DNA of 64,000 nucleotides. Origin: an uncultured Propionivibrio sp. GTDB taxonomy: Bacteria > Pseudomonadota > Gammaproteobacteria > Burkholderiales > Rhodocyclaceae. The position numbers and the translations under genes are program-made. Below, one piece after another: positions 1 through 64,000 of the stretch; the stretch's first letter is position 1, and each line of letters opens with the position of its first letter. The DNA lies in the NCBI RefSeq assembly GCF_963666255.1, contig NZ_OY762656.1:1798001-1862000 (forward strand), in the 5' to 3' direction. The notes beneath the pieces are model-generated. The model saw nothing but the letters and a program-made list of their open reading frames with translations. It did not search any database and had not been told where the DNA came from.

Positions 1-228
1 TTCGCGCAGCGGCGCGATGCCCTGCGTGACGCCGTACTGGAAGGCCTGGGCGCCGGCCCCGACGAGGACGCGCTCGGCGGCGACGCGAATGTCATCGACC
101 GGGAACAGTTCGGGCGCCGGGAGTCCGCCGGCGAATGAAATGACGTCGGGACGCTCGGTCATCTTGAGCATTTCGCGGATGGTCGAGGGCTTCATGCTGC
201 GCATGCGGTCGGAGAAGCGGTAGGGCAC
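1..228 (-). CDS. PLP-dependent aminotransferase, N-terminal part (cut by window edge)
   Basis: The minus strand reads from a GTG at 228, preceded by an AGGAG ribosome site, to the window edge, giving 76 codons. The protein begins VPYRFSDRMRSM and contains FAGGLPAPELFP and YGVTQGIAPLRE, the N-terminal signature of fold-type I aminotransferases of the LysN/2-aminoadipate group. The family transfers amino groups from amino acids to 2-oxo acids using pyridoxal phosphate; the substrate cannot be read from this part. It is divergent from a MocR-type regulator, a common arrangement in which the regulator controls the enzyme. The catalytic lysine lies outside the window. Confidence 0.8.
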   Translation of the reverse strand, partial: MPYRFSDRMRSMKPSTIREMLKMTERPDVISFAGGLPAPELFPVDDIRVAAERVLVGAGAQAFQYGVTQGIAPLRE

Positions 229-260
229 GTCGGACTCCTGATGAAAACGGATCAGGAAAT

Positions 261-329
261 TGTACGGGCGTGGTACAGTACAGACAATAACAAATTCCGG
301 GATTTGTATGATTTCTGTGACAGTACAGA
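261..329. promoter_or_regulatory. Repeated ACAGTACAGA elements, candidate MocR operator
   Basis: ACAGTACAGA occurs at 275-284 and again at 320-329, 45 bp apart in the same orientation, and TGTAC also occurs at 261-265. The first copy lies between the divergent aminotransferase and MocR genes and the second covers codons 5-8 of the regulator. MocR proteins of known systems bind direct repeats in such divergent regions, so autoregulation is a reasonable inference. No binding data are available from sequence. Confidence 0.45.
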
Positions 330-1705
330 TTGATCGCGATGCGGCTGTCCCGTTGCGCACGCAGATCGCCTCGGCCTATACGGCGGCGATTCGCGAGGGT
401 CGGCTTGTCGCCGGGACGGTGCTGCCGTCGGTGCGCGCCTTGTCGGGACGTCTTGGCGTCAGTCCGGTGACGGTCGCTGCCGCCTACCGCGATCTGTGCG
501 CGACCGGGCTGGCGACGGCGCTACCGCGTTCCGGCGTGCGCGTTTCCGGGGTGCCGGTCGCGCCGGTCGCCGAGCGACGCGGCTTCGAACTCAACCGCAT
601 CGAACCGGATTTGCGCCGGCATCCGGTGGCTGAATGTGCGCGCCTGATTGGCGAGGTGGCCCGCGATCCGGCAGCCGGCGGCTATGCCGAGTATCGTGGT
701 GAACGGGTCTTGCGCGACGCGATCGCCGCCTTTGACCGGACGCTGGGCATCGACGTCGACCCGGCCAGCAGCTTGCTGATCACCTCCGGTGCGCAGCAGG
801 CGCTCAGCCTGCTCGGTCGTGTCTGGCCGGTCGGCACGGCCGTGGCGGTCGAGGATCCCTGCTATCCGGGCGCGCGCCTGGCCTTTGCCGGGGCCGGCGC
901 AACGCTGGTGCCGCTGGCGGTCGGCGAGGATGGCCCCGAGGCGGCGGCGCTGAACATACTGGCCGAACCGGGACGTGTCGCCGCCTTCTATTGCTGTCCG
1001 ACGCATGCCAACCCGACTGGCCTTAGTTGGTCCGAGGCGGCGCGTCGGCGCGTTCTCGCGGCCGCGCAGCGGGGCGGCGCCTGGCTGATCGAGGACGATT
1101 ATCTCGGCGACCTCGACGCAACGCCGGAAGCGCTGCCGCGCCTGGCGGCACTGGCCGGCGAGTATCCGGGCGCCCGGGTCGTCCGCGTCCGCACTTTTTC
1201 CAAGACGCTCCTGCCGGCGCTGCGGCTTGCCGGCGTCTCGGCCGAACCGGCGCTGATCGCGCGCCTGCTGGCGCTCAAGGTTGCCGACGATCTCGGTTGC
1301 TCGGCCTTGCTGCAGCGTGCTTTGGCGGCATTCCTCTGCGAAGGCGGCTACCAGCGCCATCTCGAGCGCGTGCGGCCGGGCTATGTCGCGGTGCGGCAGC
1401 ATCTCTCGGCCGCTTTGGCGGGCCTTGCTCCGGCCATCACCTTTGCCGGTCCGTTCGGCGGCTTCTGCCTGCTTGGCCGGCTTGCGTCGGGTATCGATAC
1501 GAGCCGTTTTCTGGCCGAGTGCGCCCAGCTTGGCCTGCAACTCACGCCCGGTGCTGATTACTGGGCCGACGGCCTCTCCGGCAGCGACTGTTTCCGCATG
1601 GGCTTCGGGGCGCTGGCGCCGGATGAGGTGGCGACCGTCGTCGGCCTGCTCGGACGCGCTGCGCTGCTCGCGTCCGCGCCGACTGCCGCACGTTCGCTGT
1701 TATGA
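308..1705 (+). CDS. MocR-family (GntR wHTH plus aminotransferase) transcriptional regulator
   Basis: The product is 465 residues from the ATG at 308; an in-frame start at 260 exists but the conserved protein begins near MISVTVQIDRDA. Residues about 10-75 form a GntR-type winged helix (IREGRLVAGTVLPSVRALSGRL). The rest is a fold-type I aminotransferase-like domain with CPTHANPTGLSW and FSKTLLPALRLAG, where Lys299 is the expected PLP-binding lysine. MocR proteins sense PLP or PLP-amino acid adducts and usually regulate a neighbouring gene, here the divergent aminotransferase. The effector is unknown. Family call is firm; target is inferred from position and the ACAGTACAGA repeats. Confidence 0.9.
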   Translation: MISVTVQIDRDAAVPLRTQIASAYTAAIREGRLVAGTVLPSVRALSGRLGVSPVTVAAAYRDLCATGLATALPRSGVRVSGVPVAPVAERRGFELNRIEPDLRRHPVAECARLIGEVARDPAAGGYAEYRGERVLRDAIAAFDRTLGIDVDPASSLLITSGAQQALSLLGRVWPVGTAVAVEDPCYPGARLAFAGAGATLVPLAVGEDGPEAAALNILAEPGRVAAFYCCPTHANPTGLSWSEAARRRVLAAAQRGGAWLIEDDYLGDLDATPEALPRLAALAGEYPGARVVRVRTFSKTLLPALRLAGVSAEPALIARLLALKVADDLGCSALLQRALAAFLCEGGYQRHLERVRPGYVAVRQHLSAALAGLAPAITFAGPFGGFCLLGRLASGIDTSRFLAECAQLGLQLTPGADYWADGLSGSDCFRMGFGALAPDEVATVVGLLGRAALLASAPTAARSLL

Positions 1706-1739
1706 TGACGCCCCGTTTTTGCCTGTTCAGGATGATTCC

Positions 1740-2807
1740 ATGACCGCCGACCGCCGCATTCCCGTGACCGTATTGACCGGTTTTCTCGGCGCCGGCAAGA
1801 CGACGGTGCTCAATCCGCTGCTGCAGCGGCCCGAGATGTGCGGCGCCGCGGTGCTGATCAACGAATTCGGCGAGATCGGCGTCGATCATCTGCTGGTCGA
1901 AAAGGTCGATGACACCATCGTACTGCTCGGTGCTGGTTGCCTGTGCTGTTCGGTTCGCGGTGATCTCCTGCGCGCGCTCAAGGATCTCTTCATGCGCAGC
2001 CTGCGCCGGGAGATTCCGCCGCTGACACGTATCCTCATCGAGACAACGGGGCTCGCCGATCCGGCACCGGTGCTGATGAGCCTGCACGAGGATGCCTTCA
2101 TCGCCGAGCGTTTTCGCGGTGACGGCGTCATCGCCTGCGTCTCGGCGACGCACGGTCTTGCGCAGATCGGCGCGCATACCGAGGCGCTCAAGCAGGCGAC
2201 GATGGCCGACCGCCTGCTGCTGACGAAATGCGATCTCGCCACGCCCGGGGATATCGATGCCGTGTCGGAGCGCTTGCGCGAACTCAATCCCGGCGCGCCG
2301 CAGTGGCGCGTGGCGCAGGGGCAAGTGACGCTCGACGCCGTGCTCGGCGCCGGCGCTTTCGATCCGGACAGCAAACCGGCCGCGGTCGCCGCCTGGCTGG
2401 CCGATGCCGCCGTTCAGGCACAACACCATCATCATCACGATCACCATGACCATGATGAACACGATGCTGATCGTCATGACGCGGCGGTCGGGAGCTTCGT
2501 CCTCGAATTCACCGAACCGTTCGCCTGGGCCGAATTCACCGAGGCCATCGATGTGCTGCTCGGTACCTGTGGCGCCCGCCTGTTGCGGCTCAAGGGGTTG
2601 GTTCATGTCGCCGGCGACCCGCAGCCGCGCGTCATCCAGTGCGTGCAGCACGTCCGCTATCCGTCGGCTTCGCTGGCGGCGTGGCCGGAAACGGGGGCGT
2701 ATGCCGATCGCCACAGCCGGCTCGTCTTCATCGTCAACGACCTGTCGCGCGAGGTGGTGGCCAATGCCTTCCGGCTGTTCTGCAAGGCGCGGCCCGTCGC
2801 TGGCTGA
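1740..2807 (+). CDS. CobW/COG0523-family GTPase, putative metallochaperone
   Basis: The product is 355 residues. Walker A GFLGAGKT is at residues 14-21, the family CxCC metal motif (CLCC) at 67-70, and the base-recognition motif TKCD is present. A histidine/aspartate-rich stretch around residues 222-242 (QHHHHHDHHDHDEHD) separates the GTPase domain from the C-terminal CobW_C domain. COG0523 proteins deliver metals, often zinc, to client enzymes. Nothing in the context identifies the client: there is no cobalamin gene and no obvious Zur site. It lies 34 bp after the MocR gene and could be co-transcribed with it. Confidence 0.88.
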   Translation: MTADRRIPVTVLTGFLGAGKTTVLNPLLQRPEMCGAAVLINEFGEIGVDHLLVEKVDDTIVLLGAGCLCCSVRGDLLRALKDLFMRSLRREIPPLTRILIETTGLADPAPVLMSLHEDAFIAERFRGDGVIACVSATHGLAQIGAHTEALKQATMADRLLLTKCDLATPGDIDAVSERLRELNPGAPQWRVAQGQVTLDAVLGAGAFDPDSKPAAVAAWLADAAVQAQHHHHHDHHDHDEHDADRHDAAVGSFVLEFTEPFAWAEFTEAIDVLLGTCGARLLRLKGLVHVAGDPQPRVIQCVQHVRYPSASLAAWPETGAYADRHSRLVFIVNDLSREVVANAFRLFCKARPVAG

Positions 2808-2898
2808 GTTCTCTGGTCGGCGCGAGGTTTGCACGGCGGGGCGGCGCTTGCGGTAGTATCTGCCTCGGTCTTCCTCGTCATCCGGACAGCATTTCGCC

Positions 2899-4749
2899 GT
2901 GTTCTCCTTTCTCCGCCGCTACTGGCCGTCTTCCCTGCGCCTGCAGCTAATGCTGGTGCTCCTGCCGATCGTCGGCCTGCCGATCATCGCCACCGGTTAC
3001 GTCTTGCGCGAGCATGCGCACGAGGCCTTCCTGCTCGAAAAGCAGGAGCATCTGCAAGGGATCAACGCCCTGCTCGCGCATCATCTCAAGGACGTCGGCG
3101 GCTATGGCGGCCTGGCCGCGCAGGGCGGCGGCGCTGCCTTGAATCGCGATGCGGCGATCGCCCTGCTTAACGGCCGCTTGCGCGATTACTGCGATCAGGT
3201 TGCACAGGCATTTCCGGGCGTCGGCGTCGGTTATTTCCATCTCGGCCTCAATGCCATCATCACCTATGGGCCGAGCGCCCAATATGCCAGCACCGTCGGC
3301 ATGACGATTCCGCCCGAGCATCCGGGCTGGAAGGTGATGCGCAGCGGTACGCCGATGACCGTCAGCGGCGGCCAGGTACGCGGCAACATCATGAACGCGA
3401 TGCTGCCGATCGTTGAAGATGGCACGGTCGTCGGCTATATCTGGGCCAACGAGTTTGTCGATGCCATCGAGCGCCAGGCCGGGTCGATGCGCTTTGCCGT
3501 GCAGACGATGACGCTGGTCGGCTTCGGCCTGTCGCTGGTGGTCATGTTCTTCGTCATCGCCCAGTTGACCAGCAACCTCGAGAAGATCAAGAGCGGTCTC
3601 CTGCGCCTGCGTTTCGACCTGGGCACGCCGATCGCGCCGATCAAGGGCGAGATCGGCGAAATCGTCGAGGCGATCAACGGTCTGGCGCGGGCGCTGCTCG
3701 AGACGCGTTCGATGCACCACAACATCCTCGACAGCCTCGCCGATGCCGTCATTACTGTCGGTCCGGATAATCTGGTGTCGTACATCAATCCGGCGGGCTG
3801 CGACCTCTTTCAGTGCGATGCCGCCGAGGTTGTCGGCAAATCCTATCCGGCGCTGTTCCGTCCTGACGTCAACTTTTCCAGCCCGATCGTCGATACCCTG
3901 CAGACCGGGCGCGAACACCATGGCATCGAGCTCGACTACCCGCTGGCGCACCGCACGCCGCGTGTGCTGGCGAGTACCAGCCTGCTCTTCGACGGGCGCG
4001 GCAAGCCGCTCGGCGTCGTCGCCATCATCCGCGACGTCAGCGAGCGCTACGCCCTGCAGCGGCAGGTGGCACAGAACGAACGGCTGGCGTTGATCGGCGA
4101 GATGGTCGCCGGCATTGCCCATGAATTGCGCACGCCGCTGACTTCGATCCGCGGTTTCGTTCAGTATCTGCAGGGCTCGTCCGATCCGGCCGAGTGGCGC
4201 GAGTACGGCGGCGTCATCATCCGCGAGGTCGATGGCCTGAACCGTATCGTTTCCGAATTGCTCGACCTCGTGCGTCCGCTGCCGCTGCACCGGCTGCCGA
4301 CCGATTTCAACGCGCTCGTCGAGGAGACCGTGCGGCTGGCGCGTGAAAGCGCCGGCGAAGCGCGCATCGAGTTTTCCCTGGCGCTCGACCCGGCCTTGCC
4401 GGCGGTAGCGATCGACCGCGGCCGCATCAAGCAGGTGCTGCTCAACATCTTTGTAAACGCTGTTCAGGCGATCGGCGATGCCGGCACTATCCGCATCCGC
4501 TCGGTCGGCGAGCCGGATCAGGTTCGGCTGATCGTCAGCGACAGTGGTTGCGGCATCCCCGAGGCATTACGCGAACGGATTTTCGATCCGTTCTTCTCGA
4601 CCAAACCGTCGGGGACGGGGTTGGGCATGGCAATTGCAAGGCGAATCGTCGATGGGCATCAGGGCAGGATCGAAATCGACAGCGTCGAGGGACAAGGGTG
4701 TTCCGTGACGCTGATCCTGCCGCTGGCCGGAGAGACGAAGGAACCATGA
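2899..4749 (+). CDS. atoS: Membrane sensor histidine kinase, AtoS-like
   Basis: The 616-residue protein starts at GTG 2899. It has an N-terminal membrane segment, a periplasmic sensor region (about 35-200), a second membrane segment (about 203-222), a linker, a PAS domain (about 275-385), then HisKA with phospho-acceptor His408 (AGIAHELRTPLTSIRG) and an HATPase domain (NIFVNAVQAIG, DSGCGIP, GTGLGMAIA). It overlaps the next gene by 4 bp (ATGA), and the pair precedes CoA-transferase, permease and thiolase genes exactly as atoS-atoC precede atoDAEB in E. coli. The likely signal is acetoacetate or a short-chain fatty acid, inferred from context. Confidence 0.88.
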   Translation: MFSFLRRYWPSSLRLQLMLVLLPIVGLPIIATGYVLREHAHEAFLLEKQEHLQGINALLAHHLKDVGGYGGLAAQGGGAALNRDAAIALLNGRLRDYCDQVAQAFPGVGVGYFHLGLNAIITYGPSAQYASTVGMTIPPEHPGWKVMRSGTPMTVSGGQVRGNIMNAMLPIVEDGTVVGYIWANEFVDAIERQAGSMRFAVQTMTLVGFGLSLVVMFFVIAQLTSNLEKIKSGLLRLRFDLGTPIAPIKGEIGEIVEAINGLARALLETRSMHHNILDSLADAVITVGPDNLVSYINPAGCDLFQCDAAEVVGKSYPALFRPDVNFSSPIVDTLQTGREHHGIELDYPLAHRTPRVLASTSLLFDGRGKPLGVVAIIRDVSERYALQRQVAQNERLALIGEMVAGIAHELRTPLTSIRGFVQYLQGSSDPAEWREYGGVIIREVDGLNRIVSELLDLVRPLPLHRLPTDFNALVEETVRLARESAGEARIEFSLALDPALPAVAIDRGRIKQVLLNIFVNAVQAIGDAGTIRIRSVGEPDQVRLIVSDSGCGIPEALRERIFDPFFSTKPSGTGLGMAIARRIVDGHQGRIEIDSVEGQGCSVTLILPLAGETKEP

Positions 4750-6152
4750 AAGCCGATTATCAGATCCTGATTGTTGACGACGACGAAAGCATCCGGCGCA
4801 TGCTGGCTGCCGTGCTCGCCCGCGAGGGCTTCCAGACGGCAACGGCGCGCGACGGTGAAGAGGGCCTGGCGCTGTTTCGCAGCGGCTCGCCCGATATCGT
4901 CCTGATGGACATCCGCATGCCGGGCCTGTCGGGCATCGAGGCGATGCGCGAGATGCTGGCATTGCGACCGGGCGCGACGGTGATCCTGATGACGGCCTAT
5001 GCCGATCTCGATACGGCCGTGCAGGCGATCAAGAACGGCGTCTTTGACTTTGTCATCAAGCCCTTCGACCTTGCCGAGATCGGGTTGCTCGTCAATCGCG
5101 CCTACCAGATGCGCGAGATGCGGCGGGAAATCCGCAGCCTGCAGCACGAGCTCTCGGAAACCTACCGTTTCGACCGCATCATCACCAACGATCCGGCCAT
5201 GCTGGCACTGTGCGATTCGGTTTCGCGCATCGCTTCGAGCAACGCTTCGGTGGTCATTCATGGTGAGAGCGGCGTCGGCAAGGAATTGCTGGCGGCCTCG
5301 CTGCACTACAACAGCGCGCGGGCGCAGCATCCCTTCGTCAAGGTCAATTGCGGCGCAATTCCGGAAGGTCTGCTCGAGAGCGAGTTCTTCGGCCATGAGA
5401 AAGGCGCGTTCACCGGCGCGGTCACCCGTCGTACCGGCCGTTTCGAGCATGCCGACGGCGGCACGCTCTTTCTCGACGAGATCGGCGAATTGCCGTTGGC
5501 ATTGCAGGTCAAGCTGTTGCGTGTCATCCAGGACCGCGAGTTCGAGCGCGTCGGTGGCGAGAAAACGCTGAAGGTAGATGTGCGGCTGGTCGCCGCGACC
5601 AACCGCGATCTCGAAGCGATGGTCGCTGCCGGCACCTTCCGTCAGGACCTGTTCTACCGGCTCAACGTCGTCAGCCTGTCGGTGCCGCCGCTGCGCGACC
5701 GGCCGACCGACATCGCGTTGCTCGCCGCGCATTTTCTGCGTAAGTTCACGGCCGAACACGGGCGCGAGATCGACGATTTCGACGACCATGCGCTGGCGGT
5801 GATGCAGCGCTATTCCTGGCCGGGCAACGTGCGTGAACTCTCGAACGCGGTCGAGCGGGCAGTGGTCATGGGGTCGGGCAACATGATCCTGGCCGAGGAC
5901 CTGCCGCTGTCGGTGGTGCAGGCGACGCGACAGGCGCCGCTCGCCGGCGACGAGGCGTCGGCGAAGACACTCAAGGAACAGGTGCGCGCCTTCGAAGCCC
6001 GCATCATCCAGCAGGCGCTCGAACGCAACCTCGGCAATCGTTCGCGCACGGCCAACGAACTGGGCATCAGCCGGCGTGCGCTGCTCTACAAGCTGCACGA
6101 ACTCGATCTTGACGGCGACGACTGCGCAGAAGCTGTCGCGAGCTGTGAATGA
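4746..6152 (+). CDS. atoC: Sigma-54-dependent response regulator, AtoC-like
   Basis: The 468-residue protein starts at the ATG overlapping the kinase stop codon. A receiver domain (about 5-120) carries the acidic pair DDDE and phospho-acceptor Asp55 (LMDIRMPG). The AAA+ domain has Walker A GESGVGKE, the sigma-54 contact loop GAFTGA, Walker B TLFLDEIGELP and arginine-finger region LFYRLNVV. A Fis-type helix-turn-helix ends the protein (NRSRTANELGISRRALLYKL). It is a full NtrC-type activator. A matching sigma-54 promoter lies 85 bp downstream, in front of the CoA-transferase genes. Confidence 0.93.
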   Translation: MKADYQILIVDDDESIRRMLAAVLAREGFQTATARDGEEGLALFRSGSPDIVLMDIRMPGLSGIEAMREMLALRPGATVILMTAYADLDTAVQAIKNGVFDFVIKPFDLAEIGLLVNRAYQMREMRREIRSLQHELSETYRFDRIITNDPAMLALCDSVSRIASSNASVVIHGESGVGKELLAASLHYNSARAQHPFVKVNCGAIPEGLLESEFFGHEKGAFTGAVTRRTGRFEHADGGTLFLDEIGELPLALQVKLLRVIQDREFERVGGEKTLKVDVRLVAATNRDLEAMVAAGTFRQDLFYRLNVVSLSVPPLRDRPTDIALLAAHFLRKFTAEHGREIDDFDDHALAVMQRYSWPGNVRELSNAVERAVVMGSGNMILAEDLPLSVVQATRQAPLAGDEASAKTLKEQVRAFEARIIQQALERNLGNRSRTANELGISRRALLYKLHELDLDGDDCAEAVASCE

Positions 6153-6236
6153 AATTGCGCACCTGAGGCCGGTGGACGGTACCGTGAGGCTTCGCTAAGT
6201 CTCGCACCGGTGGTGGTTTGTGCCGACGGCGACGTC

Positions 6237-6252
6237 AGGCACGCATTCTGCA
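6237..6252 (+). promoter_or_regulatory. Sigma-54 (-24/-12) promoter for the ato structural genes
   Basis: AGGCACGCATTCTGCA matches the sigma-54 consensus TGGCACGN4TTGCA at all but two of the defined positions, with the invariant GG (6238-6239) and GC (6250-6251) separated by exactly 10 bp. It lies 45 bp before the CoA-transferase start and directly after an NtrC-type activator gene. Upstream, CCGGTGG is repeated at 6168 and 6208 and ACGGTACCGT (6176-6185) is palindromic; these are possible activator sites but unproven. Confidence 0.75.
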
Positions 6253-6296
6253 TACGCTCCTTGGAAAAAATTCAATGACAAGGAGTGGAACCCACC

Positions 6297-6962
6297 ATGA
6301 GCACCCCCAGCAAGCGCATGACGCATGCCGACTTGCGTCCGAAACTGAAAGATGGCATGAGCATCATGTTCGGCGGCTTTCTCGCCGTCGGCACGCCGCT
6401 CGGCATCGTTCAGGAAATTCTCGACGCCGGCATCAAGGATCTGACCATCATCGGTAACGACACGGCGACGCCGGATTCCGGCATCGGCCGGCTGATTGCC
6501 GCCAAGCGCGTGAAGAAGGTGATCGCCTCGCACATCGGCACCAACGCCGAAACCGGACGGCAAATGATCGCCAAGGAACTGGACGTCGAACTCGTGCCGC
6601 AGGGCACATTGGCCGAACGCATCCGTTGCGGCGGCTCGGGCCTCGGTGGCGTACTGACGCCGACCGGCGTCGGCACCATCGTCGAGGAAGGCAAGACCAA
6701 GCTCAGCTTCGATGGCGTCGAGTACCTCGTCGAACGCGGCCTGCGTGCCGATCTCGCCATTCTCAAGGCTCATATCGCCGACGAGAAGGGCAATCTCGTT
6801 TACCAGCGCGCGGCACGCAACTTCAATCCCCTGATGGCGCTGGCCGCCGATTATGTCGTGGTCGAAGCCGACCGCATCGTTGCTGCCGGCGAGATCGATC
6901 CGGATCTCGTCATGACGCCGGGCGTGCTGGTCGACGCCCTGATTTTGAGCGGGGAGTGCTGA
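6297..6962 (+). CDS. atoD: Acetate/acetoacetate CoA-transferase subunit alpha
   Basis: The 221-residue protein has the alpha-subunit features of class I CoA-transferases: [38 protein letters not shown] and a glycine-rich [16 protein letters not shown] loop. With the beta subunit it moves CoA between acyl-CoA and acetoacetate or short-chain fatty acids in the cytoplasm. The start is the ATG at 6297 with AAGGAG at 6280-6285. Only one base separates its stop from the beta-subunit ATG, so the two are translationally coupled. Confidence 0.93.
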
Positions 6963-6963
6963 A

Positions 6964-7617
6964 ATGGATGCGAAACAACTGATCGCCAGCCGGGTGGCGC
7001 AGGAATTGAAAGATGGCGACGTGGTGAATCTCGGCATTGGTCTGCCGACGCTGATTCCCGACTATCTGCCGAACGACGTGCATATCACGCTGCAGTCCGA
7101 GAACGGCTTTCTCGGTCTCGGTCCTCTGGATGGAGAACCGCTGCCGGATCTCGTCAATGCCGGCGGCAAGGCCTGCGGCATGGTGCCGGGAACGGCCTTC
7201 TTCGATAGCGCGATGTCATTCGCGATCATCCGCGGCGGACACGTTGATGTCACCGTGCTGGGCGGCTTGCAGGTCGACCAGGAAGGCAATCTCGCTAACT
7301 GGATGGTGCCGGGCAAGATGATTCCAGGCATGGGCGGGGCGATGGACCTGGTGACCGGAGCCAAGCAGGTGATCGTGGCGATGGAGCACGCGACGAAGGA
7401 TGGCGGGGCGAAGATCCTGAAACGCTGCGAACTGCCGCTGACCGCGGCGGGGAAGGTGACGGCGATCGCGACCGAACTCGCCTTCTTCCGCTTCATCGAC
7501 GGCAAGCTGGTGCTGACCGAAACGGCGCCCGGCGTCAGCCTCGACGAGATCCGCGCCAAGACCGCGGCTGATTTCATCGTCAGCCCGGACTGCCGCGAAA
7601 TGTGTTTGCCGGCGTGA
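6964..7617 (+). CDS. atoA: Acetate/acetoacetate CoA-transferase subunit beta
   Basis: The 217-residue protein contains the class I CoA-transferase motif SENGFLGLG, with Glu46 expected to form the covalent glutamyl-CoA thioester. GIGLPTLIPDYL and GGHVDVTVLGGLQVD are also typical of beta subunits. Length and position after the alpha subunit fit AtoA. A 77-bp gap with its own AAGGAG site precedes the permease gene. Confidence 0.93.
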   Translation: MDAKQLIASRVAQELKDGDVVNLGIGLPTLIPDYLPNDVHITLQSENGFLGLGPLDGEPLPDLVNAGGKACGMVPGTAFFDSAMSFAIIRGGHVDVTVLGGLQVDQEGNLANWMVPGKMIPGMGGAMDLVTGAKQVIVAMEHATKDGGAKILKRCELPLTAAGKVTAIATELAFFRFIDGKLVLTETAPGVSLDEIRAKTAADFIVSPDCREMCLPA

Positions 7618-7694
7618 GTACGTAAAACAAGAAAGCAGTCATTCGTAGTCATCATCAATCATCCAATCTCGAATTGGAGTCAAGGAGTAAAACC

Positions 7695-9104
7695 ATGAGT
7701 CAGGAAAAAAGACCCATCCAAGAGGAAGAAGGCGCGATGCAGCGCATGGGCGCGTCACTCGCCAACTGGGCAGAAAAGTGGTTCCCGGACGCCTACGTCT
7801 TCGCGGCGATCGCCGTGCTCGTCGTCGTCGTTGCCGCGCTGGCCATGGGCCGCACGCCGGCCCAGGTGTCGGTGGATTTCGGCAAGTCGTTCTGGAACCT
7901 GATCCCCTTCACCATGCAAATGGCGTTCGTCGTGATCGGTGGCTATATCGTTGCCGTGTCGCCGCCGGTGCGCAAAGTCATCATGTGGCTCGCGCAATTC
8001 CCGAAAACGCCGAAAGTGGCGGTGGCCTATGTCGCCTTCGTGGCGATGGTCGCCTCGCTGCTGAGCTGGGGCTTCAGCCTGATCTTCGCCGGCATCCTGA
8101 TGCGTGAAGTCAGCAAGCGCGTTGCCGGTGTCGATTACCGTGCGATGGGCGCCGCCGGTTATCTTGGCCTGGGTAGTATCTGGGCGCTTGGCCTGTCGTC
8201 ATCGGCCGCGCTGCTGATGGCGACCAAGGGGTCGATCCCGCCGGCTCTGCTCAAGATCAGCGGCGTCATCGCGCTCGCCGACACCTTGTTCACCTGGCAG
8301 AACCTTGTCATGATCGTCGTGCTGCTGGTGCTGTCGGTGTGGATCTGCTACGCCTCGACACCGACCGCCGACAAGGCGAAGACGGTTGAAATGGCCGGCA
8401 TTACCTACAAGGAAGAGAACGAGGATATCGGCACGCCGCAGACGCCGGGCGAAAAGCTGGAATTCAGCCCGGTCCTGACGCTGGTGATCGTTGCCCTCGG
8501 TCTGGTCTATCTGTATGACGTCTTCAGCACCAAGGGGGGGCTGGCAGCGCTCGACCTCAATACCTACAACTTCATGTTCCTGATCGTCGGCATGCTGCTG
8601 CACTGGACGCCGCGCTCCTTCCTGCGCGCCGCCGCCAAGTCGGTACCGATGACCGGCGGTGTGCTGCTGCAGTTCCCGCTCTACGCCGGTATCTTCGGTG
8701 TGCTGATGGGGTCGGGGCTGAACGAAGTGCTGGCGCACTTCTTCGTGTCGATTTCGACGCAGGAAACGCTGCCACTGGTCGGTGGCATCTACTCGGCGAT
8801 CCTCGGTCTGTTCCTGCCGTCCGGCGGTGGCAAGTGGGTCGTTGAAGCGCCGTACCTGCTGCAAGCCGCCAACGAACTGCACGTCAACCTAGCGTGGATG
8901 GTGCAGGTCTACAACGCCGCCGAAGCGCTGCCGAACTTCATCAACCCGTTCTGGATGCTGCCGCTGATGGGTCTGACCGGTGTCAAGGCGCGCGATCTGG
9001 CCGGCTATTCGACGCTGCAGTTGATCTTCCACACCCCGGTGGTCTTGTTGCTGCTCTGGGCGCTCGGTCTGACGCTGCCGTACGTGCCGCCGGTTCTCGG
9101 GTAA
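7695..9104 (+). CDS. atoE: Short-chain fatty acid permease, AtoE family
   Basis: The 469-residue integral membrane protein has about 10-12 hydrophobic helices, starting around residue 30 (FAAIAVLVVVVAALAMG). Family-typical stretches are MQMAFVVIGGYIVA, SLLSWGFSLIFAG and FLPSGGGKWVVEAPYLL near the C-terminus. AtoE proteins take up short-chain fatty acids or acetoacetate. The start at 7695 follows AAGGAG. Its place between the CoA-transferase and thiolase genes supports the substrate class. Confidence 0.9.
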   Translation: MSQEKRPIQEEEGAMQRMGASLANWAEKWFPDAYVFAAIAVLVVVVAALAMGRTPAQVSVDFGKSFWNLIPFTMQMAFVVIGGYIVAVSPPVRKVIMWLAQFPKTPKVAVAYVAFVAMVASLLSWGFSLIFAGILMREVSKRVAGVDYRAMGAAGYLGLGSIWALGLSSSAALLMATKGSIPPALLKISGVIALADTLFTWQNLVMIVVLLVLSVWICYASTPTADKAKTVEMAGITYKEENEDIGTPQTPGEKLEFSPVLTLVIVALGLVYLYDVFSTKGGLAALDLNTYNFMFLIVGMLLHWTPRSFLRAAAKSVPMTGGVLLQFPLYAGIFGVLMGSGLNEVLAHFFVSISTQETLPLVGGIYSAILGLFLPSGGGKWVVEAPYLLQAANELHVNLAWMVQVYNAAEALPNFINPFWMLPLMGLTGVKARDLAGYSTLQLIFHTPVVLLLLWALGLTLPYVPPVLG

Positions 9105-9117
9105 ACTGTTTTAACGG

Positions 9118-9144
9118 GCGGTCACGACAGCGTGTTGTGACCGC
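9118..9144 (+). other. Intergenic hairpin between atoE and atoB
   Basis: GCGGTCACGACA and TGTTGTGACCGC can form a 12-bp stem with one G-T pair and a 3-base loop. No T-run follows, so it is not a typical intrinsic terminator. It could stabilise or process the operon mRNA between the permease and thiolase cistrons. That role is inferred. Confidence 0.5.
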
Positions 9145-9170
9145 TTCCTCCATTTTCTGAAGGGTCGATC

Positions 9171-10349
9171 ATGAGCAAGGAAGTATTTGCATTGAGCGCC
9201 GTCCGGTCTCCGGTCGGCAGTTTTGGTGGATCGCTGGGCGGTCTGGCGCCGGAAGAACTCGGCAGCATGGTGGCGAAGGAAGCCTTCGTGCGGGCCGGCG
9301 TCGATCCGAAGCAGGCGAGCTACGCCGTTGTTGGCAACGTCATTCCCTGCAGTTTCAGCTTCCCGTATGTGCCGCGTCGGGTGACGATCGGCGCCGGCAT
9401 GGCGATGGAATCGACGGTGATGGCTTGTAACCGCCTGTGCGGATCGGCCATGCAGGCGATCATCAACGTGTCGCAGAACATCCTGCTCGGCGACGCCGAG
9501 ATCGGGTTGGGCGGCGGCGTCGAAGTGATGTCGGCGGGCGGTTACCTCTCGACGGCGATGCGCACCGGTGCGCGCATGGGCGACACGACGATGGTCGACA
9601 TGATGGTGGCGGTGCTGACCGATCCGTTCGGGGCCGGTCACATGGGTATGACAGCCGAGAATCAGGCAGTCAAGTGGGGCATCAGCCGTGAGGAGCAGGA
9701 CGCCTTCGCGCTGGAGTCGCAGGTGCGCGCGGCCAAGGCGATTGCCGAGGGACGCTTCAAGTCGCAGATCGTGCCGGTGACGTTGAAAACGCGCAAAGGC
9801 GAGGTAGTGTTCGATACCGACGAGCATCCGCGCGCGACGACGCTGGAAGCGCTGGCGAAGATGAAGCCGGCATTCAAGAAGGATGGCACGGTGACGGCGG
9901 GTAACGCGTCGGGGATCAACGACGGCGCAGCATTCCTGGTGCTGGCCGGAAATGCGGCGGCAGGCGGGAGTGGGCAGAAGCCGCTGGCGCGGTTGGTGTC
10001 GTACGCGGTGTCCGGGGTCGAGGCGAGCCTCATGGGCGACGGACCGATTCCGTCGACGCAGGCGGCGCTGAAGCGTGCCGGGCTGACGCTCGACCAGATC
10101 GACGTGATCGAAGCGAACGAAGCGTTTGCGGCGCAGGCGATCGCGGTGGGCAAAGGGCTGGGTCTTGATCCAGTGAAGACGAACCCGAACGGCGGCGCGA
10201 TCGCGCTCGGCCACCCGGTCGGCGCAACCGGCGCGGTGATCGTCACCAAGCTCCTGCACGAGATGCAGCGCGTCAATGCACGCTACGGCCTGGCGACCAT
10301 GTGCATCGGTGGCGGCCAGGGCATTACCACCATCTGGGAACGCTGCTGA
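9171..10349 (+). CDS. atoB: Acetyl-CoA C-acetyltransferase (thiolase)
   Basis: The 392-residue protein is a full-length thiolase. The acyl-accepting cysteine is Cys90 in NRLCGSAMQA. The C-terminal catalytic motifs are NPNGGAIALGHPVGATGA and MCIGGGQG. It cleaves acetoacetyl-CoA to two acetyl-CoA, the step after CoA activation by AtoDA; it could also run in the synthetic direction for polyhydroxybutyrate, but the operon favours degradation. An intrinsic terminator follows 44 bp downstream. Confidence 0.93.
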   Translation: MSKEVFALSAVRSPVGSFGGSLGGLAPEELGSMVAKEAFVRAGVDPKQASYAVVGNVIPCSFSFPYVPRRVTIGAGMAMESTVMACNRLCGSAMQAIINVSQNILLGDAEIGLGGGVEVMSAGGYLSTAMRTGARMGDTTMVDMMVAVLTDPFGAGHMGMTAENQAVKWGISREEQDAFALESQVRAAKAIAEGRFKSQIVPVTLKTRKGEVVFDTDEHPRATTLEALAKMKPAFKKDGTVTAGNASGINDGAAFLVLAGNAAAGGSGQKPLARLVSYAVSGVEASLMGDGPIPSTQAALKRAGLTLDQIDVIEANEAFAAQAIAVGKGLGLDPVKTNPNGGAIALGHPVGATGAVIVTKLLHEMQRVNARYGLATMCIGGGQGITTIWERC

Positions 10350-10392
10350 GCGTGGCATGTTCTGACAGAAATTAATCCGGATTCCGGTACTG

Positions 10393-10421
10393 AATCGCCC
10401 GCTTTTGCGGGCGATTTTTTT
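10393..10421 (+). terminator. Intrinsic terminator after atoB
   Basis: AATCGCCCGC and GCGGGCGATT form a 10-bp stem with a TTTT loop, followed by a T-run. It closes the ato transcription unit. Confidence 0.88.
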
Positions 10422-10656
10422 GCCCGGACGGCGCCTCAGGGGGGACTCATTTCTTGTTATGTTTTCTGTACATAACGTACAAAAAATCTCGAATTACATA
10501 AGTTTTTCGCAAATTCATCGGCGCGGACGGGGTTGTTATGTACGTTTTGTATGCCTTCAATTTCATGACAAAAGCCGTGCGCTCATCGAGATGTGCAAAT
10601 AACTTTAGAATGAAAAATGAGTAATAAATCACATCGGATCGTGTGCTGTTGTCGTA
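10422..10656. other. AT-rich intergenic stretch with a spaced inverted repeat
   Basis: No gene is seen. TACATAACGTACAAAA at 10469-10484 and TTATGTACGTTTTGTA at 10536-10551 are inverted copies of each other with 14 of 16 positions matching. The base composition is clearly lower in GC than the neighbours. It could be an operator pair for the downstream signalling cluster or the scar of a lost element. Confidence 0.5.
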
Positions 10657-11115
10657 GTGTCCTCCTGTGGAATGACGGAGGTGACTGTGAGACGCCGAAC
10701 TGCCGTATTGCCAGTTCTTCTTCGCAAGATAATGAGCGCCCGGTGTTGCGCCGCGATGGCGGCGTCATTAATGCGCATGTCTTGGCCGGCAATGGCAATC
10801 GCATGGAACTGGTGTGTATTGTTGGCGTCCGCCTCCGTGCATGCGGCCGGCGTGACGGCGCTGAATCGGGCGCATATCCATTCTTCAGAGCATCGAACGG
10901 TAAAAACACTGTCTTTTTTCCCGGATCTGGTCGGTTCGAGAAGTGCGGGGCGCCTGCGGGTGGAAGTGTGCGAGGATGCCGCGGCCGGTAACCAGTCCTC
11001 CATTTTCCCGAGCTTGCGCGATGGCACTCTGGATATCTCCGTACTAAGCCAGGGCGTTATTACGATGGTCGTGCCCGAGGCGGCAGCTTTCGGCTTGCCA
11101 TTCCTGTTCTGTTGA
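10657..11115 (+). pseudogene. Truncated DctP-type TRAP solute-binding protein gene
   Basis: The frame has an apparent signal region (WNWCVLLASASVHAAG), then a stretch resembling mature DctP proteins ([45 protein letters not shown]). It stops right after PFLF, about 100 residues into a family usually near 330 residues long. The true start is unclear; ATGs at 10756 or 10771 fit the signal peptide better than the GTG at 10657. The hybrid kinase begins 22 bp later, so a deletion seems to have removed the rest. It may once have been the periplasmic sensing partner of that kinase (inference). Confidence 0.7.
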
Positions 11116-11137
11116 TCAGCGAGGCGCGGAGTTCACC

Positions 11138-14100
11138 ATGAAGATCAGGAATGTGCTTGTGAATGGCTTCGGCGTAGCGCTTGTCGCAGTTGTTGCGGTG
11201 GTGGTGCTGTCGTTCGCGATGCTCTCTCAATTGACATCGCAGTGGCGTGACGCCTCGACCGTTGCAAACAAGCGTTACGAAATCATGTTGAAGGCGTCCT
11301 TGCAGTTGGGTTATGCGACTTCGTATTTCAATAATTATGTTCTCGAGGGCGGGAACGATGCGCGGCGCTTCAACAGTGAAATGCAGGAATTGTCGGCGTT
11401 GCTCGACGCCTATGCCGAGAGCGGTGTCATTGATGAATTCGAGCACGGCCTGCTGGCAGATGCCCGGGACTTCATCGCACAGTACAGAAATGACATTCGC
11501 AAGATCATGCGGTTGCGCGAATCCGGCGTCACCAGCGCTGCGCTTAAACTGGCGGTTCAAGGTGAGGCCGACAAGATGCTGGCGCTCATCATACGCAAAT
11601 TGACCGACATCAATGGTCAGCGGACAAGCATTGCCACCAAAAAAATAGATCGCCAATTCGACTTGAGTCGATTGGGGTTGCTGCTGGCCGCACTTGTCGC
11701 CGCCGGATCTATCCTGGCTGTTGGCATCCTCACTTCGCGGATGATTGTCAGAAACGACAAGGAGCGCATGCTGGCGATCGGATCGCTGCAGGTGGAAGTC
11801 GGCGAGCGACGAAAGGCCGAGGCCGAACTCGATGAATATCACGAACACCTGGAGCAACTGGTTCGGGATCGTACTGCCGAACTGGAAGAAGCGCGTGTGA
11901 TTGCTGATGCCGCCAATATGGCGAAATCGGATTTTCTCGCCAACATGAGTCACGAAATCCGAACGCCGATGAATGGCATCATCGGTTTGACGCAACTGGC
12001 GTTGGACACCCGCCTGACCGGACAGCAGCGTAATTATCTCGACAAAGTGCTGACGTCATCGCGGGCGCTTTTGAGCCTGCTCAACGATATTCTCGACTAT
12101 TCAAAGATAGAGGCTTGTCGTATCGAACTCGAAGCGACGGACTTCCTGCTTGAGGACGTTTTGTTGGCAACGAGTGATCTGCTTTCCTTCCGGGCCGACG
12201 AGAAAGGGCTGGAACTGTTCATCGACATGGATCCGGATGTTCCTCGCTGGGTAATGGGTGATCCGTTGAGGCTCAGCCAGGTGATCAATAATCTGGTCGG
12301 AAATGCCATCAAATTTACGCAGCAAGGCGAGGTTCATCTTAAGGTCGATATCGCAGACAGGACGCAGGAAACCTTGTTTCTGCGCTTCTCTGTCAGGGAT
12401 ACAGGGATAGGTATCGTTCCTGAAGACTCCAAGAAATTGTTCCTGCCGTTTGTCCAGGCCGATACGACGGTGACCAGGAAATTTGGCGGGACCGGTCTGG
12501 GTCTGGCAATCAGCAAACGTCTTGTCGAACTGATGGGCGGGCAGATCGCAGTATCAAGTGCGCCCGGCGTTGGCAGTACTTTTTCCTTTACGGTTCGCCT
12601 GGGGGTGCCGTCGTTGCGAGAGAACGAACGACCGTCTGGTCGGCGTCTTCAGGATCTGATGCCAAAACGGACTTTGGTCGTCGACGATCAGGAGACGTCG
12701 TTGATCATCATGAGAACGTTGCTCGAGAAGTGGCATTTCCCAGTGACAACGGCACTGTCCGGAGAAGAGGGGCTCCGGCTTCTGGCCGAGGCCAAGGATC
12801 GTGGCGTTCCATTTGATCTCATCCTGCTTGACTGGCGGATGCCAGGCATGGATGGCGTCGAGGTTGTTCATTCAATCGATGCGGCGTTTGAAGAGGGGCA
12901 GGGCGTGAGGCCGCCCACCGTGTTCATGGTGACAGCCTTCAGTCGCGAAGATTTGAAGGAGGAAAGCAGCGGACTGAATGTCGATGCCATTTTGAATAAG
13001 CCGGTGACACCTTCAGTGTTGTTCGACGCATTGGTCAGCATGCAGCAGAAGGAAAGTGTGCCGCGCCCTTCGGCAGAAGGGTCCTCCGGACTCAGAGGTT
13101 TTGGCCTTGAGACAGTGTGCGGAGCATCAATCCTTCTTGTTGAGGATAATGAAATAAATCAGCAGGTTGCGCGTGAGTTTCTTGAAAAGAACGGTTTTCT
13201 GGTCACGGTTGCCAGCGACGGGCGACAGGCAGTGGAGCAGGTCGCTCACGGAGCTTTCGATCTGGTTCTGATGGATTTGCATATGCCGATAATGGACGGC
13301 TTTGAGGCAACGCAGAGAATCCGTGCATTGCCTCAGGGCGCCAGGTTGCCAGTCATTGCGATGACGGCAGCAGCAATGGCGCAGGATCGCAGGGATAGCC
13401 TGAACGCGGGAATGAATGATCATATCGCGAAGCCCGTCGAACCAAAGAATCTCGCGGAAACACTGTTGAAGTGGCTCTCAGGTCCGAGTCAGGTGCGTTC
13501 CGGCAATACCGGTACCGCGTTTGCCGCTGCCTCAGATCATGACGAAGCTTCGGAAATAGAGGCCATCGAACGTCGCATGCCAGGCATCTCGGTGAGATTC
13601 GGATTGGCCAGGATCATGGGGAATCTGGCCTTGTACAAACGCCTCTTGCAATCCTTTTCCGAACGGCATTTGGAAACAGTACCGAAACTGCGAGCACTCC
13701 AGGCTGCGAATGATATCGATGCCATTGGGCTGGAAGCGCATAACCTGAAGGGGGAGGCAGGAAATCTTGGAATTGATGCGGTTCGAACGGCAGCAGACCA
13801 TCTGGGAGTGCGGATCAAGGCGGGAGATTCGAGCGTTACGCTCCAACGACTTGTCGATGATCTGGTGAAACATCTTGAAGATGCCGTCGAACTATTGGGA
13901 CCCGGTGCGTTTGCGCTAGAGGACGCTAACAGTAACGATGGCGGGGGGGCGACTGTCATTCCATTCAGCGTTGCGCAAGCCGAGGCACAACTCGGAATAT
14001 TGCGTGACTTGCTTAGATCGAGAAATCTTGCAGCCCGGCGGGTCGCGAGCGAATTGGAAACCTCCTTTCGAGGCAATCCCGGGTTGCATGAAGTCCGCGA

Positions 14101-14194
14101 AATTGCGGGCGCTATACGCGAACTGCATTATGAGGCAGCGCTTTGCATGCTTGATCAACTGTTTTCCAGGCCACCGTGGGGGGCGGGAGCATGA
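11138..14194 (+). CDS. Hybrid sensor histidine kinase (HisKA-HATPase-REC-REC-HPt)
   Basis: The 1018-residue protein has a membrane segment at about 7-30, a helical periplasmic region, a second membrane segment (about 178-200), a coiled coil, then HisKA with His272 ([15 protein letters not shown]) and an HATPase domain ([28 protein letters not shown]). The first receiver carries Asp565 (LLDWRMPG), the second Asp713 ([11 protein letters not shown]), and an HPt domain carries His868 ([12 protein letters not shown]). This is a complete BarA/TodS-like phosphorelay in one chain. It overlaps the HD-GYP regulator by 4 bp, so that is the probable output partner. The signal is unknown. Confidence 0.93.
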
Positions 14195-15318
14195 GCGCTG
14201 ATGGTCGTTCCCGCATTCTGATTATCGATGATTCTCCTGGTGTCATCGAGTTTCTGGATGGGGTCTTGAGTCCCGATTACGAGGTGAGTTTTGCGACGAG
14301 CGGCAGTGAGGGGGTCGCCCTGGCGCAACGCTTTCCAGCGGATATCATTCTTCTGGATGTCATGATGCCCGAGCTTGATGGCTACGAAGTCTGCCGCCAA
14401 TTGCGAGAACTCCGCATGACGCGAGACACGCCAATCGTGTTCCTTACCAGTCTGGCGAGTCCTAAGGATGAGGAGTTTGGTCTGACGCAGGGCGCTGACG
14501 ATTTCATTGCCAAGCCGATCTCGCCACCGGTATTGCGTGCACGTGTCAGGAATCACCTCCTGTTCGCCCAGTCGCGACGTGCCCTGAAACGTCAAAATGA
14601 AGAATTGGAGCGCCTTGTATTCGAACGGACAAAAGAGGTGATGCGAAGGGATCACCAGCTCATCGCTGCACAAACCTCGATTATCACGGCGTTTTGTGCT
14701 CTCGCCGAAGCGCGTGACCATGAAACCGGAAATCATATTCAGAGAACGCAGAATTATGTCAGGATTCTTGCGGAGAAATTGAGATGGGATCGTCGGTTTG
14801 GCGTGCTTCTAAATGACGATTACATCAATGTTCTGTATAAGTCGGCTCCGCTCCATGATGTTGGCAAAGTGTCGATCCCGGATGCGATTCTTCTCAAGCC
14901 GGTTGGTTTGGTCCCGACCGAATGGGAGATCATGCAGCGCCACTGCGCCGCGGGAAGCCGGGCGATCACGCGGGCGGCGCAGGAGTATGGCGAGACCGAG
15001 GATAGCTTCTTCGGGGTGGCTGCTGAAATCGCGATGTTCCACCACGAACGCTGGGATGGCAGTGGCTATCCCCAAGGGCTGGCGGGTGACGAGATTCCTT
15101 TAAGCGCCCGCTTAATGGCCGTTGCCGATGTTTACGATGCCTTGATTTCTCCTCGGGTCTACAAGAAGGCTCTTTCCGCAGAAAAGGCTATCGAGTTGAT
15201 GGTTGAACAGCGCGGGCGTCATTTTGATCCGGATATCCTTGATGCAATGGTTGAAATATCAGATCGGTTCAATGATATTGCGCAGCATTTCAGCGATATG
15301 TCGGAGCGAGAAAGCTAG
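14191..15318 (+). CDS. Two-component response regulator with HD-GYP c-di-GMP phosphodiesterase domain
   Basis: The 375-residue protein combines a receiver (Asp56 in [13 protein letters not shown]), a coiled-coil linker (about 125-155) and an HD-GYP domain. The domain has the metal-binding HD pair at residues 222-223 ([10 protein letters not shown]), then [11 protein letters not shown] and [15 protein letters not shown]. All expected ligands are visible, so it should hydrolyse cyclic di-GMP. The ATG overlaps the kinase stop (ATGA), indicating a coupled kinase-phosphodiesterase pathway. Confidence 0.93.
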
Positions 15319-15394
15319 GCTCGTTCCGAAATGTAAATGTGTCCGCGTTCCTGGCGCTGAGATGCGCGCAATGTGAATCGGTCCGGAAACTGAC

Positions 15395-15630
15395 GTGTTC
15401 CTGGCGGTTGAGGCGGCTGAACGGTTGCGAAGACCGGTGGAGCAAAGAGGATGCCTGGGCTGCACTGGGCGTTACCGTTACGGCGTCGATCGGCGTGGCG
15501 CATTTTTTCAGGTCTTGTGGCGAACATCGATTCGCCTCTCGCTCATGGCGATAAGGCTTTGTATGAGGCAAAGCACAGGGGGCGTAATCGCGTTTGTCAG
15601 TCGGCTGAAAGAACGCCTGCCGTCGCCTGA
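15395..15630 (+). pseudogene. Decayed GGDEF domain remnant (C-terminal half)
   Basis: Three frames together spell the end of a diguanylate cyclase: VFLAVEAAERLRRPVEQRG, then GVTVTASIGVAHF in a second frame, then LAHGDKALYEAKHRGRNRV in a third, ending at TGA 15628-15630. No single frame is open and the GGDEF active-site half is absent. At least two frameshifts plus a 5-prime loss are needed. It sits 76 bp after the HD-GYP gene, so the locus probably once encoded both synthesis and breakdown of c-di-GMP. Confidence 0.75.
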
Positions 15631-15637
15631 TCGGGTT

Positions 15638-16528
15638 TCAGCTCCGGATCGAAACGGTCGCAACGGCGGACAAGATCAGTGCCGCCGCAAGGAGTTCCTG
15701 AGCGCCGATGGGCTCGCCGAGGATGAGCATGCCGCTGATGACGCCAATCAACGGTGTCGCCAGCGACGACAAGGAAGAGACTGACACCGGGACCATCAGA
15801 ACGATCTTGTTCCAGGCCCAGTAACAGAACATGAAGGCGATGATCGTGTTATAGGCAAGGCCGGCGGCTGGCCAGAAGCTTGGGAGCGTAAGGCGTGCTG
15901 TTTCAAGTGGGAGGGCTGCAAGAAAAAGAGGGATTCCACCGAGAAACATCGTCCAACCGGTCAGGGCGACCGTTGGCATGGGAACCTGTTTGCGTTTGAA
16001 CATCACGATACCGAAGGCCCAACTCCAGGCCGCCGCCAACATGCAGGCGATTCCCGCCGGGGCCTCGAGAAAGCCGGAAATACTTCCGCCCATGAGGGCG
16101 ACGATGCCGGAAAGTCCGAGAACAAGTGCTGCGATCCGTCGTACATTCAATCGCTCGCCGAGAATAAGCACCGAGAGGATGGCTCCCCATACCGGCATAG
16201 TGAATCCGAGCAAGGCGGCACGCCCGGAAGGGAGCAGAGATACGCCATAAATGGCGAATACGTTCCAGCCGATGATGTTGAACAGCGATAACTGTGCCAC
16301 GACCTTAAATTGCCCCGGAGGAATGGCAATCGAATAACCGCTTGCGCGGGCGATGACGAGTAAGCCGGAGCCTCCGAGAATCAGGCTGATGGCACGAAAA
16401 TACAGGGGAGGGACTTCGGACAGGACGATTTTCATGACCGGCCAGTTGATGCCCCATCCCAGCGCGAGAGCGGCAAGCAGCAAGAGTCCGGCGGGGGGGA
16501 GTTTGTCATGCTGAGAAGGAGCGTTCAT
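15638..16528 (-). CDS. EamA/DMT-superfamily permease
   Basis: The 296-residue protein starts at ATG 16528 behind AAGGAG-like bases and has about ten hydrophobic helices in two EamA repeats (LGWGINWPVMKIVL near the N-terminus; PLIGVISGMLILGEPIGAQE in the second repeat). The family exports metabolites or amino acids; the substrate is not predictable. A further in-frame extension upstream to 16741 runs into the divergent gene and is not favoured. Confidence 0.85.
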   Translation of the reverse strand: MNAPSQHDKLPPAGLLLLAALALGWGINWPVMKIVLSEVPPLYFRAISLILGGSGLLVIARASGYSIAIPPGQFKVVAQLSLFNIIGWNVFAIYGVSLLPSGRAALLGFTMPVWGAILSVLILGERLNVRRIAALVLGLSGIVALMGGSISGFLEAPAGIACMLAAAWSWAFGIVMFKRKQVPMPTVALTGWTMFLGGIPLFLAALPLETARLTLPSFWPAAGLAYNTIIAFMFCYWAWNKIVLMVPVSVSSLSSLATPLIGVISGMLILGEPIGAQELLAAALILSAVATVSIRS

Positions 16529-16664
16529 CGGGAACCTAAGTGGGTAAAATCTGTACTCAAGGCAAGGCGGGAAGACATCGTGTATTTCGTATGGTTCCGC
16601 CAATGTCGGTAGCGTGGAGGATGGTATTGCTTCGGCAGCGAAATCGAGGAGATAATTCGCGACC

Positions 16665-17630
16665 ATGACACAGGACTCGATCATTAAACAAGACCAGCCT
16701 TCCGAAGAGATTCCTGTGGAAGGGGTGCGTCGCATAATCAATGGACAGGAGCGCGTTTTCTATGACGGCTACTGGATCAAGACCTATCCGGTTCCGGCCA
16801 ATACGCTGGAAGCGCGCAAGCGCCTGATCGAGGCCTTGACGCGGCGCCTGTTCAACCACACCGAGCACGGGTTGAACGTGCCGGGGTCACGGCTCGCTGA
16901 AGCGCGTAAGAGCTTCGAGGAAGAAAGTGATCCGGCCTGCCGCCGAGTGAAATCAGCGATGTTGGCGGGAGCACTGTTCAATCGGGCAACCGATATTTTC
17001 CGCAAACTGGTCGAGTTGCAGGCGGACGGCATCGAGATTCAGAGCAGTAATCCTTTGATGCGCGAATGTGGCAAGTGTCTGATGGAGGCGATGGAACTTG
17101 GGCATTCGGTGTTGCATCGGAGCGGAGAGGAGGGCATCGATGAGCTTTGGGGGGAACCCTTCCGTGCTTTCTCGATCCCGATTGAGGAATTCTACGAGAG
17201 TCGATACATAAAAATCGGCCAGAGCATGCGCGATATTGATCGTATCGGACAAGCGATGGTAGAGACTTTCACCAGAATTGACGCTTTCGAAGGAATCAGG
17301 GCGCCGATTGTCGATCTGGTAGATGCCGCCAAAATAAAAACCGAAATTTTGCGGACCGATCCCAATATCTTCGACGTGTGGGCGCGGCTCGTTACTGCGT
17401 CGGAGCGCCTGGCTAACTTCGCGCCGCGTCATCCCGCTCCGGACGAGCCACCGCACAAACACAACATTTCGGATGGTCTGCAGTTGATCCGTAATGGCCG
17501 CGATCTGATTTTTTACATCGCAAGGGCGCGCACTCCAATGCCGAAAAGCATGCGCGAATATGTGGATCGCTGCGAGAACTATCTTTGTTCCGGACGTTCC
17601 CCCCTGTTTCCGGCGCCTTTGCCGGCCTAG
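16665..17630 (+). CDS. Conserved-looking protein of unknown function (321 aa)
   Basis: The reading frame starts at ATG 16665 behind AGGAG and encodes a mostly helical, soluble, charged protein with no signal peptide or membrane segment. Visible features are VRRIINGQERVFYDGYWIKTYPVP near the start, ALTRRLFNHTEHGLNVPGSRL, and a C-terminal half rich in helices. I do not recognise a family. It is divergent from the DMT permease and its end overlaps the convergent 146-residue gene by 4 bp. Confidence 0.75.
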   Translation: MTQDSIIKQDQPSEEIPVEGVRRIINGQERVFYDGYWIKTYPVPANTLEARKRLIEALTRRLFNHTEHGLNVPGSRLAEARKSFEEESDPACRRVKSAMLAGALFNRATDIFRKLVELQADGIEIQSSNPLMRECGKCLMEAMELGHSVLHRSGEEGIDELWGEPFRAFSIPIEEFYESRYIKIGQSMRDIDRIGQAMVETFTRIDAFEGIRAPIVDLVDAAKIKTEILRTDPNIFDVWARLVTASERLANFAPRHPAPDEPPHKHNISDGLQLIRNGRDLIFYIARARTPMPKSMREYVDRCENYLCSGRSPLFPAPLPA

Positions 17631-18067
17631 GGTGCGGGGGGGCGGTGTGGTAGGCCGTCTTCAGCCTGTTCTTCGAGGGGAAGGTGCAGTTGGCGACGGC
17701 GCGACAGGAAGTCGCGCAATGCGTTTTCCATGACCGTCGAGATGCCGGATCCAAGTTCTTTTCCCGTTTGTAACAAGGCGGCTTCGATCAGAGAGGGCAG
17801 GGACTTGGCGAGTTGCTCTCCGAAAGCGTGAGCAACTTCCGAGGCGAGAAGCGTAACCTGGGTTTCGTCGATGCGTTCGCTTCGAGGTTCCGAAATCGCA
17901 GCTTCCGGCGATACGACATCGGTCAGCGTCGGAATGTCTTCGTCATCAGATACGGCGGGCGCGTTTGGGAGTGTGCTTGGTGTCGTCGAAGACTTGGCAG
18001 CGATGAAGGTACGACGCTTTCTCAGCAGGGAGTCGGTTCGGTCAAGCACGTCGGGGGTGTCGCTCAT
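17627..18067 (-). CDS. Unknown small acidic protein downstream of holC
   Basis: The 146-residue product begins MSDTPDVLDRTDSLLRKRRTF, with a low-complexity Ser/Thr/Pro/Asp region to about residue 65 and an amphipathic helical C-terminus (HAFGEQLAKSLPSLIEAALLQTGKELG). It overlaps the holC stop by 4 bp (ATGA), so it is translated with holC and pepA. No family is recognised. The same neighbourhood in relatives could show whether it has a role at the replisome. Confidence 0.7.
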   Translation of the reverse strand: MSDTPDVLDRTDSLLRKRRTFIAAKSSTTPSTLPNAPAVSDDEDIPTLTDVVSPEAAISEPRSERIDETQVTLLASEVAHAFGEQLAKSLPSLIEAALLQTGKELGSGISTVMENALRDFLSRRRQLHLPLEEQAEDGLPHRPPAP

Positions 18068-18492
18068 CGTTGAATCTCCGCAAGGTCGATGAACTTGATT
18101 GCATAGCCGCGATCCTTGTAGTACTTCACGCGCTCCCGCCCTGCCTGACGATCTTCGTCCTCTTGGCCGACAACTTCGATGAGGCTGGCAAATCGCGAGA
18201 ATCCGGGCGGAATTTCGCGAGAAAGATTGAAGAGTCGCTGACTCTGAGGCGCGTGCTCAAGCGAATCAGCAATGACAACGAGGGTTTCGGAAGCAAGCGG
18301 TGACTGGGCACGGACGTGTGGCACAAAACCAGTGGGCTGCTGGACCCAGAGTTGGCGGTCGATTGCGTCGGCGACGTGTGGGTCGGGCGCGTACACCAGC
18401 ATCGCTTTATTTTGCTGCGCCGCTTTGCTGATCAGGGCGGCAATGGCGTTAAGGCGATCGCCAGCGTTGTGGTAGAAAAACACCTGAGTCAA
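18064..18492 (-). CDS. holC: DNA polymerase III chi subunit
   Basis: The 142-residue protein begins MTQVFFYHNAGDRLNAIAALISKAAQQNKAMLVYAPD, the typical HolC opening. It also has the LWVQQPTGFVPH and VVGQEDEDRQAGRERVKYYKDRGY stretches of the family. Chi links the clamp loader to single-stranded DNA-binding protein. The start overlaps the pepA stop by 4 bp; pepA-holC adjacency is common in proteobacteria. Confidence 0.92.
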   Translation of the reverse strand: MTQVFFYHNAGDRLNAIAALISKAAQQNKAMLVYAPDPHVADAIDRQLWVQQPTGFVPHVRAQSPLASETLVVIADSLEHAPQSQRLFNLSREIPPGFSRFASLIEVVGQEDEDRQAGRERVKYYKDRGYAIKFIDLAEIQR

Positions 18493-19991
18493 TCGAGTTT
18501 CCCCGCACGGCCGAGCAGATAGTGAACCAGCAGTGGGACTGGACGGCCCGTTGCGCCTTTGTCGGCCCCGGATTTCCAGGCGGTTCCGGCAATGTCGAGA
18601 TGTGCCCAGTTGAATTTTTCAGCAAAGCGCGAGAGGAAGCACGCGGCGGTGATGCTGCCTGCCGGACGACCGCCAATGTTGGCCATGTCGGCAAAATTGC
18701 TCTTCAGTTGTTCCTGGTAATCATCCCAGAGCGGCAGTTGCCAGGCGCGATCAATGGCTTGGTCGCCGGCCTTGCGAAGGTCGTCCGCAAGATCGTTATC
18801 GTTGGCGAAAAGGCCGCTCGCGACATTGCCCAGCGCGATGACGCAGGCACCGGTGAGTGTGGCGACGTCGATGACGGCATCCGGCTTGAAGCGCTCGGCG
18901 TAGCTCAGCGCGTCACACAGTATGAGACGGCCTTCTGCGTCGGTATTGAGGATTTCGATGGTTTGTCCCGACATCGAACTGACGATATCGCCAGGCTTGC
19001 TGGCGTTTCCTCCCGGCATGTTCTCGGCGGTAGGGACAATGACGACAAGCCGCAGAGGCAACTTCATTTCGGCCGCAGCCTTGAGCGCGCCGAGCACGCT
19101 GGCGGCGCCACACATGTCGTACTTCATTTCGTCCATGCCTTCGCCGGGCTTGAGCGAAATGCCCCCGGAGTCGAAGGTGATGCCTTTGCCGATGAGGACC
19201 ACCGGTTTTCGATTTTTGGCTCCCTCGATACCGTTGTACTCCAGAACGATTAATTTCGGTGGCTGACGCGATCCGCGGGCGACCGACAGAAGGGCATTCA
19301 TGCCGAGCTTTTCCATGTCGGCGCGTTCAAGCACCTTGCAACCGAGGGCGTGTTCGAGCGCCAGTTGCCTGGCTGTCTCAGCCAGGTGCTCCGGGGTACA
19401 GACGTTCCCCGGCGTGTTGCCTAGATCCCGGGCGAGGCTGACTCCGGCGCCAATCGCGAGTCCTTGGGCCAATGCCGATTCTGCCGTCGGTATTTCCTTA
19501 CGACTGTCCACCGTCAGGATCAGACTGTTCAGTTTTGGCGCCTTGTTGTTCTTCTTGCTCTTGAATTGCTCGAAACGATAGGCGGTTTCCTGCACGATTA
19601 TCGCCGCCTGCCGAATTTTCCATGCTGCACTGCGCTTGCGCAAGGCAAGTGTAGTGAGTGTCAGGACAGCGCTGGTGGCGCCACTGTCGCGCAGCGCCTT
19701 GAAAGCTGTGCGAACGGCTGTGCAGTAATCCTTGTCACCAAATGTCTTGGCTTTGCCCAGTCCAACCAGCAATATCCGCTCACTCGGCGCGGAAGGCAGA
19801 TGGTACAGCATCAGACTGGTGCCGGATCGGCCCTCGAAATCGCCGTTTTCGATGAGTTTGCTCAGTGCATTGCCACAGATTGCGTCGAGTTCCTGCGCAC
19901 TTCCTGCCAAAGGGCCTGATTCGAATACGCCTACAACGGTGCAGGTGTTCGGTTGTCTGTCCAGGGAGGCGCTTTTTATGCTAAATTCCAC
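18489..19991 (-). CDS. pepA: Leucyl aminopeptidase (M17)
   Basis: The 500-residue protein has the M17 signature NTDAEGRL and the metal-binding, catalytic stretch GKGITFDSGGISLKPGEGMDEMKYDMCGA. It is a manganese/zinc-dependent cytosolic exopeptidase that in some bacteria also binds DNA. The length is normal. It is divergent from lptF with a 74-bp gap that must hold both promoters. Confidence 0.95.
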   Translation of the reverse strand: MEFSIKSASLDRQPNTCTVVGVFESGPLAGSAQELDAICGNALSKLIENGDFEGRSGTSLMLYHLPSAPSERILLVGLGKAKTFGDKDYCTAVRTAFKALRDSGATSAVLTLTTLALRKRSAAWKIRQAAIIVQETAYRFEQFKSKKNNKAPKLNSLILTVDSRKEIPTAESALAQGLAIGAGVSLARDLGNTPGNVCTPEHLAETARQLALEHALGCKVLERADMEKLGMNALLSVARGSRQPPKLIVLEYNGIEGAKNRKPVVLIGKGITFDSGGISLKPGEGMDEMKYDMCGAASVLGALKAAAEMKLPLRLVVIVPTAENMPGGNASKPGDIVSSMSGQTIEILNTDAEGRLILCDALSYAERFKPDAVIDVATLTGACVIALGNVASGLFANDNDLADDLRKAGDQAIDRAWQLPLWDDYQEQLKSNFADMANIGGRPAGSITAACFLSRFAEKFNWAHLDIAGTAWKSGADKGATGRPVPLLVHYLLGRAGKLD

Positions 19992-20065
19992 CGTTTCGCT
20001 CCTTCGATGGCTCTGATTGTCGTCAGGGGTCGATTATCCCCGTTGTTTTTCGCTAAAGTCAAAAC

Positions 20066-21145
20066 ATGATCTTCCAGCGCGCCACGCGGCGCGAATTCAC
20101 ACAGGCTGCGGCCGGTGTTTTCGTGGCGCTCTTTGCGATCCTCGTGACGACCCAGCTGATTCGCTTACTTGGCGAGGCTGCGCAAGGGTCGATCATCCCG
20201 GAAGCGGTTGCAGCCCTGCTGGGTTTCTCTGCCATTAACTATATTCCGACCCTGCTGTCGCTGTCTTCGTTTGTTGCGATATTGCTGACCTTGTCGCGTT
20301 GCTACCGTGATTCGGAAATGGTCGTCTGGTTCTCGTCGGGATTGTCGCTGCGTGCGTGGATCAGACCCGTGCTGGTGTTCATGTTTCCGCTGGTGATCGC
20401 TATCGGCGCGTTGGCGCTGTTCGTTTCGCCCTGGGCGCTTTCGAAAAGCGCGGAGTATCGCGGGGCACTGAATACGCGTAAGGATGCCGGTCAAGCAACG
20501 CCCGGTGCCTTTCAGGAGTCTTCGTCCGGGGATCGGGTTATTTTCGTCGAGGCCGTTGCCGATGACGAAAGCTATGTCAAAAACGTCTTCGTGAGTTCCG
20601 TGCAAAATCGCCGGGTCGGCGTGACCATGGCTGCGACCGGGCATCAGGAGTTCTCGGCAAACGGCGATCGCTTCGTCGTGCTCGAGAACGGTCGGCGCTA
20701 TGAAATTGAGCCGGGAGACCGCGAGTTCCGGATTCTCGAATACGGGAAGTATGCGGTCCGGATCGAGACCAAGGAATCGCGTGGTGTCGAGGTCAGACCG
20801 GGGAACATGCCAACACTCGATTTGATGCGGAGTGACCAGCCGGGGCATCTGGCTGAACTGCTCTGGCGGCTTGGCGCGCCTGTGTCGGCCGTGGTTTTGG
20901 CCTTGCTGGCGATTCCCTTGTCGTTTGTCAATCCACGCGCAGGACGTTCGGCGAACATGCTGCTCGCGCTGTTTACCTATTTGCTCTATAACAATCTCCT
21001 GACGATCAGTCAGGCTTGGGTCGCCAGTGGCAGGATATCCTTCGCCGTTGGCGTGGTGGGCGTCCATCTCTTCATGCTCGGCTTGCTGCCACTGCTGTTT
21101 TTCCGGCGGATCGCAGTACTGTCTGTCTTACGGTTCTTGCGATGA
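20066..21145 (+). CDS. lptF: LPS export ABC transporter permease LptF
   Basis: The 359-residue protein opens MIFQRATRREFTQAAAGVFVALF and follows the LptF layout: three helices, a periplasmic beta-jellyroll region (about 130-260) and three further helices (PVSAVVLALLAIPLSFVNPRAGRS). With LptG and LptB it extracts lipopolysaccharide from the inner membrane. It overlaps lptG by 4 bp. Confidence 0.93.
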   Translation: MIFQRATRREFTQAAAGVFVALFAILVTTQLIRLLGEAAQGSIIPEAVAALLGFSAINYIPTLLSLSSFVAILLTLSRCYRDSEMVVWFSSGLSLRAWIRPVLVFMFPLVIAIGALALFVSPWALSKSAEYRGALNTRKDAGQATPGAFQESSSGDRVIFVEAVADDESYVKNVFVSSVQNRRVGVTMAATGHQEFSANGDRFVVLENGRRYEIEPGDREFRILEYGKYAVRIETKESRGVEVRPGNMPTLDLMRSDQPGHLAELLWRLGAPVSAVVLALLAIPLSFVNPRAGRSANMLLALFTYLLYNNLLTISQAWVASGRISFAVGVVGVHLFMLGLLPLLFFRRIAVLSVLRFLR

Positions 21146-22215
21146 AAATCTACCGTCGTTATCTGGCGCGCGAGGTTTCCGCCGCAATTCTTCTGGTTCT
21201 CGCCGGATTCCTGGCCCTGTTCAGTTTTTTCGACATGGTCGGGGAAGTCAAAAACGTTGGGCAGGGCAATTATCAATGGCATCACGCGTTGATCTACGTT
21301 GGTTTGCGTTTGCCGGGGCGAATTTATGAGCTAATGCCGATCGCTGTTCTGATCGGAGCGCTGTACTCGTTGTCCGCACTTGCGCGTCACTCCGAAATTA
21401 CGGTTTTGCGTGCGTCTGGCTTGTCGACCGGGCGTTTGCTGGGAGTGTTGTTTCAAGTCGCCCTGTTGTTTGCCGTGGCGATATTTGTTATCGGCGAGGC
21501 GGTGGTGCCGTCGAGCGAGCGGGCTGCTCAGCAACTGCGTCTCAGAGAGCGTGGGCAGACGGTTGGGCAAGAACTGCGCAGCGGCTTGTGGCTGAAGGAT
21601 GAGCGCAGTTTTATCAATGTGCGATCCGTCTTGCCGGACAATCAGCTGGAAGGGATCCGCATCTACGATTTTGACAAGAATGCGCGCCTGAAATCGGTCA
21701 CCGAAGCTCGTGGTGGCCGTTTGCTGGCGTTGAAGGGCTGGGAACTGACCGACGTGGTGCAGACCATCCTCTATGGCGAACGGTCGGAAGTGGTTCGCAA
21801 ATCGACGATGGAGTGGCCGTCGACGCTCAATCCGGATATTTTGTCAGTGCTGATGATCGCGCCGGAGCGCATGTCTTTGTTGCACTTGACCGCCTATGTC
21901 CGGCATCTTTCGGAAAACGCCCAGAAAACACAGCGTTACGAGATTGCCTTGTGGAAAAAAATCATCTATCCCTTGGCGGCTCTTGTCATGGTGGCGCTGG
22001 CGCTGCCCTTCGGCTATACCCATAACCGCGTGAGCGGCGTCAGTCTGAAAATCTTCTCAGGCGTGATGATTGGCGTGCTGTTCCATATGCTGAACGGCCT
22101 GTTCTCGAATCTCGGTGCCATCAATAGCTGGTCACCGTTGCTGAGCGCGCTTGCGCCATCGGCGCTGTTCATGCTGGCGGCTACCGGGATGATCTGGTGG
22201 ATGGAGCGGCGCTGA
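21142..22215 (+). CDS. lptG: LPS export ABC transporter permease LptG
   Basis: The 357-residue protein opens MKIYRRYLAREVSAAILLVL, with the family's PGRIYELMPIAVLIG and, near the end, PLAALVMVALALPFGYTHNR. The architecture mirrors LptF. The ATG overlaps the lptF stop. The stop codon abuts the convergent RDD gene with no gap. Confidence 0.93.
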   Translation: MKIYRRYLAREVSAAILLVLAGFLALFSFFDMVGEVKNVGQGNYQWHHALIYVGLRLPGRIYELMPIAVLIGALYSLSALARHSEITVLRASGLSTGRLLGVLFQVALLFAVAIFVIGEAVVPSSERAAQQLRLRERGQTVGQELRSGLWLKDERSFINVRSVLPDNQLEGIRIYDFDKNARLKSVTEARGGRLLALKGWELTDVVQTILYGERSEVVRKSTMEWPSTLNPDILSVLMIAPERMSLLHLTAYVRHLSENAQKTQRYEIALWKKIIYPLAALVMVALALPFGYTHNRVSGVSLKIFSGVMIGVLFHMLNGLFSNLGAINSWSPLLSALAPSALFMLAATGMIWWMERR

Positions 22216-22638
22216 TTAGCGGTCGCTGATCAGCCGCGTACCGGCAAGCCGGTCATGCAGGAACTGGCGGTCGCTGTCGACGAATCCCCAGAGAATGCCG
22301 ATGCCGCCGAGCAGCAGTGACGGCCAGCAGAGCAGGTAGCGCAATAGCGCCTGTGCCGGGCGAAGTTCGTGGCCGTCGCGGGTGACAATGCGGATCTTCC
22401 AGGTTTTCATGGCCAGAGTGCGTCGCCCCGCGCTCCAGAACCAGACGAAATAGATCAGTAACGTCAAGAAAACCTGGGCCCACAGGGTGAGTGGCGAAGC
22501 GACCCGGTGTAAAAATGCACCAATGAGCAGATGTGGCAAAAGGAGCGTCGCCGCCAGCAAGGCGAGTGCCAGCAGCGCTTCATAGCACATCCCGGCAAGT
22601 CGTTTGGCGATTCCGGCTGGGCGGGGGGGCTCGGGCAT
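22216..22638 (-). CDS. RDD-family membrane protein
   Basis: The 140-residue protein contains an RDD domain: the first helix region (KRLAGMCYEALLALALLAATLLLPHLLIG), a second helix (FLTLLIYFVWFWSAGRRTLAMKTWKIRIV) and the terminal FLHDRLAGTRLI. Some RDD proteins are cation antiporters; most are uncharacterised. An in-frame GTG at 22644 would overlap the upstream stop. It is the last gene of the sigma factor cluster. Confidence 0.85.
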   Translation of the reverse strand: MPEPPRPAGIAKRLAGMCYEALLALALLAATLLLPHLLIGAFLHRVASPLTLWAQVFLTLLIYFVWFWSAGRRTLAMKTWKIRIVTRDGHELRPAQALLRYLLCWPSLLLGGIGILWGFVDSDRQFLHDRLAGTRLISDR

Positions 22639-22643
22639 CAACA

Positions 22644-23210
22644 CTATTGCTTGCTGCCCGCTTCTGCGATCGCGTTTTCAGCTGGTGCAGGTGCCGACGA
22701 AGAGACGGGGGCCGGTGTTGGCACCGGTGCTGTGAGAGGCAGCGGGGCTGGCCGGGCCGGCTTGGCTGTCGTCTGGCTTTCAGCCATCTGCTTCAATTTT
22801 TCTTTTTCAGCGTCGGGAAGGCTGGAATACTCTTCCCACATTTGCTTGAGCTGCTGTTTTTTCTCCGAGGGAAGCTTGCTGGCAGTCTTGAAGTTCTCCC
22901 TGGCTGTTCTCCGTTCTTCCGGGGAGAGCTTGTCCCAGGACTGCATTTGAACTTGAATGCGGCGCTTTTCTTCCGGTGCCATCTCGGCAAAGCGTGCCGC
23001 GATGCTCAGCCACTTTTTCTGCCGGTAGTTTTCCATGGCGTCCCAGTCGTCACTGAGCGGGGCCAGGACGATCTTCTGCGTAACTGTCAGCTCGCTCCAT
23101 TTGGGCTGGGGAGGGGTCGCCATCAACGCCGGATTGGACGGAGCCGCCCCTGCCGGAATTGAAATGAGGATGCCGATGAGTACTACTGCGGCGAAACCTG
23201 CTTGAGCCAT
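22644..23210 (-). CDS. DUF3106-family exported protein
   Basis: The 188-residue protein has an N-terminal signal peptide (GFAAVVLIGILISIPAGAA) and helical, charged repeats (EEKRRIQVQMQSWDKLSPEERRTARENF) typical of DUF3106, with a Pro/Ala-rich C-terminus. Its start overlaps the previous gene. The family almost always travels with an ECF sigma factor and DUF3619 in betaproteobacteria; the function is not known. Confidence 0.85.
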   Translation of the reverse strand: MAQAGFAAVVLIGILISIPAGAAPSNPALMATPPQPKWSELTVTQKIVLAPLSDDWDAMENYRQKKWLSIAARFAEMAPEEKRRIQVQMQSWDKLSPEERRTARENFKTASKLPSEKKQQLKQMWEEYSSLPDAEKEKLKQMAESQTTAKPARPAPLPLTAPVPTPAPVSSSAPAPAENAIAEAGSKQ

Positions 23211-23560
23211 TCAGAAAAGCCCTTGTCGATAAAGGCGCCAACCGGAAGATCGTCGGAGAGCAGCGCGCTGTCGATCTCACTGAGTTCGTTGACCCGTTGG
23301 TCCGCTATCCAGAACGAAGCGGTAACGACGCAGGCTGCCAGCGTGAGTGCCGCGACGAACTGCCAGACCCGCAGACCTTCGAACTGCATCTGGAAGTAGC
23401 CCCCTGCCGTTGCCAGCACGGATTTGGACGCGCGTTGCTTTTGATGAGCAAGCGCCATTTTTCTGGCCATGGCGAGACGATCCGAAGTCTCGGGGCGCAG
23501 TTCGTATAATCCCCGGTTCAGGTGTTGCCTGACTTTGAAAATGAAATGTAGCTCGTTCAT
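23183..23560 (-). CDS. DUF3619-family membrane protein, probable anti-sigma-like partner
   Basis: The 125-residue protein starts at ATG 23560, overlapping the sigma factor stop (ATGA). It has a cytoplasmic N-terminal region of about 70 residues, one membrane helix (FVAALTLAACVVTASFWIA) and a short periplasmic tail. That layout, with the position directly after an ECF sigma gene, suggests an anti-sigma factor, although DUF3619 has no proven role that I know of. Confidence 0.8.
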   Translation of the reverse strand: MNELHFIFKVRQHLNRGLYELRPETSDRLAMARKMALAHQKQRASKSVLATAGGYFQMQFEGLRVWQFVAALTLAACVVTASFWIADQRVNELSEIDSALLSDDLPVGAFIDKGFSEWLKQVSPQ

Positions 23561-24120
23561 AAGGTAATTCCTCTTGCTTTCAGTGCATTTGCCAGCGCGT
23601 GAGTGGCGCGCGAACAATGGGTTTTGACGCTGCCTTCTGAGCAGCCCATCGCCGAAGCAGTTTCAGCAACGTCCATATCTTCCCAGTAACGCATCAGGAA
23701 GGCTTCGCGTTGACGTGTTGGCAATGATTTTATTTCTTCTTCAATAATTCCAAGGACTTGTGACTGCTCAAGCTGTCCGTCCGGGGAATTTGGCGTGAAC
23801 GACTCCGATTCGACCTCGATCGTTTCCAATGGATCGCGCTCTTCGTCGTCATCTGATGAGAAAGACGAGAGCAGCGTTGTCCAGAGCGAGCGCACCTTGC
23901 TGCGACGAAAATAATCGCGGATCGCATTCTGCATGATACGCTGGAAGAGCATCGGCAGTTCTTCTGCCGGTCTGTCCCCGTATTTTTCCGCAAGGCGCAT
24001 CATCGCGTCCTGAACGATATCAAGCGCAGCGTCGTCGTCGCGAAGGGCAAACGCCGCCTGTTTGAAGGCACGGCGTTCAGTCGCAGCGAGAAAGTCGGAG
24101 AGTTCGCGTGGGCTGGCCAG
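23557..24120 (-). CDS. ECF-type RNA polymerase sigma factor (non-ATG start)
   Basis: Region 2 (LDIVQDAMMRLAEKYGD, LFQRIMQNAIRDYFRR) and region 4 (LPTRQREAFLMRYWEDMDVAETASAMGCSEGSVKTHCSRA) are clear. The first ATG in frame (24003) would delete the start of region 2. Homologous-looking sequence continues upstream through ASPRELSDFLAATERRAFKQAAFALRDDDAALD with no ATG, GTG or TTG before the stop. The best start is CTG at 24120, preceded by AAGGA at a normal distance, giving 187 residues. It heads the DUF3619-DUF3106-RDD cluster and is divergent from ilvI. Confidence 0.82.
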   Translation of the reverse strand: MASPRELSDFLAATERRAFKQAAFALRDDDAALDIVQDAMMRLAEKYGDRPAEELPMLFQRIMQNAIRDYFRRSKVRSLWTTLLSSFSSDDDEERDPLETIEVESESFTPNSPDGQLEQSQVLGIIEEEIKSLPTRQREAFLMRYWEDMDVAETASAMGCSEGSVKTHCSRATHALANALKARGITL

Positions 24121-24255
24121 GATGATGTCCTTGGGGGATGTACCAGAATTGCCTGTCGGCTCCCGTAATGCGAAATCGGGGAGTCTTGACCAATCGGTGT
24201 CTAGAAGATAACGTTATAGAATTTTTCGAGTTTTTCGCATGGTGGGGCGACAGCA

Positions 24256-25956
24256 ATGACATTAATGACCGGTGCAGAGATTGTAATCAGGTGCCTGCAG
24301 GAAGAAAAGGTCGACTATGTGTTCGGCTATCCGGGCGGTGCCGTTTTGCACCTGTATGACGAGTTGTTCAAACAGGATCAAGTCAAGCATGTGCTGGTCA
24401 GGCACGAGCAGGCTGCAGTCCATGCGGCAGACGGTTTGGCGCGGTCGACCGGGCAGGTTGGTGTAGCGTTGGTGACGTCGGGTCCCGGTGCGACAAATGC
24501 CGTGACCGGGATTGCCACGGCTTACATGGATTCGATACCGCTGGTCGTGATTACCGGCCAGGTGCCGACCTTCTACATCGGTCAGGATGCGTTTCAGGAA
24601 GTCGATTCGGTTGGCATTACCCGCCATTGCGTGAAGCATAACTTCCTGATCAAGGATGTGCGGGATATCGCCACGACGATGAAAAAGGCCTTTTATATTG
24701 CGAGCACCGGTCGGCCGGGGCCGGTTGTCGTCGATATTCCCAAGGATGTGACGGCGGCGAAATGCAAATTTGATTATCCGGCTGAGATCCGGATGCGCTC
24801 GTACAACCCCGTCGTCAAGGGGCATCTTGGCCAGATCAAGAAGGCCGTCGGCTTACTGCTCAATGCCAAGCGGCCGGTGCTCTATACCGGTGGCGGCGTC
24901 GTGCTCGCCAATGCCGCCGAGCAACTGACGGCGCTGACGCGGCGTCTGGGCTTTCCGATCACCAATACGCTGATGGGATTGGGCGGCTATCCGGCATCGG
25001 ATCCCCAGTATCTTGGCATGCTTGGCATGCACGGAACGCTGGAAGCCAATCTGGCGATGCAGCACAGTGATGTAGTGCTGGCGATCGGGACGCGCTTCGA
25101 CGACCGGGTGATTGGCAATCCGGATCACTTTACCGGAATGCCTCGGAAGATCATTCATGTCGATATCGACCCCTCTTCAATTTCGAAGCGTGTTCGTGTC
25201 GATGTGCCGATTGTCGGCAATGTGGCTGAAGTTCTCGAAGAAATGCTGAAGCTTGTCGATGCCGAGTCGCACAAACCCGACGTTAGCGAGTGGTGGTCCG
25301 AAATCGAAGGGTGGCGCGAGCGTCAGTGCCTGAAATACAAGATGGATCAGGAAATCATGCCGCAGTATGTCATCGAGAAGCTGTGGGAAGTGACGGGCGG
25401 CAAGGCGATCGTGGCCTCGGACGTCGGGCAGCACCAGATGTGGGCTGCACAGTATTACCGGTTCGACGAGCCGCGCCGCTGGCTGAATTCAGGCGGGCTC
25501 GGGACGATGGGAGTCGGACTGCCCTATGCGATGGGCGCGGCGTTCGGCAATCCCGACAAGCAGGTTGCCTGCATCACCGGCGACGGCTCGATCCAGATGT
25601 GCATTCAGGAACTGTCCACCGCCAAGCAGTATGGCTTGCCGATCAAGATCCTTTGCCTCAACAACCGTTTTCTCGGGATGGTGCGCCAGTGGCAGGAAAT
25701 GTTCTACGATGGACGCTATTCGCACACCTACATGGATTCGCTGCCCGATTTCGTCAAACTGGCGGAGGCCTATGGGCATGTCGGGATCCGCATTGATCGG
25801 CCGGAGGAGGTCGAGCCCGCGCTGAGAAAGGCGTTTGTCGAACACAAGAATGAAACGGTTTTCCTGGATATCCGAACCTCGCGCGAAGCCAACGTCTTTC
25901 CGATGGTGGCCGCGGGCAAAGGGCTTTCCGAAATCATTCTGGCTGAAGATCTCTGA
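24256..25956 (+). CDS. ilvI: Acetolactate synthase, catalytic subunit
   Basis: The 566-residue thiamine-diphosphate enzyme carries the N-terminal GYPGGAVLHLYDEL with the catalytic glutamate motif VRHEQAAVHAADG, the FAD region, and the ThDP motif TGDGSIQMCIQELSTAKQYGLPIKILCLNN. It condenses two pyruvates, or pyruvate and 2-oxobutyrate, in branched-chain amino acid synthesis. The regulatory subunit follows 11 bp later and reductoisomerase after that. Confidence 0.95.
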   Translation: MTLMTGAEIVIRCLQEEKVDYVFGYPGGAVLHLYDELFKQDQVKHVLVRHEQAAVHAADGLARSTGQVGVALVTSGPGATNAVTGIATAYMDSIPLVVITGQVPTFYIGQDAFQEVDSVGITRHCVKHNFLIKDVRDIATTMKKAFYIASTGRPGPVVVDIPKDVTAAKCKFDYPAEIRMRSYNPVVKGHLGQIKKAVGLLLNAKRPVLYTGGGVVLANAAEQLTALTRRLGFPITNTLMGLGGYPASDPQYLGMLGMHGTLEANLAMQHSDVVLAIGTRFDDRVIGNPDHFTGMPRKIIHVDIDPSSISKRVRVDVPIVGNVAEVLEEMLKLVDAESHKPDVSEWWSEIEGWRERQCLKYKMDQEIMPQYVIEKLWEVTGGKAIVASDVGQHQMWAAQYYRFDEPRRWLNSGGLGTMGVGLPYAMGAAFGNPDKQVACITGDGSIQMCIQELSTAKQYGLPIKILCLNNRFLGMVRQWQEMFYDGRYSHTYMDSLPDFVKLAEAYGHVGIRIDRPEEVEPALRKAFVEHKNETVFLDIRTSREANVFPMVAAGKGLSEIILAEDL

Positions 25957-25967
25957 GGAACCGGTTT

Positions 25968-26459
25968 ATGCGACACATCATTTCTTTGTTGCTTGAGAAC
26001 GAAGCCGGCGCCTTGTCGCGTGTGGCAGGTCTGTTTTCTGCGCGCGCCTACAACATCGAGTCGTTGACGGTGGCGCCAACCGAAGACGCATCCTTGTCAC
26101 GGCTGACCATCGTTACGACGGGTAGTGACGAAATCATCGAGCAAATCACCAAACAACTGAACAAGCTGATCGACGTCGTCAAGGTCGTCGATCTGTCCGA
26201 AGCCGCGCACATCGAGCGCGAGCTGATGCTGATCAAGGTCCGGGCCTCTGGCAAGGACCGCGAGGAGATGAAGCGCATGGCCGACATATTTCGCGGGCGC
26301 ATCATTGACGTTACCGAGTCGACCTACGTGATCGAACTTACCGGTAGCGGGTCCAAGCTCGATTCCTTTATCCAGGCGATCGATGCTGATCTCATCCTCG
26401 AAACCGTCCGTACCGGTGTCAGCGGCATTGGCCGCGGCGACCGCATTCTCAAGGTTTAG
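25968..26459 (+). CDS. ilvH: Acetolactate synthase, regulatory subunit
   Basis: The 163-residue protein opens with an ACT domain (RHIISLLLENEAGALSRVAGLFSARAYNIESLTVAPTED), followed by the C-terminal ALS_ss domain (GSKLDSFIQAIDADLILETVRTGVSGIGRGDRIL). It binds valine for feedback inhibition of the catalytic subunit. Length and position are standard. Confidence 0.95.
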   Translation: MRHIISLLLENEAGALSRVAGLFSARAYNIESLTVAPTEDASLSRLTIVTTGSDEIIEQITKQLNKLIDVVKVVDLSEAAHIERELMLIKVRASGKDREEMKRMADIFRGRIIDVTESTYVIELTGSGSKLDSFIQAIDADLILETVRTGVSGIGRGDRILKV

Positions 26460-26521
26460 GACGGGCGCGAAACGACGTTGTTTGCCCCGTCGCTATTTTC
26501 TGTCTGCACTACGAAAGGTAA

Positions 26522-27541
<1,020 letters not shown>

Positions 27542-27588
27542 TTTTTGGTTTCAACCGGTGACGAGGCGTTCACGCTGAAGTTGCCGTG

Positions 27589-27626
27589 GTTTTGGGCGGT
27601 GTCAATCGTGACCCGCCCAAAACTTT
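27589..27626 (+). terminator. Stem-loop between ilvC and psd, candidate terminator or attenuator
   Basis: GTTTTGGGCGG (27589-27599) and CCGCCCAAAAC (27613-27623) form a perfect 11-bp stem with a 13-base loop, followed by TTTAATT. The T-run is short, so partial termination before psd is likely. The stem ends 16 bp before the psd start codon and could also affect psd translation. Confidence 0.5.
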
Positions 27627-27639
27627 AATTGGTGTCTAC

Positions 27640-28275
27640 ATGAATTATCCGCATCCGATTATCGCCCGGGAGGGCTGGCCGTTCTTGGGCATCGCGCTGG
27701 CGCTGGCCTTGTTGTCATCCTCGTTTGGGTGCTGGTCCCTGCCGTTCTGGCTGATATTTATTTTTTGCGTGCAGTTTTTTCGTGACCCGGCACGGGTTAT
27801 TGCCGGTGGTGTGAAAAGCATTGTGGCACCGGCCGATGGCCGGATTGTCGTCGTCGAAGAGTCGGAGGATCCGTACTTGCAACGACGCGCGCTGAAAGTC
27901 AGCGTCTTTATGAACGTTTTCAATGTTCATTCCAATCGCATGCCGATCGCGGCGAGCGTGCTTGGAAAATGGTACAAACCGGGCAGCTTTTTGAATGCCG
28001 CGCTGGATAAGGCGTCGCTTGAGAACGAGCGTTGCGCCCTGCATTTGAAGACGGCGGATGGCAGCGATGTGACCTGCGTGCAGATCGCGGGACTCGTCGC
28101 CCGGCGTATCCTGAACTATGCCGACGTCGGCATGAATTTCGCTGCGGGGCAGCGTTACGGCTTCATTCGTTTCGGGTCGCGCGTCGATCTGTATCTGCCG
28201 CTTGATGCGAAGGTCAAAGTTGTCATCGGAGAGAAAGTTTCCGCTTCGAGCACCGTGCTGGCGGAACTTGCCTAG
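27640..28275 (+). CDS. psd: Phosphatidylserine decarboxylase, short form
   Basis: The 211-residue protein belongs to the compact Psd class. Two N-terminal helices precede the catalytic part with [28 protein letters not shown] and the self-cleavage site region [12 protein letters not shown], where Ser after Gly becomes the pyruvoyl group. It makes phosphatidylethanolamine. The ilvC-psd order is common in betaproteobacteria. Confidence 0.92.
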
Positions 28276-28295
28276 GAGCGAAGGGAATAGTTCAA

Positions 28296-29129
28296 ATGAA
28301 AAGCGGCCTTTTAACCGTTCGCCGATTCTCGGCCAGGGTTTTCAGCCGCTTCATTGAAGAGAATTTCGACCAGTTGAGTGCCAGTCTGGCATTCACGACG
28401 CTGATGTCGCTGGTGCCCCTGGTGGCCGTGGTGCTCGGTATCATGTCGCTGTTTCCGGTGTTCTATGAAATGGTCGAGGAACTCGATCATTTTGTCGTGC
28501 GCAGTCTCTTGCCGGAGCACAGCGCAGAAATGATCATTGGGCATATTCTGGAGTTCTCGCGCAAAGCCACGAACTTCACGCTGGCCGGGTTGGCGGCGTT
28601 GGTCGCGACCATCATGTTTCTGTTGCTGAGCGTCGAGCGGGCGTTCAATCACGTCTGGTGTGCGCAGGACGACCGTTCCTGGTGGCGGCGTCTGCGTATG
28701 TCCGTGGTCGTTGTGGTGCTTTGGCCGATTGTTGTTACCTGCGTGATACTGGCGATTTATCGCGCTGTGACGACTTCTCTGGGGATGATCGACAGCAATT
28801 CCGAGTGGCTGCACGACGGATTACTAAAGATGGCGGGAATGTTCGTCGCGGCGATCTTTTTTGCCGGTTTGTATTACGCCGTGCCAAATGCCCGAGTGCG
28901 TTGGCGCGATGCAATTTGGGCAGGGGTCTTCTCAGCGGTCGGCTTTGCGCTGATGCAAAAGGGCTTTGAGTTCTATCTCGCCTATTTTCCATCGATGACG
29001 CTGGTCTACGGTGCTTTTGCCACGGTGCCGATCTTTCTCATGTGGATGTATATGTCCTGGGCGGTGGTCTTGCTCGGGGCTCTGGTCGCTGCAACCTTGC
29101 CCGAGTTCGATTCCCGCCTGGAGGATTGA
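28296..29129 (+). CDS. YihY/BrkB-family inner membrane protein
   Basis: The 277-residue polytopic protein has the family opening FIEENFDQLSASLAFTTLMSLVPLVAVVLGIMSLFP, with about six membrane segments, and FPSMTLVYGAFATVPIFLMWMYMSW near the C-terminus. The function is unsettled despite its old name as a ribonuclease BN candidate. It starts 20 bp after psd and is probably co-transcribed. Confidence 0.9.
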   Translation: MKSGLLTVRRFSARVFSRFIEENFDQLSASLAFTTLMSLVPLVAVVLGIMSLFPVFYEMVEELDHFVVRSLLPEHSAEMIIGHILEFSRKATNFTLAGLAALVATIMFLLLSVERAFNHVWCAQDDRSWWRRLRMSVVVVVLWPIVVTCVILAIYRAVTTSLGMIDSNSEWLHDGLLKMAGMFVAAIFFAGLYYAVPNARVRWRDAIWAGVFSAVGFALMQKGFEFYLAYFPSMTLVYGAFATVPIFLMWMYMSWAVVLLGALVAATLPEFDSRLED

Positions 29130-29165
29130 TCGGCATCGTTCTGCCGCGTATTGGTTCCGATGTTG

Positions 29166-30300
29166 CTAGACGACTTCTTCCTGCGGATGTTGGATGCCTA
29201 TGGTATCGGTCGTTCCTTCCTCCGTTGTCTTTTCGTGGTGTGAAACGCTTGATGCTGTGTGGCGTTGCGGGAGCAACAACAGGCTAAGTGCGGCGGCCGT
29301 TCTGCCTGCGCACTGCGTTGCCATTTTTTCGCACAGATCGTGGAGTCTGATGCCCCACACCAGATTGGCGATTCCGACAAGTGCGACAACCACGAATAAC
29401 CAAGTCCTCGGATTGCTCAGGATGTCGATGGAATACGACTCCGGCGCAGTGACAAACAGTCCCGCCGCGACCAGTGTGATCCAGAGGGTCATGCTCCCCC
29501 AGCACGTTACGAGAGCAACCCCCCTGGCGATCGCGGTTATCAGGCGGTTGATTTGGTCACGATGGGCTTTGGTTTCGATCTCCAGCGTGCTCAGCTTCTC
29601 ATTGAGTTCTTCCGTGTAGTTTGCACGGGCGAATGCCAGCACGTCCTTGACAGAACCGTAAACGAATTCGCCTTGTTCGATGATCGTGTCCATCAGGTGG
29701 TGGCGAGCCTCCAGGCTATGAATCAGAACGGCGTAATCGTTTTCGCTGATTTCCTTTCTTTCCTTGAGCGTGGTGGCTTCGGTGAGGTAACGGTTCCAGA
29801 GGCGATCGCTGGGTTGCATGGCGGCTATACAGTTGGCAACCAGTCGGTGCTTTGGCAGGTCGGGAATTTTGTTAACGGATTTGAGCCATACCAGCGTGGT
29901 AAATACCTGGTCAGCCATACAGACGGGGGCATTGGACATTTCCTCGTGTCCGTTGAAATACCGGGCCGAGGCGCGTGCCAATTCAACGTTGGTCGTGACG
30001 AAAATGGCAACGCACGACTCGAGATACTGTTGCGCCCGCCCGGAGCGAAGCCGGTAGATCGACGTGAGGCACGTCTATGTCGTGCTGTCTGGCTTCGAGT
30101 GTCTGCCCTGGGAGCGCGTCCTGAATGTACTGCCCCAGCAATGTCTCGTCGACGGTGAGCGAAGCAATGTGCGAAGGCCTGTCTTCAACGCGGATGCCAA
30201 TCTTGTTGAGCGCTTGCTCGAGCATCGCGATGTCGAGTTCAACATCCGACTGGCTGGCGCCAATGCTATTGTAATAGTCGAAGATGTCCGCCGAAAACAA
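29166..30300 (-). pseudogene. Frameshifted remnant of a large unknown gene, PIN-like pattern, two C-terminal membrane helices
   Basis: Frame A (about 30300-30070) reads DIFDYYNSIGASQSDVELDI and ALPGQTLEARQHDID. The sense then moves to frame B: LTSIYRLRSGRAQQYLESC, VAIFVTTNVELARASARYF and on to an end at 29166. One extra base in GTGCCTCACG (around 30068-30069) explains the shift. The C-terminal part has two membrane helices (GSMTLWITLVAAGLFVTA; WLFVVVALVGIANLVWG). The pattern R-x-HD plus FVTTN recalls PIN-like nuclease folds, but that is a guess. The 5-prime end is replaced by an srkA fragment. Confidence 0.6.
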
Positions 30301-30577
30301 GCGGAGGGACAACCGGAATCTCCTGCTGGGCAAGTTCCAGGGTGAAGCCGTGTTCTTCGAGGATAGCCTCGTCACTCCAGCGCTTGGGGCGATAGAACTT
30401 GACGATGCGATTTTCGCCATCTTCGAATCCGACCTGGTAGACGCGATTTTCGAAACTATTGAGTTGCAATAACCGTCCATCGCAGCGAAGCCCGAGTCCG
30501 TCAATGGCATCAAGCAGCGTGTTTGGCGTCAGGTTTGCGTACGGCGTGTCTTTGTTCACGAATGGCTTTCGCATCAA
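30266..30577 (-). pseudogene. srkA: 5-prime fragment of srkA (stress response kinase A), truncated
   Basis: The first roughly 95 residues match the SrkA/RdoA kinase N-terminus: PYANLTPNTLLDAIDGLGL, LNSFENRVYQVGFEDGENR, IVKFYRPKRWSDEAILEEH and QEIPVVPPLVF. The family is about 325 residues. Homology ends near 30295 and the frame stops at 30266, inside unrelated sequence. The catalytic HGDCH and DLDD motifs are missing, so no kinase activity is expected. The junction marks a deletion or rearrangement. Confidence 0.75.
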
Positions 30578-31092
30578 TGGCGATTTAATGGGCTTCGGAA
30601 TTCATCCGGCCCCTATTTTAGCCTTCATGCAAACTGGATTTTGAGGTTTCGGTGTCGTAACTGCCTCTCCTGTACGGCAGCAGGAGCCGTTCCGATGGTT
30701 CAAACGGTATTTCGGCGCGATCTGTCTCGATAGGACGTCAGACAGCGGCGGTTGATTGACGGGCGTGGTCAGGTTATCCGTTGTCATGGGGGCGGGCTGG
30801 GCCTTGGGGAATTACACACGTCACGGGTAGCCGTAAGGGTAATTCCATTGGAGTGCCTGTATTCGATTCGAAAACTCAGTTGGGCCGCAGCATGTTCGTA
30901 TTTGGCGCATTGTCCGGAGATGCTTCTGTCAATTCTGTCAGTTGCGCGAATGCCTTGTTCTATGTCATAACTCATAACCAAATCTGTAGAGCGGTTGTGA
31001 CCGGATGCGCGGCGAATTTGGAGGTGCCAGGTTTGGGTCGGTAAGGGATGCATTGATGTGTCGAGCGCTTCATTTCAACCCGGAGGGGTGCC
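30578..31092. other. Intergenic region without a recognisable gene
   Basis: Open frames on both strands are short and mutually exclusive, and none shows a clear domain. The stretch lies between the srkA fragment and the left phage attachment repeat, and probably is decayed chromosomal DNA that once stood upstream of rpsP. Confidence 0.5.
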
Positions 31093-31314
31093 ATGGCTCG
31101 CGACGAATTCAAGGATTTGCTGGCCGTTGCCATGCATGTTGGACGGATTCTGCATCATATCGAGAAGGCCAATCGAAAGCGGGGGATTCCCGCGTTTGGC
31201 CGATATCCGGCAGTTTGCGCGAGGATGGATGCAGGGGACGCTCAGTTTTGTCTCGCACAGGCGGAAGCAGCGTATGTCGTTTCGGTTGGGCCAGAACCTC
31301 GTGGGGTGCGTTGA
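31093..31314 (+). CDS. Possible small protein (73 aa), doubtful
   Basis: An ATG at 31093 follows a strong GGAGGGG ribosome site. The product begins MARDEFKDLLAVAMHVGRIL. Beyond about residue 35 a second frame gives an equally plausible continuation (ADIRQFARGWMQGTLSFVSH), so a frameshifted remnant is possible. No family is recognised. Confidence 0.3.
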   Translation: MARDEFKDLLAVAMHVGRILHHIEKANRKRGIPAFGRYPAVCARMDAGDAQFCLAQAEAAYVVSVGPEPRGVR

Positions 31315-31579
31315 AACCGTGCGTGTGAGCGGGGCGGTGCATCTGTGCAACTGATCGTCGCATTTCGCTCCGTCATATGTTGCAGTCGTTCCGGCCGAAA
31401 TACTTCAGTGTTCAGCGAAGGTGGTTGCGGGGGGCGCTGAAAACGGACATTGGCTGCGCCAATCGGTACCATTGGCTCCGTTGGGCCGAGTTACCGGAAA
31501 AAGGCGGCGTTCAGGCGCTTGTTTCAGGCAAAATCGGCTTCTGACGACTGCTGAGAGGAGCGTTGCAATTGTCGCCGTA

Positions 31580-31625
31580 GGAAATAGCCTATTGATTGGA
31601 CGCGATTTGTTGTTAAAACATCGCT
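31580..31625 (+). repeat. Left attachment repeat (attL)
   Basis: This 46-bp segment matches 47151-47196 with six differences, and includes an identical 16-mer ACGCGATTTGTTGTTA. It retains TTGATT (31592-31597), but at the -10 position it has TAAAAC instead of TATAAT, so it should be a poor promoter. It lies 3 bp from the integrase stop codon. Confidence 0.82.
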
Positions 31626-31627
31626 TT

Positions 31628-32530
31628 TTATGCGCAAGCTCCAAGATCTAGGCAGCTTTGCTCATACAGACCATCCAACGCGCCAACAGCTTCATGCAGC
31701 CTGAACGGCGCTAAATGCGCATAACGTTCGGTCATCCGAATTGATGTATGGCCTAACAAATCCCGCACTTTGATTAGTTCAACTCCCTCGCTCACAAGCC
31801 AGCTTGCGAACGTATGGCGCAAGTCGTGAAAACAGAAATCAGATAGTCCGCTACGCTGTACCGCCAGCCTAAAACTATTGTCTGGATAAGAAAGGCGGCT
31901 TCCCTTGCGCGTAGAGAATACCCAAGGAGAGAACGGACAGTTCTGCTGGCGAAACAAATCACGTTGTCGCAGAACCTCCTCGGACGCATCATTCATTGGA
32001 AGATACCTCCGCTTTCCAGTTTTTGTCGTGTGCGCTTCGATTGTCAGAATGCGTCGACGAAAATCAATACTGCGAAACTGCAACTGCAACAACTCATTTT
32101 TGCGAGCGCCCGTATTCAAGGCTAGCTCGATCAAATGAGCAAGGTAGGACGAGCGAAATTTTCGAGCTTCTTGAAGAAGAATTGCAGCTTCATGCTTTTC
32201 TAAAAACCTGAGCCGGCCGGGTGCTGACGGAAAATACATGCCAGAAACGGGGTTGGGAATCTCGAACTCCCATCGTCGTCGGGCGTAGTTAATGGCAGCA
32301 GAATATGTTGCCAGTTCTATGTTGATTGATGCGGGGCTAACGCCTTGTCTCTGACGTAGTTCTGCGTATTCCGCTATGTCGCGTTTCCGAATGCTATCGA
32401 TGCTGCGGCCAGGGAAATGATGGACAAAACGACGCAGATGCCGCCGAATTTGCTCATGCGATCGAAGCCTATATTTTATGGCGGATACATATACTTCAAC
32501 GAATTCATCAATGGACGCAAGTTGATGCAT
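31628..32530 (-). CDS. Phage tyrosine recombinase (integrase)
   Basis: From ATG 32530 the protein has 300 residues. An N-terminal SAM-like core-binding domain (about 5-95) is followed by the catalytic domain with Arg143 (TGARKNELL), Lys170 (HTTKTGKRR), His235 and Arg238 (FHDLRHTFASWL), His261 (LLGHTSIRM) and nucleophile Tyr270 (ERYAHLAP). All are present, so it should be active. The frame stays open a further 483 bp upstream, but that part is Arg-rich and lacks integrase-like sequence. The stop codon lies beside attL, so this is the enzyme that should recombine the 46-bp repeats. Confidence 0.9.
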   Translation of the reverse strand: MHQLASIDEFVEVYVSAIKYRLRSHEQIRRHLRRFVHHFPGRSIDSIRKRDIAEYAELRQRQGVSPASINIELATYSAAINYARRRWEFEIPNPVSGMYFPSAPGRLRFLEKHEAAILLQEARKFRSSYLAHLIELALNTGARKNELLQLQFRSIDFRRRILTIEAHTTKTGKRRYLPMNDASEEVLRQRDLFRQQNCPFSPWVFSTRKGSRLSYPDNSFRLAVQRSGLSDFCFHDLRHTFASWLVSEGVELIKVRDLLGHTSIRMTERYAHLAPFRLHEAVGALDGLYEQSCLDLGACA

Positions 32531-33046
32531 TAATGGAGAAATGTTTTCATGTATCGGTCTAAATGATTCTACCAAAGTAATAGGTGCGAATGCCTTCGGC
32601 ACCGGGCGCTGACAGGGGTCCGCTTTCGCTCCCGTCGCTGTGCGACCGCCTTTGGCGCCCTTCTGCTCCCTTTCGCCTTCGCTCCGCTGCGCACTCCGTT
32701 TGCGAGTGCTGCGCACATGACACCGTAGCCGCGTCGCGGCAGTAAGACGCGCTATGCGCTTGTGGTTTGCGGAGACCGATACAGGTTTGCCGCATTCGTC
32801 GCCGCAATCCGTCCTAGACGATTTCATTGCCCTACGACGCCGACGTGTAACAGAGGGCAAGCGAAATTCAAGGGCCGCTCCGCTGAAATCCTCTCCCGTT
32901 CGTTTTGACCTGGTGCGATGAATCCGCTCCAGGTCAAAGCCGCTGCGGCCTCCGGTTTCTCCCTTGATTTTCGCAAGCCTGCCCCCTGTTCCTCGACGGC
33001 ACGGGCAATGCAATCAGGACGGATCACAACCACGAAAGGAGCAGCT
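32531..33046. other. Intergenic region between integrase and the parB operon
   Basis: The two genes are divergent and this 516-bp stretch should hold both promoters. It is GC-rich in its middle with open but implausible frames. No palindrome of the GTTTCGCATGCGAAAC type is present here. I see no further gene. Confidence 0.5.
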
Positions 33047-33358
33047 ATGCAAACACCGAATCAACCACAAACCACGATCAACAGCACGGAACGGGATGCA
33101 TCAGTCCAGATCGGCGTGGAAACAAAGTCAGAGCTAATCCGGCGAGGCTTGGTGATGAACGGAATGAAGGATGGCAATAGCTTTGAGACGGCAACGCATA
33201 TGGCATTCGGGGCGCTGTGCTCCTACGCCGAAATGCTGACCAGCACAGACCGTCGCTCGCGCGAATGGGCAAAGAAGGAATTACGCAAAGCGGCCAGAGA
33301 AGGTGCGGCCGTAACAAAAGATGAATTTGCCGACCTGGTCTTTAAGTCGGCTCGATGA
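33047..33358 (+). CDS. Small unknown phage protein upstream of parB
   Basis: The 103-residue product starts at ATG 33047 behind AAAGGAG. It is soluble and helical (VETKSELIRRGLVMNGMKDGNSFETATHMAFGALCSYAEML) with a basic stretch (REWAKKELRKAAREG). The position before parB is where a ParA would be expected, but there is no Walker motif. The stop overlaps an ATG of the parB frame (ATGA at 33355), so the two are coupled. Confidence 0.7.
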   Translation: MQTPNQPQTTINSTERDASVQIGVETKSELIRRGLVMNGMKDGNSFETATHMAFGALCSYAEMLTSTDRRSREWAKKELRKAAREGAAVTKDEFADLVFKSAR

Positions 33359-33384
33359 CAAACCACTATCAAGAGGAAACCACC

Positions 33385-34698
33385 ATGGAAGCCACCACGA
33401 AAGCAGTTAATCAGATCACCGATGCCGTGATCGAGCAGAACAAGGCCGAGAAAGTTTCGCATGCGAAACAAAAGGCGACGAAAAAGCCGGAAGCAGCAGC
33501 GATTGCCAAGTCAGCAGCGAAAATTGCGAAAGATCAAACCGAGAAGAAGGCGGCGAAGGCCGCGCCAAAGGCCAAAGCGCCAGCGAAAGCGAAGACGCCG
33601 GTAAAGGCCGATGCGAATGATAATCAGCAATCGCTCGACCTGGCGCCGCAGCCAGCGCCTTCAAATCTGGTAATGATGCCGCTGACGTTAATCGAGACCC
33701 ACAAGCAGGTCAGAACTGAATTCAACGAGGAGACGCTTCTAGAACTCGCCGAAGATATCGCTACTCGGGGCATGTTGCAGCCGCTTTTGCTGCGCCCTAA
33801 CCCCGGACATGTGAACTTTGTGCTAATCGCCGGAGAGCGCCGCTATCGTGCAGCAATGCTTGCGGGTCTGACGGAGGCGCCGGCCATTATCGGCGAGGTG
33901 TCGCCGGAATCTGCCAAGGCGATGCAGCTATCCGAGAATATCCAGCGCGAGGACTTGAGCCTTAAAGATCTCGCCGCAGCCGTGCGCGATAAGTACGACG
34001 AGACGGGCAGCGTCACCGAAACGGCGAAGACTATGAAGAAGTCTAAGTCATGGGTGTCCAAGCATTTGGCAGCGTCATGCCCAGATCTCCGACAGTTCGC
34101 CAAGGAAGTTTTGGAAGGTGGTTTTACCGAAGATCTCGAAATTGTGTTGATGCTCGATAAGCTGCAACCGCTCGACTGGTGTGGGTGCCGCGACCTGGCC
34201 GAGAAGATCAAGAGCGGGAATGCCGGTCGGCAAACCGTTAAGGACGCCTATGAGGCCGCAAAGGCCAAGGCAGAGGCCGATGCCGGCGAGCAGGAAGAAA
34301 GGAACAATCCAGAAGCCGTCGCGCAGCGAAAAGCCGAACAGAAACGGCAGCAGGATCTATGGGAGGCACAACAGCGGCGGAACGAGGAAGAGCGCCAGAA
34401 GAACCCGATTCACATTTGCCACATCGTCATAGAGAACTATCAGACGCCGCCAGAAGAGCAAACGGCTTTGACGTTGGCGCAGCACGACATTTTGGCGGAC
34501 CACCTTTTGTCATTCTTCGAGGAGGCTAGGAGTGCGGCCTCTGGATTCGAACACCTGCGGAAAGTGATCGATATGAAATTCAACGAGGCCAACGAACTGG
34601 AAATTGCGGCTTATGTATTCGGCACGTTCGCGGATACCTTCGACAGAGACAAAATACTTGAACAGGTCGAGCGGGTAATTGTGGAGTCGATCGCTTAG
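33385..34698 (+). CDS. parB: ParB/Spo0J-family DNA-binding CTPase-like protein, without ParA
   Basis: The start at 33385 follows an AGAGGAA site; an in-frame ATG at 33355 overlaps the previous stop. Residues about 15-75 are Lys/Ala-rich and histone-like. The ParB core follows with the CTP-binding motifs GERRYRAA (from residue 150) and ENIQRED (from 184), then an HTH (ETAKTMKKSKSWVSKHLA) and a charged coiled region (about 275-340). No parA is in the element. The palindrome GTTTCGCATGCGAAAC lies in its own codons at 33454-33469. Known ParBs load on such palindromes; here it could act in partition or, like KorB, as a repressor. Confidence 0.85.
   Translation: MEATTKAVNQITDAVIEQNKAEKVSHAKQKATKKPEAAAIAKSAAKIAKDQTEKKAAKAAPKAKAPAKAKTPVKADANDNQQSLDLAPQPAPSNLVMMPLTLIETHKQVRTEFNEETLLELAEDIATRGMLQPLLLRPNPGHVNFVLIAGERRYRAAMLAGLTEAPAIIGEVSPESAKAMQLSENIQREDLSLKDLAAAVRDKYDETGSVTETAKTMKKSKSWVSKHLAASCPDLRQFAKEVLEGGFTEDLEIVLMLDKLQPLDWCGCRDLAEKIKSGNAGRQTVKDAYEAAKAKAEADAGEQEERNNPEAVAQRKAEQKRQQDLWEAQQRRNEEERQKNPIHICHIVIENYQTPPEEQTALTLAQHDILADHLLSFFEEARSAASGFEHLRKVIDMKFNEANELEIAAYVFGTFADTFDRDKILEQVERVIVESIA
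33454..33469. repeat. parS-like palindrome 1 (inside parB)
   Basis: Perfect 16-bp palindrome GTTTCGCATGCGAAAC within the 5-prime part of parB, encoding VSHAK. The arms GTTTC/GAAAC equal those of canonical parS, whose centre is ACGT rather than GCATGC. Confidence 0.75.
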
Positions 34699-34716
34699 CC
34701 AGGGCGCGTATAAGAG

Positions 34717-34743
34717 AAAGAGCCGGGGATTCCCGGCTCTTTC
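34717..34743 (+). terminator. Intrinsic terminator after parB
   Basis: AAAGAGCCGGG and CCCGGCTCTTT form a perfect 11-bp stem with a GATT loop, ending in a short T-run 19 bp after the parB stop. Confidence 0.85.
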
Positions 34744-34846
34744 AATGTTGTGATCTGGCAACACGCCCTGTCATGGCTGCATTGTAAATGTCGCGTTTAC
34801 CTGACACGAATAATTGACAAATGCTAGTCTGAATCGCGGATGGCTT

Positions 34847-35302
34847 ATGTGGACAGGTGTCGAATTGCCCTTAAACACAGAAAACGCAGGTTCCCTATCG
34901 ACGCTTATGGCGTTGAGGACGGGGAATAAACGCATTGACGACAAACGCGCCGATTTGTTCGTGGCCTTAGAAAAACTACAAAAAGCCGTTCAGTCTGAGG
35001 GTGTTCAATCCGCTGAGTTTTCTGAAATATTCAGTCGAATCGGTCTCGATCTTGCCCGTTACATTCGGAATGAAGAATCGCTGTTTATCGATTCCGACAT
35101 GCCCGTAGATGACATTTTTAAGCATATCCGGGCACATGCTCGCATTATGGAAGAATTCACCCAGCTAAACATGGATTTGATGCAGGGAAACTTCATTGAC
35201 GGTATCACAGTGATAAACCAGGCGCGGCAATGGATATTGAATCATGTGATCAGTTATGACTTAAAACTTCGTCCGTTTATCGCGGACAAGCAAGAGCCTT
35301 GA
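34847..35302 (+). CDS. Hemerythrin-like protein with two iron-ligand positions altered
   Basis: The 151-residue helical protein aligns by eye with bacteriohemerythrins: TGNKRIDDKRADLFVALEKL, LARYIRNEESLF, IFKHIRAHARIMEEF and ARQWILNHVISYDLKL. His93, His97, His133, Asp138 and a Glu at 76 or 77 occupy ligand positions, but the first two histidines are replaced by Arg34 and Tyr72. A normal di-iron oxygen site is therefore unlikely; it may have become a scaffold or lost function. A TTG at 34814 would add 11 residues. It follows the parB terminator and is probably cargo. Confidence 0.6.
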   Translation: MWTGVELPLNTENAGSLSTLMALRTGNKRIDDKRADLFVALEKLQKAVQSEGVQSAEFSEIFSRIGLDLARYIRNEESLFIDSDMPVDDIFKHIRAHARIMEEFTQLNMDLMQGNFIDGITVINQARQWILNHVISYDLKLRPFIADKQEP

Positions 35303-35352
35303 ATATTTTGCAGAGAGCCTTCGCCTCCCCCTTTTTTGATTGCGCAAAAGAG

Positions 35353-35414
35353 CCGTGTTCGAGCAGTACAAAGCCGATAAGCGGTTTCGCATGCGAAATC
35401 AGAGGAAAACGACG
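35353..35414 (+). pseudogene. Decayed fragment of the parB 5-prime region (copy 2)
   Basis: The stretch beginning GCCGTGTTCGAGCAGTACAA matches parB around 33424-33480 (GCCGTGATCGAGCAGAACAA) through the palindrome and a little beyond, with scattered substitutions and a 2-base insertion. It is not open in the parB frame. It marks an old duplication and forms the right-hand... left border of the cargo block that ends at copy 3. Confidence 0.7.
35384..35399. repeat. parS-like palindrome 2 (15 of 16 bases)
   Basis: GTTTCGCATGCGAAAT differs from the perfect palindrome only at the last base. It sits in the decayed parB fragment although that fragment's surrounding bases have drifted further. Confidence 0.65.
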
Positions 35415-35520
35415 CCTGCAATTACTCGCGATCAGGGCGCCGCGAGCCGTTGCTTATCGATATGCCTGGAGAGTAACTGAAAATGTCGGACAACTAATGA
35501 CGATTTTTCGAAGGAATCTC

Positions 35521-36027
35521 TCAGTCCACTACCGGACGATCGATGCCGAGAATGCCCATCAACTCAACCGCCTTTGGATTGGCGAGCAATTTCCCCACAA
35601 CGGCATTCTGCAGCGTGCTGTTGTCGCCCGAGGCATGAAGCACTTTGCTGACGTAATCCTCGTGCGATTGAATCCCCTGTTCCTTCAGGGATGAAGCCCA
35701 CGCTCCGTCAAGATAACCGGCATATTCAGCGATTTCGCTGCTATGGTTTCCCCTGAACGTCTGTTTCTCCGTCATCCCGTTCCCATTGTTCAGGGCAGTG
35801 CTTGACGGCAGCAACGATGTCATCCAGTTCGGTAGCCGATAGTTTTCCAACGCATCCGTGCTGTCGTTGGCAGCGGCCTGCCGCGCTTCGGCAGAAATAG
35901 TGACGGTGGAGGTGCTAACGGATTTCTGGTCCAGGACGGTTGCCGAACTATCGATAAGAGCATTCGTTCGATTGGTGTAGCCGGCGTTGATCACGCCGGA
36001 ATACGCACTTATGGCACTAATTGACAT
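35521..36027 (-). CDS. Unknown protein (168 aa) in phage cargo
   Basis: The start ATG at 36027 follows AGAAGGA. The sequence opens MSISAISAYSGVINAGYTNR and has STSTVTISAEARQAAAND, a pattern seen in many short uncharacterised proteobacterial proteins that begin MSISAIS. No signal peptide or membrane helix is visible. It ends with LLANPKAVELMGILGIDRPVVD. No function is assigned. It is the first cargo gene beyond the copy 2 parB fragment. Confidence 0.65.
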   Translation of the reverse strand: MSISAISAYSGVINAGYTNRTNALIDSSATVLDQKSVSTSTVTISAEARQAAANDSTDALENYRLPNWMTSLLPSSTALNNGNGMTEKQTFRGNHSSEIAEYAGYLDGAWASSLKEQGIQSHEDYVSKVLHASGDNSTLQNAVVGKLLANPKAVELMGILGIDRPVVD

Positions 36028-36377
36028 TCCTTCTCCCATTCCCAAGGCAATTCGGAAAATTCCGATACCCTGCTACAGCAACAGCCATGCCATGTCAGTA
36101 AATCGAAAGGAATCCGTGAATAGCGCCCAATAGAAATGACTGTATCGGCAATAACGCCGGCAACAATTGCCGAATGGGAGAACTGCGTGGCTACAAGCAC
36201 GTCCCTCTCATCTGGCAAAAGGGCACAGATAAAAAATGTGGGGTAGTCCGTCGGCGCAGGGGCTGGGCAACTTCTGACCTGAATCGGGACTGGCCAGCGT
36301 TGAAAAGCGGACAGTCGCAAACGTTTGAATTCTCCAAGCCTGCGCGACTTTTTGCGCAGGTCCGGTGGAATGAGAAC
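36028..36377. other. Intergenic stretch in the cargo block
   Basis: No convincing gene. Near the Vat-like stop, CTGCGCAAAAAGTCGCGCAG (minus strand, around 36340-36360) can form a hairpin without a T-run. Confidence 0.4.
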
Positions 36378-37016
36378 TCAGATATCGGCGCATGCTCTCA
36401 GCGCCTCAACGTCTGCGGATACGATAACGGCCAGATGCGTTGAAATCTTTTCAATTGACCAGTTCCACCAAGCAATTTCTTCAAGCGCCAATACGATCTT
36501 CTGCGAGAAGCGTTCTTTGATTACCTTTGCTGGATTTCCTCCGACAACGGCATACGGGGGCACGTCGGCAACCACAACAGAACGCGAGGAAATGATTGCG
36601 CCATTGCCGATTTTCACGCCTGGCATAATGAGACAGTCATACCCTAACCAGACGTCGTTACCAATAACGGTATCTCCTTTGTATGGCAGATCACCGGACT
36701 GAGGCATGGCTTTTTCCCACCCGTTACCGAAAATCTGAAATGGATAAGTGGAGATGCCGGAGATTTTGTGGTTTGCGCCGTTCATGATGAACTTGACACC
36801 ACGGGCTATCGCGCAAAATTTTCCGATGACCAGACGGTCGCCGATGAACGGAAAATGATAAAGGACATTACGTTCAAAGTTCTCCGAATCTTCTGGGTCG
36901 TCATAGTAGGTGTAATCGCCAACCATGATATTCGGATTCGTAACGGTGTTCTTAATGAAACAAACTTGCGGGAAACCCACCATCGGGTGCTTTTCTTCGG
37001 GGCTCGGGCCGTTCAA
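36378..37016 (-). CDS. Vat/CatB-type xenobiotic O-acetyltransferase
   Basis: The 212-residue length equals that of Vat and CatB enzymes. The hexapeptide left-handed beta-helix is visible (IGDRLVIGKFCAIARGVKFIMNGANHKISGISTYPF, then GDTVIGNDVWLGYDCLIMPGVKIGNGAIISSRSVV), with the catalytic-type His in the GANH loop and PYAVVGGNPAKVIKERF. The family acetylates streptogramin A or chloramphenicol from acetyl-CoA, but many members have unknown substrates, so resistance is not shown. The start is TTG at 37016 behind AGGAG; an ATG 11 codons later is possible. Confidence 0.88.
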   Translation of the reverse strand: MNGPSPEEKHPMVGFPQVCFIKNTVTNPNIMVGDYTYYDDPEDSENFERNVLYHFPFIGDRLVIGKFCAIARGVKFIMNGANHKISGISTYPFQIFGNGWEKAMPQSGDLPYKGDTVIGNDVWLGYDCLIMPGVKIGNGAIISSRSVVVADVPPYAVVGGNPAKVIKERFSQKIVLALEEIAWWNWSIEKISTHLAVIVSADVEALRACADI

Positions 37017-37363
37017 GTGGGCTCCTGTTGAGATGTCTAACGACGTTTACACAGACACAGTGTGCCGTCTAACAGATGGTATTGATGACACGGAGTTTGT
37101 AGTCTCAAATTTAAGGTTCTAAGTTCTTGAATTTCAGCTGTCGGGATAGCAACGTCGATATGCCAGGCAACTGTATGCGGGCTATGTCTGCTTCGGAGAG
37201 GGGCCTGCAACAGTCTGCTTCTGACCGAACACAGATTCAAATGGTGCGCTTTGAATATATTGATGGTCAACAAGACCGAGCAGGCCGGAATCAGCCCGAA
37301 ACGGTCCTTCGCCGCACCTGTAGCCAGACAGCGGCTCGCGACCGCTGAGCGATCAACTCGCAG
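37017..37363. other. Intergenic stretch upstream of the acetyltransferase, with repeated GTTAGAC
   Basis: Read on the minus strand, GTTAGAC occurs at 37066-37072 and 37034-37040, the latter 18 bp before the acetyltransferase TTG. GTTAGAC fits the integron core consensus GTTRRRY, but no paired RYYYAAC arm was found. Otherwise no gene is seen. Confidence 0.4.
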
Positions 37364-39007
37364 TCAATCATTGGGGCCAATATCTCTCCACTCTTCCGGC
37401 ATAACGATCTTTGCGTCGATGTTGGCGTGTTCTTTTAGCAGATACAGTAGGTTACTTCCTGCCAGCAATTCAATCGGTTTGCCATTTGCGAACTCAAAGG
37501 CCGCTTTGCCGTAACCACTGGTCGTAACGAGGATGCCCTTTGACGCACCTTCGTTCTGCATGGTACCGAATAGATCTCGTACGGCGCTGACCCCGACGGT
37601 GTTCTTATACCGCTTGGCTTGGATCACCACTTTGCCGCCAAAGATCGGACGAGGATCGAAGGCTACGCAATCCACGCCACCATCCCTAGATGCCTGCGTT
37701 TGGCGAGACTCCAGCCCCATGGCCGTGAACAGGTTGGTAATCAACGACTCGAATTCGCCTGGCGTCAGGTCCATCAGGTTCGGCCTCTGATCAAGCGTGG
37801 CGAGGACCTCGCCCTCCTGGACAAAGCGCGGATCAGTCATGTTCAGTTCGAGCACAGGACGTACTGGCACCAGTTCGGCGGCGCTCTTCGAGACTGATGC
37901 GTTCAGCGACTTCAGGCAGGCAAGCGGTTCGACATTTGCCAAGTCCATGTCGTGAAATATTTCGCGCGTTGTCCGAACCGTGATGATGCAGGGCCGGATG
38001 GGCTTACCGTTGCCTCTATCGACAGTGTCCACGTATCCATTGAACACTAATGTTTCCACGTACTCGGCCGTGTCAGACGCAAAAATTTCGTGCAGTGAAC
38101 GCAGCGTCGTTTGGGCAACGGCGTCGGCGTACATCGTACGCCGCTGACTCTCTGGCCGAGCTGACTCAGTAAAAGAATCAGTGGCTTTGACGTACCTTAC
38201 TGATTTAACCGCAGGAACAATTTCGTCGTATTCCGGCAGATCATAGGCCACGATCAGCTGTTTCGACTCGGACTGATATTCAGCGTTGGCTGCTAACGGA
38301 AACCCTTCGGGATAAGGGCTACTTTCCAGAACCGTTGCAAAGTAAGAGGCGATTGCGTTCGGGTCTGCTGCATGAAACGCCGCCTCAAACCGTTCCACTT
38401 GTTGATTGTGTTCATCCGCTTCACGTTGAGCTTGCTCGACGACACGCTCATGAGCGTCGCGACGCTTCTTTACTTCAGCCTGACGTGTTGCATTTCGGGA
38501 CACGCAGGCCTGGACCTCTGCCTCAAAGCGCTGTCGCGCCAATGCCTCTTCTTCCGCGTATTTTTTCTTCACCCAGGGCAAGAGATTAAATACGCGATTG
38601 GGCTTTGTTGGAGCGTAATTACCCCAATGGGGTGGGGCTTCGATGAGCGAATGATTTCCCAAGTCCAACGGCTTGTAGGTTGGCTTGGCCCGCAGCTTCG
38701 TGAAATCGAGAACTGGATTACGTTGAATGCCGTCTGTCAGGATTCTCCCAAGCGCTTGCACATGCTCATCAAGCTCCTGGTTTTGGCCTTGCGCGTCTTC
38801 CATTTGAGATTCGACGTGAAGCCGCTTGTTTTCCTTCTCATCGGCAATCAAAGCGCGCTGATAGGCCTTTTCGGCACGCTCAGCTTCTCGGACCGCGCGA
38901 ATTTGTGCGCGTTGTTCGCTCTCACGGGCGCGCTGCGACGCACGAGCAGAGCGCTCCATCTCACGAGAAATACGGTTCAAGGTACTCACAAATCCCCGGC
39001 GAGCCAT
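37364..39007 (-). CDS. Mrr-type restriction endonuclease-like protein with long helical N-terminus
   Basis: The 547-residue protein starts at ATG 39007 behind GGGGGAG. Residues about 1-80 and 150-220 are charged coiled coil. A middle region is uncharacterised. The last 120 residues are an Mrr_cat PD-(D/E)xK domain: LTPGEFESLITNLFTAMG, then DGGVDCVAFDP as the PD part and VVIQAKRYKNTVG as the QAK part, then KGILVTTSGYGKAA. Mrr nucleases often cut modified or foreign DNA. No methyltransferase is nearby, so a type IV or abortive role is more likely than classical restriction-modification. It could protect the lysogen from other phages (inference). Confidence 0.82.
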   Translation of the reverse strand: MARRGFVSTLNRISREMERSARASQRARESEQRAQIRAVREAERAEKAYQRALIADEKENKRLHVESQMEDAQGQNQELDEHVQALGRILTDGIQRNPVLDFTKLRAKPTYKPLDLGNHSLIEAPPHWGNYAPTKPNRVFNLLPWVKKKYAEEEALARQRFEAEVQACVSRNATRQAEVKKRRDAHERVVEQAQREADEHNQQVERFEAAFHAADPNAIASYFATVLESSPYPEGFPLAANAEYQSESKQLIVAYDLPEYDEIVPAVKSVRYVKATDSFTESARPESQRRTMYADAVAQTTLRSLHEIFASDTAEYVETLVFNGYVDTVDRGNGKPIRPCIITVRTTREIFHDMDLANVEPLACLKSLNASVSKSAAELVPVRPVLELNMTDPRFVQEGEVLATLDQRPNLMDLTPGEFESLITNLFTAMGLESRQTQASRDGGVDCVAFDPRPIFGGKVVIQAKRYKNTVGVSAVRDLFGTMQNEGASKGILVTTSGYGKAAFEFANGKPIELLAGSNLLYLLKEHANIDAKIVMPEEWRDIGPND

Positions 39008-39343
39008 GCGATCTCCCCCAGTGCATTTAGTGTCCGATCTCAATCATACCGGGGATACTAGGCTCGATGCCAGCCTCTTGGCATAATTTGTCAAAAAGGC
39101 GATCTGAAATTATGTGCCGTTCGAAGCCACTCATTGCTAAGCGGAAACTATTCAGCCTATTGCCGCTTGAGACAGACAGAAGACTGAAAATCGGCTTTGG
39201 CTGGTCAGTTGGAATTAACACCCTGGCGGGTCTTATAACGAAGCAGTCATTCCGATCGAAACAAACAGCCACAAGAATGGCCGGAATTCCTTCTGGGTAT
39301 GTTTGATTTGCCTGACTTGCTTTGTCGTTCTACTCAGCCGGAA

Positions 39344-39446
39344 CCGTGATCGAGCAGAACAATGCTAAAAAAGTTTCGCATGCGAAACCAAGGTCGAACG
39401 ATGGCGAGCAATCGCGCGACCTAGCACCGCAACCTGCGCCTTCAAG
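39344..39446 (+). pseudogene. Decayed fragment of parB (copy 3), internally deleted
   Basis: CCGTGATCGAGCAGAACAA and the palindrome are followed by sequence encoding SRDLAPQPAPSS, which matches parB LDLAPQPAPSN. The Lys/Ala-rich linker that lies between these parts in intact parB is missing. The frame continues only to 39573 with unrelated residues. With copy 2 at 35.36 kb it brackets the 174-codon protein, acetyltransferase and Mrr-like genes. Confidence 0.75.
39373..39388. repeat. parS-like palindrome 3
   Basis: Perfect GTTTCGCATGCGAAAC within the decayed parB copy 3. Confidence 0.75.
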
Positions 39447-39630
39447 TAAAGATTGGAACACGCTTCTTCGGACTAAAGTCGATAGGCTCGAACGATCTTT
39501 TGCATTTCGGTCGAAAGGTTGTCGAGATTCTTGGCGACTCAGAGAGGAAAGCCTGCAGGAGTTCGAAGTGTAGAGGCACTCCCGTAGGCTCTGTTTCGGA
39601 CTATGTCGGCTGCGTTTTGCAAGCACCCGA

Positions 39631-40176
39631 TTACTGGAGTAGGGCTTTAAACTCCGGTGAGCGAACGGCTTTTGCAATCAGATTCTGCACTGCCGGGAAA
39701 TAAGCTTCGGCAGTTTGCTTGCAGGCAGTAATGGCAGAAAACCCGCTCTCGAATTCATAATGCTCAGCAACCATCTGTGTTTTGCCATTGGAGGAGTTGA
39801 GCAACACTTCAATGTCCCAGGAGCCACCAGTTAACCCCCTGCTCGACGAAAATTCGAGTTTCTTAACGTATCCGGAGAGTATGACGCGAGGGTTTGATGT
39901 TGTGTAAATTCCCGCAACTTTCAGTTCGGACTCCAATGCCTTCCGGATGTAGTCAGTGTGAGACATCCCGTCAGGTGGCGCGAGTGGGCCAGCTGCGCGG
40001 CAGGACTCGCTGAAATTAGTTGGCGCTGCGAATGCTCCTACCGACAGGCCAGTAGTGCCTAATTCCTTTAGCGCCAGATTTGTATCAGCGTTAATCGCGT
40101 ATCGTGGAGTTGTATAGGTCGAGCATGCGCTGACGGAAATTGCGAGTACAGCAAGTCCAATAATTTTGTAATTCAC
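39631..40176 (-). CDS. Predicted outer or inner membrane lipoprotein
   Basis: The 181-residue product has a short signal peptide (MNYKIIGLAVLAISVSAC) with the lipobox VSAC, so Cys18 should be lipidated. The mature part has no membrane helix. NPRVILSGYVKKLEFSSS and GGSWDIEVLLNSSNGKTQMVAEHYEF resemble generic small beta-rich lipoproteins. It is probable cargo at the boundary with the virion genes. A surface or periplasmic role such as superinfection exclusion is possible but unsupported. Confidence 0.75.
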   Translation of the reverse strand: MNYKIIGLAVLAISVSACSTYTTPRYAINADTNLALKELGTTGLSVGAFAAPTNFSESCRAAGPLAPPDGMSHTDYIRKALESELKVAGIYTTSNPRVILSGYVKKLEFSSSRGLTGGSWDIEVLLNSSNGKTQMVAEHYEFESGFSAITACKQTAEAYFPAVQNLIAKAVRSPEFKALLQ

Positions 40177-40525
40177 AAGGCCTCCCTTTGTTGATGGAAC
40201 TTTGTTGATGGAAAAATGTTGTTACCCATTTGATATTTTTACCTAATGCAAAAAACCAAAGGGTTGCTCAAATTCTATCTATATGGCAGTAATTGCGGTT
40301 ATCCTCGGCCGATCCTTGTTGTTATGCTCTACACCCGATTCAGTAACACTGCGGCCATGGATACACAGAAGCGGAATAATAGGACAAAACCATACGCCGT
40401 TTGTCATTTTTGATCAACAAAGAGCGACGCGGCTGCTGAACTGCGCGTGCGTGCGCAAGCACGGGCCCTCGGCTCGGCCGCTGACGTGTCATCCGCATAT
40501 GGCCAGACTTGAGCTCAATGAAGAT
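40177..40525. other. Gap between lipoprotein gene and zot
   Basis: AT-rich upstream part containing an exact tandem repeat of CTTTGTTGATGGAA (about 40186-40214), followed by sequence with no plausible gene. It should contain the lipoprotein promoter. Confidence 0.4.
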
Positions 40526-41833
40526 TCAGTGAGGACGTATTGACGAATTGATACGCGGGTTTGTGGAGTCGTTGCCGGTTAAGATAGAAACCGGAGGAGG
40601 TCCGTATTTGTCCTCCTGGGCAAGAATAGCCGCCCTGACTTTGACTTCCTGATCGTTGTTTTCAGGTGCCTTGGCTTGATCTTTGGGCGATTCGCCCTGT
40701 TTCCAGGCCATGAACAAGCCCTTGTCCATGATCTGCCGGCAGATCTCTTCGGTCGTTTCGTAGTGGGTGCCTTGCTGCGTAAAGCACCTGCAGCCGGTGC
40801 GCTTTGAATTCACACACCCGACAGGCTCAGGAACAACCGCCGGTTGCGTCAGAGCGTCATACGCCGGCGCCGTATGCATCAGGCCATCGATGCGCGGCTT
40901 GTATTGCGCCAGGTATTGCTCAGCCGTTACAGCAGAACGACCAGCGCCAGCTTCACCACCTGGCCCACCATAAACATAAGAACCAGCGCCACCAGGAGCC
41001 GGATTAATACGACCCTGAGAAACCTGCCCACCGGTTGCAGGAGCGGCTTTGCCACCGACCAGAGCCACCGGAGAAGGTAGAACGGAGCCACCGTTATAGA
41101 CAGCAAAACTGAGAGAACCGAGTAGAACTGCCACAAGAAATATAAGCTTCGGGTTTTTCCAGAGTGGCGTTCCGCTCTTGGTGGCCGAGAATTTTCCGGT
41201 AGCCGTTGAATCGTAGAGTTTCCAGACATAGGACGGCACCTTCTTTCTGCCGATGTTGTAGAAATTGCTCTCGGACTTGGGGTTGTCGTCGGGCGCATGA
41301 AAGCCCTCGATGTAGCGGCCACCCAGGCCAAGCAGCGCCAGATCCTTGTGCTTGTAGGCGCCGTCAGCAATGCCGCGTATGTCGTCGCGGATCTTCTTGA
41401 TATCCGGCGTCGTCAGCACCAGATCCCAGTTCCAGTGCCGGTGCTTGTCCCACGCCTGCGCCCAGTCCTTCGGGCGATTGTCGCGCAGCGCGGCATCCCG
41501 GCCCCCTGGGTAATCGAGCTTGGCGAGATCCGAATCGCGCCAGTGACGCGGCCAGATGTCCTGCGCTTCGTCGATGAACAGATAGGCACCTTCCGGCGCC
41601 CAATGAAACCACGTCCTCAATTTCTCCCGGCCTTCGTCGGTTCGATCATCGACCCAGATCACATCGAAGGAGTCGGGGAGATCTGGAAACGTCTCAAGGG
41701 TCCGTTCACGGCTGACCCCGCGAACGTTGGTCACAATGACGCGCCCGGCTTTTGCCTCTCTCAAGAAGTCATCGCCGATCGCCCCCGAGGTCTTAAAACT
41801 CCCTGGAGGTCCGTGATGAATTTTGATCGGCAT
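40526..41833 (-). CDS. zot: Zot/pI-type filamentous phage assembly ATPase
   Basis: The 435-residue protein has Walker A GPPGSFKT at residues 8-15, Walker B YLFIDEAQDIWP around 84-95, a single membrane helix (LIFLVAVLLGSLSFAVY, about 230-246) and a Gly/Pro-rich periplasmic C-terminal region ending in a Cys-containing domain (GCVNSKRTGCRCF). This is the layout of Zot and pI proteins that drive filamentous phage extrusion. It follows the DUF2523 gene with a 3-bp gap. Confidence 0.93.
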   Translation of the reverse strand: MPIKIHHGPPGSFKTSGAIGDDFLREAKAGRVIVTNVRGVSRERTLETFPDLPDSFDVIWVDDRTDEGREKLRTWFHWAPEGAYLFIDEAQDIWPRHWRDSDLAKLDYPGGRDAALRDNRPKDWAQAWDKHRHWNWDLVLTTPDIKKIRDDIRGIADGAYKHKDLALLGLGGRYIEGFHAPDDNPKSESNFYNIGRKKVPSYVWKLYDSTATGKFSATKSGTPLWKNPKLIFLVAVLLGSLSFAVYNGGSVLPSPVALVGGKAAPATGGQVSQGRINPAPGGAGSYVYGGPGGEAGAGRSAVTAEQYLAQYKPRIDGLMHTAPAYDALTQPAVVPEPVGCVNSKRTGCRCFTQQGTHYETTEEICRQIMDKGLFMAWKQGESPKDQAKAPENNDQEVKVRAAILAQEDKYGPPPVSILTGNDSTNPRINSSIRPH

Positions 41834-41836
41834 GGC

Positions 41837-42163
41837 TTACCAACCGGCCAAGGGAATGAAGCGCAGAACGAAGCGCGTGCCAAAGGCATTGACCATCATG
41901 TTGATGGCATCCGGCACCCGGAACCACATCAAGGCGTTGAGGAGTTCCGAATCGAGTTTGCCCCACGCTGCCTGGATGGCTGCACTCAGGCCGATATTGT
42001 TGATGACCTTGACCGCTACATCCCAACCGAATTTGATGCACCAGAGCATCGATTCGAGCTTCATGATCGTCAGCCATTCGACAAGCTGCGCCGTCGCCGA
42101 CGTAATCAGTTCATAGATGCCGGTCGAGAAGAACGCCGTAATCCAAGCAAAGAACTCTTGCAT
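41837..42163 (-). CDS. DUF2523-type minor coat protein (pVI-like)
   Basis: The 108-residue protein is hydrophobic with about three membrane segments (FFAWITAFFSTGIYELI; FGWDVAVKVINNIGLSAAI; FRVPDAINMMVNAFGTRFVL). DUF2523 proteins lie between the adsorption protein and Zot in many inoviruses and correspond to pVI by position. The start is ATG 42163, 4 bp after the adsorption gene. Confidence 0.85.
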   Translation of the reverse strand: MQEFFAWITAFFSTGIYELITSATAQLVEWLTIMKLESMLWCIKFGWDVAVKVINNIGLSAAIQAAWGKLDSELLNALMWFRVPDAINMMVNAFGTRFVLRFIPLAGW

Positions 42164-42167
42164 AGCA

Positions 42168-43511
42168 TCACCGGAAGATAATGACGAGCGAGGCAAACGC
42201 AGCAATCACCATGATCGCCGCAGGAATCGGGGCAAGTTTCGACTCGAAATCACGAGCACATAATTTGAAGACCGACCCGGCAACCGTCACGCCTTCTGGG
42301 CATGGCAATGCGCCTTGGCCGGTGCCGAGTTGCCCGATCAGCGTTTTGGCTTGAGCCTTGATGGTGTCCAGCTCGGCATTGAGCGCGTCCTTGGCTTCCT
42401 GGACCTTGGCGCTCTTGGATTCGAATGTGCCGGTTGTCGGATTGGTGAAACTTGCCTTCTGGCAACTGAGCGCCGTTGGGTTGTCGGCGCAGTATTTCGA
42501 TTGCTCGGTCGCACCGCTGCAAGCCGGTGCGGTCGGATTCGTCTGACAGAATCCGGCCTTGTCCTGGTTGCTGGTCGTCGTTACGACGCTTTTCGTGCCA
42601 TCGGCATTGGTCTTTGTCGTCGTCGTGGTTGTCGTGCAGGTCTCGCCGCTACAGGTCGTCGTGCTGCTATCCGACTGGCTCGCCGTGCTGGTCGTCGTGG
42701 TGTTCGAGGCGTCCGTCGTTGTGCTGGTGCTCGTACTGCTCTTGGTGCCGCTGCTGGTTACCGTTGAAGCTTCGGTACAGACGATTACGCCGTTCACCGT
42801 GCCGTAGCCTTTGCCTTGGCTGACACATTTATAGGCTGGATCGCTGGTCGACATCTGCGCGCCGGTGCTGCCGGTACACGTACTGCCAAGCGAAGCGCCC
42901 GGCGCCGTCGCCCACAGTGAGCCGGTGCCGACCGATAGCCCGGCCGTCGAATAGGTGCAGCCATTGATGCAGAGAGAAGAGGGGATCGACGCACCCGCGC
43001 CGGAATAGGTGCCGCCTAACGAGGAGGCAATAGCAGTCCCCGCTGCCGGACAAACGACCTTGCAAGATCCATCGGCTTGCCGCGTCTCGCCCGTTGCGCA
43101 ATCTGGACGGGTGCAACTTGTGCCGCTAAGGGTCCAGCCGCCCGACGTCGGGCAATAGGCAATTCCAGATCCGGCGCATTTCAGGTAAGCGCCGTTGTAG
43201 GTGCCGCCGTAATCACAAGCGTACACAGCCGCGTTGTAAGGATTTTGGCCATTCGCTAAATGACAGGTCACAATGCCGCCGGGCGGATTCGACACCCAGT
43301 CCTGACTAACGATAGTCGTCGAATAGAGAGAGGCCATCTTTTGACAGAAGGCGTCCGGCGTCGCGAAATCGCCAAGAGCGGTATGGAAATAGACGCGGGG
43401 CGTATACATGTCGGTGCTGGCCGGAATCGTTTCGGCATTGGCAACGACAAGAAAGCCCCCGAGAAGAAGGCCGACACAGAAGAACAGAAAGTTCCTGATA
43501 TGGCGGTTCAT
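42168..43511 (-). CDS. Adsorption (pIII/TspB-like) protein
   Basis: The 447-residue protein has a signal peptide (FLFFCVGLLLGGFLVVANA), a Cys-rich N-terminal region (Cys pairs from about 55 to 240), a Ser/Thr-rich linker (about 248-310, with TTTTTTTK) and a C-terminal membrane anchor (IPAAIMVIAAFASLVIIF). This matches TspB-type proteins of filamentous prophages, which occupy the pIII position. It should bind the host receptor, probably a pilus or Tol component; the specificity is unknown. Confidence 0.88.
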   Translation of the reverse strand: MNRHIRNFLFFCVGLLLGGFLVVANAETIPASTDMYTPRVYFHTALGDFATPDAFCQKMASLYSTTIVSQDWVSNPPGGIVTCHLANGQNPYNAAVYACDYGGTYNGAYLKCAGSGIAYCPTSGGWTLSGTSCTRPDCATGETRQADGSCKVVCPAAGTAIASSLGGTYSGAGASIPSSLCINGCTYSTAGLSVGTGSLWATAPGASLGSTCTGSTGAQMSTSDPAYKCVSQGKGYGTVNGVIVCTEASTVTSSGTKSSTSTSTTTDASNTTTTSTASQSDSSTTTCSGETCTTTTTTTKTNADGTKSVVTTTSNQDKAGFCQTNPTAPACSGATEQSKYCADNPTALSCQKASFTNPTTGTFESKSAKVQEAKDALNAELDTIKAQAKTLIGQLGTGQGALPCPEGVTVAGSVFKLCARDFESKLAPIPAAIMVIAAFASLVIIFR

Positions 43512-43575
43512 AGGCTGGCGGTCCGAACGCCTATGACGAAGCAGCAGCCGAACATGCAGCCCAACATCAAGCTAA

Positions 43576-43719
43576 TCATTTCAGATCCCGAACTTGGCGA
43601 ATGGTCGATTTGATGATCTGGACGATGGTGACGAGCGTCACCACCATCGATGCAATTGCCGCCACTACCGCCAGAGCGGAAGTGAGCGCAGCAGCAGCGG
43701 CAGCAATTACCTGCGGCAT
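43576..43719 (-). CDS. Small hydrophobic virion protein (47 aa)
   Basis: The frame MPQVIAAAAAALTSALAVV continues through ASMVVTLVTIVQIIKS and ends RQVRDLK. It is one membrane helix with a basic C-terminus, the shape of mature pVIII, pVII or pIX. No signal peptide is visible. The ATG at 43719 lies 2 bp after the major coat gene stop, which supports translation. Confidence 0.72.
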   Translation of the reverse strand: MPQVIAAAAAALTSALAVVAAIASMVVTLVTIVQIIKSTIRQVRDLK

Positions 43720-43721
43720 GG

Positions 43722-44006
43722 TCAGAGCTTCTTGACCATGGCGATGACGAGGCCGACGACGACCAGGGCCGCGACCGCCGCAACGACATAACCGCCGACC
43801 GTAAGGCCGCTGGCTTGTGCCGCCTCGATACCGCTCTTTGCCGCCGTTTCCATGGTGCTGCTCGTGGTCTGCGCCATGGACGAACCGGACGCGACAACCG
43901 TCCCAGTGCCAATGGCCACTTCGGCCGATTTCTGGCGCAGGAATTCACCCGCTTGAGCAGCCTTTTCCTTTGCGACGCGACGTGCATTTTTCAACATTTG
44001 AAGCAT
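43722..44006 (-). CDS. Major coat protein (pVIII-like) precursor
   Basis: The 94-residue precursor has a long basic leader and a cleavage-type site near SGSSMA. The predicted mature part, about 50 residues (QTTSSTMETAAKSGIEAAQA then GGYVVAAVAALVVVGLVIA), ends in MVKKL. An acidic/amphipathic N-terminus, a central hydrophobic helix and a basic tail are the hallmark of filamentous phage major coat proteins. The exact cleavage site is uncertain. Confidence 0.85.
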   Translation of the reverse strand: MLQMLKNARRVAKEKAAQAGEFLRQKSAEVAIGTGTVVASGSSMAQTTSSTMETAAKSGIEAAQASGLTVGGYVVAAVAALVVVGLVIAMVKKL

Positions 44007-44023
44007 GACGATCTCCTTAAAGG

Positions 44024-44311
44024 TTAATTACGGGTCTTGCGAATCATGGAGATCACCAGCCCGACCCCTAGGCCAGTTCCCCAACAACTGACAGCGCCAA
44101 GAAATCCAACCTTCATTAGCTCGCTGTCGTATGTCCATGTGTCCTGCTTGAATTCAGTTTGAGAGGCGACAATCTGCTGATCTGCCGAACTGCACGGCGG
44201 ATTGGCGGGATACCCCGTCACCCATGTCGACGCCCCGACCTGGTAGACGCAGACCGCTGCATTGACCGGTACGGCAACCAGGAAGAGCAGGGCGATCAGA
44301 AGCGCTTTCAC
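44024..44311 (-). CDS. Small exported membrane protein of the virion operon (95 aa)
   Basis: A signal peptide (MKALLIALLFLVAVPVNAA) is followed by a short periplasmic segment with two cysteines and a second hydrophobic helix (FLGAVSCWGTGLGVGLVISMI) ending in RKTRN. Proteins of this shape lie between the ssDNA-binding and coat genes of other inoviruses. A minor coat or assembly role is likely. The start overlaps the previous stop by 4 bp. Confidence 0.75.
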   Translation of the reverse strand: MKALLIALLFLVAVPVNAAVCVYQVGASTWVTGYPANPPCSSADQQIVASQTEFKQDTWTYDSELMKVGFLGAVSCWGTGLGVGLVISMIRKTRN

Positions 44312-44505
44312 CGGTCGAACTCCTCGAAGAAGGTGTGAATCTCGTAATCCCGCTCAAGATTCAGCCGACCGGTTTCGTGCGCGCATTCAACATCCGGGGC
44401 GCGTCCGGCATGCTTGAGAGAGCGCACCAGACACAAATCCAGATTCAGGAATAACCCCGTGGATTTTTGCTGCACAACCCAAACGCGACGGACGTCCTTG
44501 AACAT
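44308..44505 (-). CDS. Small phage protein (65 aa), unknown
   Basis: MFKDVRRVWVVQQKSTGLFL and NLERDYEIHTFFEEFDR give a soluble protein. It starts 3 bp after the ssDNA-binding gene and overlaps the next by 4 bp, so it is part of the operon. Similar small ORFs of inoviruses have no assigned role. Confidence 0.65.
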   Translation of the reverse strand: MFKDVRRVWVVQQKSTGLFLNLDLCLVRSLKHAGRAPDVECAHETGRLNLERDYEIHTFFEEFDR

Positions 44506-44508
44506 GGC

Positions 44509-44811
44509 TTACGCCTTGGCCTGCGCTTGCTGTTGCGACGGACCCTTCGCACGGAACGCCAGGCATTCCGGGCCTTTCGTCGTCAGTTCAAGATCGAGTT
44601 CGGCCATCACCGGGAACGGGAGATTCTTGAGCTTCTGGAATTCCTCTTCCTTGCCGAACTTGATGTTCGCGGCATTGAAGCCGGCTTCGGTGCCGGCCTT
44701 CTCCGACACATCCATCACGACGTAGAGGGTCGTGCTGTCGAAATGCTGCCCGTCGATGTCGCCCTTGAAGCCCTTGCAGCCGAGAACTTGAAACGTGCCT
44801 GAGACTTTCAT
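44509..44811 (-). CDS. Phage single-stranded DNA-binding protein (pV-like)
   Basis: The 100-residue product begins MKVSGTFQVLGCKGFKGDID and is a small beta-rich protein with an Ala/Gln tail (KGPSQQQAQAKA). Size and place between Rep and the coat genes fit the gpV-type ssDNA-binding protein that coats phage DNA before export. The ATG at 44811 follows AGGAG; the longer TTG frame starting at 44853 runs through the palindrome and is rejected. Confidence 0.75.
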   Translation of the reverse strand: MKVSGTFQVLGCKGFKGDIDGQHFDSTTLYVVMDVSEKAGTEAGFNAANIKFGKEEEFQKLKNLPFPVMAELDLELTTKGPECLAFRAKGPSQQQAQAKA

Positions 44812-44831
44812 TTCACTACTCCTGTAAAAGT

Positions 44832-44847
44832 GTTTCGCATGCGAAAC
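44832..44847. repeat. parS-like palindrome 4, in the leader of the ssDNA-binding gene
   Basis: GTTTCGCATGCGAAAC ends 21 bp before the ssDNA-binding ATG, between it and rep. With flanking bases it reads TGTTTC-GCATGC-GAAACA, so the six-base arms equal those of canonical parS (TGTTTC-ACGT-GAAACA). The position suits an operator for the virion operon. Confidence 0.75.
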
Positions 44848-44878
44848 ATTCAAAAATGCCCATTGCAGATGTGCTCAG

Positions 44879-46123
44879 TTAGGCAAATGCCGCCTGGAAG
44901 AACATTTCCGCGTCGGGCTGAATCCGCTGTTGCTCATGGAACGACTCACCTGCAAAGCGCCAGTCGGGAACCTTTAAGCGCGAAGGAATCTCGCCTTCAC
45001 GAATGATTTTTGCGATGGCAAGGTCGGTCGTCCCTTCCATTGCCACCAATACGTTGATTGCCGCGCCACACTGGCGCTTGAGCCATGCGACCATCGCCGC
45101 ATACGTGATTTCTGTTTTTTTCTTCGTCGTCAGAATTCGCTCCTGACGCTCGTTGATCCAGGCAAAGGCCGGATAGGACGCCGCGAGATATTCACCAGGG
45201 CGAAGCAGGGCATCGAAGGGAATAATCCGATTGACGGATTTCATTTCCACTTCGACCCGCACCCATTCGCTGGCCTTGTCGCCTAACTGGCGACCCTTCT
45301 CATAGACCCGGCAGAATTTTCCGTTGTCGCGATTGCCGATGTAGAGGGTCCGGCCTTTGCCGGTCGGCTGCTTCCAGTTGCCGCGATATTCGTGATTGGG
45401 ATTGCGACCGCCACAGTTGAACAGGCCGGCATCGAAGTCGGCATCGGCCCGGTCGACGCTGTAGCGAACGCCGTCATACACGTCGTGGGCAAGATCGAGG
45501 CGAGTAATACGCGCCCGTGCGCCGCACTTGTTTTCAAGGAAGTCATGCAGCCGGGCTTCCCATCCTTCACGGGCGGCAGCGCAGCCTTCACCGGAGAGCA
45601 TGACGAGAACCGTGGATTTCTGGCCACCATGGCAGACCATGCCGTACTTGTCGCCGAGAACGTACGAGCAGTGATAGAAGTTCGCGCCGGTCGGTCTTTC
45701 AGCGGTAATGCCGAACCCGAAAATCTCTTGGCATTTTTTTGAAATGCGGTGAATGATTTCGTCATCGCTGATGCACTGATAGCCGAAGAAGAAATCGGTT
45801 TCATCCGTCGTGAAGTTCATCCAGTCGATGAAGGCATGGTCGCCACCGTAGCCACGCCGGGCCGGAATTTCTTTAACCTGGCCATCTTCGAGAACCAACC
45901 GAGCCCCGATTTCGGACTTTCCCCCCCTGTTAGTAGAGGGGGGACGGGCGGCGGCTGACGCTTGCTCCGCTTCGCGCTCCGCCGCTAACGCCGCCGCCTT
46001 GCTGTTGGCAAGACGCTCGTTAGCTTCTTGTATCGACTGGCGGACGCTTTCGGAGATCTGCGCAAGCTCTTGGGCTGAAACGCGCCCAACATCGAGGGAC
46101 ATGGCCTCTGCCGGACGCTTCAT
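44879..46123 (-). CDS. Phage replication initiation protein (Rep)
   Basis: The 414-residue protein has a helical N-terminus (about 1-70) and a Rep_trans-like core: TRLDLAHDVYDGVRYSVD, GRTLYIGNRDNGKFCRVYEKGRQLGD and EWVRVEVEMKSVNRIIPFDALL. Such proteins nick the phage origin for rolling-circle replication; the catalytic tyrosine is probably in RVYEKG. The start overlaps the small upstream gene by 4 bp. A GC hairpin lies within its N-terminal codons. Confidence 0.88.
   Translation of the reverse strand: MKRPAEAMSLDVGRVSAQELAQISESVRQSIQEANERLANSKAAALAAEREAEQASAAARPPSTNRGGKSEIGARLVLEDGQVKEIPARRGYGGDHAFIDWMNFTTDETDFFFGYQCISDDEIIHRISKKCQEIFGFGITAERPTGANFYHCSYVLGDKYGMVCHGGQKSTVLVMLSGEGCAAAREGWEARLHDFLENKCGARARITRLDLAHDVYDGVRYSVDRADADFDAGLFNCGGRNPNHEYRGNWKQPTGKGRTLYIGNRDNGKFCRVYEKGRQLGDKASEWVRVEVEMKSVNRIIPFDALLRPGEYLAASYPAFAWINERQERILTTKKKTEITYAAMVAWLKRQCGAAINVLVAMEGTTDLAIAKIIREGEIPSRLKVPDWRFAGESFHEQQRIQPDAEMFFQAAFA
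45922..45943. other. GC hairpin inside rep
   Basis: CCCCCCT and AGGGGGG pair around the loop GTTAGTAG. This is a strong isolated secondary structure in the low-complexity N-terminal coding part of rep. In several single-stranded DNA phages the origin lies in the rep gene, so it is a candidate origin element, without direct proof. Confidence 0.35.
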
Positions 46124-46317
46124 TTCTCAGCCCCTACATAGAAGAGGCAATACCGGTCAGCTTCGGAATTGACCATCTTGTCGGTTCGGGGGCAGTCACG
46201 CAGTTCGGGGAATGCGCGAATAGGTGTGCCGACAGCGCAGGACTTGCATTTAACGGTCGGCAAGCGATCGCGGAGGGCGCTCTCTCGCCTGAAAACGTCA
46301 CCGATGTGGTTAAGCAT
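46120..46317 (-). CDS. Small Cys-containing phage protein upstream of rep (65 aa)
   Basis: From ATG 46317 the product is MLNHIGDVFRRESALRDRLP followed by TVKCKSCAVGTPI, ELRDCPRTDK and DRYCLFYVGAEK. Four cysteines in a CxxC-x(n)-C-x(n)-C pattern suggest a possible metal-binding fold. It overlaps rep by 4 bp. The function is unknown. Confidence 0.6.
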   Translation of the reverse strand: MLNHIGDVFRRESALRDRLPTVKCKSCAVGTPIRAFPELRDCPRTDKMVNSEADRYCLFYVGAEK

Positions 46318-46447
46318 GGCAACGGCTCCCAGCGAAGTAGCCAACGTCGGACTCGATTTCAACGATCAAATTCTTGCAGGCGGCGCTATCATCAGAAATT
46401 GGATAGACAGCCTCGCTCAACGCACCGCCAAATCCGTGAGGAACACC

Positions 46448-46693
46448 ATGACCAGCGATGAACTTCAAGAAATCATGGCAATTGGTATGGAGACGGGTCA
46501 CATCCTTCAGCAGGTCGGGGAGGACGACCGGGATCTTATGATTCGAAGGTTCGAACGCTTGCAGCAAGAGTTGGCAGACGGTCCCCAAACGAATGTCAGC
46601 CAACTCGGCGTGATACTGATCGATTCGATCCTGACTGCCTGGAGCGATATCGACTTGAATACGAGAATTCGAGACCATTTGGGAACCCCTTGA
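46448..46693 (+). CDS. Small phage protein (81 aa), divergent from rep
   Basis: The ATG at 46448 follows GAGGA. The product is helical and soluble (MTSDELQEIMAIGMETGHIL; DRDLMIRRFERLQQELADG). The same frame is open from 46169, but that part is antisense to the gene before rep and lacks a good start. It precedes the repressor-like gene on the same strand. Confidence 0.55.
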   Translation: MTSDELQEIMAIGMETGHILQQVGEDDRDLMIRRFERLQQELADGPQTNVSQLGVILIDSILTAWSDIDLNTRIRDHLGTP

Positions 46694-46757
46694 TGAACAC
46701 TTCTCGAAAACAAACTTGCTTACCCATAAGCAGATGGCTAAGATTCGATCCGTGAAC

Positions 46758-46816
46758 AAATTTGTGTGTCACGCAAAATTGTGTGCGAATGATTCCACAC
46801 ATAAATTTGTGTGTCA
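46758..46816 (+). promoter_or_regulatory. Direct repeats before the repressor-like gene, candidate operators
   Basis: AAATTTGTGTGTCA occurs exactly at 46758-46771 and 46803-46816, and a variant AAAATTGTGTGCGA at 46775-46788. The spacing from the first is 17 and 45 bp. TGTGTG and CACACA also make inverted pairs between copies 2 and 3. The array ends 16 bp before the start codon, as expected of operators or iterons bound by the product. Confidence 0.6.
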
Positions 46817-46832
46817 ACGGTTAGGAGACCCT

Positions 46833-47189
46833 ATGGAATTTCGTGAATATCTTTTGTTAGGCGAAAAAGCCGCTGGCGGTCGGACCGAATTGGCAGTGGC
46901 TTTGGATCAAAAAGGGAACGCGATCACCGACGCAAAGGCACATAGGAGGGGGCTGCCGGTGTATGCGTGCGTTGAATTGGCAAAGCTGATCAACGTTGAT
47001 CCGATGGAGGTAATTGCGGCCTCTGAACTCGTTACAGAGAAGAAAGAAGCGCGCATTGCAGTGTTCCGCCCTTTCATCCAAGCGGCACGCCACGCACACC
47101 TGGCAACACTGGCTCCGATGGCGACGCTGATGGTTGTATCAGCAACCATCGGAAATAGTCTATTGATTGCACGCGATTTGTTGTTATAA
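46833..47189 (+). CDS. DUF3693-like HTH putative phage repressor with hydrophobic tail ending in attR
   Basis: The start at 46833 follows AGGAG. The 118-residue protein has an HTH-like part (GRTELAVALDQKGNAITDAK, RRGLPVYACVELAKLINVDP, EVIAASELVTEKKEAR) resembling small filamentous-phage regulators, then a hydrophobic segment (LATLAPMATLMVVSATIG) that could insert in the membrane. Its position, divergent from rep, is that of RstR-type repressors. The last dozen codons lie in the attachment repeat, and the stop TAA (47187-47189) is part of the rpsP -10 box. In the excised circle the frame would run 14 codons further. Confidence 0.7.
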   Translation: MEFREYLLLGEKAAGGRTELAVALDQKGNAITDAKAHRRGLPVYACVELAKLINVDPMEVIAASELVTEKKEARIAVFRPFIQAARHAHLATLAPMATLMVVSATIGNSLLIARDLLL

Positions 47190-47196
47190 TCTCGCT
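47151..47196 (+). repeat. Right attachment repeat (attR)
   Basis: Direct repeat of 31580-31625 with six mismatches. It contains the rpsP promoter and the end of the repressor-like gene. Confidence 0.82.
47163..47190 (+). promoter_or_regulatory. Sigma-70 promoter of the rpsP operon, overlapping attR
   Basis: TTGATT (47163-47168) and the perfect TATAAT (47185-47190) are separated by 16 bp and lie 33 bp before the rpsP start codon. The -35 box and spacer are within the phage-host common sequence; TATAAT is only in the right copy and so is host-derived. Confidence 0.8.
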
Positions 47197-47222
47197 CTTT
47201 TTCTCAGTCTGGAATTACTCCT

Positions 47223-47477
47223 ATGGTCGTTATTCGTCTCGCCCGCGGTGGTGCCAAGAAGCGCCCCTTCTACAGTGTGGTCGTTGCTGATTCGCGTGCG
47301 CGTCGCGATGGTCGCTTCATCGAACGTATCGGTTTCTACAATCCGATCGCCTCGGAAAAGGAAGAAGGCCTGCGCATTGCAGCGGATCGCCTGAACCATT
47401 GGTGTCAGCAAGGCGCCCAGTTGTCGCCGACGGTCGTTCGTCTCGTCAAGCAAGCTGGCGTCAAAGCAGCTGCCTGA
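47223..47477 (+). CDS. rpsP: 30S ribosomal protein S16
   Basis: The 84-residue product opens [20 protein letters not shown] and has [15 protein letters not shown], the S16 signature. It heads the conserved rpsP-rimM-trmD-rplS operon. The phage element lies immediately upstream, with the promoter preserved. Confidence 0.97.
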
Positions 47478-47496
47478 TCTGCATTCGGTAACGCGC

Positions 47497-48039
47497 ATGT
47501 CTGCCGCGGCTGGAAATGAGTCGCCGGGTGACATGGTGGTGCTCGGCAAAATTGTTGCGCCGTACGGTTTGGTGGGTGCGGTGAAGGTTCATCCTTTTGC
47601 CGATGATCCTCTGAGTTGGGCCAAGCTGCCGCAGTGGTGGCTGGGCCGGGAAGAGGATGATCCCAGTCTCTGGCGGCCGGAGAAGTTGCGGCGATGCCGG
47701 TCCGGCGGCGATGTGCTGATCGTGCAGTTCGCATCCTTTTTGGATCGTAATGCGTCCGAGGCAGCCAAAGGTCTGTTGGTGGGTGTGCCGCGCAGTGCGC
47801 TACCGCCGACGGCTGAAAATGAGTATTACTGGGCCGATCTGATTGGTCTTGATGTACGCAACACGCAGGGGGAGTTGCTCGGGCAGGTGCTTGGCCTGAT
47901 CGAAACGCCCGGGAACGACGTTTTGCGTGTTGGTGATGGAGAAGGAAGCGAGCGCTTGCTGCCCTTCGTCGCAGCGGTCGTATTGGATGTTGATCTGCCG
48001 GGGCGTTGTGTCCGGGTGGAATGGGAAGCGGATTGGTGA
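47497..48039 (+). CDS. rimM: Ribosome maturation factor RimM
   Basis: The 180-residue protein has [21 protein letters not shown] at the start, the PRC-barrel with [12 protein letters not shown] and [14 protein letters not shown] at the end. It binds S19 during assembly of the 30S head. Its stop overlaps the trmD GTG. Confidence 0.95.
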
Positions 48040-48872
48040 GCAGGGTCAAGCAGGAGGGCTCGGGCGCCGCGTTGGTGGCGGATGTCGTCACCTTGTTTCC
48101 TGAAATGTTCGCAGCGCTGACGCATTCGGGCGTGACGCGGCGGGCGCTGGAGGAAACGCGCTGGAGTCTGGATTTCTGGAATCCGCGCGATTTTACGCAG
48201 GACGTGCATCGAACCGTGGATGATCGCCCTTATGGTGGTGGTCCCGGCATGGTGATGATGCCGCAACCGCTCGAGCAGGCGATCGACGCCGCGCGGGCGA
48301 GGCAGAAGGCTGCCGGCTTGCGTAGTCGGGTGGTCTATCTGTCGCCGCAGGGGGCGTTGCTGACGCACCGGCGGGTGATGCAGTTTGTCGAGGCGGTCGC
48401 CGAGGAAGGGCTGATCCTTCTGTGCGGTCGCTACGAAGGAGTCGATGAGCGTCTGATCGAGCGCTGTGTCGATGAGGAAGTTTCGATCGGGGATTTCGTG
48501 CTTTCGGGTGGCGAAATTCCGGCGATGGCGCTGCTGGATGCCGTCGTCAGGCAGTTGCCGGGCGTGTTGAATGACGCGGCGTCGGCAACAGAGGATTCGT
48601 TTGTGTCGGGCTTGCTGGATTGCCCGCACTATACGCGGCCCGAGGTGTATTTCGGGCAGCAGGTGCCGGAGGTGTTGTTGTCCGGTCACCACGAGCAGAT
48701 TCGTCGTTGGCGCCTCAAACAGGCGCTGGGGCGGACATGGCGACGGCGTCCCGACCTGCTGGCAGGGCGGAGGCTGTCGAAAGAGGAAACGCAACTCCTG
48801 GTGCAGTTTCAGGAGCAATGCGGTCAGACAATGATAAAGGAGTATGACAATGAATCTGATAGCGCAACTTGA
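48036..48872 (+). CDS. trmD: tRNA (guanine-N1)-methyltransferase
   Basis: From the GTG at 48036, overlapping the rimM stop (GTGA), the protein has 278 residues. [43 protein letters not shown] and the SPOUT knot [12 protein letters not shown]-type sequence ([16 protein letters not shown]) identify TrmD, which methylates G37 of tRNAs. The C-terminus overlaps rplS by 23 bp. Confidence 0.95.
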
Positions 48873-49230
48873 GCAAGAAGAAATCGCCCGTCTGGGCAAG
48901 ACCATTCCTGAATTCGCTCCGGGCGACACGGTCGTCGTCCAGGTCAAGGTCAAGGAAGGTTCGCGCGAGCGTCTGCAGGCCTATGAAGGCGTCGTGATCG
49001 CCAAGCGTAACCGTGGCCTCAACTCGAGTTTCATCGTTCGCAAGATTTCTTCCGGCGAAGGCGTCGAGCGGACGTTCCAGACCTATTCTCCGCTGGTTGC
49101 CGCGATCGAAGTCAAGCGTCGCGGTGATGTGCGTCGTGCGAAGCTGTACTATCTGCGCGAGCGTTCCGGCAAGTCGGCTCGTATCAAGGAAAAGCTGTCG
49201 CACAAGCAGAAGCCGGTCAAGCAGGACTGA
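48850..49230 (+). CDS. rplS: 50S ribosomal protein L19
   Basis: The 126-residue product has [35 protein letters not shown] and [13 protein letters not shown], the L19 signature. The start at 48850 is favoured over ATG 48844 because AAAGGAG (48836-48842) would be too close to the latter. It lies at the end of the operon before a terminator. Confidence 0.96.
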
Positions 49231-49258
49231 TCCCGGTTCTGTCTTCAAGGCAAATCAG

Positions 49259-49285
49259 ACCGCGTCGAAAGACGCGGTTTTTTTT
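49259..49285 (+). terminator. Intrinsic terminator after rplS
   Basis: ACCGCGTC-GAAA-GACGCGGT is followed by eight or more T. It closes the rpsP operon. Confidence 0.92.
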
Positions 49286-49395
49286 CGTCCGCGGTCGGTT
49301 GTTGTGGTATTAAATTTTCTTTCAAAGCGCTGCAAATAGAAAATAGTTGCATTGTGTGCTAGATTATTGGTGTGTAAATTCTATTTAGTGCTGCC

Positions 49396-50685
49396 ATGTC
49401 GCATGATTTATTGCATGACGAGTTTGTCAAAGCCCTGCGCCACGAGTTGAAGCCCGCCTTGGGGTGCACCGAGCCGATTTCGCTGGCCCTGTGTTCGGCG
49501 ATTGCAGCACGCTATCTCGGCGCATCGCCGCAGCGGATCGAGGCGAAAGTGTCGCCGAATCTGATGAAGAACGGGATGGGCGTGACGGTTCCGGGAACCG
49601 GTATGGTCGGCTTGCCGATCGCCGCGGCGGTCGGTGCTCTGGGCGGCGATCCGGATGCCGGGCTTGAAGTCTTGCGCACGATCAACGCCGGACAAGTCGC
49701 CGCGGCCAAGTCAATGCTCAATGAAAAACGCGTGACGGTCGGGTTGGCGGATACGTCTCTGGCGCTCTACGCCGAGTCGTGCGTCTACCATGGCACCGAT
49801 CGGGTCCGGGTGTGCATCGCCGACTCGCATACGCGGGTCGTGCGCATCGAGAAAAACGACGAGACGGTGTTTCAGATCGATGCCGAAGCCGGAACGGTGG
49901 ATGCGTCGCCGTATTCGCTGGGCGACGCAACGGCTGCCGATGTTTTTGACTTTGCCATGACGGTGCCGTTGGCCCGGGTCGATTTCGTGCTGCAGGCGGC
50001 CAGCCTGAATTCGGCATTGTCCGATGCCGGGATGAGCGGCGACTACGGTTTGCATATTGCCGCGACCATGCAGCGCAACGTCGATCACGGCCTCCTCTCG
50101 GACGATCTGTTGACGCGCATCGTCAAACGTTCGGCAGCGGCGTCCGATGCCCGCATGGGCGGCGCGGTGTTGCCGGCGATGAGCAACTCAGGATCGGGGA
50201 ACCAGGGCATCATGGCGACGATCCCGGTGGTGGTGGTGGCCGAGCATCTGCGCGCCGATCAGGCGACGCTGACGCGGGCGCTGACGCTGTCGCATCTGAT
50301 GGCAGTGTACATTCACGATCATCTGCCGAAACTGTCGGCGCTGTGCGCGGTGACGACCGCGGCGATGGGGGCGGCGGCGGGCATGGCCTGGCTGCTGGGC
50401 GGCGATCAGCGCACAGTGAGCATGGCGATCTGCAGCATGATCGGTGATCTCGCCGGAATGATTTGCGACGGGGCCTCCAACAGTTGCGCGATGAAGGTGT
50501 CAACGTCGGCAAGTTCGGCCTACAAGGCGGTGCTGATGGCGCTCGACAACTCGCGCGTGGCGCACTACGAGGGTATCGTTGCCGAAAGCGTCGATGAGTC
50601 GATTGCCAATTTGTGTGCGTTGGCCTCGCGTGGCATGGTGCAGACCGACCGCCAGATCATCGAGATCATCCTGAACAAGTGTTGA
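49396..50685 (+). CDS. cyuA: L-cysteine desulfidase (UPF0597/CyuA family)
   Basis: The 429-residue protein has [16 protein letters not shown] near the start and, near the end, [15 protein letters not shown], the cysteines that bind the [4Fe-4S] cluster in this family, with [17 protein letters not shown] in the middle. The enzyme breaks L-cysteine to pyruvate, ammonia and sulfide. A convergent Lrp-type gene next door resembles the E. coli cyuR (decR)-cyuPA pairing, which supports the assignment. No cysteine permease is adjacent. Confidence 0.87.
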
Positions 50686-50692
50686 GGGGAAG

Positions 50693-50713
50693 GGGCGGCC
50701 ACTGGCGCCGCCC
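50693..50713. other. GC hairpin between convergent cyuA and Lrp genes
   Basis: GGGCGGC and GCCGCCC pair around a short loop. The T-runs needed for an intrinsic terminator are lacking on both sides, but the location between two gene ends suggests a role in 3-prime end formation. Confidence 0.35.
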
Positions 50714-50717
50714 GCGC

Positions 50718-51188
50718 TCAATCGTCGATGGCGACGTAATTGAGCGGCAGCGCGCTGGTGTGCTTGATCTCTTCCATCGCGAAACTTGAGCTGACTTCGA
50801 AGATCTCGATGCGGCTCGTCAGCTTCTTGTAGACGGCGTCATAGGCCGCGATGTCGGGGACGATGACGCGCAGGAGGTAGTCGATGTTGCCGCTCATGCG
50901 GTAGAAATCGACGACCTCGGGGATGTCGCTGACAATTTCGCGCAGGTTCTCGAACCAGTCCTGGTTGTGCCGGTTTGTGCGCAGCAAGACGAAGACGGTG
51001 ACGCCGACATTGAGTTTTTCCGCATCGAGGATGGCTACCCTGCGCTGGATGTAGCCCTGCTCCTCGAGTCGCTGGATGCGCCGCCAGCAGGGCGTCGAGG
51101 AGAGTTTCACCCGCGCCGCGATCTCGGTCAGCGGGATGTCGGCGTTATCCTGCAGCAGCGCCAGGATTTCCTTGTCGATGCGATCCAT
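50718..51188 (-). CDS. Lrp/AsnC-family regulator, DecR/CyuR-like
   Basis: The 156-residue protein begins [45 protein letters not shown] (HTH, residues 1-60), followed by the RAM ligand-binding domain (YRMSGNIDYLLRVIVPDIAAYD). SSTPCWRRI is typical of the DecR branch, whose E. coli member activates cysteine desulfidase genes. Adjacent cyuA makes it the likely target. It abuts folE2, sharing a base with its stop. Confidence 0.85.
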   Translation of the reverse strand: MDRIDKEILALLQDNADIPLTEIAARVKLSSTPCWRRIQRLEEQGYIQRRVAILDAEKLNVGVTVFVLLRTNRHNQDWFENLREIVSDIPEVVDFYRMSGNIDYLLRVIVPDIAAYDAVYKKLTSRIEIFEVSSSFAMEEIKHTSALPLNYVAIDD

Positions 51189-52021
51189 CAGTAGCGGACG
51201 TCGGGGTGGGCGGGCGCCTTCTTGGTGTTCTCGATTAAGGCGTAGGCCGAGTGGTTGTGGATCGATTCGAAATTCTCGGATTCGACGACGTAGGAGTAGA
51301 TGCGGTCTTCGGCATTGAGTCGGGCAGCGACGTCACGCACCATGTCTTCGACGAATTTCGGGTTGTCGTAGGCGCGCTCGGTGACGTACTTTTCGTCCGG
51401 ACGCTTGAGCAGGCCGTAGAGTTCGCAGGAGGCCTCGCCTTCGACCAGTTGCACGATTTCCTCGATCCACACATGGTCGAGAATGCGGGCCGTGACGGTG
51501 ACGTGCGAGCGCTGGTTGTGCGCGCCGCGCTCGGAAATCTTCTTCGAGCAGGGGCACAGGCTGGTGACCGGCACGACGACCTTGATCGTCGAGGCAATGT
51601 CGCCGTGGCAGATTTCGCCGATCAGGGTAACGTCATAGTCGATCAGGCTTTGTACGCCGGATACCGGTGCTGACTTGTTGATGAAGTACGGAAAGTTCAT
51701 CTCGATGTGACCGGTTTCGGCCTCGAGCTTCTTCACCATCTCTCGCAACATGCTGGGGAAATTTTCGACCGAGATCTCGCGCTCGTGGCTGTTGAGGATC
51801 TCGACGAAACGCGACATGTGCGTGCCCTTGAAGTTGTGGGGCAGGCTGACGTACATGTTGAAAACGGCAATGGTGTGCTGGACACCGCCGGTGCGGTCAA
51901 GCACCCGGATCGGGTGGCGGATCGACTTGATGCCGACGCGGTTGATGGCGATCTGGCGCGTATCGGCGAGATTCTGCACGTCGGCAATCGGCGTGTCCTT
52001 GGATTTCTGCGCTGCGTTCAT
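51188..52021 (-). CDS. folE2: GTP cyclohydrolase I, type IB
   Basis: The 277-residue protein has the FolE2 motifs [15 protein letters not shown] and [19 protein letters not shown] with the metal-binding cysteine, plus [24 protein letters not shown]. It converts GTP to dihydroneopterin triphosphate, the first step of folate or queuosine synthesis, and can use metals other than zinc. It overlaps dxs by 4 bp. Confidence 0.94.
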
Positions 52022-53883
52022 GGCGTATCCTGTGAATGCTGATGGTTGAGTACCGAGCGGACGATACCGTCCTTGTCGAGTCCGAGTTCGGACAGCAGGC
52101 GGTTCTGGTCACCGTGCTCGATGAAACGGTCGGGCAGTCCGATGCGGACGAGGCGTGCCGTGCTTCCGGCTTCTTCGAGCACACGGGCGACTTCCGAACC
52201 GGCGCCGCCGATGACCACGTTCTCTTCGATGCTGACAAGCAGCGAATGTTCCCGGGCCAGCGCGAGAATCAGGTCGCGGTCGATCGGTTTGACGAAGCGC
52301 ATGTTGGCGACCGTGGCGTCGAGGACTTCAGCCGCTTCGAGCGTTGCCGCTAGCGTGGTGCCGAAGGCGAGCAGGGCTGTTTTCGTGCCGTGGCGGCGGA
52401 TCTCGCCCTTGCCGACCGGCAGTTCGCGCAGTACCGGGTCGATGGTCGCCCCGATGCCGGCGCCGCGCGGATAGCGGACGACGCAGGGCGCGTTGCTGCG
52501 GCAGGCCGTCGTCAGCATCTGTCGGCATTCGTTCTCGTCCGACGGTGTCATGACGATCATGTTGGGAATGCAGGTCACATAGCTGAGGTCGAAACAGCCG
52601 TGGTGCGTGGGACCGTCGGCGCCAACCACACCGCCGCGGTCGAGGGCGAAGACGACCGGCAGGTTCTGCAGGGCGACGTCATGCAGGAGCTGGTCGAAGC
52701 CGCGTTGCAGGAAGGTCGAGTAAATCGCGACGACCGGCCGCATGCCTTCGCAGGCGAGTCCCGCGCCGAAAGTGACGGCATGCTGTTCGGCGATGCCGAC
52801 GTCAAAATAGCGGTCGGGATAGCGCTCGGCGAAACGCGTCATGCCGGAACCTTCGCCCATTGCCGGGGTGATGGCGACGAGCTTCGGCTCGATCTCGGCC
52901 ATGTCGCAGAGCCAGTCGCCAAAAATCTGGGTGAAGGTCGGCTTGGCGGTCGTCCGGGATTCGTCGATGCCGATGTCCGGTTGGAATTTGGAAACACCGT
53001 GATAGAGGATCGGATCGGCCTCGGCGAGCTTGTAGCCTTGCCCCTTGCGGGTGATAACATGCAGGAACTGCGGACCGCGCAGCTTCTGCAGGTTCTGCAG
53101 CGTCGGTACGAGCGAATCGAGGTCGTGTCCGTCGATGGGGCCGATGTAGTTGAATCCAAGCTCTTCGAACAGCGTCCCCGGCGTCAGCAGACCCTTGACG
53201 TGCTCTTCGACGCGATTGGCGAATTCGAGCAGCGAGGGCGAGACCGACAGGACCTTTTCGCCGGCCTTGCGCGCGGCGTTGAAGGTGCTGCCTGAAAGGG
53301 CGCGGGCGAGATATTTGTTGAGGGCGCCGACCGGGCGCGAGATCGACATGTCGTTGTCGTTGAGTATGACGAGCATGTTGGCGTCGGCGACGCCGGCGTT
53401 GTTGAGCGCTTCAAACGCTTGTCCCGCCGACATTGCGCCATCACCGATGATGGCGACGGTGCGGCGTTCCTCGCCCTTGAGTTTCGCCGCCAGCGCCATG
53501 CCGAGCGCGGCCGAAATCGACGTCGACGAATGGCCGACGCCGAAAGTGTCATAGGCGCTTTCGCAACGCTTCGGGAAGCCGGAGACGCCGCCCTGCATGC
53601 GCAGGCGCGCCATGCCTTCGCGCCGCCCGGTGAGGATCTTGTGGGCATAGGTCTGATGGCCCACGTCCCAGACGAGGCGGTCTTCCGGGGTGTTATAGAC
53701 GTAGTGCAGCGCAATCGTCAGTTCGATCGTGCCGAGGTTCGACGACAGGTGTCCGCCGGTACGGGAAACCGATTCGACGAGGAAGTTGCGCAGTTCGTCC
53801 GCCAGTTGCGGCAGTTGCTTGCGCTCCAGTTCGCGCAGTTGCGGGGGCGACTGGATGGTGTCGAGCAAAGGATAGGAACTCAT
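52018..53883 (-). CDS. dxs: 1-deoxy-D-xylulose-5-phosphate synthase
   Basis: The 621-residue ThDP enzyme has [35 protein letters not shown], the ThDP motif [17 protein letters not shown] and [20 protein letters not shown] in the transketolase pyrimidine domain. It makes DXP from pyruvate and glyceraldehyde 3-phosphate for isoprenoids. The order xseB-ispA-dxs is a standard operon. Confidence 0.96.
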
Positions 53884-53918
53884 GACAAATGGGCAGGCGC
53901 CAGTCCGGAAAACGCAGG

Positions 53919-54839
53919 TCAGAACTTGCGGTAGGTGATGAAGTCGGTCAGTGCTGCGAGCCGGGACGCACCGGCGCCGAAAACGGATAGCGCCTCCATG
54001 GCCTGCGCACGCAATTCGTCGGCGAACTCGCGCGCGCCGTCGAGTCCGAGCAGACTGACGTAGGTCGGCTTGTCGGCGGCGGCGTCCTTGCCTGCCGTCT
54101 TGCCGAGCGTTGCCGTGCTGGCGGTACAGTCGAGAATGTCGTCGACGACCTGGAAGAGCAGGCCCAGGCGCTTGGCGAAGCGGTCGAGGCGGGCCAGTGC
54201 CTCGTCGTCAATGTCATCGCCGCAGAGGGCGCCCAGCAGTACGGCGGCGCGGATCAGCGCGCCGGTCTTGAGCGCGTGCATCAGTTCGAGTTCAGGTTGC
54301 GTCAATGCCTTGCCGACCGATTCGAGGTCGATCGCCTGGCCGCCGGCCATGCCGCAGGAGCCGCTGGCATGCGCCAGCAGCCGCACCATTTCGATTTGCC
54401 GTTTGGGCGCCCCCAGGGCTTCCCGCGCCAATAGTTCGAAGGCCAGCGATTGCAGGCTGTCGCCGACCAGCAGGGCAGTCGGTTCGTCATATTCGACGTG
54501 GCAGGTCGGCCGTCCGCGGCGCAGGACGTCGTCATCCATGCAGGGAAGGTCGTCATGGACGAGCGAGTAGGCATGGATCAGTTCGACGGCGGCCGAGGCG
54601 ATTTCGAGCTTGTCGGCGCTTGCGCCGGAAATCTCACCGGCGGCGAAAGCCAGCAAGGGACGCACGCGTTTGCCGCCGCCGAGGCTGGCGTAGCGCATCG
54701 CCTGATGCAGTCGGGCCGGGATCGCTTCGTCGGGTGGCAGGAGGCGCGCCAGCGCCGCTTCCATGCGCTGCTGGACGCCCTGCATCCATTCAGGAAATGC
54801 CGCCACCGGCGCGTTGAGTGGGCGGGTGAGCTGGGTCAT
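53919..54839 (-). CDS. ispA: Farnesyl diphosphate synthase
   Basis: The 306-residue protein has the first aspartate-rich motif [26 protein letters not shown] and the second motif [11 protein letters not shown]. It condenses IPP with DMAPP and GPP. The ATG at 54839 overlaps the xseB stop; an in-frame extension to 54932 lies inside xseB and is rejected. Confidence 0.94.
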
Positions 54840-55117
54840 CGGGTGTCTCCGTGAGGGGCGTCGAGGTCGCGCAGGATGCCGTTCTCCAGGGCTTGCACCT
54901 TGTGCTCGGCTTCCTTGAGCAACTGCTGGCAATGGCCGAGCAGTTCGCTGCCGCGACGGTAGGCGGTGATGGCGGCTTCCAGCGGCAGTTGCTCCTCTTC
55001 CATGGTGCGGACCAGGCGTTCAAGTTCGGCAAGGGCGACTTCGAAGCTCAGGTCGGCGACGGGGGCAGCGCCATTCGCCAGCGTCGGGTCGGAAGAGGAA
55101 GGAGTGGGTTTCGCCAT
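54836..55117 (-). CDS. xseB: Exodeoxyribonuclease VII small subunit
   Basis: The 93-residue product contains SFEVALAELERLVRTMEEEQLPLEAAI and YRRGSELLGHCQQLLKEAEHKVQAL, the XseB helical hairpin. The start is ATG 55117. The large subunit is not in the window. It is first in the xseB-ispA-dxs-folE2 run and divergent from a DMT permease. Confidence 0.92.
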   Translation of the reverse strand: MAKPTPSSSDPTLANGAAPVADLSFEVALAELERLVRTMEEEQLPLEAAITAYRRGSELLGHCQQLLKEAEHKVQALENGILRDLDAPHGDTR

Positions 55118-55249
55118 GGGAGAAATCGGAAAACTGTTAAAAATAGCGTATGGCACGATGTCGGGTCAATCGAAAGCCATTACAATCGAAGTTTACACCC
55201 TTGCCGTTGTCGTGTGTCTGCCGGGCTCCCGGCAGTTGGATAAATAGCC

Positions 55250-56104
55250 ATGCAATCCCTGTGGATGATCGTCGCCAGCTTCTGCTTTGCCTGCATGGGC
55301 ATGTGCGTCAAGCTGGCGTCGGAAACGTTTTCGGCGACCGAGGTGGTGTTTTACCGCGCCGTCATTTCCCTCGCGTTCATGCTCGCCGTCGTATGCTTTC
55401 GCGGTATTCCGCTGAAAACACCGCATTGGCGTTTCCAACTGACGCGCTCGATCTGCGGTTTTCTCGGGCTGGTTTCTTTTTTCAATGCCATTTCTCTATT
55501 GCCGCTGGCGACGGCGGTGACGCTCAACTATACGTCGCCGCTCTTCCTCGCCGTGCTGCTGGCATGCACCGGCCGTATTCTGCTGCGCCTGTCATTGCTC
55601 GGGGCGCTGGCGCTCGGTTTTGTTGGCGTCGCCTGGCTCTTGCGTCCGACCTTTCATGCGGATCAACTGCTGGGCGGATTGTGGGGGGGGGGGTCGGGTG
55701 TGCTTTCGGCATTCGCCTATTACAACGTGCGCGAACTCGGCGAACTCGGCGAGACGGAGGAACGCACAGTGTTTTACTTTTCCCTGTTCTCGACTATCGG
55801 TGCCGCGCTATGGATGGGACTTTACGAATTCCATCCGGTCGATCTGCGCAACGGCTTGCTGCTACTCGGTGTCGGCGGTTTCGCCACGGTGGCGCAACTG
55901 GCGATGACACGCGCGTACAAGCGCGGCAATACGCTGGTCTCGGCAAGCCTCGCCTATACGACGGTGGCCTTCGCCAGTCTGCTCGGCATGGCTTTCTGGC
56001 ACGAGTCATTGACGTCGAGCGCCTGGCTGGCGATAGGTCTGATCGTGTCGAGCGGCCTCATCTCAAGCTGGTTTTCGCGCGCCAATCCTGCCGATCAGGA
56101 CTGA
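55250..56104 (+). CDS. EamA/DMT-superfamily permease
   Basis: The 284-residue protein has about ten hydrophobic helices and two EamA halves (SFCFACMGMCVKLASETFSATEVVFYRAVIS; YTTVAFASLLGMAFWHESL). The GGGGGGG run at 55684-55692 encodes the Gly-rich turn LWGGGSG and is a potential sequencing or slippage site. The substrate is unknown. Confidence 0.85.
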   Translation: MQSLWMIVASFCFACMGMCVKLASETFSATEVVFYRAVISLAFMLAVVCFRGIPLKTPHWRFQLTRSICGFLGLVSFFNAISLLPLATAVTLNYTSPLFLAVLLACTGRILLRLSLLGALALGFVGVAWLLRPTFHADQLLGGLWGGGSGVLSAFAYYNVRELGELGETEERTVFYFSLFSTIGAALWMGLYEFHPVDLRNGLLLLGVGGFATVAQLAMTRAYKRGNTLVSASLAYTTVAFASLLGMAFWHESLTSSAWLAIGLIVSSGLISSWFSRANPADQD

Positions 56105-56138
56105 TGCTACACTGCAGTCATCTCACAAGGAGACTGCC

Positions 56139-56504
56139 ATGATCGTTATCCAACATCAGCCGGGCCGGGTTCAGGTCAATGTTTACGGCGAGTTTACGCT
56201 CGGTGATTTCAAGGAATTCGAGCAGATGGTCGGCTACACTGCCCAGTTCGAAGGGCCGGTCGATCTGCTCTTCGATCTGCGCGAAATGGCCGATTTCACG
56301 CTCGACGTGGCTTGGGAAGACATCGCTTTCGCGCGGGCGCATCCCAACGATTTCAACCGTATCGCGGTGCTGACGCAGAGTCAGTGGGTGACTTGGAGCG
56401 CGTGGCTGACGCGGCTGTTCGTGCGGGCCGACATGCGCGTCTTCTCTGACGAGGGCGAGGCCTTGGCCTGGCTTGACATGGCCGGGGAGGGGGCGGCGCA
56501 ATGA
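56139..56504 (+). CDS. STAS/SpoIIAA-like protein
   Basis: The 121-residue product (NVYGEFTLGDFKEFEQMVGY; GPVDLLFDLREMADFTLDVAWEDI; FNRIAVLTQSQWVTWSAWLTRLF) matches the SpoIIAA-like fold of short soluble proteins. Members bind lipids or partners in a way that is not well defined. Its stop overlaps the next ATG (ATGATG), so it is coupled to the sulfurtransferase. Confidence 0.8.
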   Translation: MIVIQHQPGRVQVNVYGEFTLGDFKEFEQMVGYTAQFEGPVDLLFDLREMADFTLDVAWEDIAFARAHPNDFNRIAVLTQSQWVTWSAWLTRLFVRADMRVFSDEGEALAWLDMAGEGAAQ

Positions 56505-57340
56505 TGTCTCCGTTGATTTCCTGCGAGCAACTGGCGGCGCGTCTCGACGACCGCGACCTGCGCATCGTCGACTGCCGTCATCAGCTTTCCGATACCAGCC
56601 ACGGCGAGCGCGTTTATGCCGAGGGACATATCCCCGGCGCATTCTTCATGCATCTCGATCGCGACCTGTCGGGGCCGATGAACGGGCGTAACGGCCGTCA
56701 TCCGCTGCCCGATCCTCAGACGCTGGCCCGGCGGCTTGGTGCCATCGGCATATCGCGGCAGACGACGGTAGTGGTCTACGACGATGCCGAGGGCATGGTC
56801 GCCGGACGTTTGTGGTGGATGTTGCGCTGGTTGCGGCACGAGCGCGTCGCAGTGCTCGACGGCGGTTTTCCGCGCTGGGCGGCTTTGGCACTGCCACAGA
56901 CGAAGGCGCTGCCGCATTCCGTGCCGACCGATTTCGTGGCCGATCCGCCGCGCGACTGGGTGGTCGATACGGCCGCCGTGCTCGCCAATCTTGATCGGCG
57001 CGAGTTTCTGGTTGTCGATGCCCGCGGCGCCGATCGTTTCCGCGGCGAGAACGAAACCATCGACCCAATCGGCGGGCATATTCCAGGGGCATTGAGCCGC
57101 CCCTTTCGCGACAATCTCAAGGCGGATGGCACTTTCCGTCCGGCCGAAGAACTGCGTCCGGCATATCTCGATCTCTTTGGTGGTATGCCGCCCGAGCGGG
57201 TTGTCATGCAGTGCGGCTCGGGCGTGTCGGCTTGTCATAACCTGATCGCCATGGAACTCGCAGGATTGCCGGGCGCGCGTCTCTATGCCGGTTCCTGGAG
57301 CGAGTGGTGCAGCGATCCGGCGCGGCCGGTGGCGCGCTGA
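56501..57340 (+). CDS. sseA: Sulfurtransferase, 3-mercaptopyruvate type
   Basis: The 279-residue tandem-rhodanese protein has RIVDCRHQL and HIPGAFFMHLDRDLSG in the first domain. The second has the active loop CGSGVSA, which resembles the CG[ST]GVTA loop of mercaptopyruvate sulfurtransferases rather than the CRxGxx[RT] of thiosulfate sulfurtransferases. The Ser for Thr change is mild. The symbol is by analogy. Confidence 0.82.
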   Translation: MMSPLISCEQLAARLDDRDLRIVDCRHQLSDTSHGERVYAEGHIPGAFFMHLDRDLSGPMNGRNGRHPLPDPQTLARRLGAIGISRQTTVVVYDDAEGMVAGRLWWMLRWLRHERVAVLDGGFPRWAALALPQTKALPHSVPTDFVADPPRDWVVDTAAVLANLDRREFLVVDARGADRFRGENETIDPIGGHIPGALSRPFRDNLKADGTFRPAEELRPAYLDLFGGMPPERVVMQCGSGVSACHNLIAMELAGLPGARLYAGSWSEWCSDPARPVAR

Positions 57341-57361
57341 CAAGTTGCCGAGTAGGCGCGC

Positions 57362-58489
57362 TTATACCGTTGTGATCGAGCGGTCGTAGCGGCTGAGCGC
57401 CCAGGCGACGTGTTCGCGCACGAGCGCCGAGGGGTCGTCGCGGCGCGACTGAAGTGCCTGGCGGTGTTCGGCTGTCGGTGTCGCATTGCCAAGCGCCACG
57501 GCGATGTTGCGCAGCCAGCGTTCGTGGCCGATGCGGCGGATCGGACTGCCGGCCAGACGCCGCTCGAATTCTTCCGCAGACCATGCAAACAGCGCGGTCA
57601 GTGGGCTATGGTCCAGATGGTTGCGCACGGCGAAATCGGGGTCTCCGGCCCGGGCAAAACGATTCCAGGGGCAGCAGGTCTGGCAGTCGTCGCAGCCGTA
57701 GATGCGCTGACCGATCAAGGGGCGCAATTCCATCGGGATGGCGCCGTCCAGTTCGATCGTCAGATAGGAGATGCAGCGGCGCGCATCCACTTCGTAGGGG
57801 GCGACGATGGCGCCGGTCGGGCAGGCGTCAAGACAACGCCGGCAATCGCCGCAGTGCGATTCGCAGGGGGCATCCGCCGGCAGTGGCAGGTTGGTGAACA
57901 ATTCGCCGAGAAAATGCCAGGAGCCCTGGCGCGACAATGTCAGCGTGTGTTTTCCGCGCCAGCCGATGCCGGCGCGTTGGGCGAATTCGGTTTCCATCAC
58001 CGGCGCCGAATCGGAAAAAGCCCGGAATATGAAAAAGTCATCATTGCCGAAGCGTGTGCGCACGTGCGCCTGAATGTGCTCGGACAATTTCTGCAGGCGT
58101 TGCCGCACCGTCTTGTGATAGTCGCGGCCGCGAGCGTAGCGCGAGACCTCGGCGATGGCGCCCTCGTGGTTTTCAGGCGCTGAGGTCGCTTGGGGCCAGT
58201 AGGGCAGTCGCACCGAGATGACGCTGAGGACGCCGGGTACGAGTGCCGACGGGTCGGCGCGCAGGGCGGCGTGTTTGGCCATATAATCCATCCCGCCGTG
58301 GCGGCCGGCGGCCAGCCAGCGCCGGAGGCGTTCAGCAGCGTCCGGGGCGACTTCGGCCCGGGCGATGCCGCAGGCCGAGAAGCCGAGCACCAGCGCCTGC
58401 TGCCGGATGTCGGCGGCCAGTGCCGCGAGCATCGCCGCGTCGGCGACTGATTCGATGCTGTTTTCTCTTGGGGAGCCATGATCTTGCAT
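57362..58489 (-). CDS. queG: Epoxyqueuosine reductase
   Basis: The 375-residue protein from ATG 58489 has GIARAEVAPDAAERLRRWLAAGRHGGMDYM, the cobalamin-binding part GSWHFLGELFTNLPLP, and two iron-sulfur motifs, CGDCRRCLDACPTGAI and CDDCQTCCPWNRF. It reduces epoxyqueuosine to queuosine in tRNA. The first codons overlap the divergent tsaE frame by about 12 bp, so one of the two starts is probably internal; ATG 58432 (MLAALAAD) would resolve this. Confidence 0.92.
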   Translation of the reverse strand: MQDHGSPRENSIESVADAAMLAALAADIRQQALVLGFSACGIARAEVAPDAAERLRRWLAAGRHGGMDYMAKHAALRADPSALVPGVLSVISVRLPYWPQATSAPENHEGAIAEVSRYARGRDYHKTVRQRLQKLSEHIQAHVRTRFGNDDFFIFRAFSDSAPVMETEFAQRAGIGWRGKHTLTLSRQGSWHFLGELFTNLPLPADAPCESHCGDCRRCLDACPTGAIVAPYEVDARRCISYLTIELDGAIPMELRPLIGQRIYGCDDCQTCCPWNRFARAGDPDFAVRNHLDHSPLTALFAWSAEEFERRLAGSPIRRIGHERWLRNIAVALGNATPTAEHRQALQSRRDDPSALVREHVAWALSRYDRSITTV

Positions 58490-59053
58490 AGCCCGCATGA
58501 TAGCCCGGATGTGCGTCCGGACACCGGGGACACGCACTGCTGCCTCTGCCTGCCGCACGAGGCGGCGACGATTGCGGTCGGGCAGGCGCTCGCGCCCTTG
58601 CTGGCACCGGGCCTGATTCTCTGGCTCGACGGCGATCTCGGCGCCGGCAAGACGACGCTGGTGCGCGCGCTGCTGCGTGCGCTTGGCCACGCCGGGCCGG
58701 TCAAGAGTCCGACCTATACGCTGGTTGAAGTTTACGCAGTTTCGAGCTTATACTTGTATCACTTTGATTTTTATCGTTTCAATGATCCAGAAGAGTTTGT
58801 CGATGCCGGCTTGGGTGAATACTTCCGCACGGATGCTGTCTGCCTGGTCGAATGGCCGGCCAAGGCGCGTGGCTACGTGCCGGCCGCCGATGTGGAATTG
58901 GTCTTCCGCTTTCCCGATGCGCCGGCCGACGGCCGCATCCTCGAACTCCATGCCCGTAGCGAGGCCGGGCGGCAATGTCTGAACAGTTTCCGTTCGTGTT
59001 CCGGCGTCGCCAGCTTGTTCGCTCGCTCGGTGCTGCCCTTTTCCTCTCCGTAA
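58478..59053 (+). CDS. tsaE: tRNA threonylcarbamoyladenosine ATPase TsaE
   Basis: The protein has CLPHEAATIAVGQALAPLL, Walker A GDLGAGKTTLVRALL, SPTYTLVEVY and FYRFNDPEEFVDAGLGEYF. It is the ATPase partner of TsaBD in t6A37 synthesis. The ATG at 58478 lies inside queG; a GTG at 58511 is closer to the conserved beginning. The 3-prime end overlaps amiC by about 80 bp, with a tail of uncertain importance. Confidence 0.92.
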   Translation: MILHSPHDSPDVRPDTGDTHCCLCLPHEAATIAVGQALAPLLAPGLILWLDGDLGAGKTTLVRALLRALGHAGPVKSPTYTLVEVYAVSSLYLYHFDFYRFNDPEEFVDAGLGEYFRTDAVCLVEWPAKARGYVPAADVELVFRFPDAPADGRILELHARSEAGRQCLNSFRSCSGVASLFARSVLPFSSP

Positions 59054-60261
59054 CGCCGGTCGGCCGCGCCGCCGTGTCGCGCGGTAGCGGCATCCTGGCC
59101 GTACGTGTGTGGCCGGCGGCGGATTACACGCGTGTCGCGATCGAGCACAGCGATCCGCTGAAATTCACGCATTTCACGATCAAGAATCCCGATCGGCTGG
59201 TTGTCGATCTCGAAGGTGTCGAGTTCAACGGCGTGCTCGACGGCATGGCCGGCAAGATTGCGCCGGACGATCCGAACATCAAGTTGCTGCGTGCCGGACG
59301 TTTCAAACCCGGTGTCGTGCGTCTGGTCATGGAACTCAAGAACGAGGTGCGGCCGCAGGTCTTCGTGTTGCCGCCGGTCGGCGAGTACGGTTACCGGCTG
59401 GTGCTCGATGTCTATCCGCTCGATCCGCCAGATCCACTGCTGCAACTGATCCAGCGGAGCGAATCGCTTTACGGCGGCAATGCCGCCGAGCAGAAACCCG
59501 AAACGATCGTCGAGCGGCCGCGGCAGGGCAAACCGGTCGTCGATCGTCTGGTGACGATCACGCTCGACCCCGGCCATGGTGGCGAGGATCCGGGCGCCGT
59601 CGGACGCGGCGGCAGCTACGAAAAGCACGTCACGCTGGCCGTGGCCAAGCGATTGCGTGCAAAGATCGATGCCGAACCCAATATGCGCGCCGTGCTGACG
59701 CGCGATACCGATTATTTCGTTCCCCTGCAGATGCGGGTGCAGAAGGCGCGCCGTATCCAGTCCGATCTCTTCGTCTCGATTCATGCCGATGCGTTTACGC
59801 GCCCCGATGCCAACGGTTCTTCGGTGTTCGCGCTGTCGGAAAGCGGTGCTTCGAGTTCAGCGGCCCGTTATCTCGCCCAGCGGGAAAATGCTGCCGATCT
59901 GATCGGTGGCGTCAATCTTGGCGTCAAGGACCCGATCCTGGCCAGAACACTGCTCGATCTGTCGCAGACGGCGACGATCAATGACAGCCTCAAGCTTGGC
60001 CGCGCGGTGCTCAACGAGATCGGCGGCATCAATCGTCTGCACAAGGACAATGTTGAGCAAGCTGGTTTTGCGGTGCTCAAGGCGCCCGATATTCCGTCGA
60101 TCCTGATCGAGACAGCCTTCATCTCGAATCCGGAGGAAGAGCGCCGGCTCAACGACGAGGCCTATCAGGACCGCATGGCCGAAGCGATCATCTCCGGGAT
60201 TCGCAAGTATTTCATCAAGAATCCGCCGCTGGCCAAGTCGAAGCTCGCTCGGATCGACTGA
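58975..60261 (+). CDS. amiC: N-acetylmuramoyl-L-alanine amidase, AmiC type
   Basis: The 428-residue protein has a Tat-like signal (RRRQLVRSLGAALFL), an AMIN domain (about 40-150: IKLLRAGRFKPGVVRLVMELK) that targets the septum, and an Amidase_3 domain (about 195-415) with TLDPGHGGEDPGAVGRGG, the zinc ligands His in DPGHGG and SIHADA, and catalytic Glu in PSILIETAFISNPEEE. It splits peptidoglycan during cell separation. tsaE-amiC adjacency is widespread. Confidence 0.93.
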   Translation: MSEQFPFVFRRRQLVRSLGAALFLSVTPVGRAAVSRGSGILAVRVWPAADYTRVAIEHSDPLKFTHFTIKNPDRLVVDLEGVEFNGVLDGMAGKIAPDDPNIKLLRAGRFKPGVVRLVMELKNEVRPQVFVLPPVGEYGYRLVLDVYPLDPPDPLLQLIQRSESLYGGNAAEQKPETIVERPRQGKPVVDRLVTITLDPGHGGEDPGAVGRGGSYEKHVTLAVAKRLRAKIDAEPNMRAVLTRDTDYFVPLQMRVQKARRIQSDLFVSIHADAFTRPDANGSSVFALSESGASSSAARYLAQRENAADLIGGVNLGVKDPILARTLLDLSQTATINDSLKLGRAVLNEIGGINRLHKDNVEQAGFAVLKAPDIPSILIETAFISNPEEERRLNDEAYQDRMAEAIISGIRKYFIKNPPLAKSKLARID

Positions 60262-60282
60262 GGTGCAGCACGGCCGGCAGGT

Positions 60283-61233
60283 TTATCTCCCCGTATCAGC
60301 GGTGTGCAGCAGGTTGAGGGTAGTCTGCATGATCGGACTCACCGGGCGGTCGGCGAAAATCAGACTACCCCATGGCGACAGGCTGTTGGTGAAGGTGTAA
60401 GGCAGGCTGCGCAGCAGTCCGTGACGCGCGAAGACGGCTGCGACCGATTTCGGGATGGCCGCGATCATCTCGCTTTGCGCGACGAGGCCGGTGATCGTCA
60501 TGAACGACGAGGTCTCGATCAGGCCCTGTGGCAGCGGAACATGATGGCTGTGGAATTCCTGCTCGATCACTTCGCGCAGTGGGCTGCCATGCAGCGGGAA
60601 TATCCATGGGTAGTGTTGCAGCGCCTCGAAACGGATCTTCTTTTTCTGGATTTCGCGCAATGCCGGATGGTTGCACGCGCAGACGAGCGCCAGCGCTTCC
60701 TCGCCGATCGGCCTGAATATGCAGTCGCGGCTCGCCCGGCTGCCCGGCTCGGGCATGCGGCCGATGACAAGGTCAAGTTTGCCGGCGCGCAGGAGTTCGA
60801 TCAGGCGGTCGCTGGTGTCAACATGGATTTCGACCGAGAGCAGCGGGTAGCGCTGTTTCAGGCGGATGGTCGCGTCGCTGAGCGGTGACGATGATGTTGC
60901 GCTGATGCTGCCGATCAGCAGGCGGCCGGAGCCGCCGAGTGGCAGTTCATGCAATTCACGACTCAGACCGGCGATCCCGTTGCGCAGGGCGCGGAAGGCG
61001 GTCAGTACGGCGTCTCCGGTCGCCGTGAATCTGAGCCCACGCCCGACGCGCTCGAACAGCGGTTCGCCGAAGGCGTCTTCGAGCTCGCGCAGCATCTTGC
61101 TCGCCGCCGGTTGCGTCATGCCCAGTCGGGATGCCGCATTCCTCAAGGTCTTGAATTCGCTGATCGCCAGCAATAGCGCCACTTGCCGTAGCCGGAGGCG
61201 GTTGAGGAGTTGCTCGGTGCTCGGGGTCGACAT
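60283..61233 (-). CDS. LysR-family transcriptional regulator
   Basis: The 316-residue protein has an N-terminal wHTH (LRLRQVALLLAISEFKTLRNAASRLGMTQPAASKMLRELEDAFGEPLFERVG) and a LysR substrate domain. MTQPAASKMLRELE resembles the GbpR/PcaQ group. It is divergent from the amidohydrolase and DctP genes and is probably their regulator. Confidence 0.9.
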   Translation of the reverse strand: MSTPSTEQLLNRLRLRQVALLLAISEFKTLRNAASRLGMTQPAASKMLRELEDAFGEPLFERVGRGLRFTATGDAVLTAFRALRNGIAGLSRELHELPLGGSGRLLIGSISATSSSPLSDATIRLKQRYPLLSVEIHVDTSDRLIELLRAGKLDLVIGRMPEPGSRASRDCIFRPIGEEALALVCACNHPALREIQKKKIRFEALQHYPWIFPLHGSPLREVIEQEFHSHHVPLPQGLIETSSFMTITGLVAQSEMIAAIPKSVAAVFARHGLLRSLPYTFTNSLSPWGSLIFADRPVSPIMQTTLNLLHTADTGR

Positions 61234-61249
61234 CGGATGGCCTGGATAG

Positions 61250-61278
61250 TTGATAACTTATTGGCATCAATATATCAA
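61250..61278. promoter_or_regulatory. LysR-type operator between the regulator and the amidohydrolase
   Basis: TTGAT-N11-ATCAA at 61250-61270 fits the T-N11-A LysR box with 5-bp arms. A second arm, TATCAA (61273-61278), pairs with TTGATA at 61250-61255. The site ends 17 bp before the LysR ATG and 115 bp before the amidohydrolase ATG. Confidence 0.6.
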
Positions 61279-61392
61279 AACAATTCACTCTTTCGAGAAC
61301 TTTGGCGCTGCTAGCATGAGCGTTCGATAAGCAACCCTTTTGCGGCCGACGGACGTCGAGGCGCCGGCGGCGGCGAACCAGGAACAGGCGAT

Positions 61393-62367
61393 ATGCTGAG
61401 TGGAATCAGGGCGGATCTCGCCCAGGCGCGACAGGATTTTCTCGTTTCCGGCGACGACCGGCTGCTGCCGATCGTTGATGCGCATCATCATTATTGGGAA
61501 ATGCGTAACCCCCATCCCTGGCTGACCGAGTTGCCGCGCATCCCGTTTCGCTATGGCGACTATGAGGCGATCTGTCGCGACTTCATGCCGGAAGACTATG
61601 CGCGGGCCTGTACCGGTCATCGCGTGATGCGTCACGTTGTCATGGAGGGCGAATGGACGCCCGATGATCCGGTCGGTGAGGCGCGCTGGATGTGTGCGTT
61701 GGCCGATGGGCGAGGCGAACCGCAGGCGATGGCGGCGCAGGTCTGGCTTGATCGCGACGACGTCGGTGCGGTGCTGCAGGCTTATTGCGAGGCGCCCTTG
61801 CACGGTTTCGTCCGCAGCGTTCGTCATAAGCCGCGCACTCTCCCGCGCGAGGATTACCACGCCGACTGGAATGCGCCCGGTTCGATGCGCTGTCCGCGCT
61901 GGCGCAGCGGCTACGCGCTGCTGGCGTCAGCATCGCTGATGTTCGAGTTGCAGGCGCCGTGGTGGCATGTCGCCGAGATGGTTGAACTCGCCAACGATTT
62001 TCCCGGAACGACGATTGTCGTCAATCACGCCGGTATGCCGGGCACGCGCGACGAAGAGACGCTGCGGCAATGGCGTGCGGCGATGGCGCAACTGGCGCGC
62101 TGCGATAACGTGCGGATGAAGATCTCCGGCATTGGCGTGCGCGGCGAGCCGTGGACGCCGGCGCAGCAGGCCTTTGTCGTGCATGCGCTGATCGAGGACT
62201 TTGGCGTGGCGCGCTGTCTGTTCGCGAGCAACTTCCCCGTCGACGCTCTGGTTGTTGATCTCCCGACCTTGTGGGCAGGTTTCAAGACGCTGACGCGGGC
62301 GATGACGCCCGAGCAGCGTCTGGCGTTGTTCTGCGACAACGCCGTCAGGCTTTATGGCTTGTGTTGA
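61393..62367 (+). CDS. Amidohydrolase (COG3618 family, TIM-barrel lactonase-like)
   Basis: The 324-residue protein has the metal motif IVDAHHHYWEM near the N-terminus, IVVNHAGMPGTRD (the catalytic His region) and FASNFPVDALVVDLPTLW with the terminal Asp. COG3618 members hydrolyse sugar lactones or cyclic dicarboxylates. The LysR regulator upstream and TRAP binding proteins downstream suggest the enzyme acts on an imported organic acid, not known here. Confidence 0.85.
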   Translation: MLSGIRADLAQARQDFLVSGDDRLLPIVDAHHHYWEMRNPHPWLTELPRIPFRYGDYEAICRDFMPEDYARACTGHRVMRHVVMEGEWTPDDPVGEARWMCALADGRGEPQAMAAQVWLDRDDVGAVLQAYCEAPLHGFVRSVRHKPRTLPREDYHADWNAPGSMRCPRWRSGYALLASASLMFELQAPWWHVAEMVELANDFPGTTIVVNHAGMPGTRDEETLRQWRAAMAQLARCDNVRMKISGIGVRGEPWTPAQQAFVVHALIEDFGVARCLFASNFPVDALVVDLPTLWAGFKTLTRAMTPEQRLALFCDNAVRLYGLC

Positions 62368-62405
62368 CGTCGTTCGTCGTTACTCACCATCACCAGGAGG
62401 AATGC

Positions 62406-63425
62406 ATGATGAAACAATCGAAATTTTCCGCGCTCTTGAGCGCCGTGGCGATCGCGGTCGCCTGCCTTTCCCTCGGTGCGCCGTCCGCCGTCGCTCAGGA
62501 AATCAAGGCGCGTTTCGGCACATCGTTGCCCGATAGCCACCCGCAGACGCTTGGGGCGCGCAAGTTCGCCGAAATCGTCGAGCAGAAGAGCGGCGGACGC
62601 ATCAAGGTGACGGTCTATTCCGGCGCGCAGCTCGGCAGCGACCAGCAGATGCAGGCGGCATTGCGCGGCGGCACCCAGGAATTCACCGCGCCGTCGACGG
62701 CGACGTTGGCCAATCTGCTCAAGGAATTCGGTGTCTTCGGCTTGCCGTTTGCATTCGCCAGCGAAAAGCAGGCTGACGCGGTCTTCGACGGGCCTTATGG
62801 ACAGAGCATGCTGGCCAAGCTCGCTGAGCGCGATCTGGTCGGCCTCGCCTTCTGGGAAAACGGCTTCCGCAATTTCACCAACAGCCGTCGCCCCATCGTC
62901 AAGGCCGAGGATATGGCCGGCCTCAAGGTGCGAACGATGCAGAACAATCTCTACATCGACATGTTCAACGGTCTTGGCGCCAACGCCGTACCGATGCCGG
63001 TGAACGAGCTCTACACCGCGCTGGAGACGAAGGCCGTCGATGCACAGGAGAATCCGTTCACTGTCGTTCAGGCGCAGAAGTTCTATGACGTGCAGAAATA
63101 CCTGTCGACGACCGGCCATGCTTATGACGCTCAGGTGCTGATCGCCTCGAAGAAATTCTGGGACAAGCTGAGCGCGGCCGACCGTACGCTGTTGCAGGAT
63201 GCGGCACGCGAGGCGACGCTCTACCAGCGCCAGGTCAGTCGCGATCTGAACGCCAAAGCGCGTGCCGATCTCGTCAAGGAAGGCATGCTGGTCAATGACG
63301 TTTCCGATGCCGAGCGCAAGCGCATGCGCGAGAAGTTGCTGCCGGTCATCGTCAAGCATCAGGCGGTCGTCGGCGAGGAGACGGCGAAGGAGTTCTTCGT
63401 GGCGATCGCCAAGGTGCCGAACTGA
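62406..63425 (+). CDS. DctP-type TRAP transporter solute-binding protein
   Basis: The 339-residue protein has a signal peptide (MMKQSKFSALLSAVAIAVACLSLGAPSAVAQ), then IKARFGTSLPDSHPQTLGARKFAEIV, RIKVTVYSGAQLGSDQQMQ and MAGLKVRTMQNNLY with the Arg that usually binds the ligand carboxylate. An AGGAGG site precedes it. The membrane subunits DctQM are not seen before the next binding protein gene. Confidence 0.92.
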   Translation: MMKQSKFSALLSAVAIAVACLSLGAPSAVAQEIKARFGTSLPDSHPQTLGARKFAEIVEQKSGGRIKVTVYSGAQLGSDQQMQAALRGGTQEFTAPSTATLANLLKEFGVFGLPFAFASEKQADAVFDGPYGQSMLAKLAERDLVGLAFWENGFRNFTNSRRPIVKAEDMAGLKVRTMQNNLYIDMFNGLGANAVPMPVNELYTALETKAVDAQENPFTVVQAQKFYDVQKYLSTTGHAYDAQVLIASKKFWDKLSAADRTLLQDAAREATLYQRQVSRDLNAKARADLVKEGMLVNDVSDAERKRMREKLLPVIVKHQAVVGEETAKEFFVAIAKVPN

Positions 63426-63504
63426 ACCGCAGAAATCGTTATGGAGCGCCGGCGCCGGCGCGGGCAGTTTTTCCAATCGTCGTCATTCGATAGGGGATCT
63501 TGTG

Positions 63505-64000
63505 ATGAAAAGCATACGGGCAGGGTTGGTCGGTATCATGCTTTTGGGATTGTCGGGCACACTGGCCTGGGGGCAGGCGCAACCAGTCAAACTGCGTTTC
63601 GGTCATGCACATCCGACCAGCGACTCGCAGCATATCGCTGCCGTCGAGTTCGCCCGCAAGGTCAAGGAGCGGACGCAGGGCATGGTCGATATCCAGGTGT
63701 TCCCGAACAACCAGCTCGGCAATGACGCCACCATGATCGCCGGCGTGCGCGGCGGCACCATCGATATCGAAACTTCGGGCAATCCGTTCTTCACCGGCAT
63801 CGTCGCCAAGCTCAATGTGCTCGATCTGCCCTACCTTTTGGAGAACAACGCACATGTGGCGAAGGTGCTCGACGGGCCGATCGGTCGCTCGTTGCTCAAC
63901 GAACTCGAGCCGTTCCAGATGAAGGGACTGGCGTTCTGGGAAGTCGGCTATCGCAGCCTCGCCAACAGCCGTCGGCCGGTGAATAATGCCGACGATATCA
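63505..64000 (+). CDS. Second DctP-type solute-binding protein, cut by window end
   Basis: The visible 165 residues open MKSIRAGLVGIMLLGLSGTLAWGQAQ (signal peptide) and continue PVKLRFGHAHPTSDSQHIAAVEFARKV and VDIQVFPNNQLGNDATMIAG, then LAFWEVGYRSLANSRRPV. It is a paralogue of the gene just upstream, clearly diverged. The gene runs past the window edge. Confidence 0.9.
   Translation, partial: MKSIRAGLVGIMLLGLSGTLAWGQAQPVKLRFGHAHPTSDSQHIAAVEFARKVKERTQGMVDIQVFPNNQLGNDATMIAGVRGGTIDIETSGNPFFTGIVAKLNVLDLPYLLENNAHVAKVLDGPIGRSLLNELEPFQMKGLAFWEVGYRSLANSRRPVNNADDI

What the first reader, a model, noticed from the sequence alone, without database searches (positions are those of the whole stretch)
33454..44847. 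ParA-less ParB in a filamentous phage with four parS-like palindromes
GTTTCGCATGCGAAAC occurs three times exactly and once with one mismatch, at 33454, 35384, 39373 and 44832; I saw no other copy in the window. The site at 44832, with flanks, has the exact arms of canonical parS (TGTTTC...GAAACA) but a 6-bp rather than 4-bp centre. The element encodes a ParB with GERR and ENIQR CTPase motifs and no ParA. One site is in parB itself, one lies 21 bp before the ssDNA-binding gene. It may be a phage partition or KorB-like repression system in which ParB spreading silences virion genes.
Basis: partly seen in the sequence, partly recalled or inferred. Interest (0 to 1): 0.9.

Follow-up and report, generated by a model that had tools for sequence, protein, structure and literature searches.

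The report
Filamentous phages' private ParB landing sites
A lineage of filamentous phages integrated in betaproteobacterial genomes carries a DNA-clamp protein (ParB) without its usual partner (ParA), together with a short palindromic DNA sign that the protein very probably reads; what the pair does for the phage is not yet known but can be tested directly.

Summary
GTTTCGCATGCGAAAC occurs exactly at 33454, 39373 and 44832 and with one mismatch at 35384, nowhere else exactly in the host genome. Three of the four sites lie in parB or in degenerate copies of its 5' end, so they are not four independent events. The element is a 15.6-kb integrated inovirus (31575-47200; empty site in a relative).

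Across relatives the motif is TTTCGC-NN-GCGAAA: 78 sites in 29 of 31 loci with parB and zot, 0.1 expected. In the host family 10 of 12 zot genes with this ParB carry the exact 16-mer on their contig, 0 of 50 others do. The base at motif position 1 follows the ParB residue that contacts that base in Caulobacter ParB: G in 70 of 86 half-sites with K/R, 26 of 68 without; C in 0 of 86 against 20 of 68. So ParB very probably reads it. No ParA-like motif was found.

Partition or silencing is undecided; I favour ParA-independent spreading that regulates phage DNA. Against a simple story, 14 inovirus contigs carry the motif without ParB, two with terminal repeats. No held paper prints the motif.

The parts
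31575..47200 (.). integrated inovirus element, bounded by 55-nt direct repeats upstream of rpsP
   Evidence: Repeats at 31575-31629 and 47146-47200, 85%; in relative G277 the two flanks meet with 54 bp in common
31628..33013 (-). tyrosine integrase
   Evidence: PF00589 E 4.5e-33; phrog_1
33047..33358 (+). small gene (103 aa) directly before parB; candidate ParB partner
   Evidence: Profile hits next to parB, same strand, in 8 of 31 loci (4 were seeds chosen for adjacency); no Pfam, NCBIfam or PHROG match of the longer ORF 32918-33358
33385..34698 (+). parB, 437 aa: helix, disordered tail about 26-90, ParB_N, HTH, helical C-terminal part
   Evidence: PF02195 E 3e-21; TIGR00180 E 1.9e-29; model pLDDT 83, pTM 0.47; Foldseek to ParB, KorB, Noc
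33454..33469 (.). parS-like site 1, exact, inside parB (reads VSHAK, residues 24-28)
35384..35399 (.). parS-like site 2, one mismatch, in a degenerate copy of the parB 5' end
39373..39388 (.). parS-like site 3, exact, in a truncated copy of the parB 5' end (39344-39397, 87%)
44832..44847 (.). parS-like site 4, exact, in the rep-ssb junction; 18-bp palindrome
   Evidence: the same junction holds a site in L079 and L060
40526..41833 (-). zot (pI-like assembly ATPase)
   Evidence: PF05707 E 1.1e-46; 49% identical to Pf1-type Zot over 61% of its length
41837..42205 (-). DUF2523 protein
   Evidence: PF10734 E 1.2e-12
42168..43511 (-). probable adsorption protein (label by position)
   Evidence: phrog_4352, phrog_815, unknown function
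43722..44006 (-). probable coat protein
   Evidence: phrog_2145 'major head protein' E 2.2e-7
44509..44811 (-). putative ssDNA-binding protein (label by position)
   Evidence: phrog_4994, unknown function, E 5.1e-18
44879..46123 (-). replication initiation protein
   Evidence: PF02486 E 5.8e-31; phrog_453
46716..47189 (+). probable transcription regulator divergent from rep
   Evidence: phrog_638 E 1.4e-4

Best explanation
The element is an integrated filamentous phage of a lineage in Betaproteobacteria that carries an orphan ParB and its own parS-like operator, TTTCGC-NN-GCGAAA. Supported by sequence: the operator is conserved with ParB, sits in or beside parB and at operon junctions, and its position-1 base covaries with the ParB recognition-helix residue that contacts position 1 in Caulobacter ParB. 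Inferred from the family: a ParB dimer binds the site, closes with CTP and slides onto neighbouring phage DNA. Inferred by elimination: with no ParA and no ParA-binding motif found, the coat of clamps acts without ParA, most likely damping or timing transcription of the phage's replication and virion operons in prophage and replicative form (KorB-like), rather than moving DNA.
For: The 14-mer TTTCGCATGCGAAA is in 24 of 27 divergent loci and ranks first of all 14-mers; 78 sites in 29 of 31 loci against 0.1 expected. 10 of 12 zot genes with this ParB against 0 of 50 others in the family have the exact 16-mer on their contig, Fisher 6e-10, relatedness ignored. 0 of 398 other genomes sampled from the order. 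Residue/base covariation: G in 70 of 86 against 26 of 68 half-sites, 0 of 20,000 label shuffles among 28 loci. Recognition helix differs from what I take for chromosomal ParBs of the same family: W and K in 30 of 30 at columns where 9 of 9 have A and N; PMC7383237 (passages) names R173 and N178 as parS contacts and positions 1 and 6 as the parS/NBS difference; the mapping to its numbering is mine, by eye. Sites in or within 10 bp of the stop-to-stop parB frame in 26 of 31 loci, at different places and frames. No ParA-binding motif in 31 ParBs, one of them N-terminally cut.
Against: 14 inovirus contigs have the exact site and no PF02195; two of them have terminal repeats of 127 and 125 bp. Two loci with parB and zot, L081 and L104, have no TTTCGCNNGCGAAA. 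L078, the closest relative (73%, near a contig end), has one site and not in parB. Four of 31 loci (L079, L075, L097, L119) have a site in or within 137 bp of the divergent regulator's ORF, which leaves that protein open as a reader. Support for the inovirus ParB clade is 93/95, short of the program's mark. No promoter-like match lies at the window's sites. KorB alone represses weakly (PMC11790492, passages). No binding or CTP data.
Confidence: 0.7

Rival explanations
1. ParB and its sites segregate or stabilise the episomal replicative form, using the host's ParA, another host ATPase or passive tethering.
For: ParB plus centromere-like sites is the classic partition set; phages that live as plasmids carry ParA/ParB (PMC4533152, passages). 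L080 also carries a canonical-type parS in the ORF before parB.
Against: No ParA-binding motif in 31 ParBs (one N-terminally cut) and no KGGxGK[ST] ORF in the 31 loci; the element is integrated with its own integrase. Canonical-type parS in 1 of 31 loci only.
Confidence: 0.2
2. Another protein, phage or host, reads the palindrome, and ParB merely travels with it.
For: ParB-less inoviruses with sites after ssb or coat and after zot; sites in or within 137 bp of the divergent regulator in 4 of 31 loci.
Against: 0 of 50 zot genes without this ParB have the exact site on their contig; position-1 base covaries with ParB; in the window no site lies between the divergent regulator and rep.
Confidence: 0.1
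3. The palindrome works as a hairpin in single-stranded DNA or RNA (packaging signal, minus origin or terminator).
For: Perfect palindrome; the outer pair is complementary more often than in shuffles, 42 of 78 against a mean of 33; site 39373 scores as terminator-like on the minus strand; L054 has a compensated outer pair.
Against: Exact letters, not only pairing, recur with ParBs 25 to 67% identical to the window's; 36 of 78 sites have an unpaired outer base; sites also lie inside parB and zot reading frames.
Confidence: 0.05

Closest known systems
KorB-OB of plasmid RK2 (long-range silencing by a CTP clamp)
   Same: ParB fold with CTPase motifs; several dispersed palindromic operators on a small mobile element; Foldseek match to the KorB-KorA complex 8qa9
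   Different: Phage, not plasmid; no ParA found and no KorA identified; other operator (KorB's letters recalled); repression not shown
Chromosomal ParABS / Spo0J-parS
   Same: ParB_N and HTH domains; TTTC..GAAA arms; sites next to parB
   Different: No ParA or ParA-binding motif found; two more base pairs between the arms; other recognition helix; the host keeps near-canonical parS at C2:963772 and 967488
Noc-NBS (ParA-less ParB paralogue)
   Same: Orphan ParB without ParA-binding motif, with its own variant site; Noc's site differs from parS at positions 1 and 6, where this motif also differs (parS letters recalled)
   Different: Noc is chromosomal and acts on division (listing); this is phage-borne; spacer differs
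Pf-type inoviruses (Pf1 and kin)
   Same: Zot 49% identical over 61% of its length
   Different: Of 50 'phages' records matched by this ParB the 30 listed name no Pf or other inovirus; many of them are unannotated
Orphan ParBs of prophages (PMC12704722, passages read)
   Same: ParB fold on prophages without ParA-binding motif
   Different: That main text has no 'filamentous', 'inovir' or 'zot'; in the passages shown I saw no such site

Membership tests
ParB/CTPase-fold DNA-binding proteins | ParB_N with boxes II and III (GERR, ENIQR) and HTH | tested here: met
ParB/CTPase-fold DNA-binding proteins | CTP binding and clamp closure | not testable with these tools
   motifs present only; binding not measured
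ParABS partition system | ParA encoded with parB | tested here: not met
   no KGGxGK[ST] ORF in 31 loci (a motif scan, not a profile search)
ParABS partition system | ParA-binding motif in ParB N-terminus | tested here: not met
   0 of 31, L103 lacking its N-terminus; pattern from PMC12704722
ParABS partition system | centromere-like parS read by this ParB | tested here: inconclusive
   strong comparative support, no binding data
KorB-type silencer | several operators at or near promoters | tested here: inconclusive
   sites at gene junctions; promoter scan uninformative, 4 found against 9.8 in shuffles, none at the sites
KorB-type silencer | KorA-like clamp-locking partner | tested here: inconclusive
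   a small gene family lies beside parB in 8 of 31 loci; neither it nor the divergent regulator was compared with KorA
Inovirus (Inoviridae) | pI/Zot ATPase, rolling-circle-type Rep, DUF2523 and small coat-like protein together | tested here: met

The most novel reading that the evidence does not exclude
The sites are a shared currency among filamentous phages: a resident prophage's ParB loads on its own sites and on those of incoming or co-resident inoviruses that have sites but no ParB, so that one CTP clamp silences, tames or carries several phages in a cell, without ParA.
Probability: 0.2. Interest if true: 0.9.

Novelty: new variant of a known kind. Interest (0 to 1): 0.75.

Why it matters
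It would add a dedicated ParB-operator pair to single-stranded DNA phages, with an operator of a new geometry (parS-like arms two base pairs further apart) and a natural experiment in ParB-DNA recognition. It would be a small ParA-free system in which to ask what spreading ParB clamps do apart from partition, and may bear on how filamentous prophages control chronic virion release. The site may also help to spot such inoviruses in sequence data.

Tried and rejected
Single-protein scan of viral contigs with ParB confirmed no relative; alignment-based scans did. Considered and set aside: the divergent regulator as reader (no site between it and rep in the window, but sites near it in 4 of 31 loci, so only weakly set aside); terminator (of the window's sites only 39373 scores); XerC-box resemblance of GTTTCGCAT (recalled consensus, not tested); chance. 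Single isolated exact sites in G225 (inside an EngB-like GTPase ORF, by eye) and G106:C15 have no zot or parB by my profiles in the stretches fetched and are probably chance; G231's site lies 515 bp from a contig end, with an integrase in the same 10-kb stretch, and may be a cut prophage. TTTCGCNNGCGAAA was not searched for in the 50 zot genes without this ParB; only the exact 16-mer was. Weaker ParB matches were cut from the list, so a distant ParB near some of the 50 is not excluded. Host name: not given by the tools; kin records are named Rhodocyclaceae, so that family is inferred. Letters of canonical parS, NBS, KorB operator and XerC box are recalled. My own error: the query for the small ORF before parB was translated in the wrong frame (stops included); its hits there are void and were replaced with the frame 33047-33358.
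Full report
Observation. The 16-mer GTTTCGCATGCGAAAC is at 33454, 39373 and 44832 exactly and at 35384 with one mismatch; no other place in the window matches with up to three mismatches, and none of 100 shuffles reached four matches. In the whole host genome the three exact copies are the only ones; one further one-mismatch copy lies on contig C1 at 488337. So the window has one intact parB-type site, two relic copies and the separate site at 44832.

The element. 55-nt direct repeats (85% identical) lie at 31575-31629 and 47146-47200, just before rpsP. In the close relative G277 the left flank runs to window 31629 and the right flank starts at window 47148 on adjoining DNA, with 54 bp in common: an empty site. 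The element is therefore about 15.6 kb, with a tyrosine integrase, parB, a cargo stretch (hemerythrin-like, acetyltransferase-like, Mrr-type nuclease, a lipoprotein-like ORF by eye) and an inovirus set: Zot (PF05707), DUF2523, Rep (PF02486) and small proteins between. Zot is 49% identical to that of Pf1-type phages over 61% of its length.

Relatives. ParB searches of 395 genomes of the family gave a 73% relative and a series at 33-48%. Of the loci L006-L017, 7 of 12 hold the exact palindrome and 2 more have it with one mismatch. In a separate search of 395 genomes of the family the exact 16-mer was in 12, the reversed control in none; 10 of those 12 are among the 13 genomes with the best ParB matches. 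In 399 genomes sampled from the order (12 of the other 398 from the own family) only the own genome had it. Zot was found in 54 of 395 genomes, 64 rows, which I count as 62 genes because two are split. Twelve of the 62 have a ParB of this clade within 8 kb; 10 of the 12 carry the exact 16-mer on the contig (G386 has it with one mismatch, G228 not). None of the other 50 does. Fisher gives 6e-10, ignoring relatedness; weaker ParB matches were not all listed.

Motif. I took 31 loci with both ParB and Zot after dropping further records of the same element (matching coordinates and scores). They run to 21 kb and include some host flank. They hold 33 exact sites, 55 with up to one and 74 with up to two mismatches. 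Counting all k-mers in 27 of the 31 (L086, L088, L089 and L121 left out as close kin), TTTCGCATGCGAAA is in 24 and ranks first among 14-mers; the next unrelated k-mers are the codons of the ENIQR motif by which many of the loci were found. Loci taken were found by the 16-mer itself, so their counts are biased upward; those were not. L101 has other centres (TTTCGC-NN-GCGAAA). With this form there are 78 sites in 29 of 31 loci against 0.1 expected from first-order random sequences; the centre is AT in 65 of 78. L081 and L104 have none. Of 26 ParB loci without Zot (L105-L110, L131-L150) only L137 and L138 showed a site with up to two mismatches.

Where the sites are. In 26 of 31 loci a site is inside the stop-to-stop parB frame or within 10 bp of it, in the N-terminal tail, the linker or the C-terminal end; it reads VSHAK in most, FACE at the end of L075's ParB, and FRMR at or before the probable start in L097, L098, L118, L119 and L121. 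In the window the site encodes residues 24-28, at the start of the tail predicted to be disordered. Other sites recur in the rep-ssb junction, just after ssb or the next small gene, and in or after the end of zot; in four loci one lies in or within 137 bp of the divergent regulator. Conservation of letters at different places and in different frames points to selection on DNA.

Who reads it. In Caulobacter ParB, R173 and N178 contact parS, parS and the Noc site differ at positions 1 and 6, and position 1 is read by residue 173 (PMC7383237, passages only). I mapped these residues by eye. In my alignment the inovirus ParBs have W and K in 30 of 30 at the columns of residues 175 and 178, where 9 of 9 ParBs that I take for chromosomal ones of the same family have A and N. 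Column 173 varies. With R there, position 1 is G in 16 of 16 half-sites; with K in 54 of 70, the rest A (13) and T (3); with S, V, P or A in 26 of 68, C making up 20 of the 68 and 0 of the 86. This used 30 of the 31 loci (L103 left out), 28 of them with sites; shuffling the residue class among these reached the observed difference in 0 of 20,000. Shared ancestry is not removed, but by my reading of the tree non-basic residues arose in several separate branches. The residue was named by the literature beforehand; I made this test after seeing the alignment. The tree puts the 30 inovirus ParBs together with two others at 93/95, below the program's mark.

No ParA. None of the 31 ParBs has the ParA-binding pattern given in PMC12704722 (L103's is cut before it), and no ORF of the 31 loci has KGGxGK[ST]. 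The host's own near-canonical parS sites are elsewhere (C2:963772 and 967488), so phage and host sites differ. Against the PDB the profile matches Spo0J/ParB, Noc and KorB and the model matches the same and the KorB-KorA complex. A small gene directly before parB in the window (33047-33358) has profile relatives beside parB, on the same strand, in 7 other loci; four of these were seeds picked for adjacency, three (L080, L084, L113) were found by the profile. It is a candidate partner.

Results against. Of 27 IMG/VR contigs with the exact 16-mer, 21 carry inovirus genes by my profiles and only 7 a ParB; the other 14 records have no PF02195. No completeness is given for them and they may be fragments, but L053/L170 and L074 have terminal repeats of 127 and 125 bp, as circular genomes do, and carry two sites with no ParB. 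Near relatives of another such group (L153-L169) lack the site. Either ParB acts in trans, or ParB was lost, or another reader exists. I leave this open.

Mechanism. Shown by comparison: dedicated sites and, very probably, their reader. Inferred from the family: CTP clamp, sliding. Inferred by elimination: a role without ParA. I favour regulation of phage operons, but no promoter-like match lies at the sites (the scan found fewer than shuffles) and KorB without KorA represses only weakly (PMC11790492, passages). Partition of the replicative form is the main rival.

Literature. No held paper prints the 16-mer or the 14-mer. Searches for inovirus with ParB, filamentous phage with ParB and parS, orphan or ParA-less ParB terms and related terms listed no description of this system; I judged from the listings (searches showed 8 of 182 and 12 of 235) and from passages of the papers named. 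The inovirus survey PMC6813254 has no 'ParB' in its main text. Most subscription papers and all bioRxiv preprints are not held.

Noticed in passing
L053/L170, L074, L057, L061, L171-L175, L178; L059, L062, L065, L067, L073, L056; L054, L055, L063, L076: Inovirus contigs with the same or one-mismatch sites (L055 has four exact copies within 1.2 kb) in which no ParB was found by PF02195 (14 records) or by my profile.
   Followed up: partly
window 33047-33358; L080:10739-11005, L082:8901-9170, L084:7845-8093, L060:5968-6189, L079:8728-8916, L113:10945-11283, L095:8259-8570: A small gene family beside parB on the same strand, before it in the window, after it in the others.
   Followed up: partly
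L080:9198-9213: A canonical-type parS (CGTTTCACGTGAAACA) in the small ORF before this element's parB, the only one in 31 loci.
   Followed up: no
C1:488289-488484 of the host (L194) and window 39326-39520: A 195-bp, 91% identical segment with the parB 5' end and a site, on another contig close behind a LysR-like ORF (by eye).
   Followed up: partly
window 34814-39043: Cargo between parB and a relic of the parB 5' end: hemerythrin-like gene, acetyltransferase-like gene, Mrr-type restriction endonuclease.
   Followed up: no
L137:11117 and L138:11117: A site with two mismatches to the 16-mer near the end of a related ParB in Pseudomonas loci without Zot.
   Followed up: no
L097, L098, L119, L121, L075: Here parB follows a shared small ORF (about 100 aa, ssb-like by eye) on the same strand, with a site at the junction in four of the five; the window's parB lies by the integrase instead.
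   Followed up: partly
window 39372-39389, minus strand: This copy of the palindrome is followed by a T-run and scores as terminator-like.
   Followed up: no
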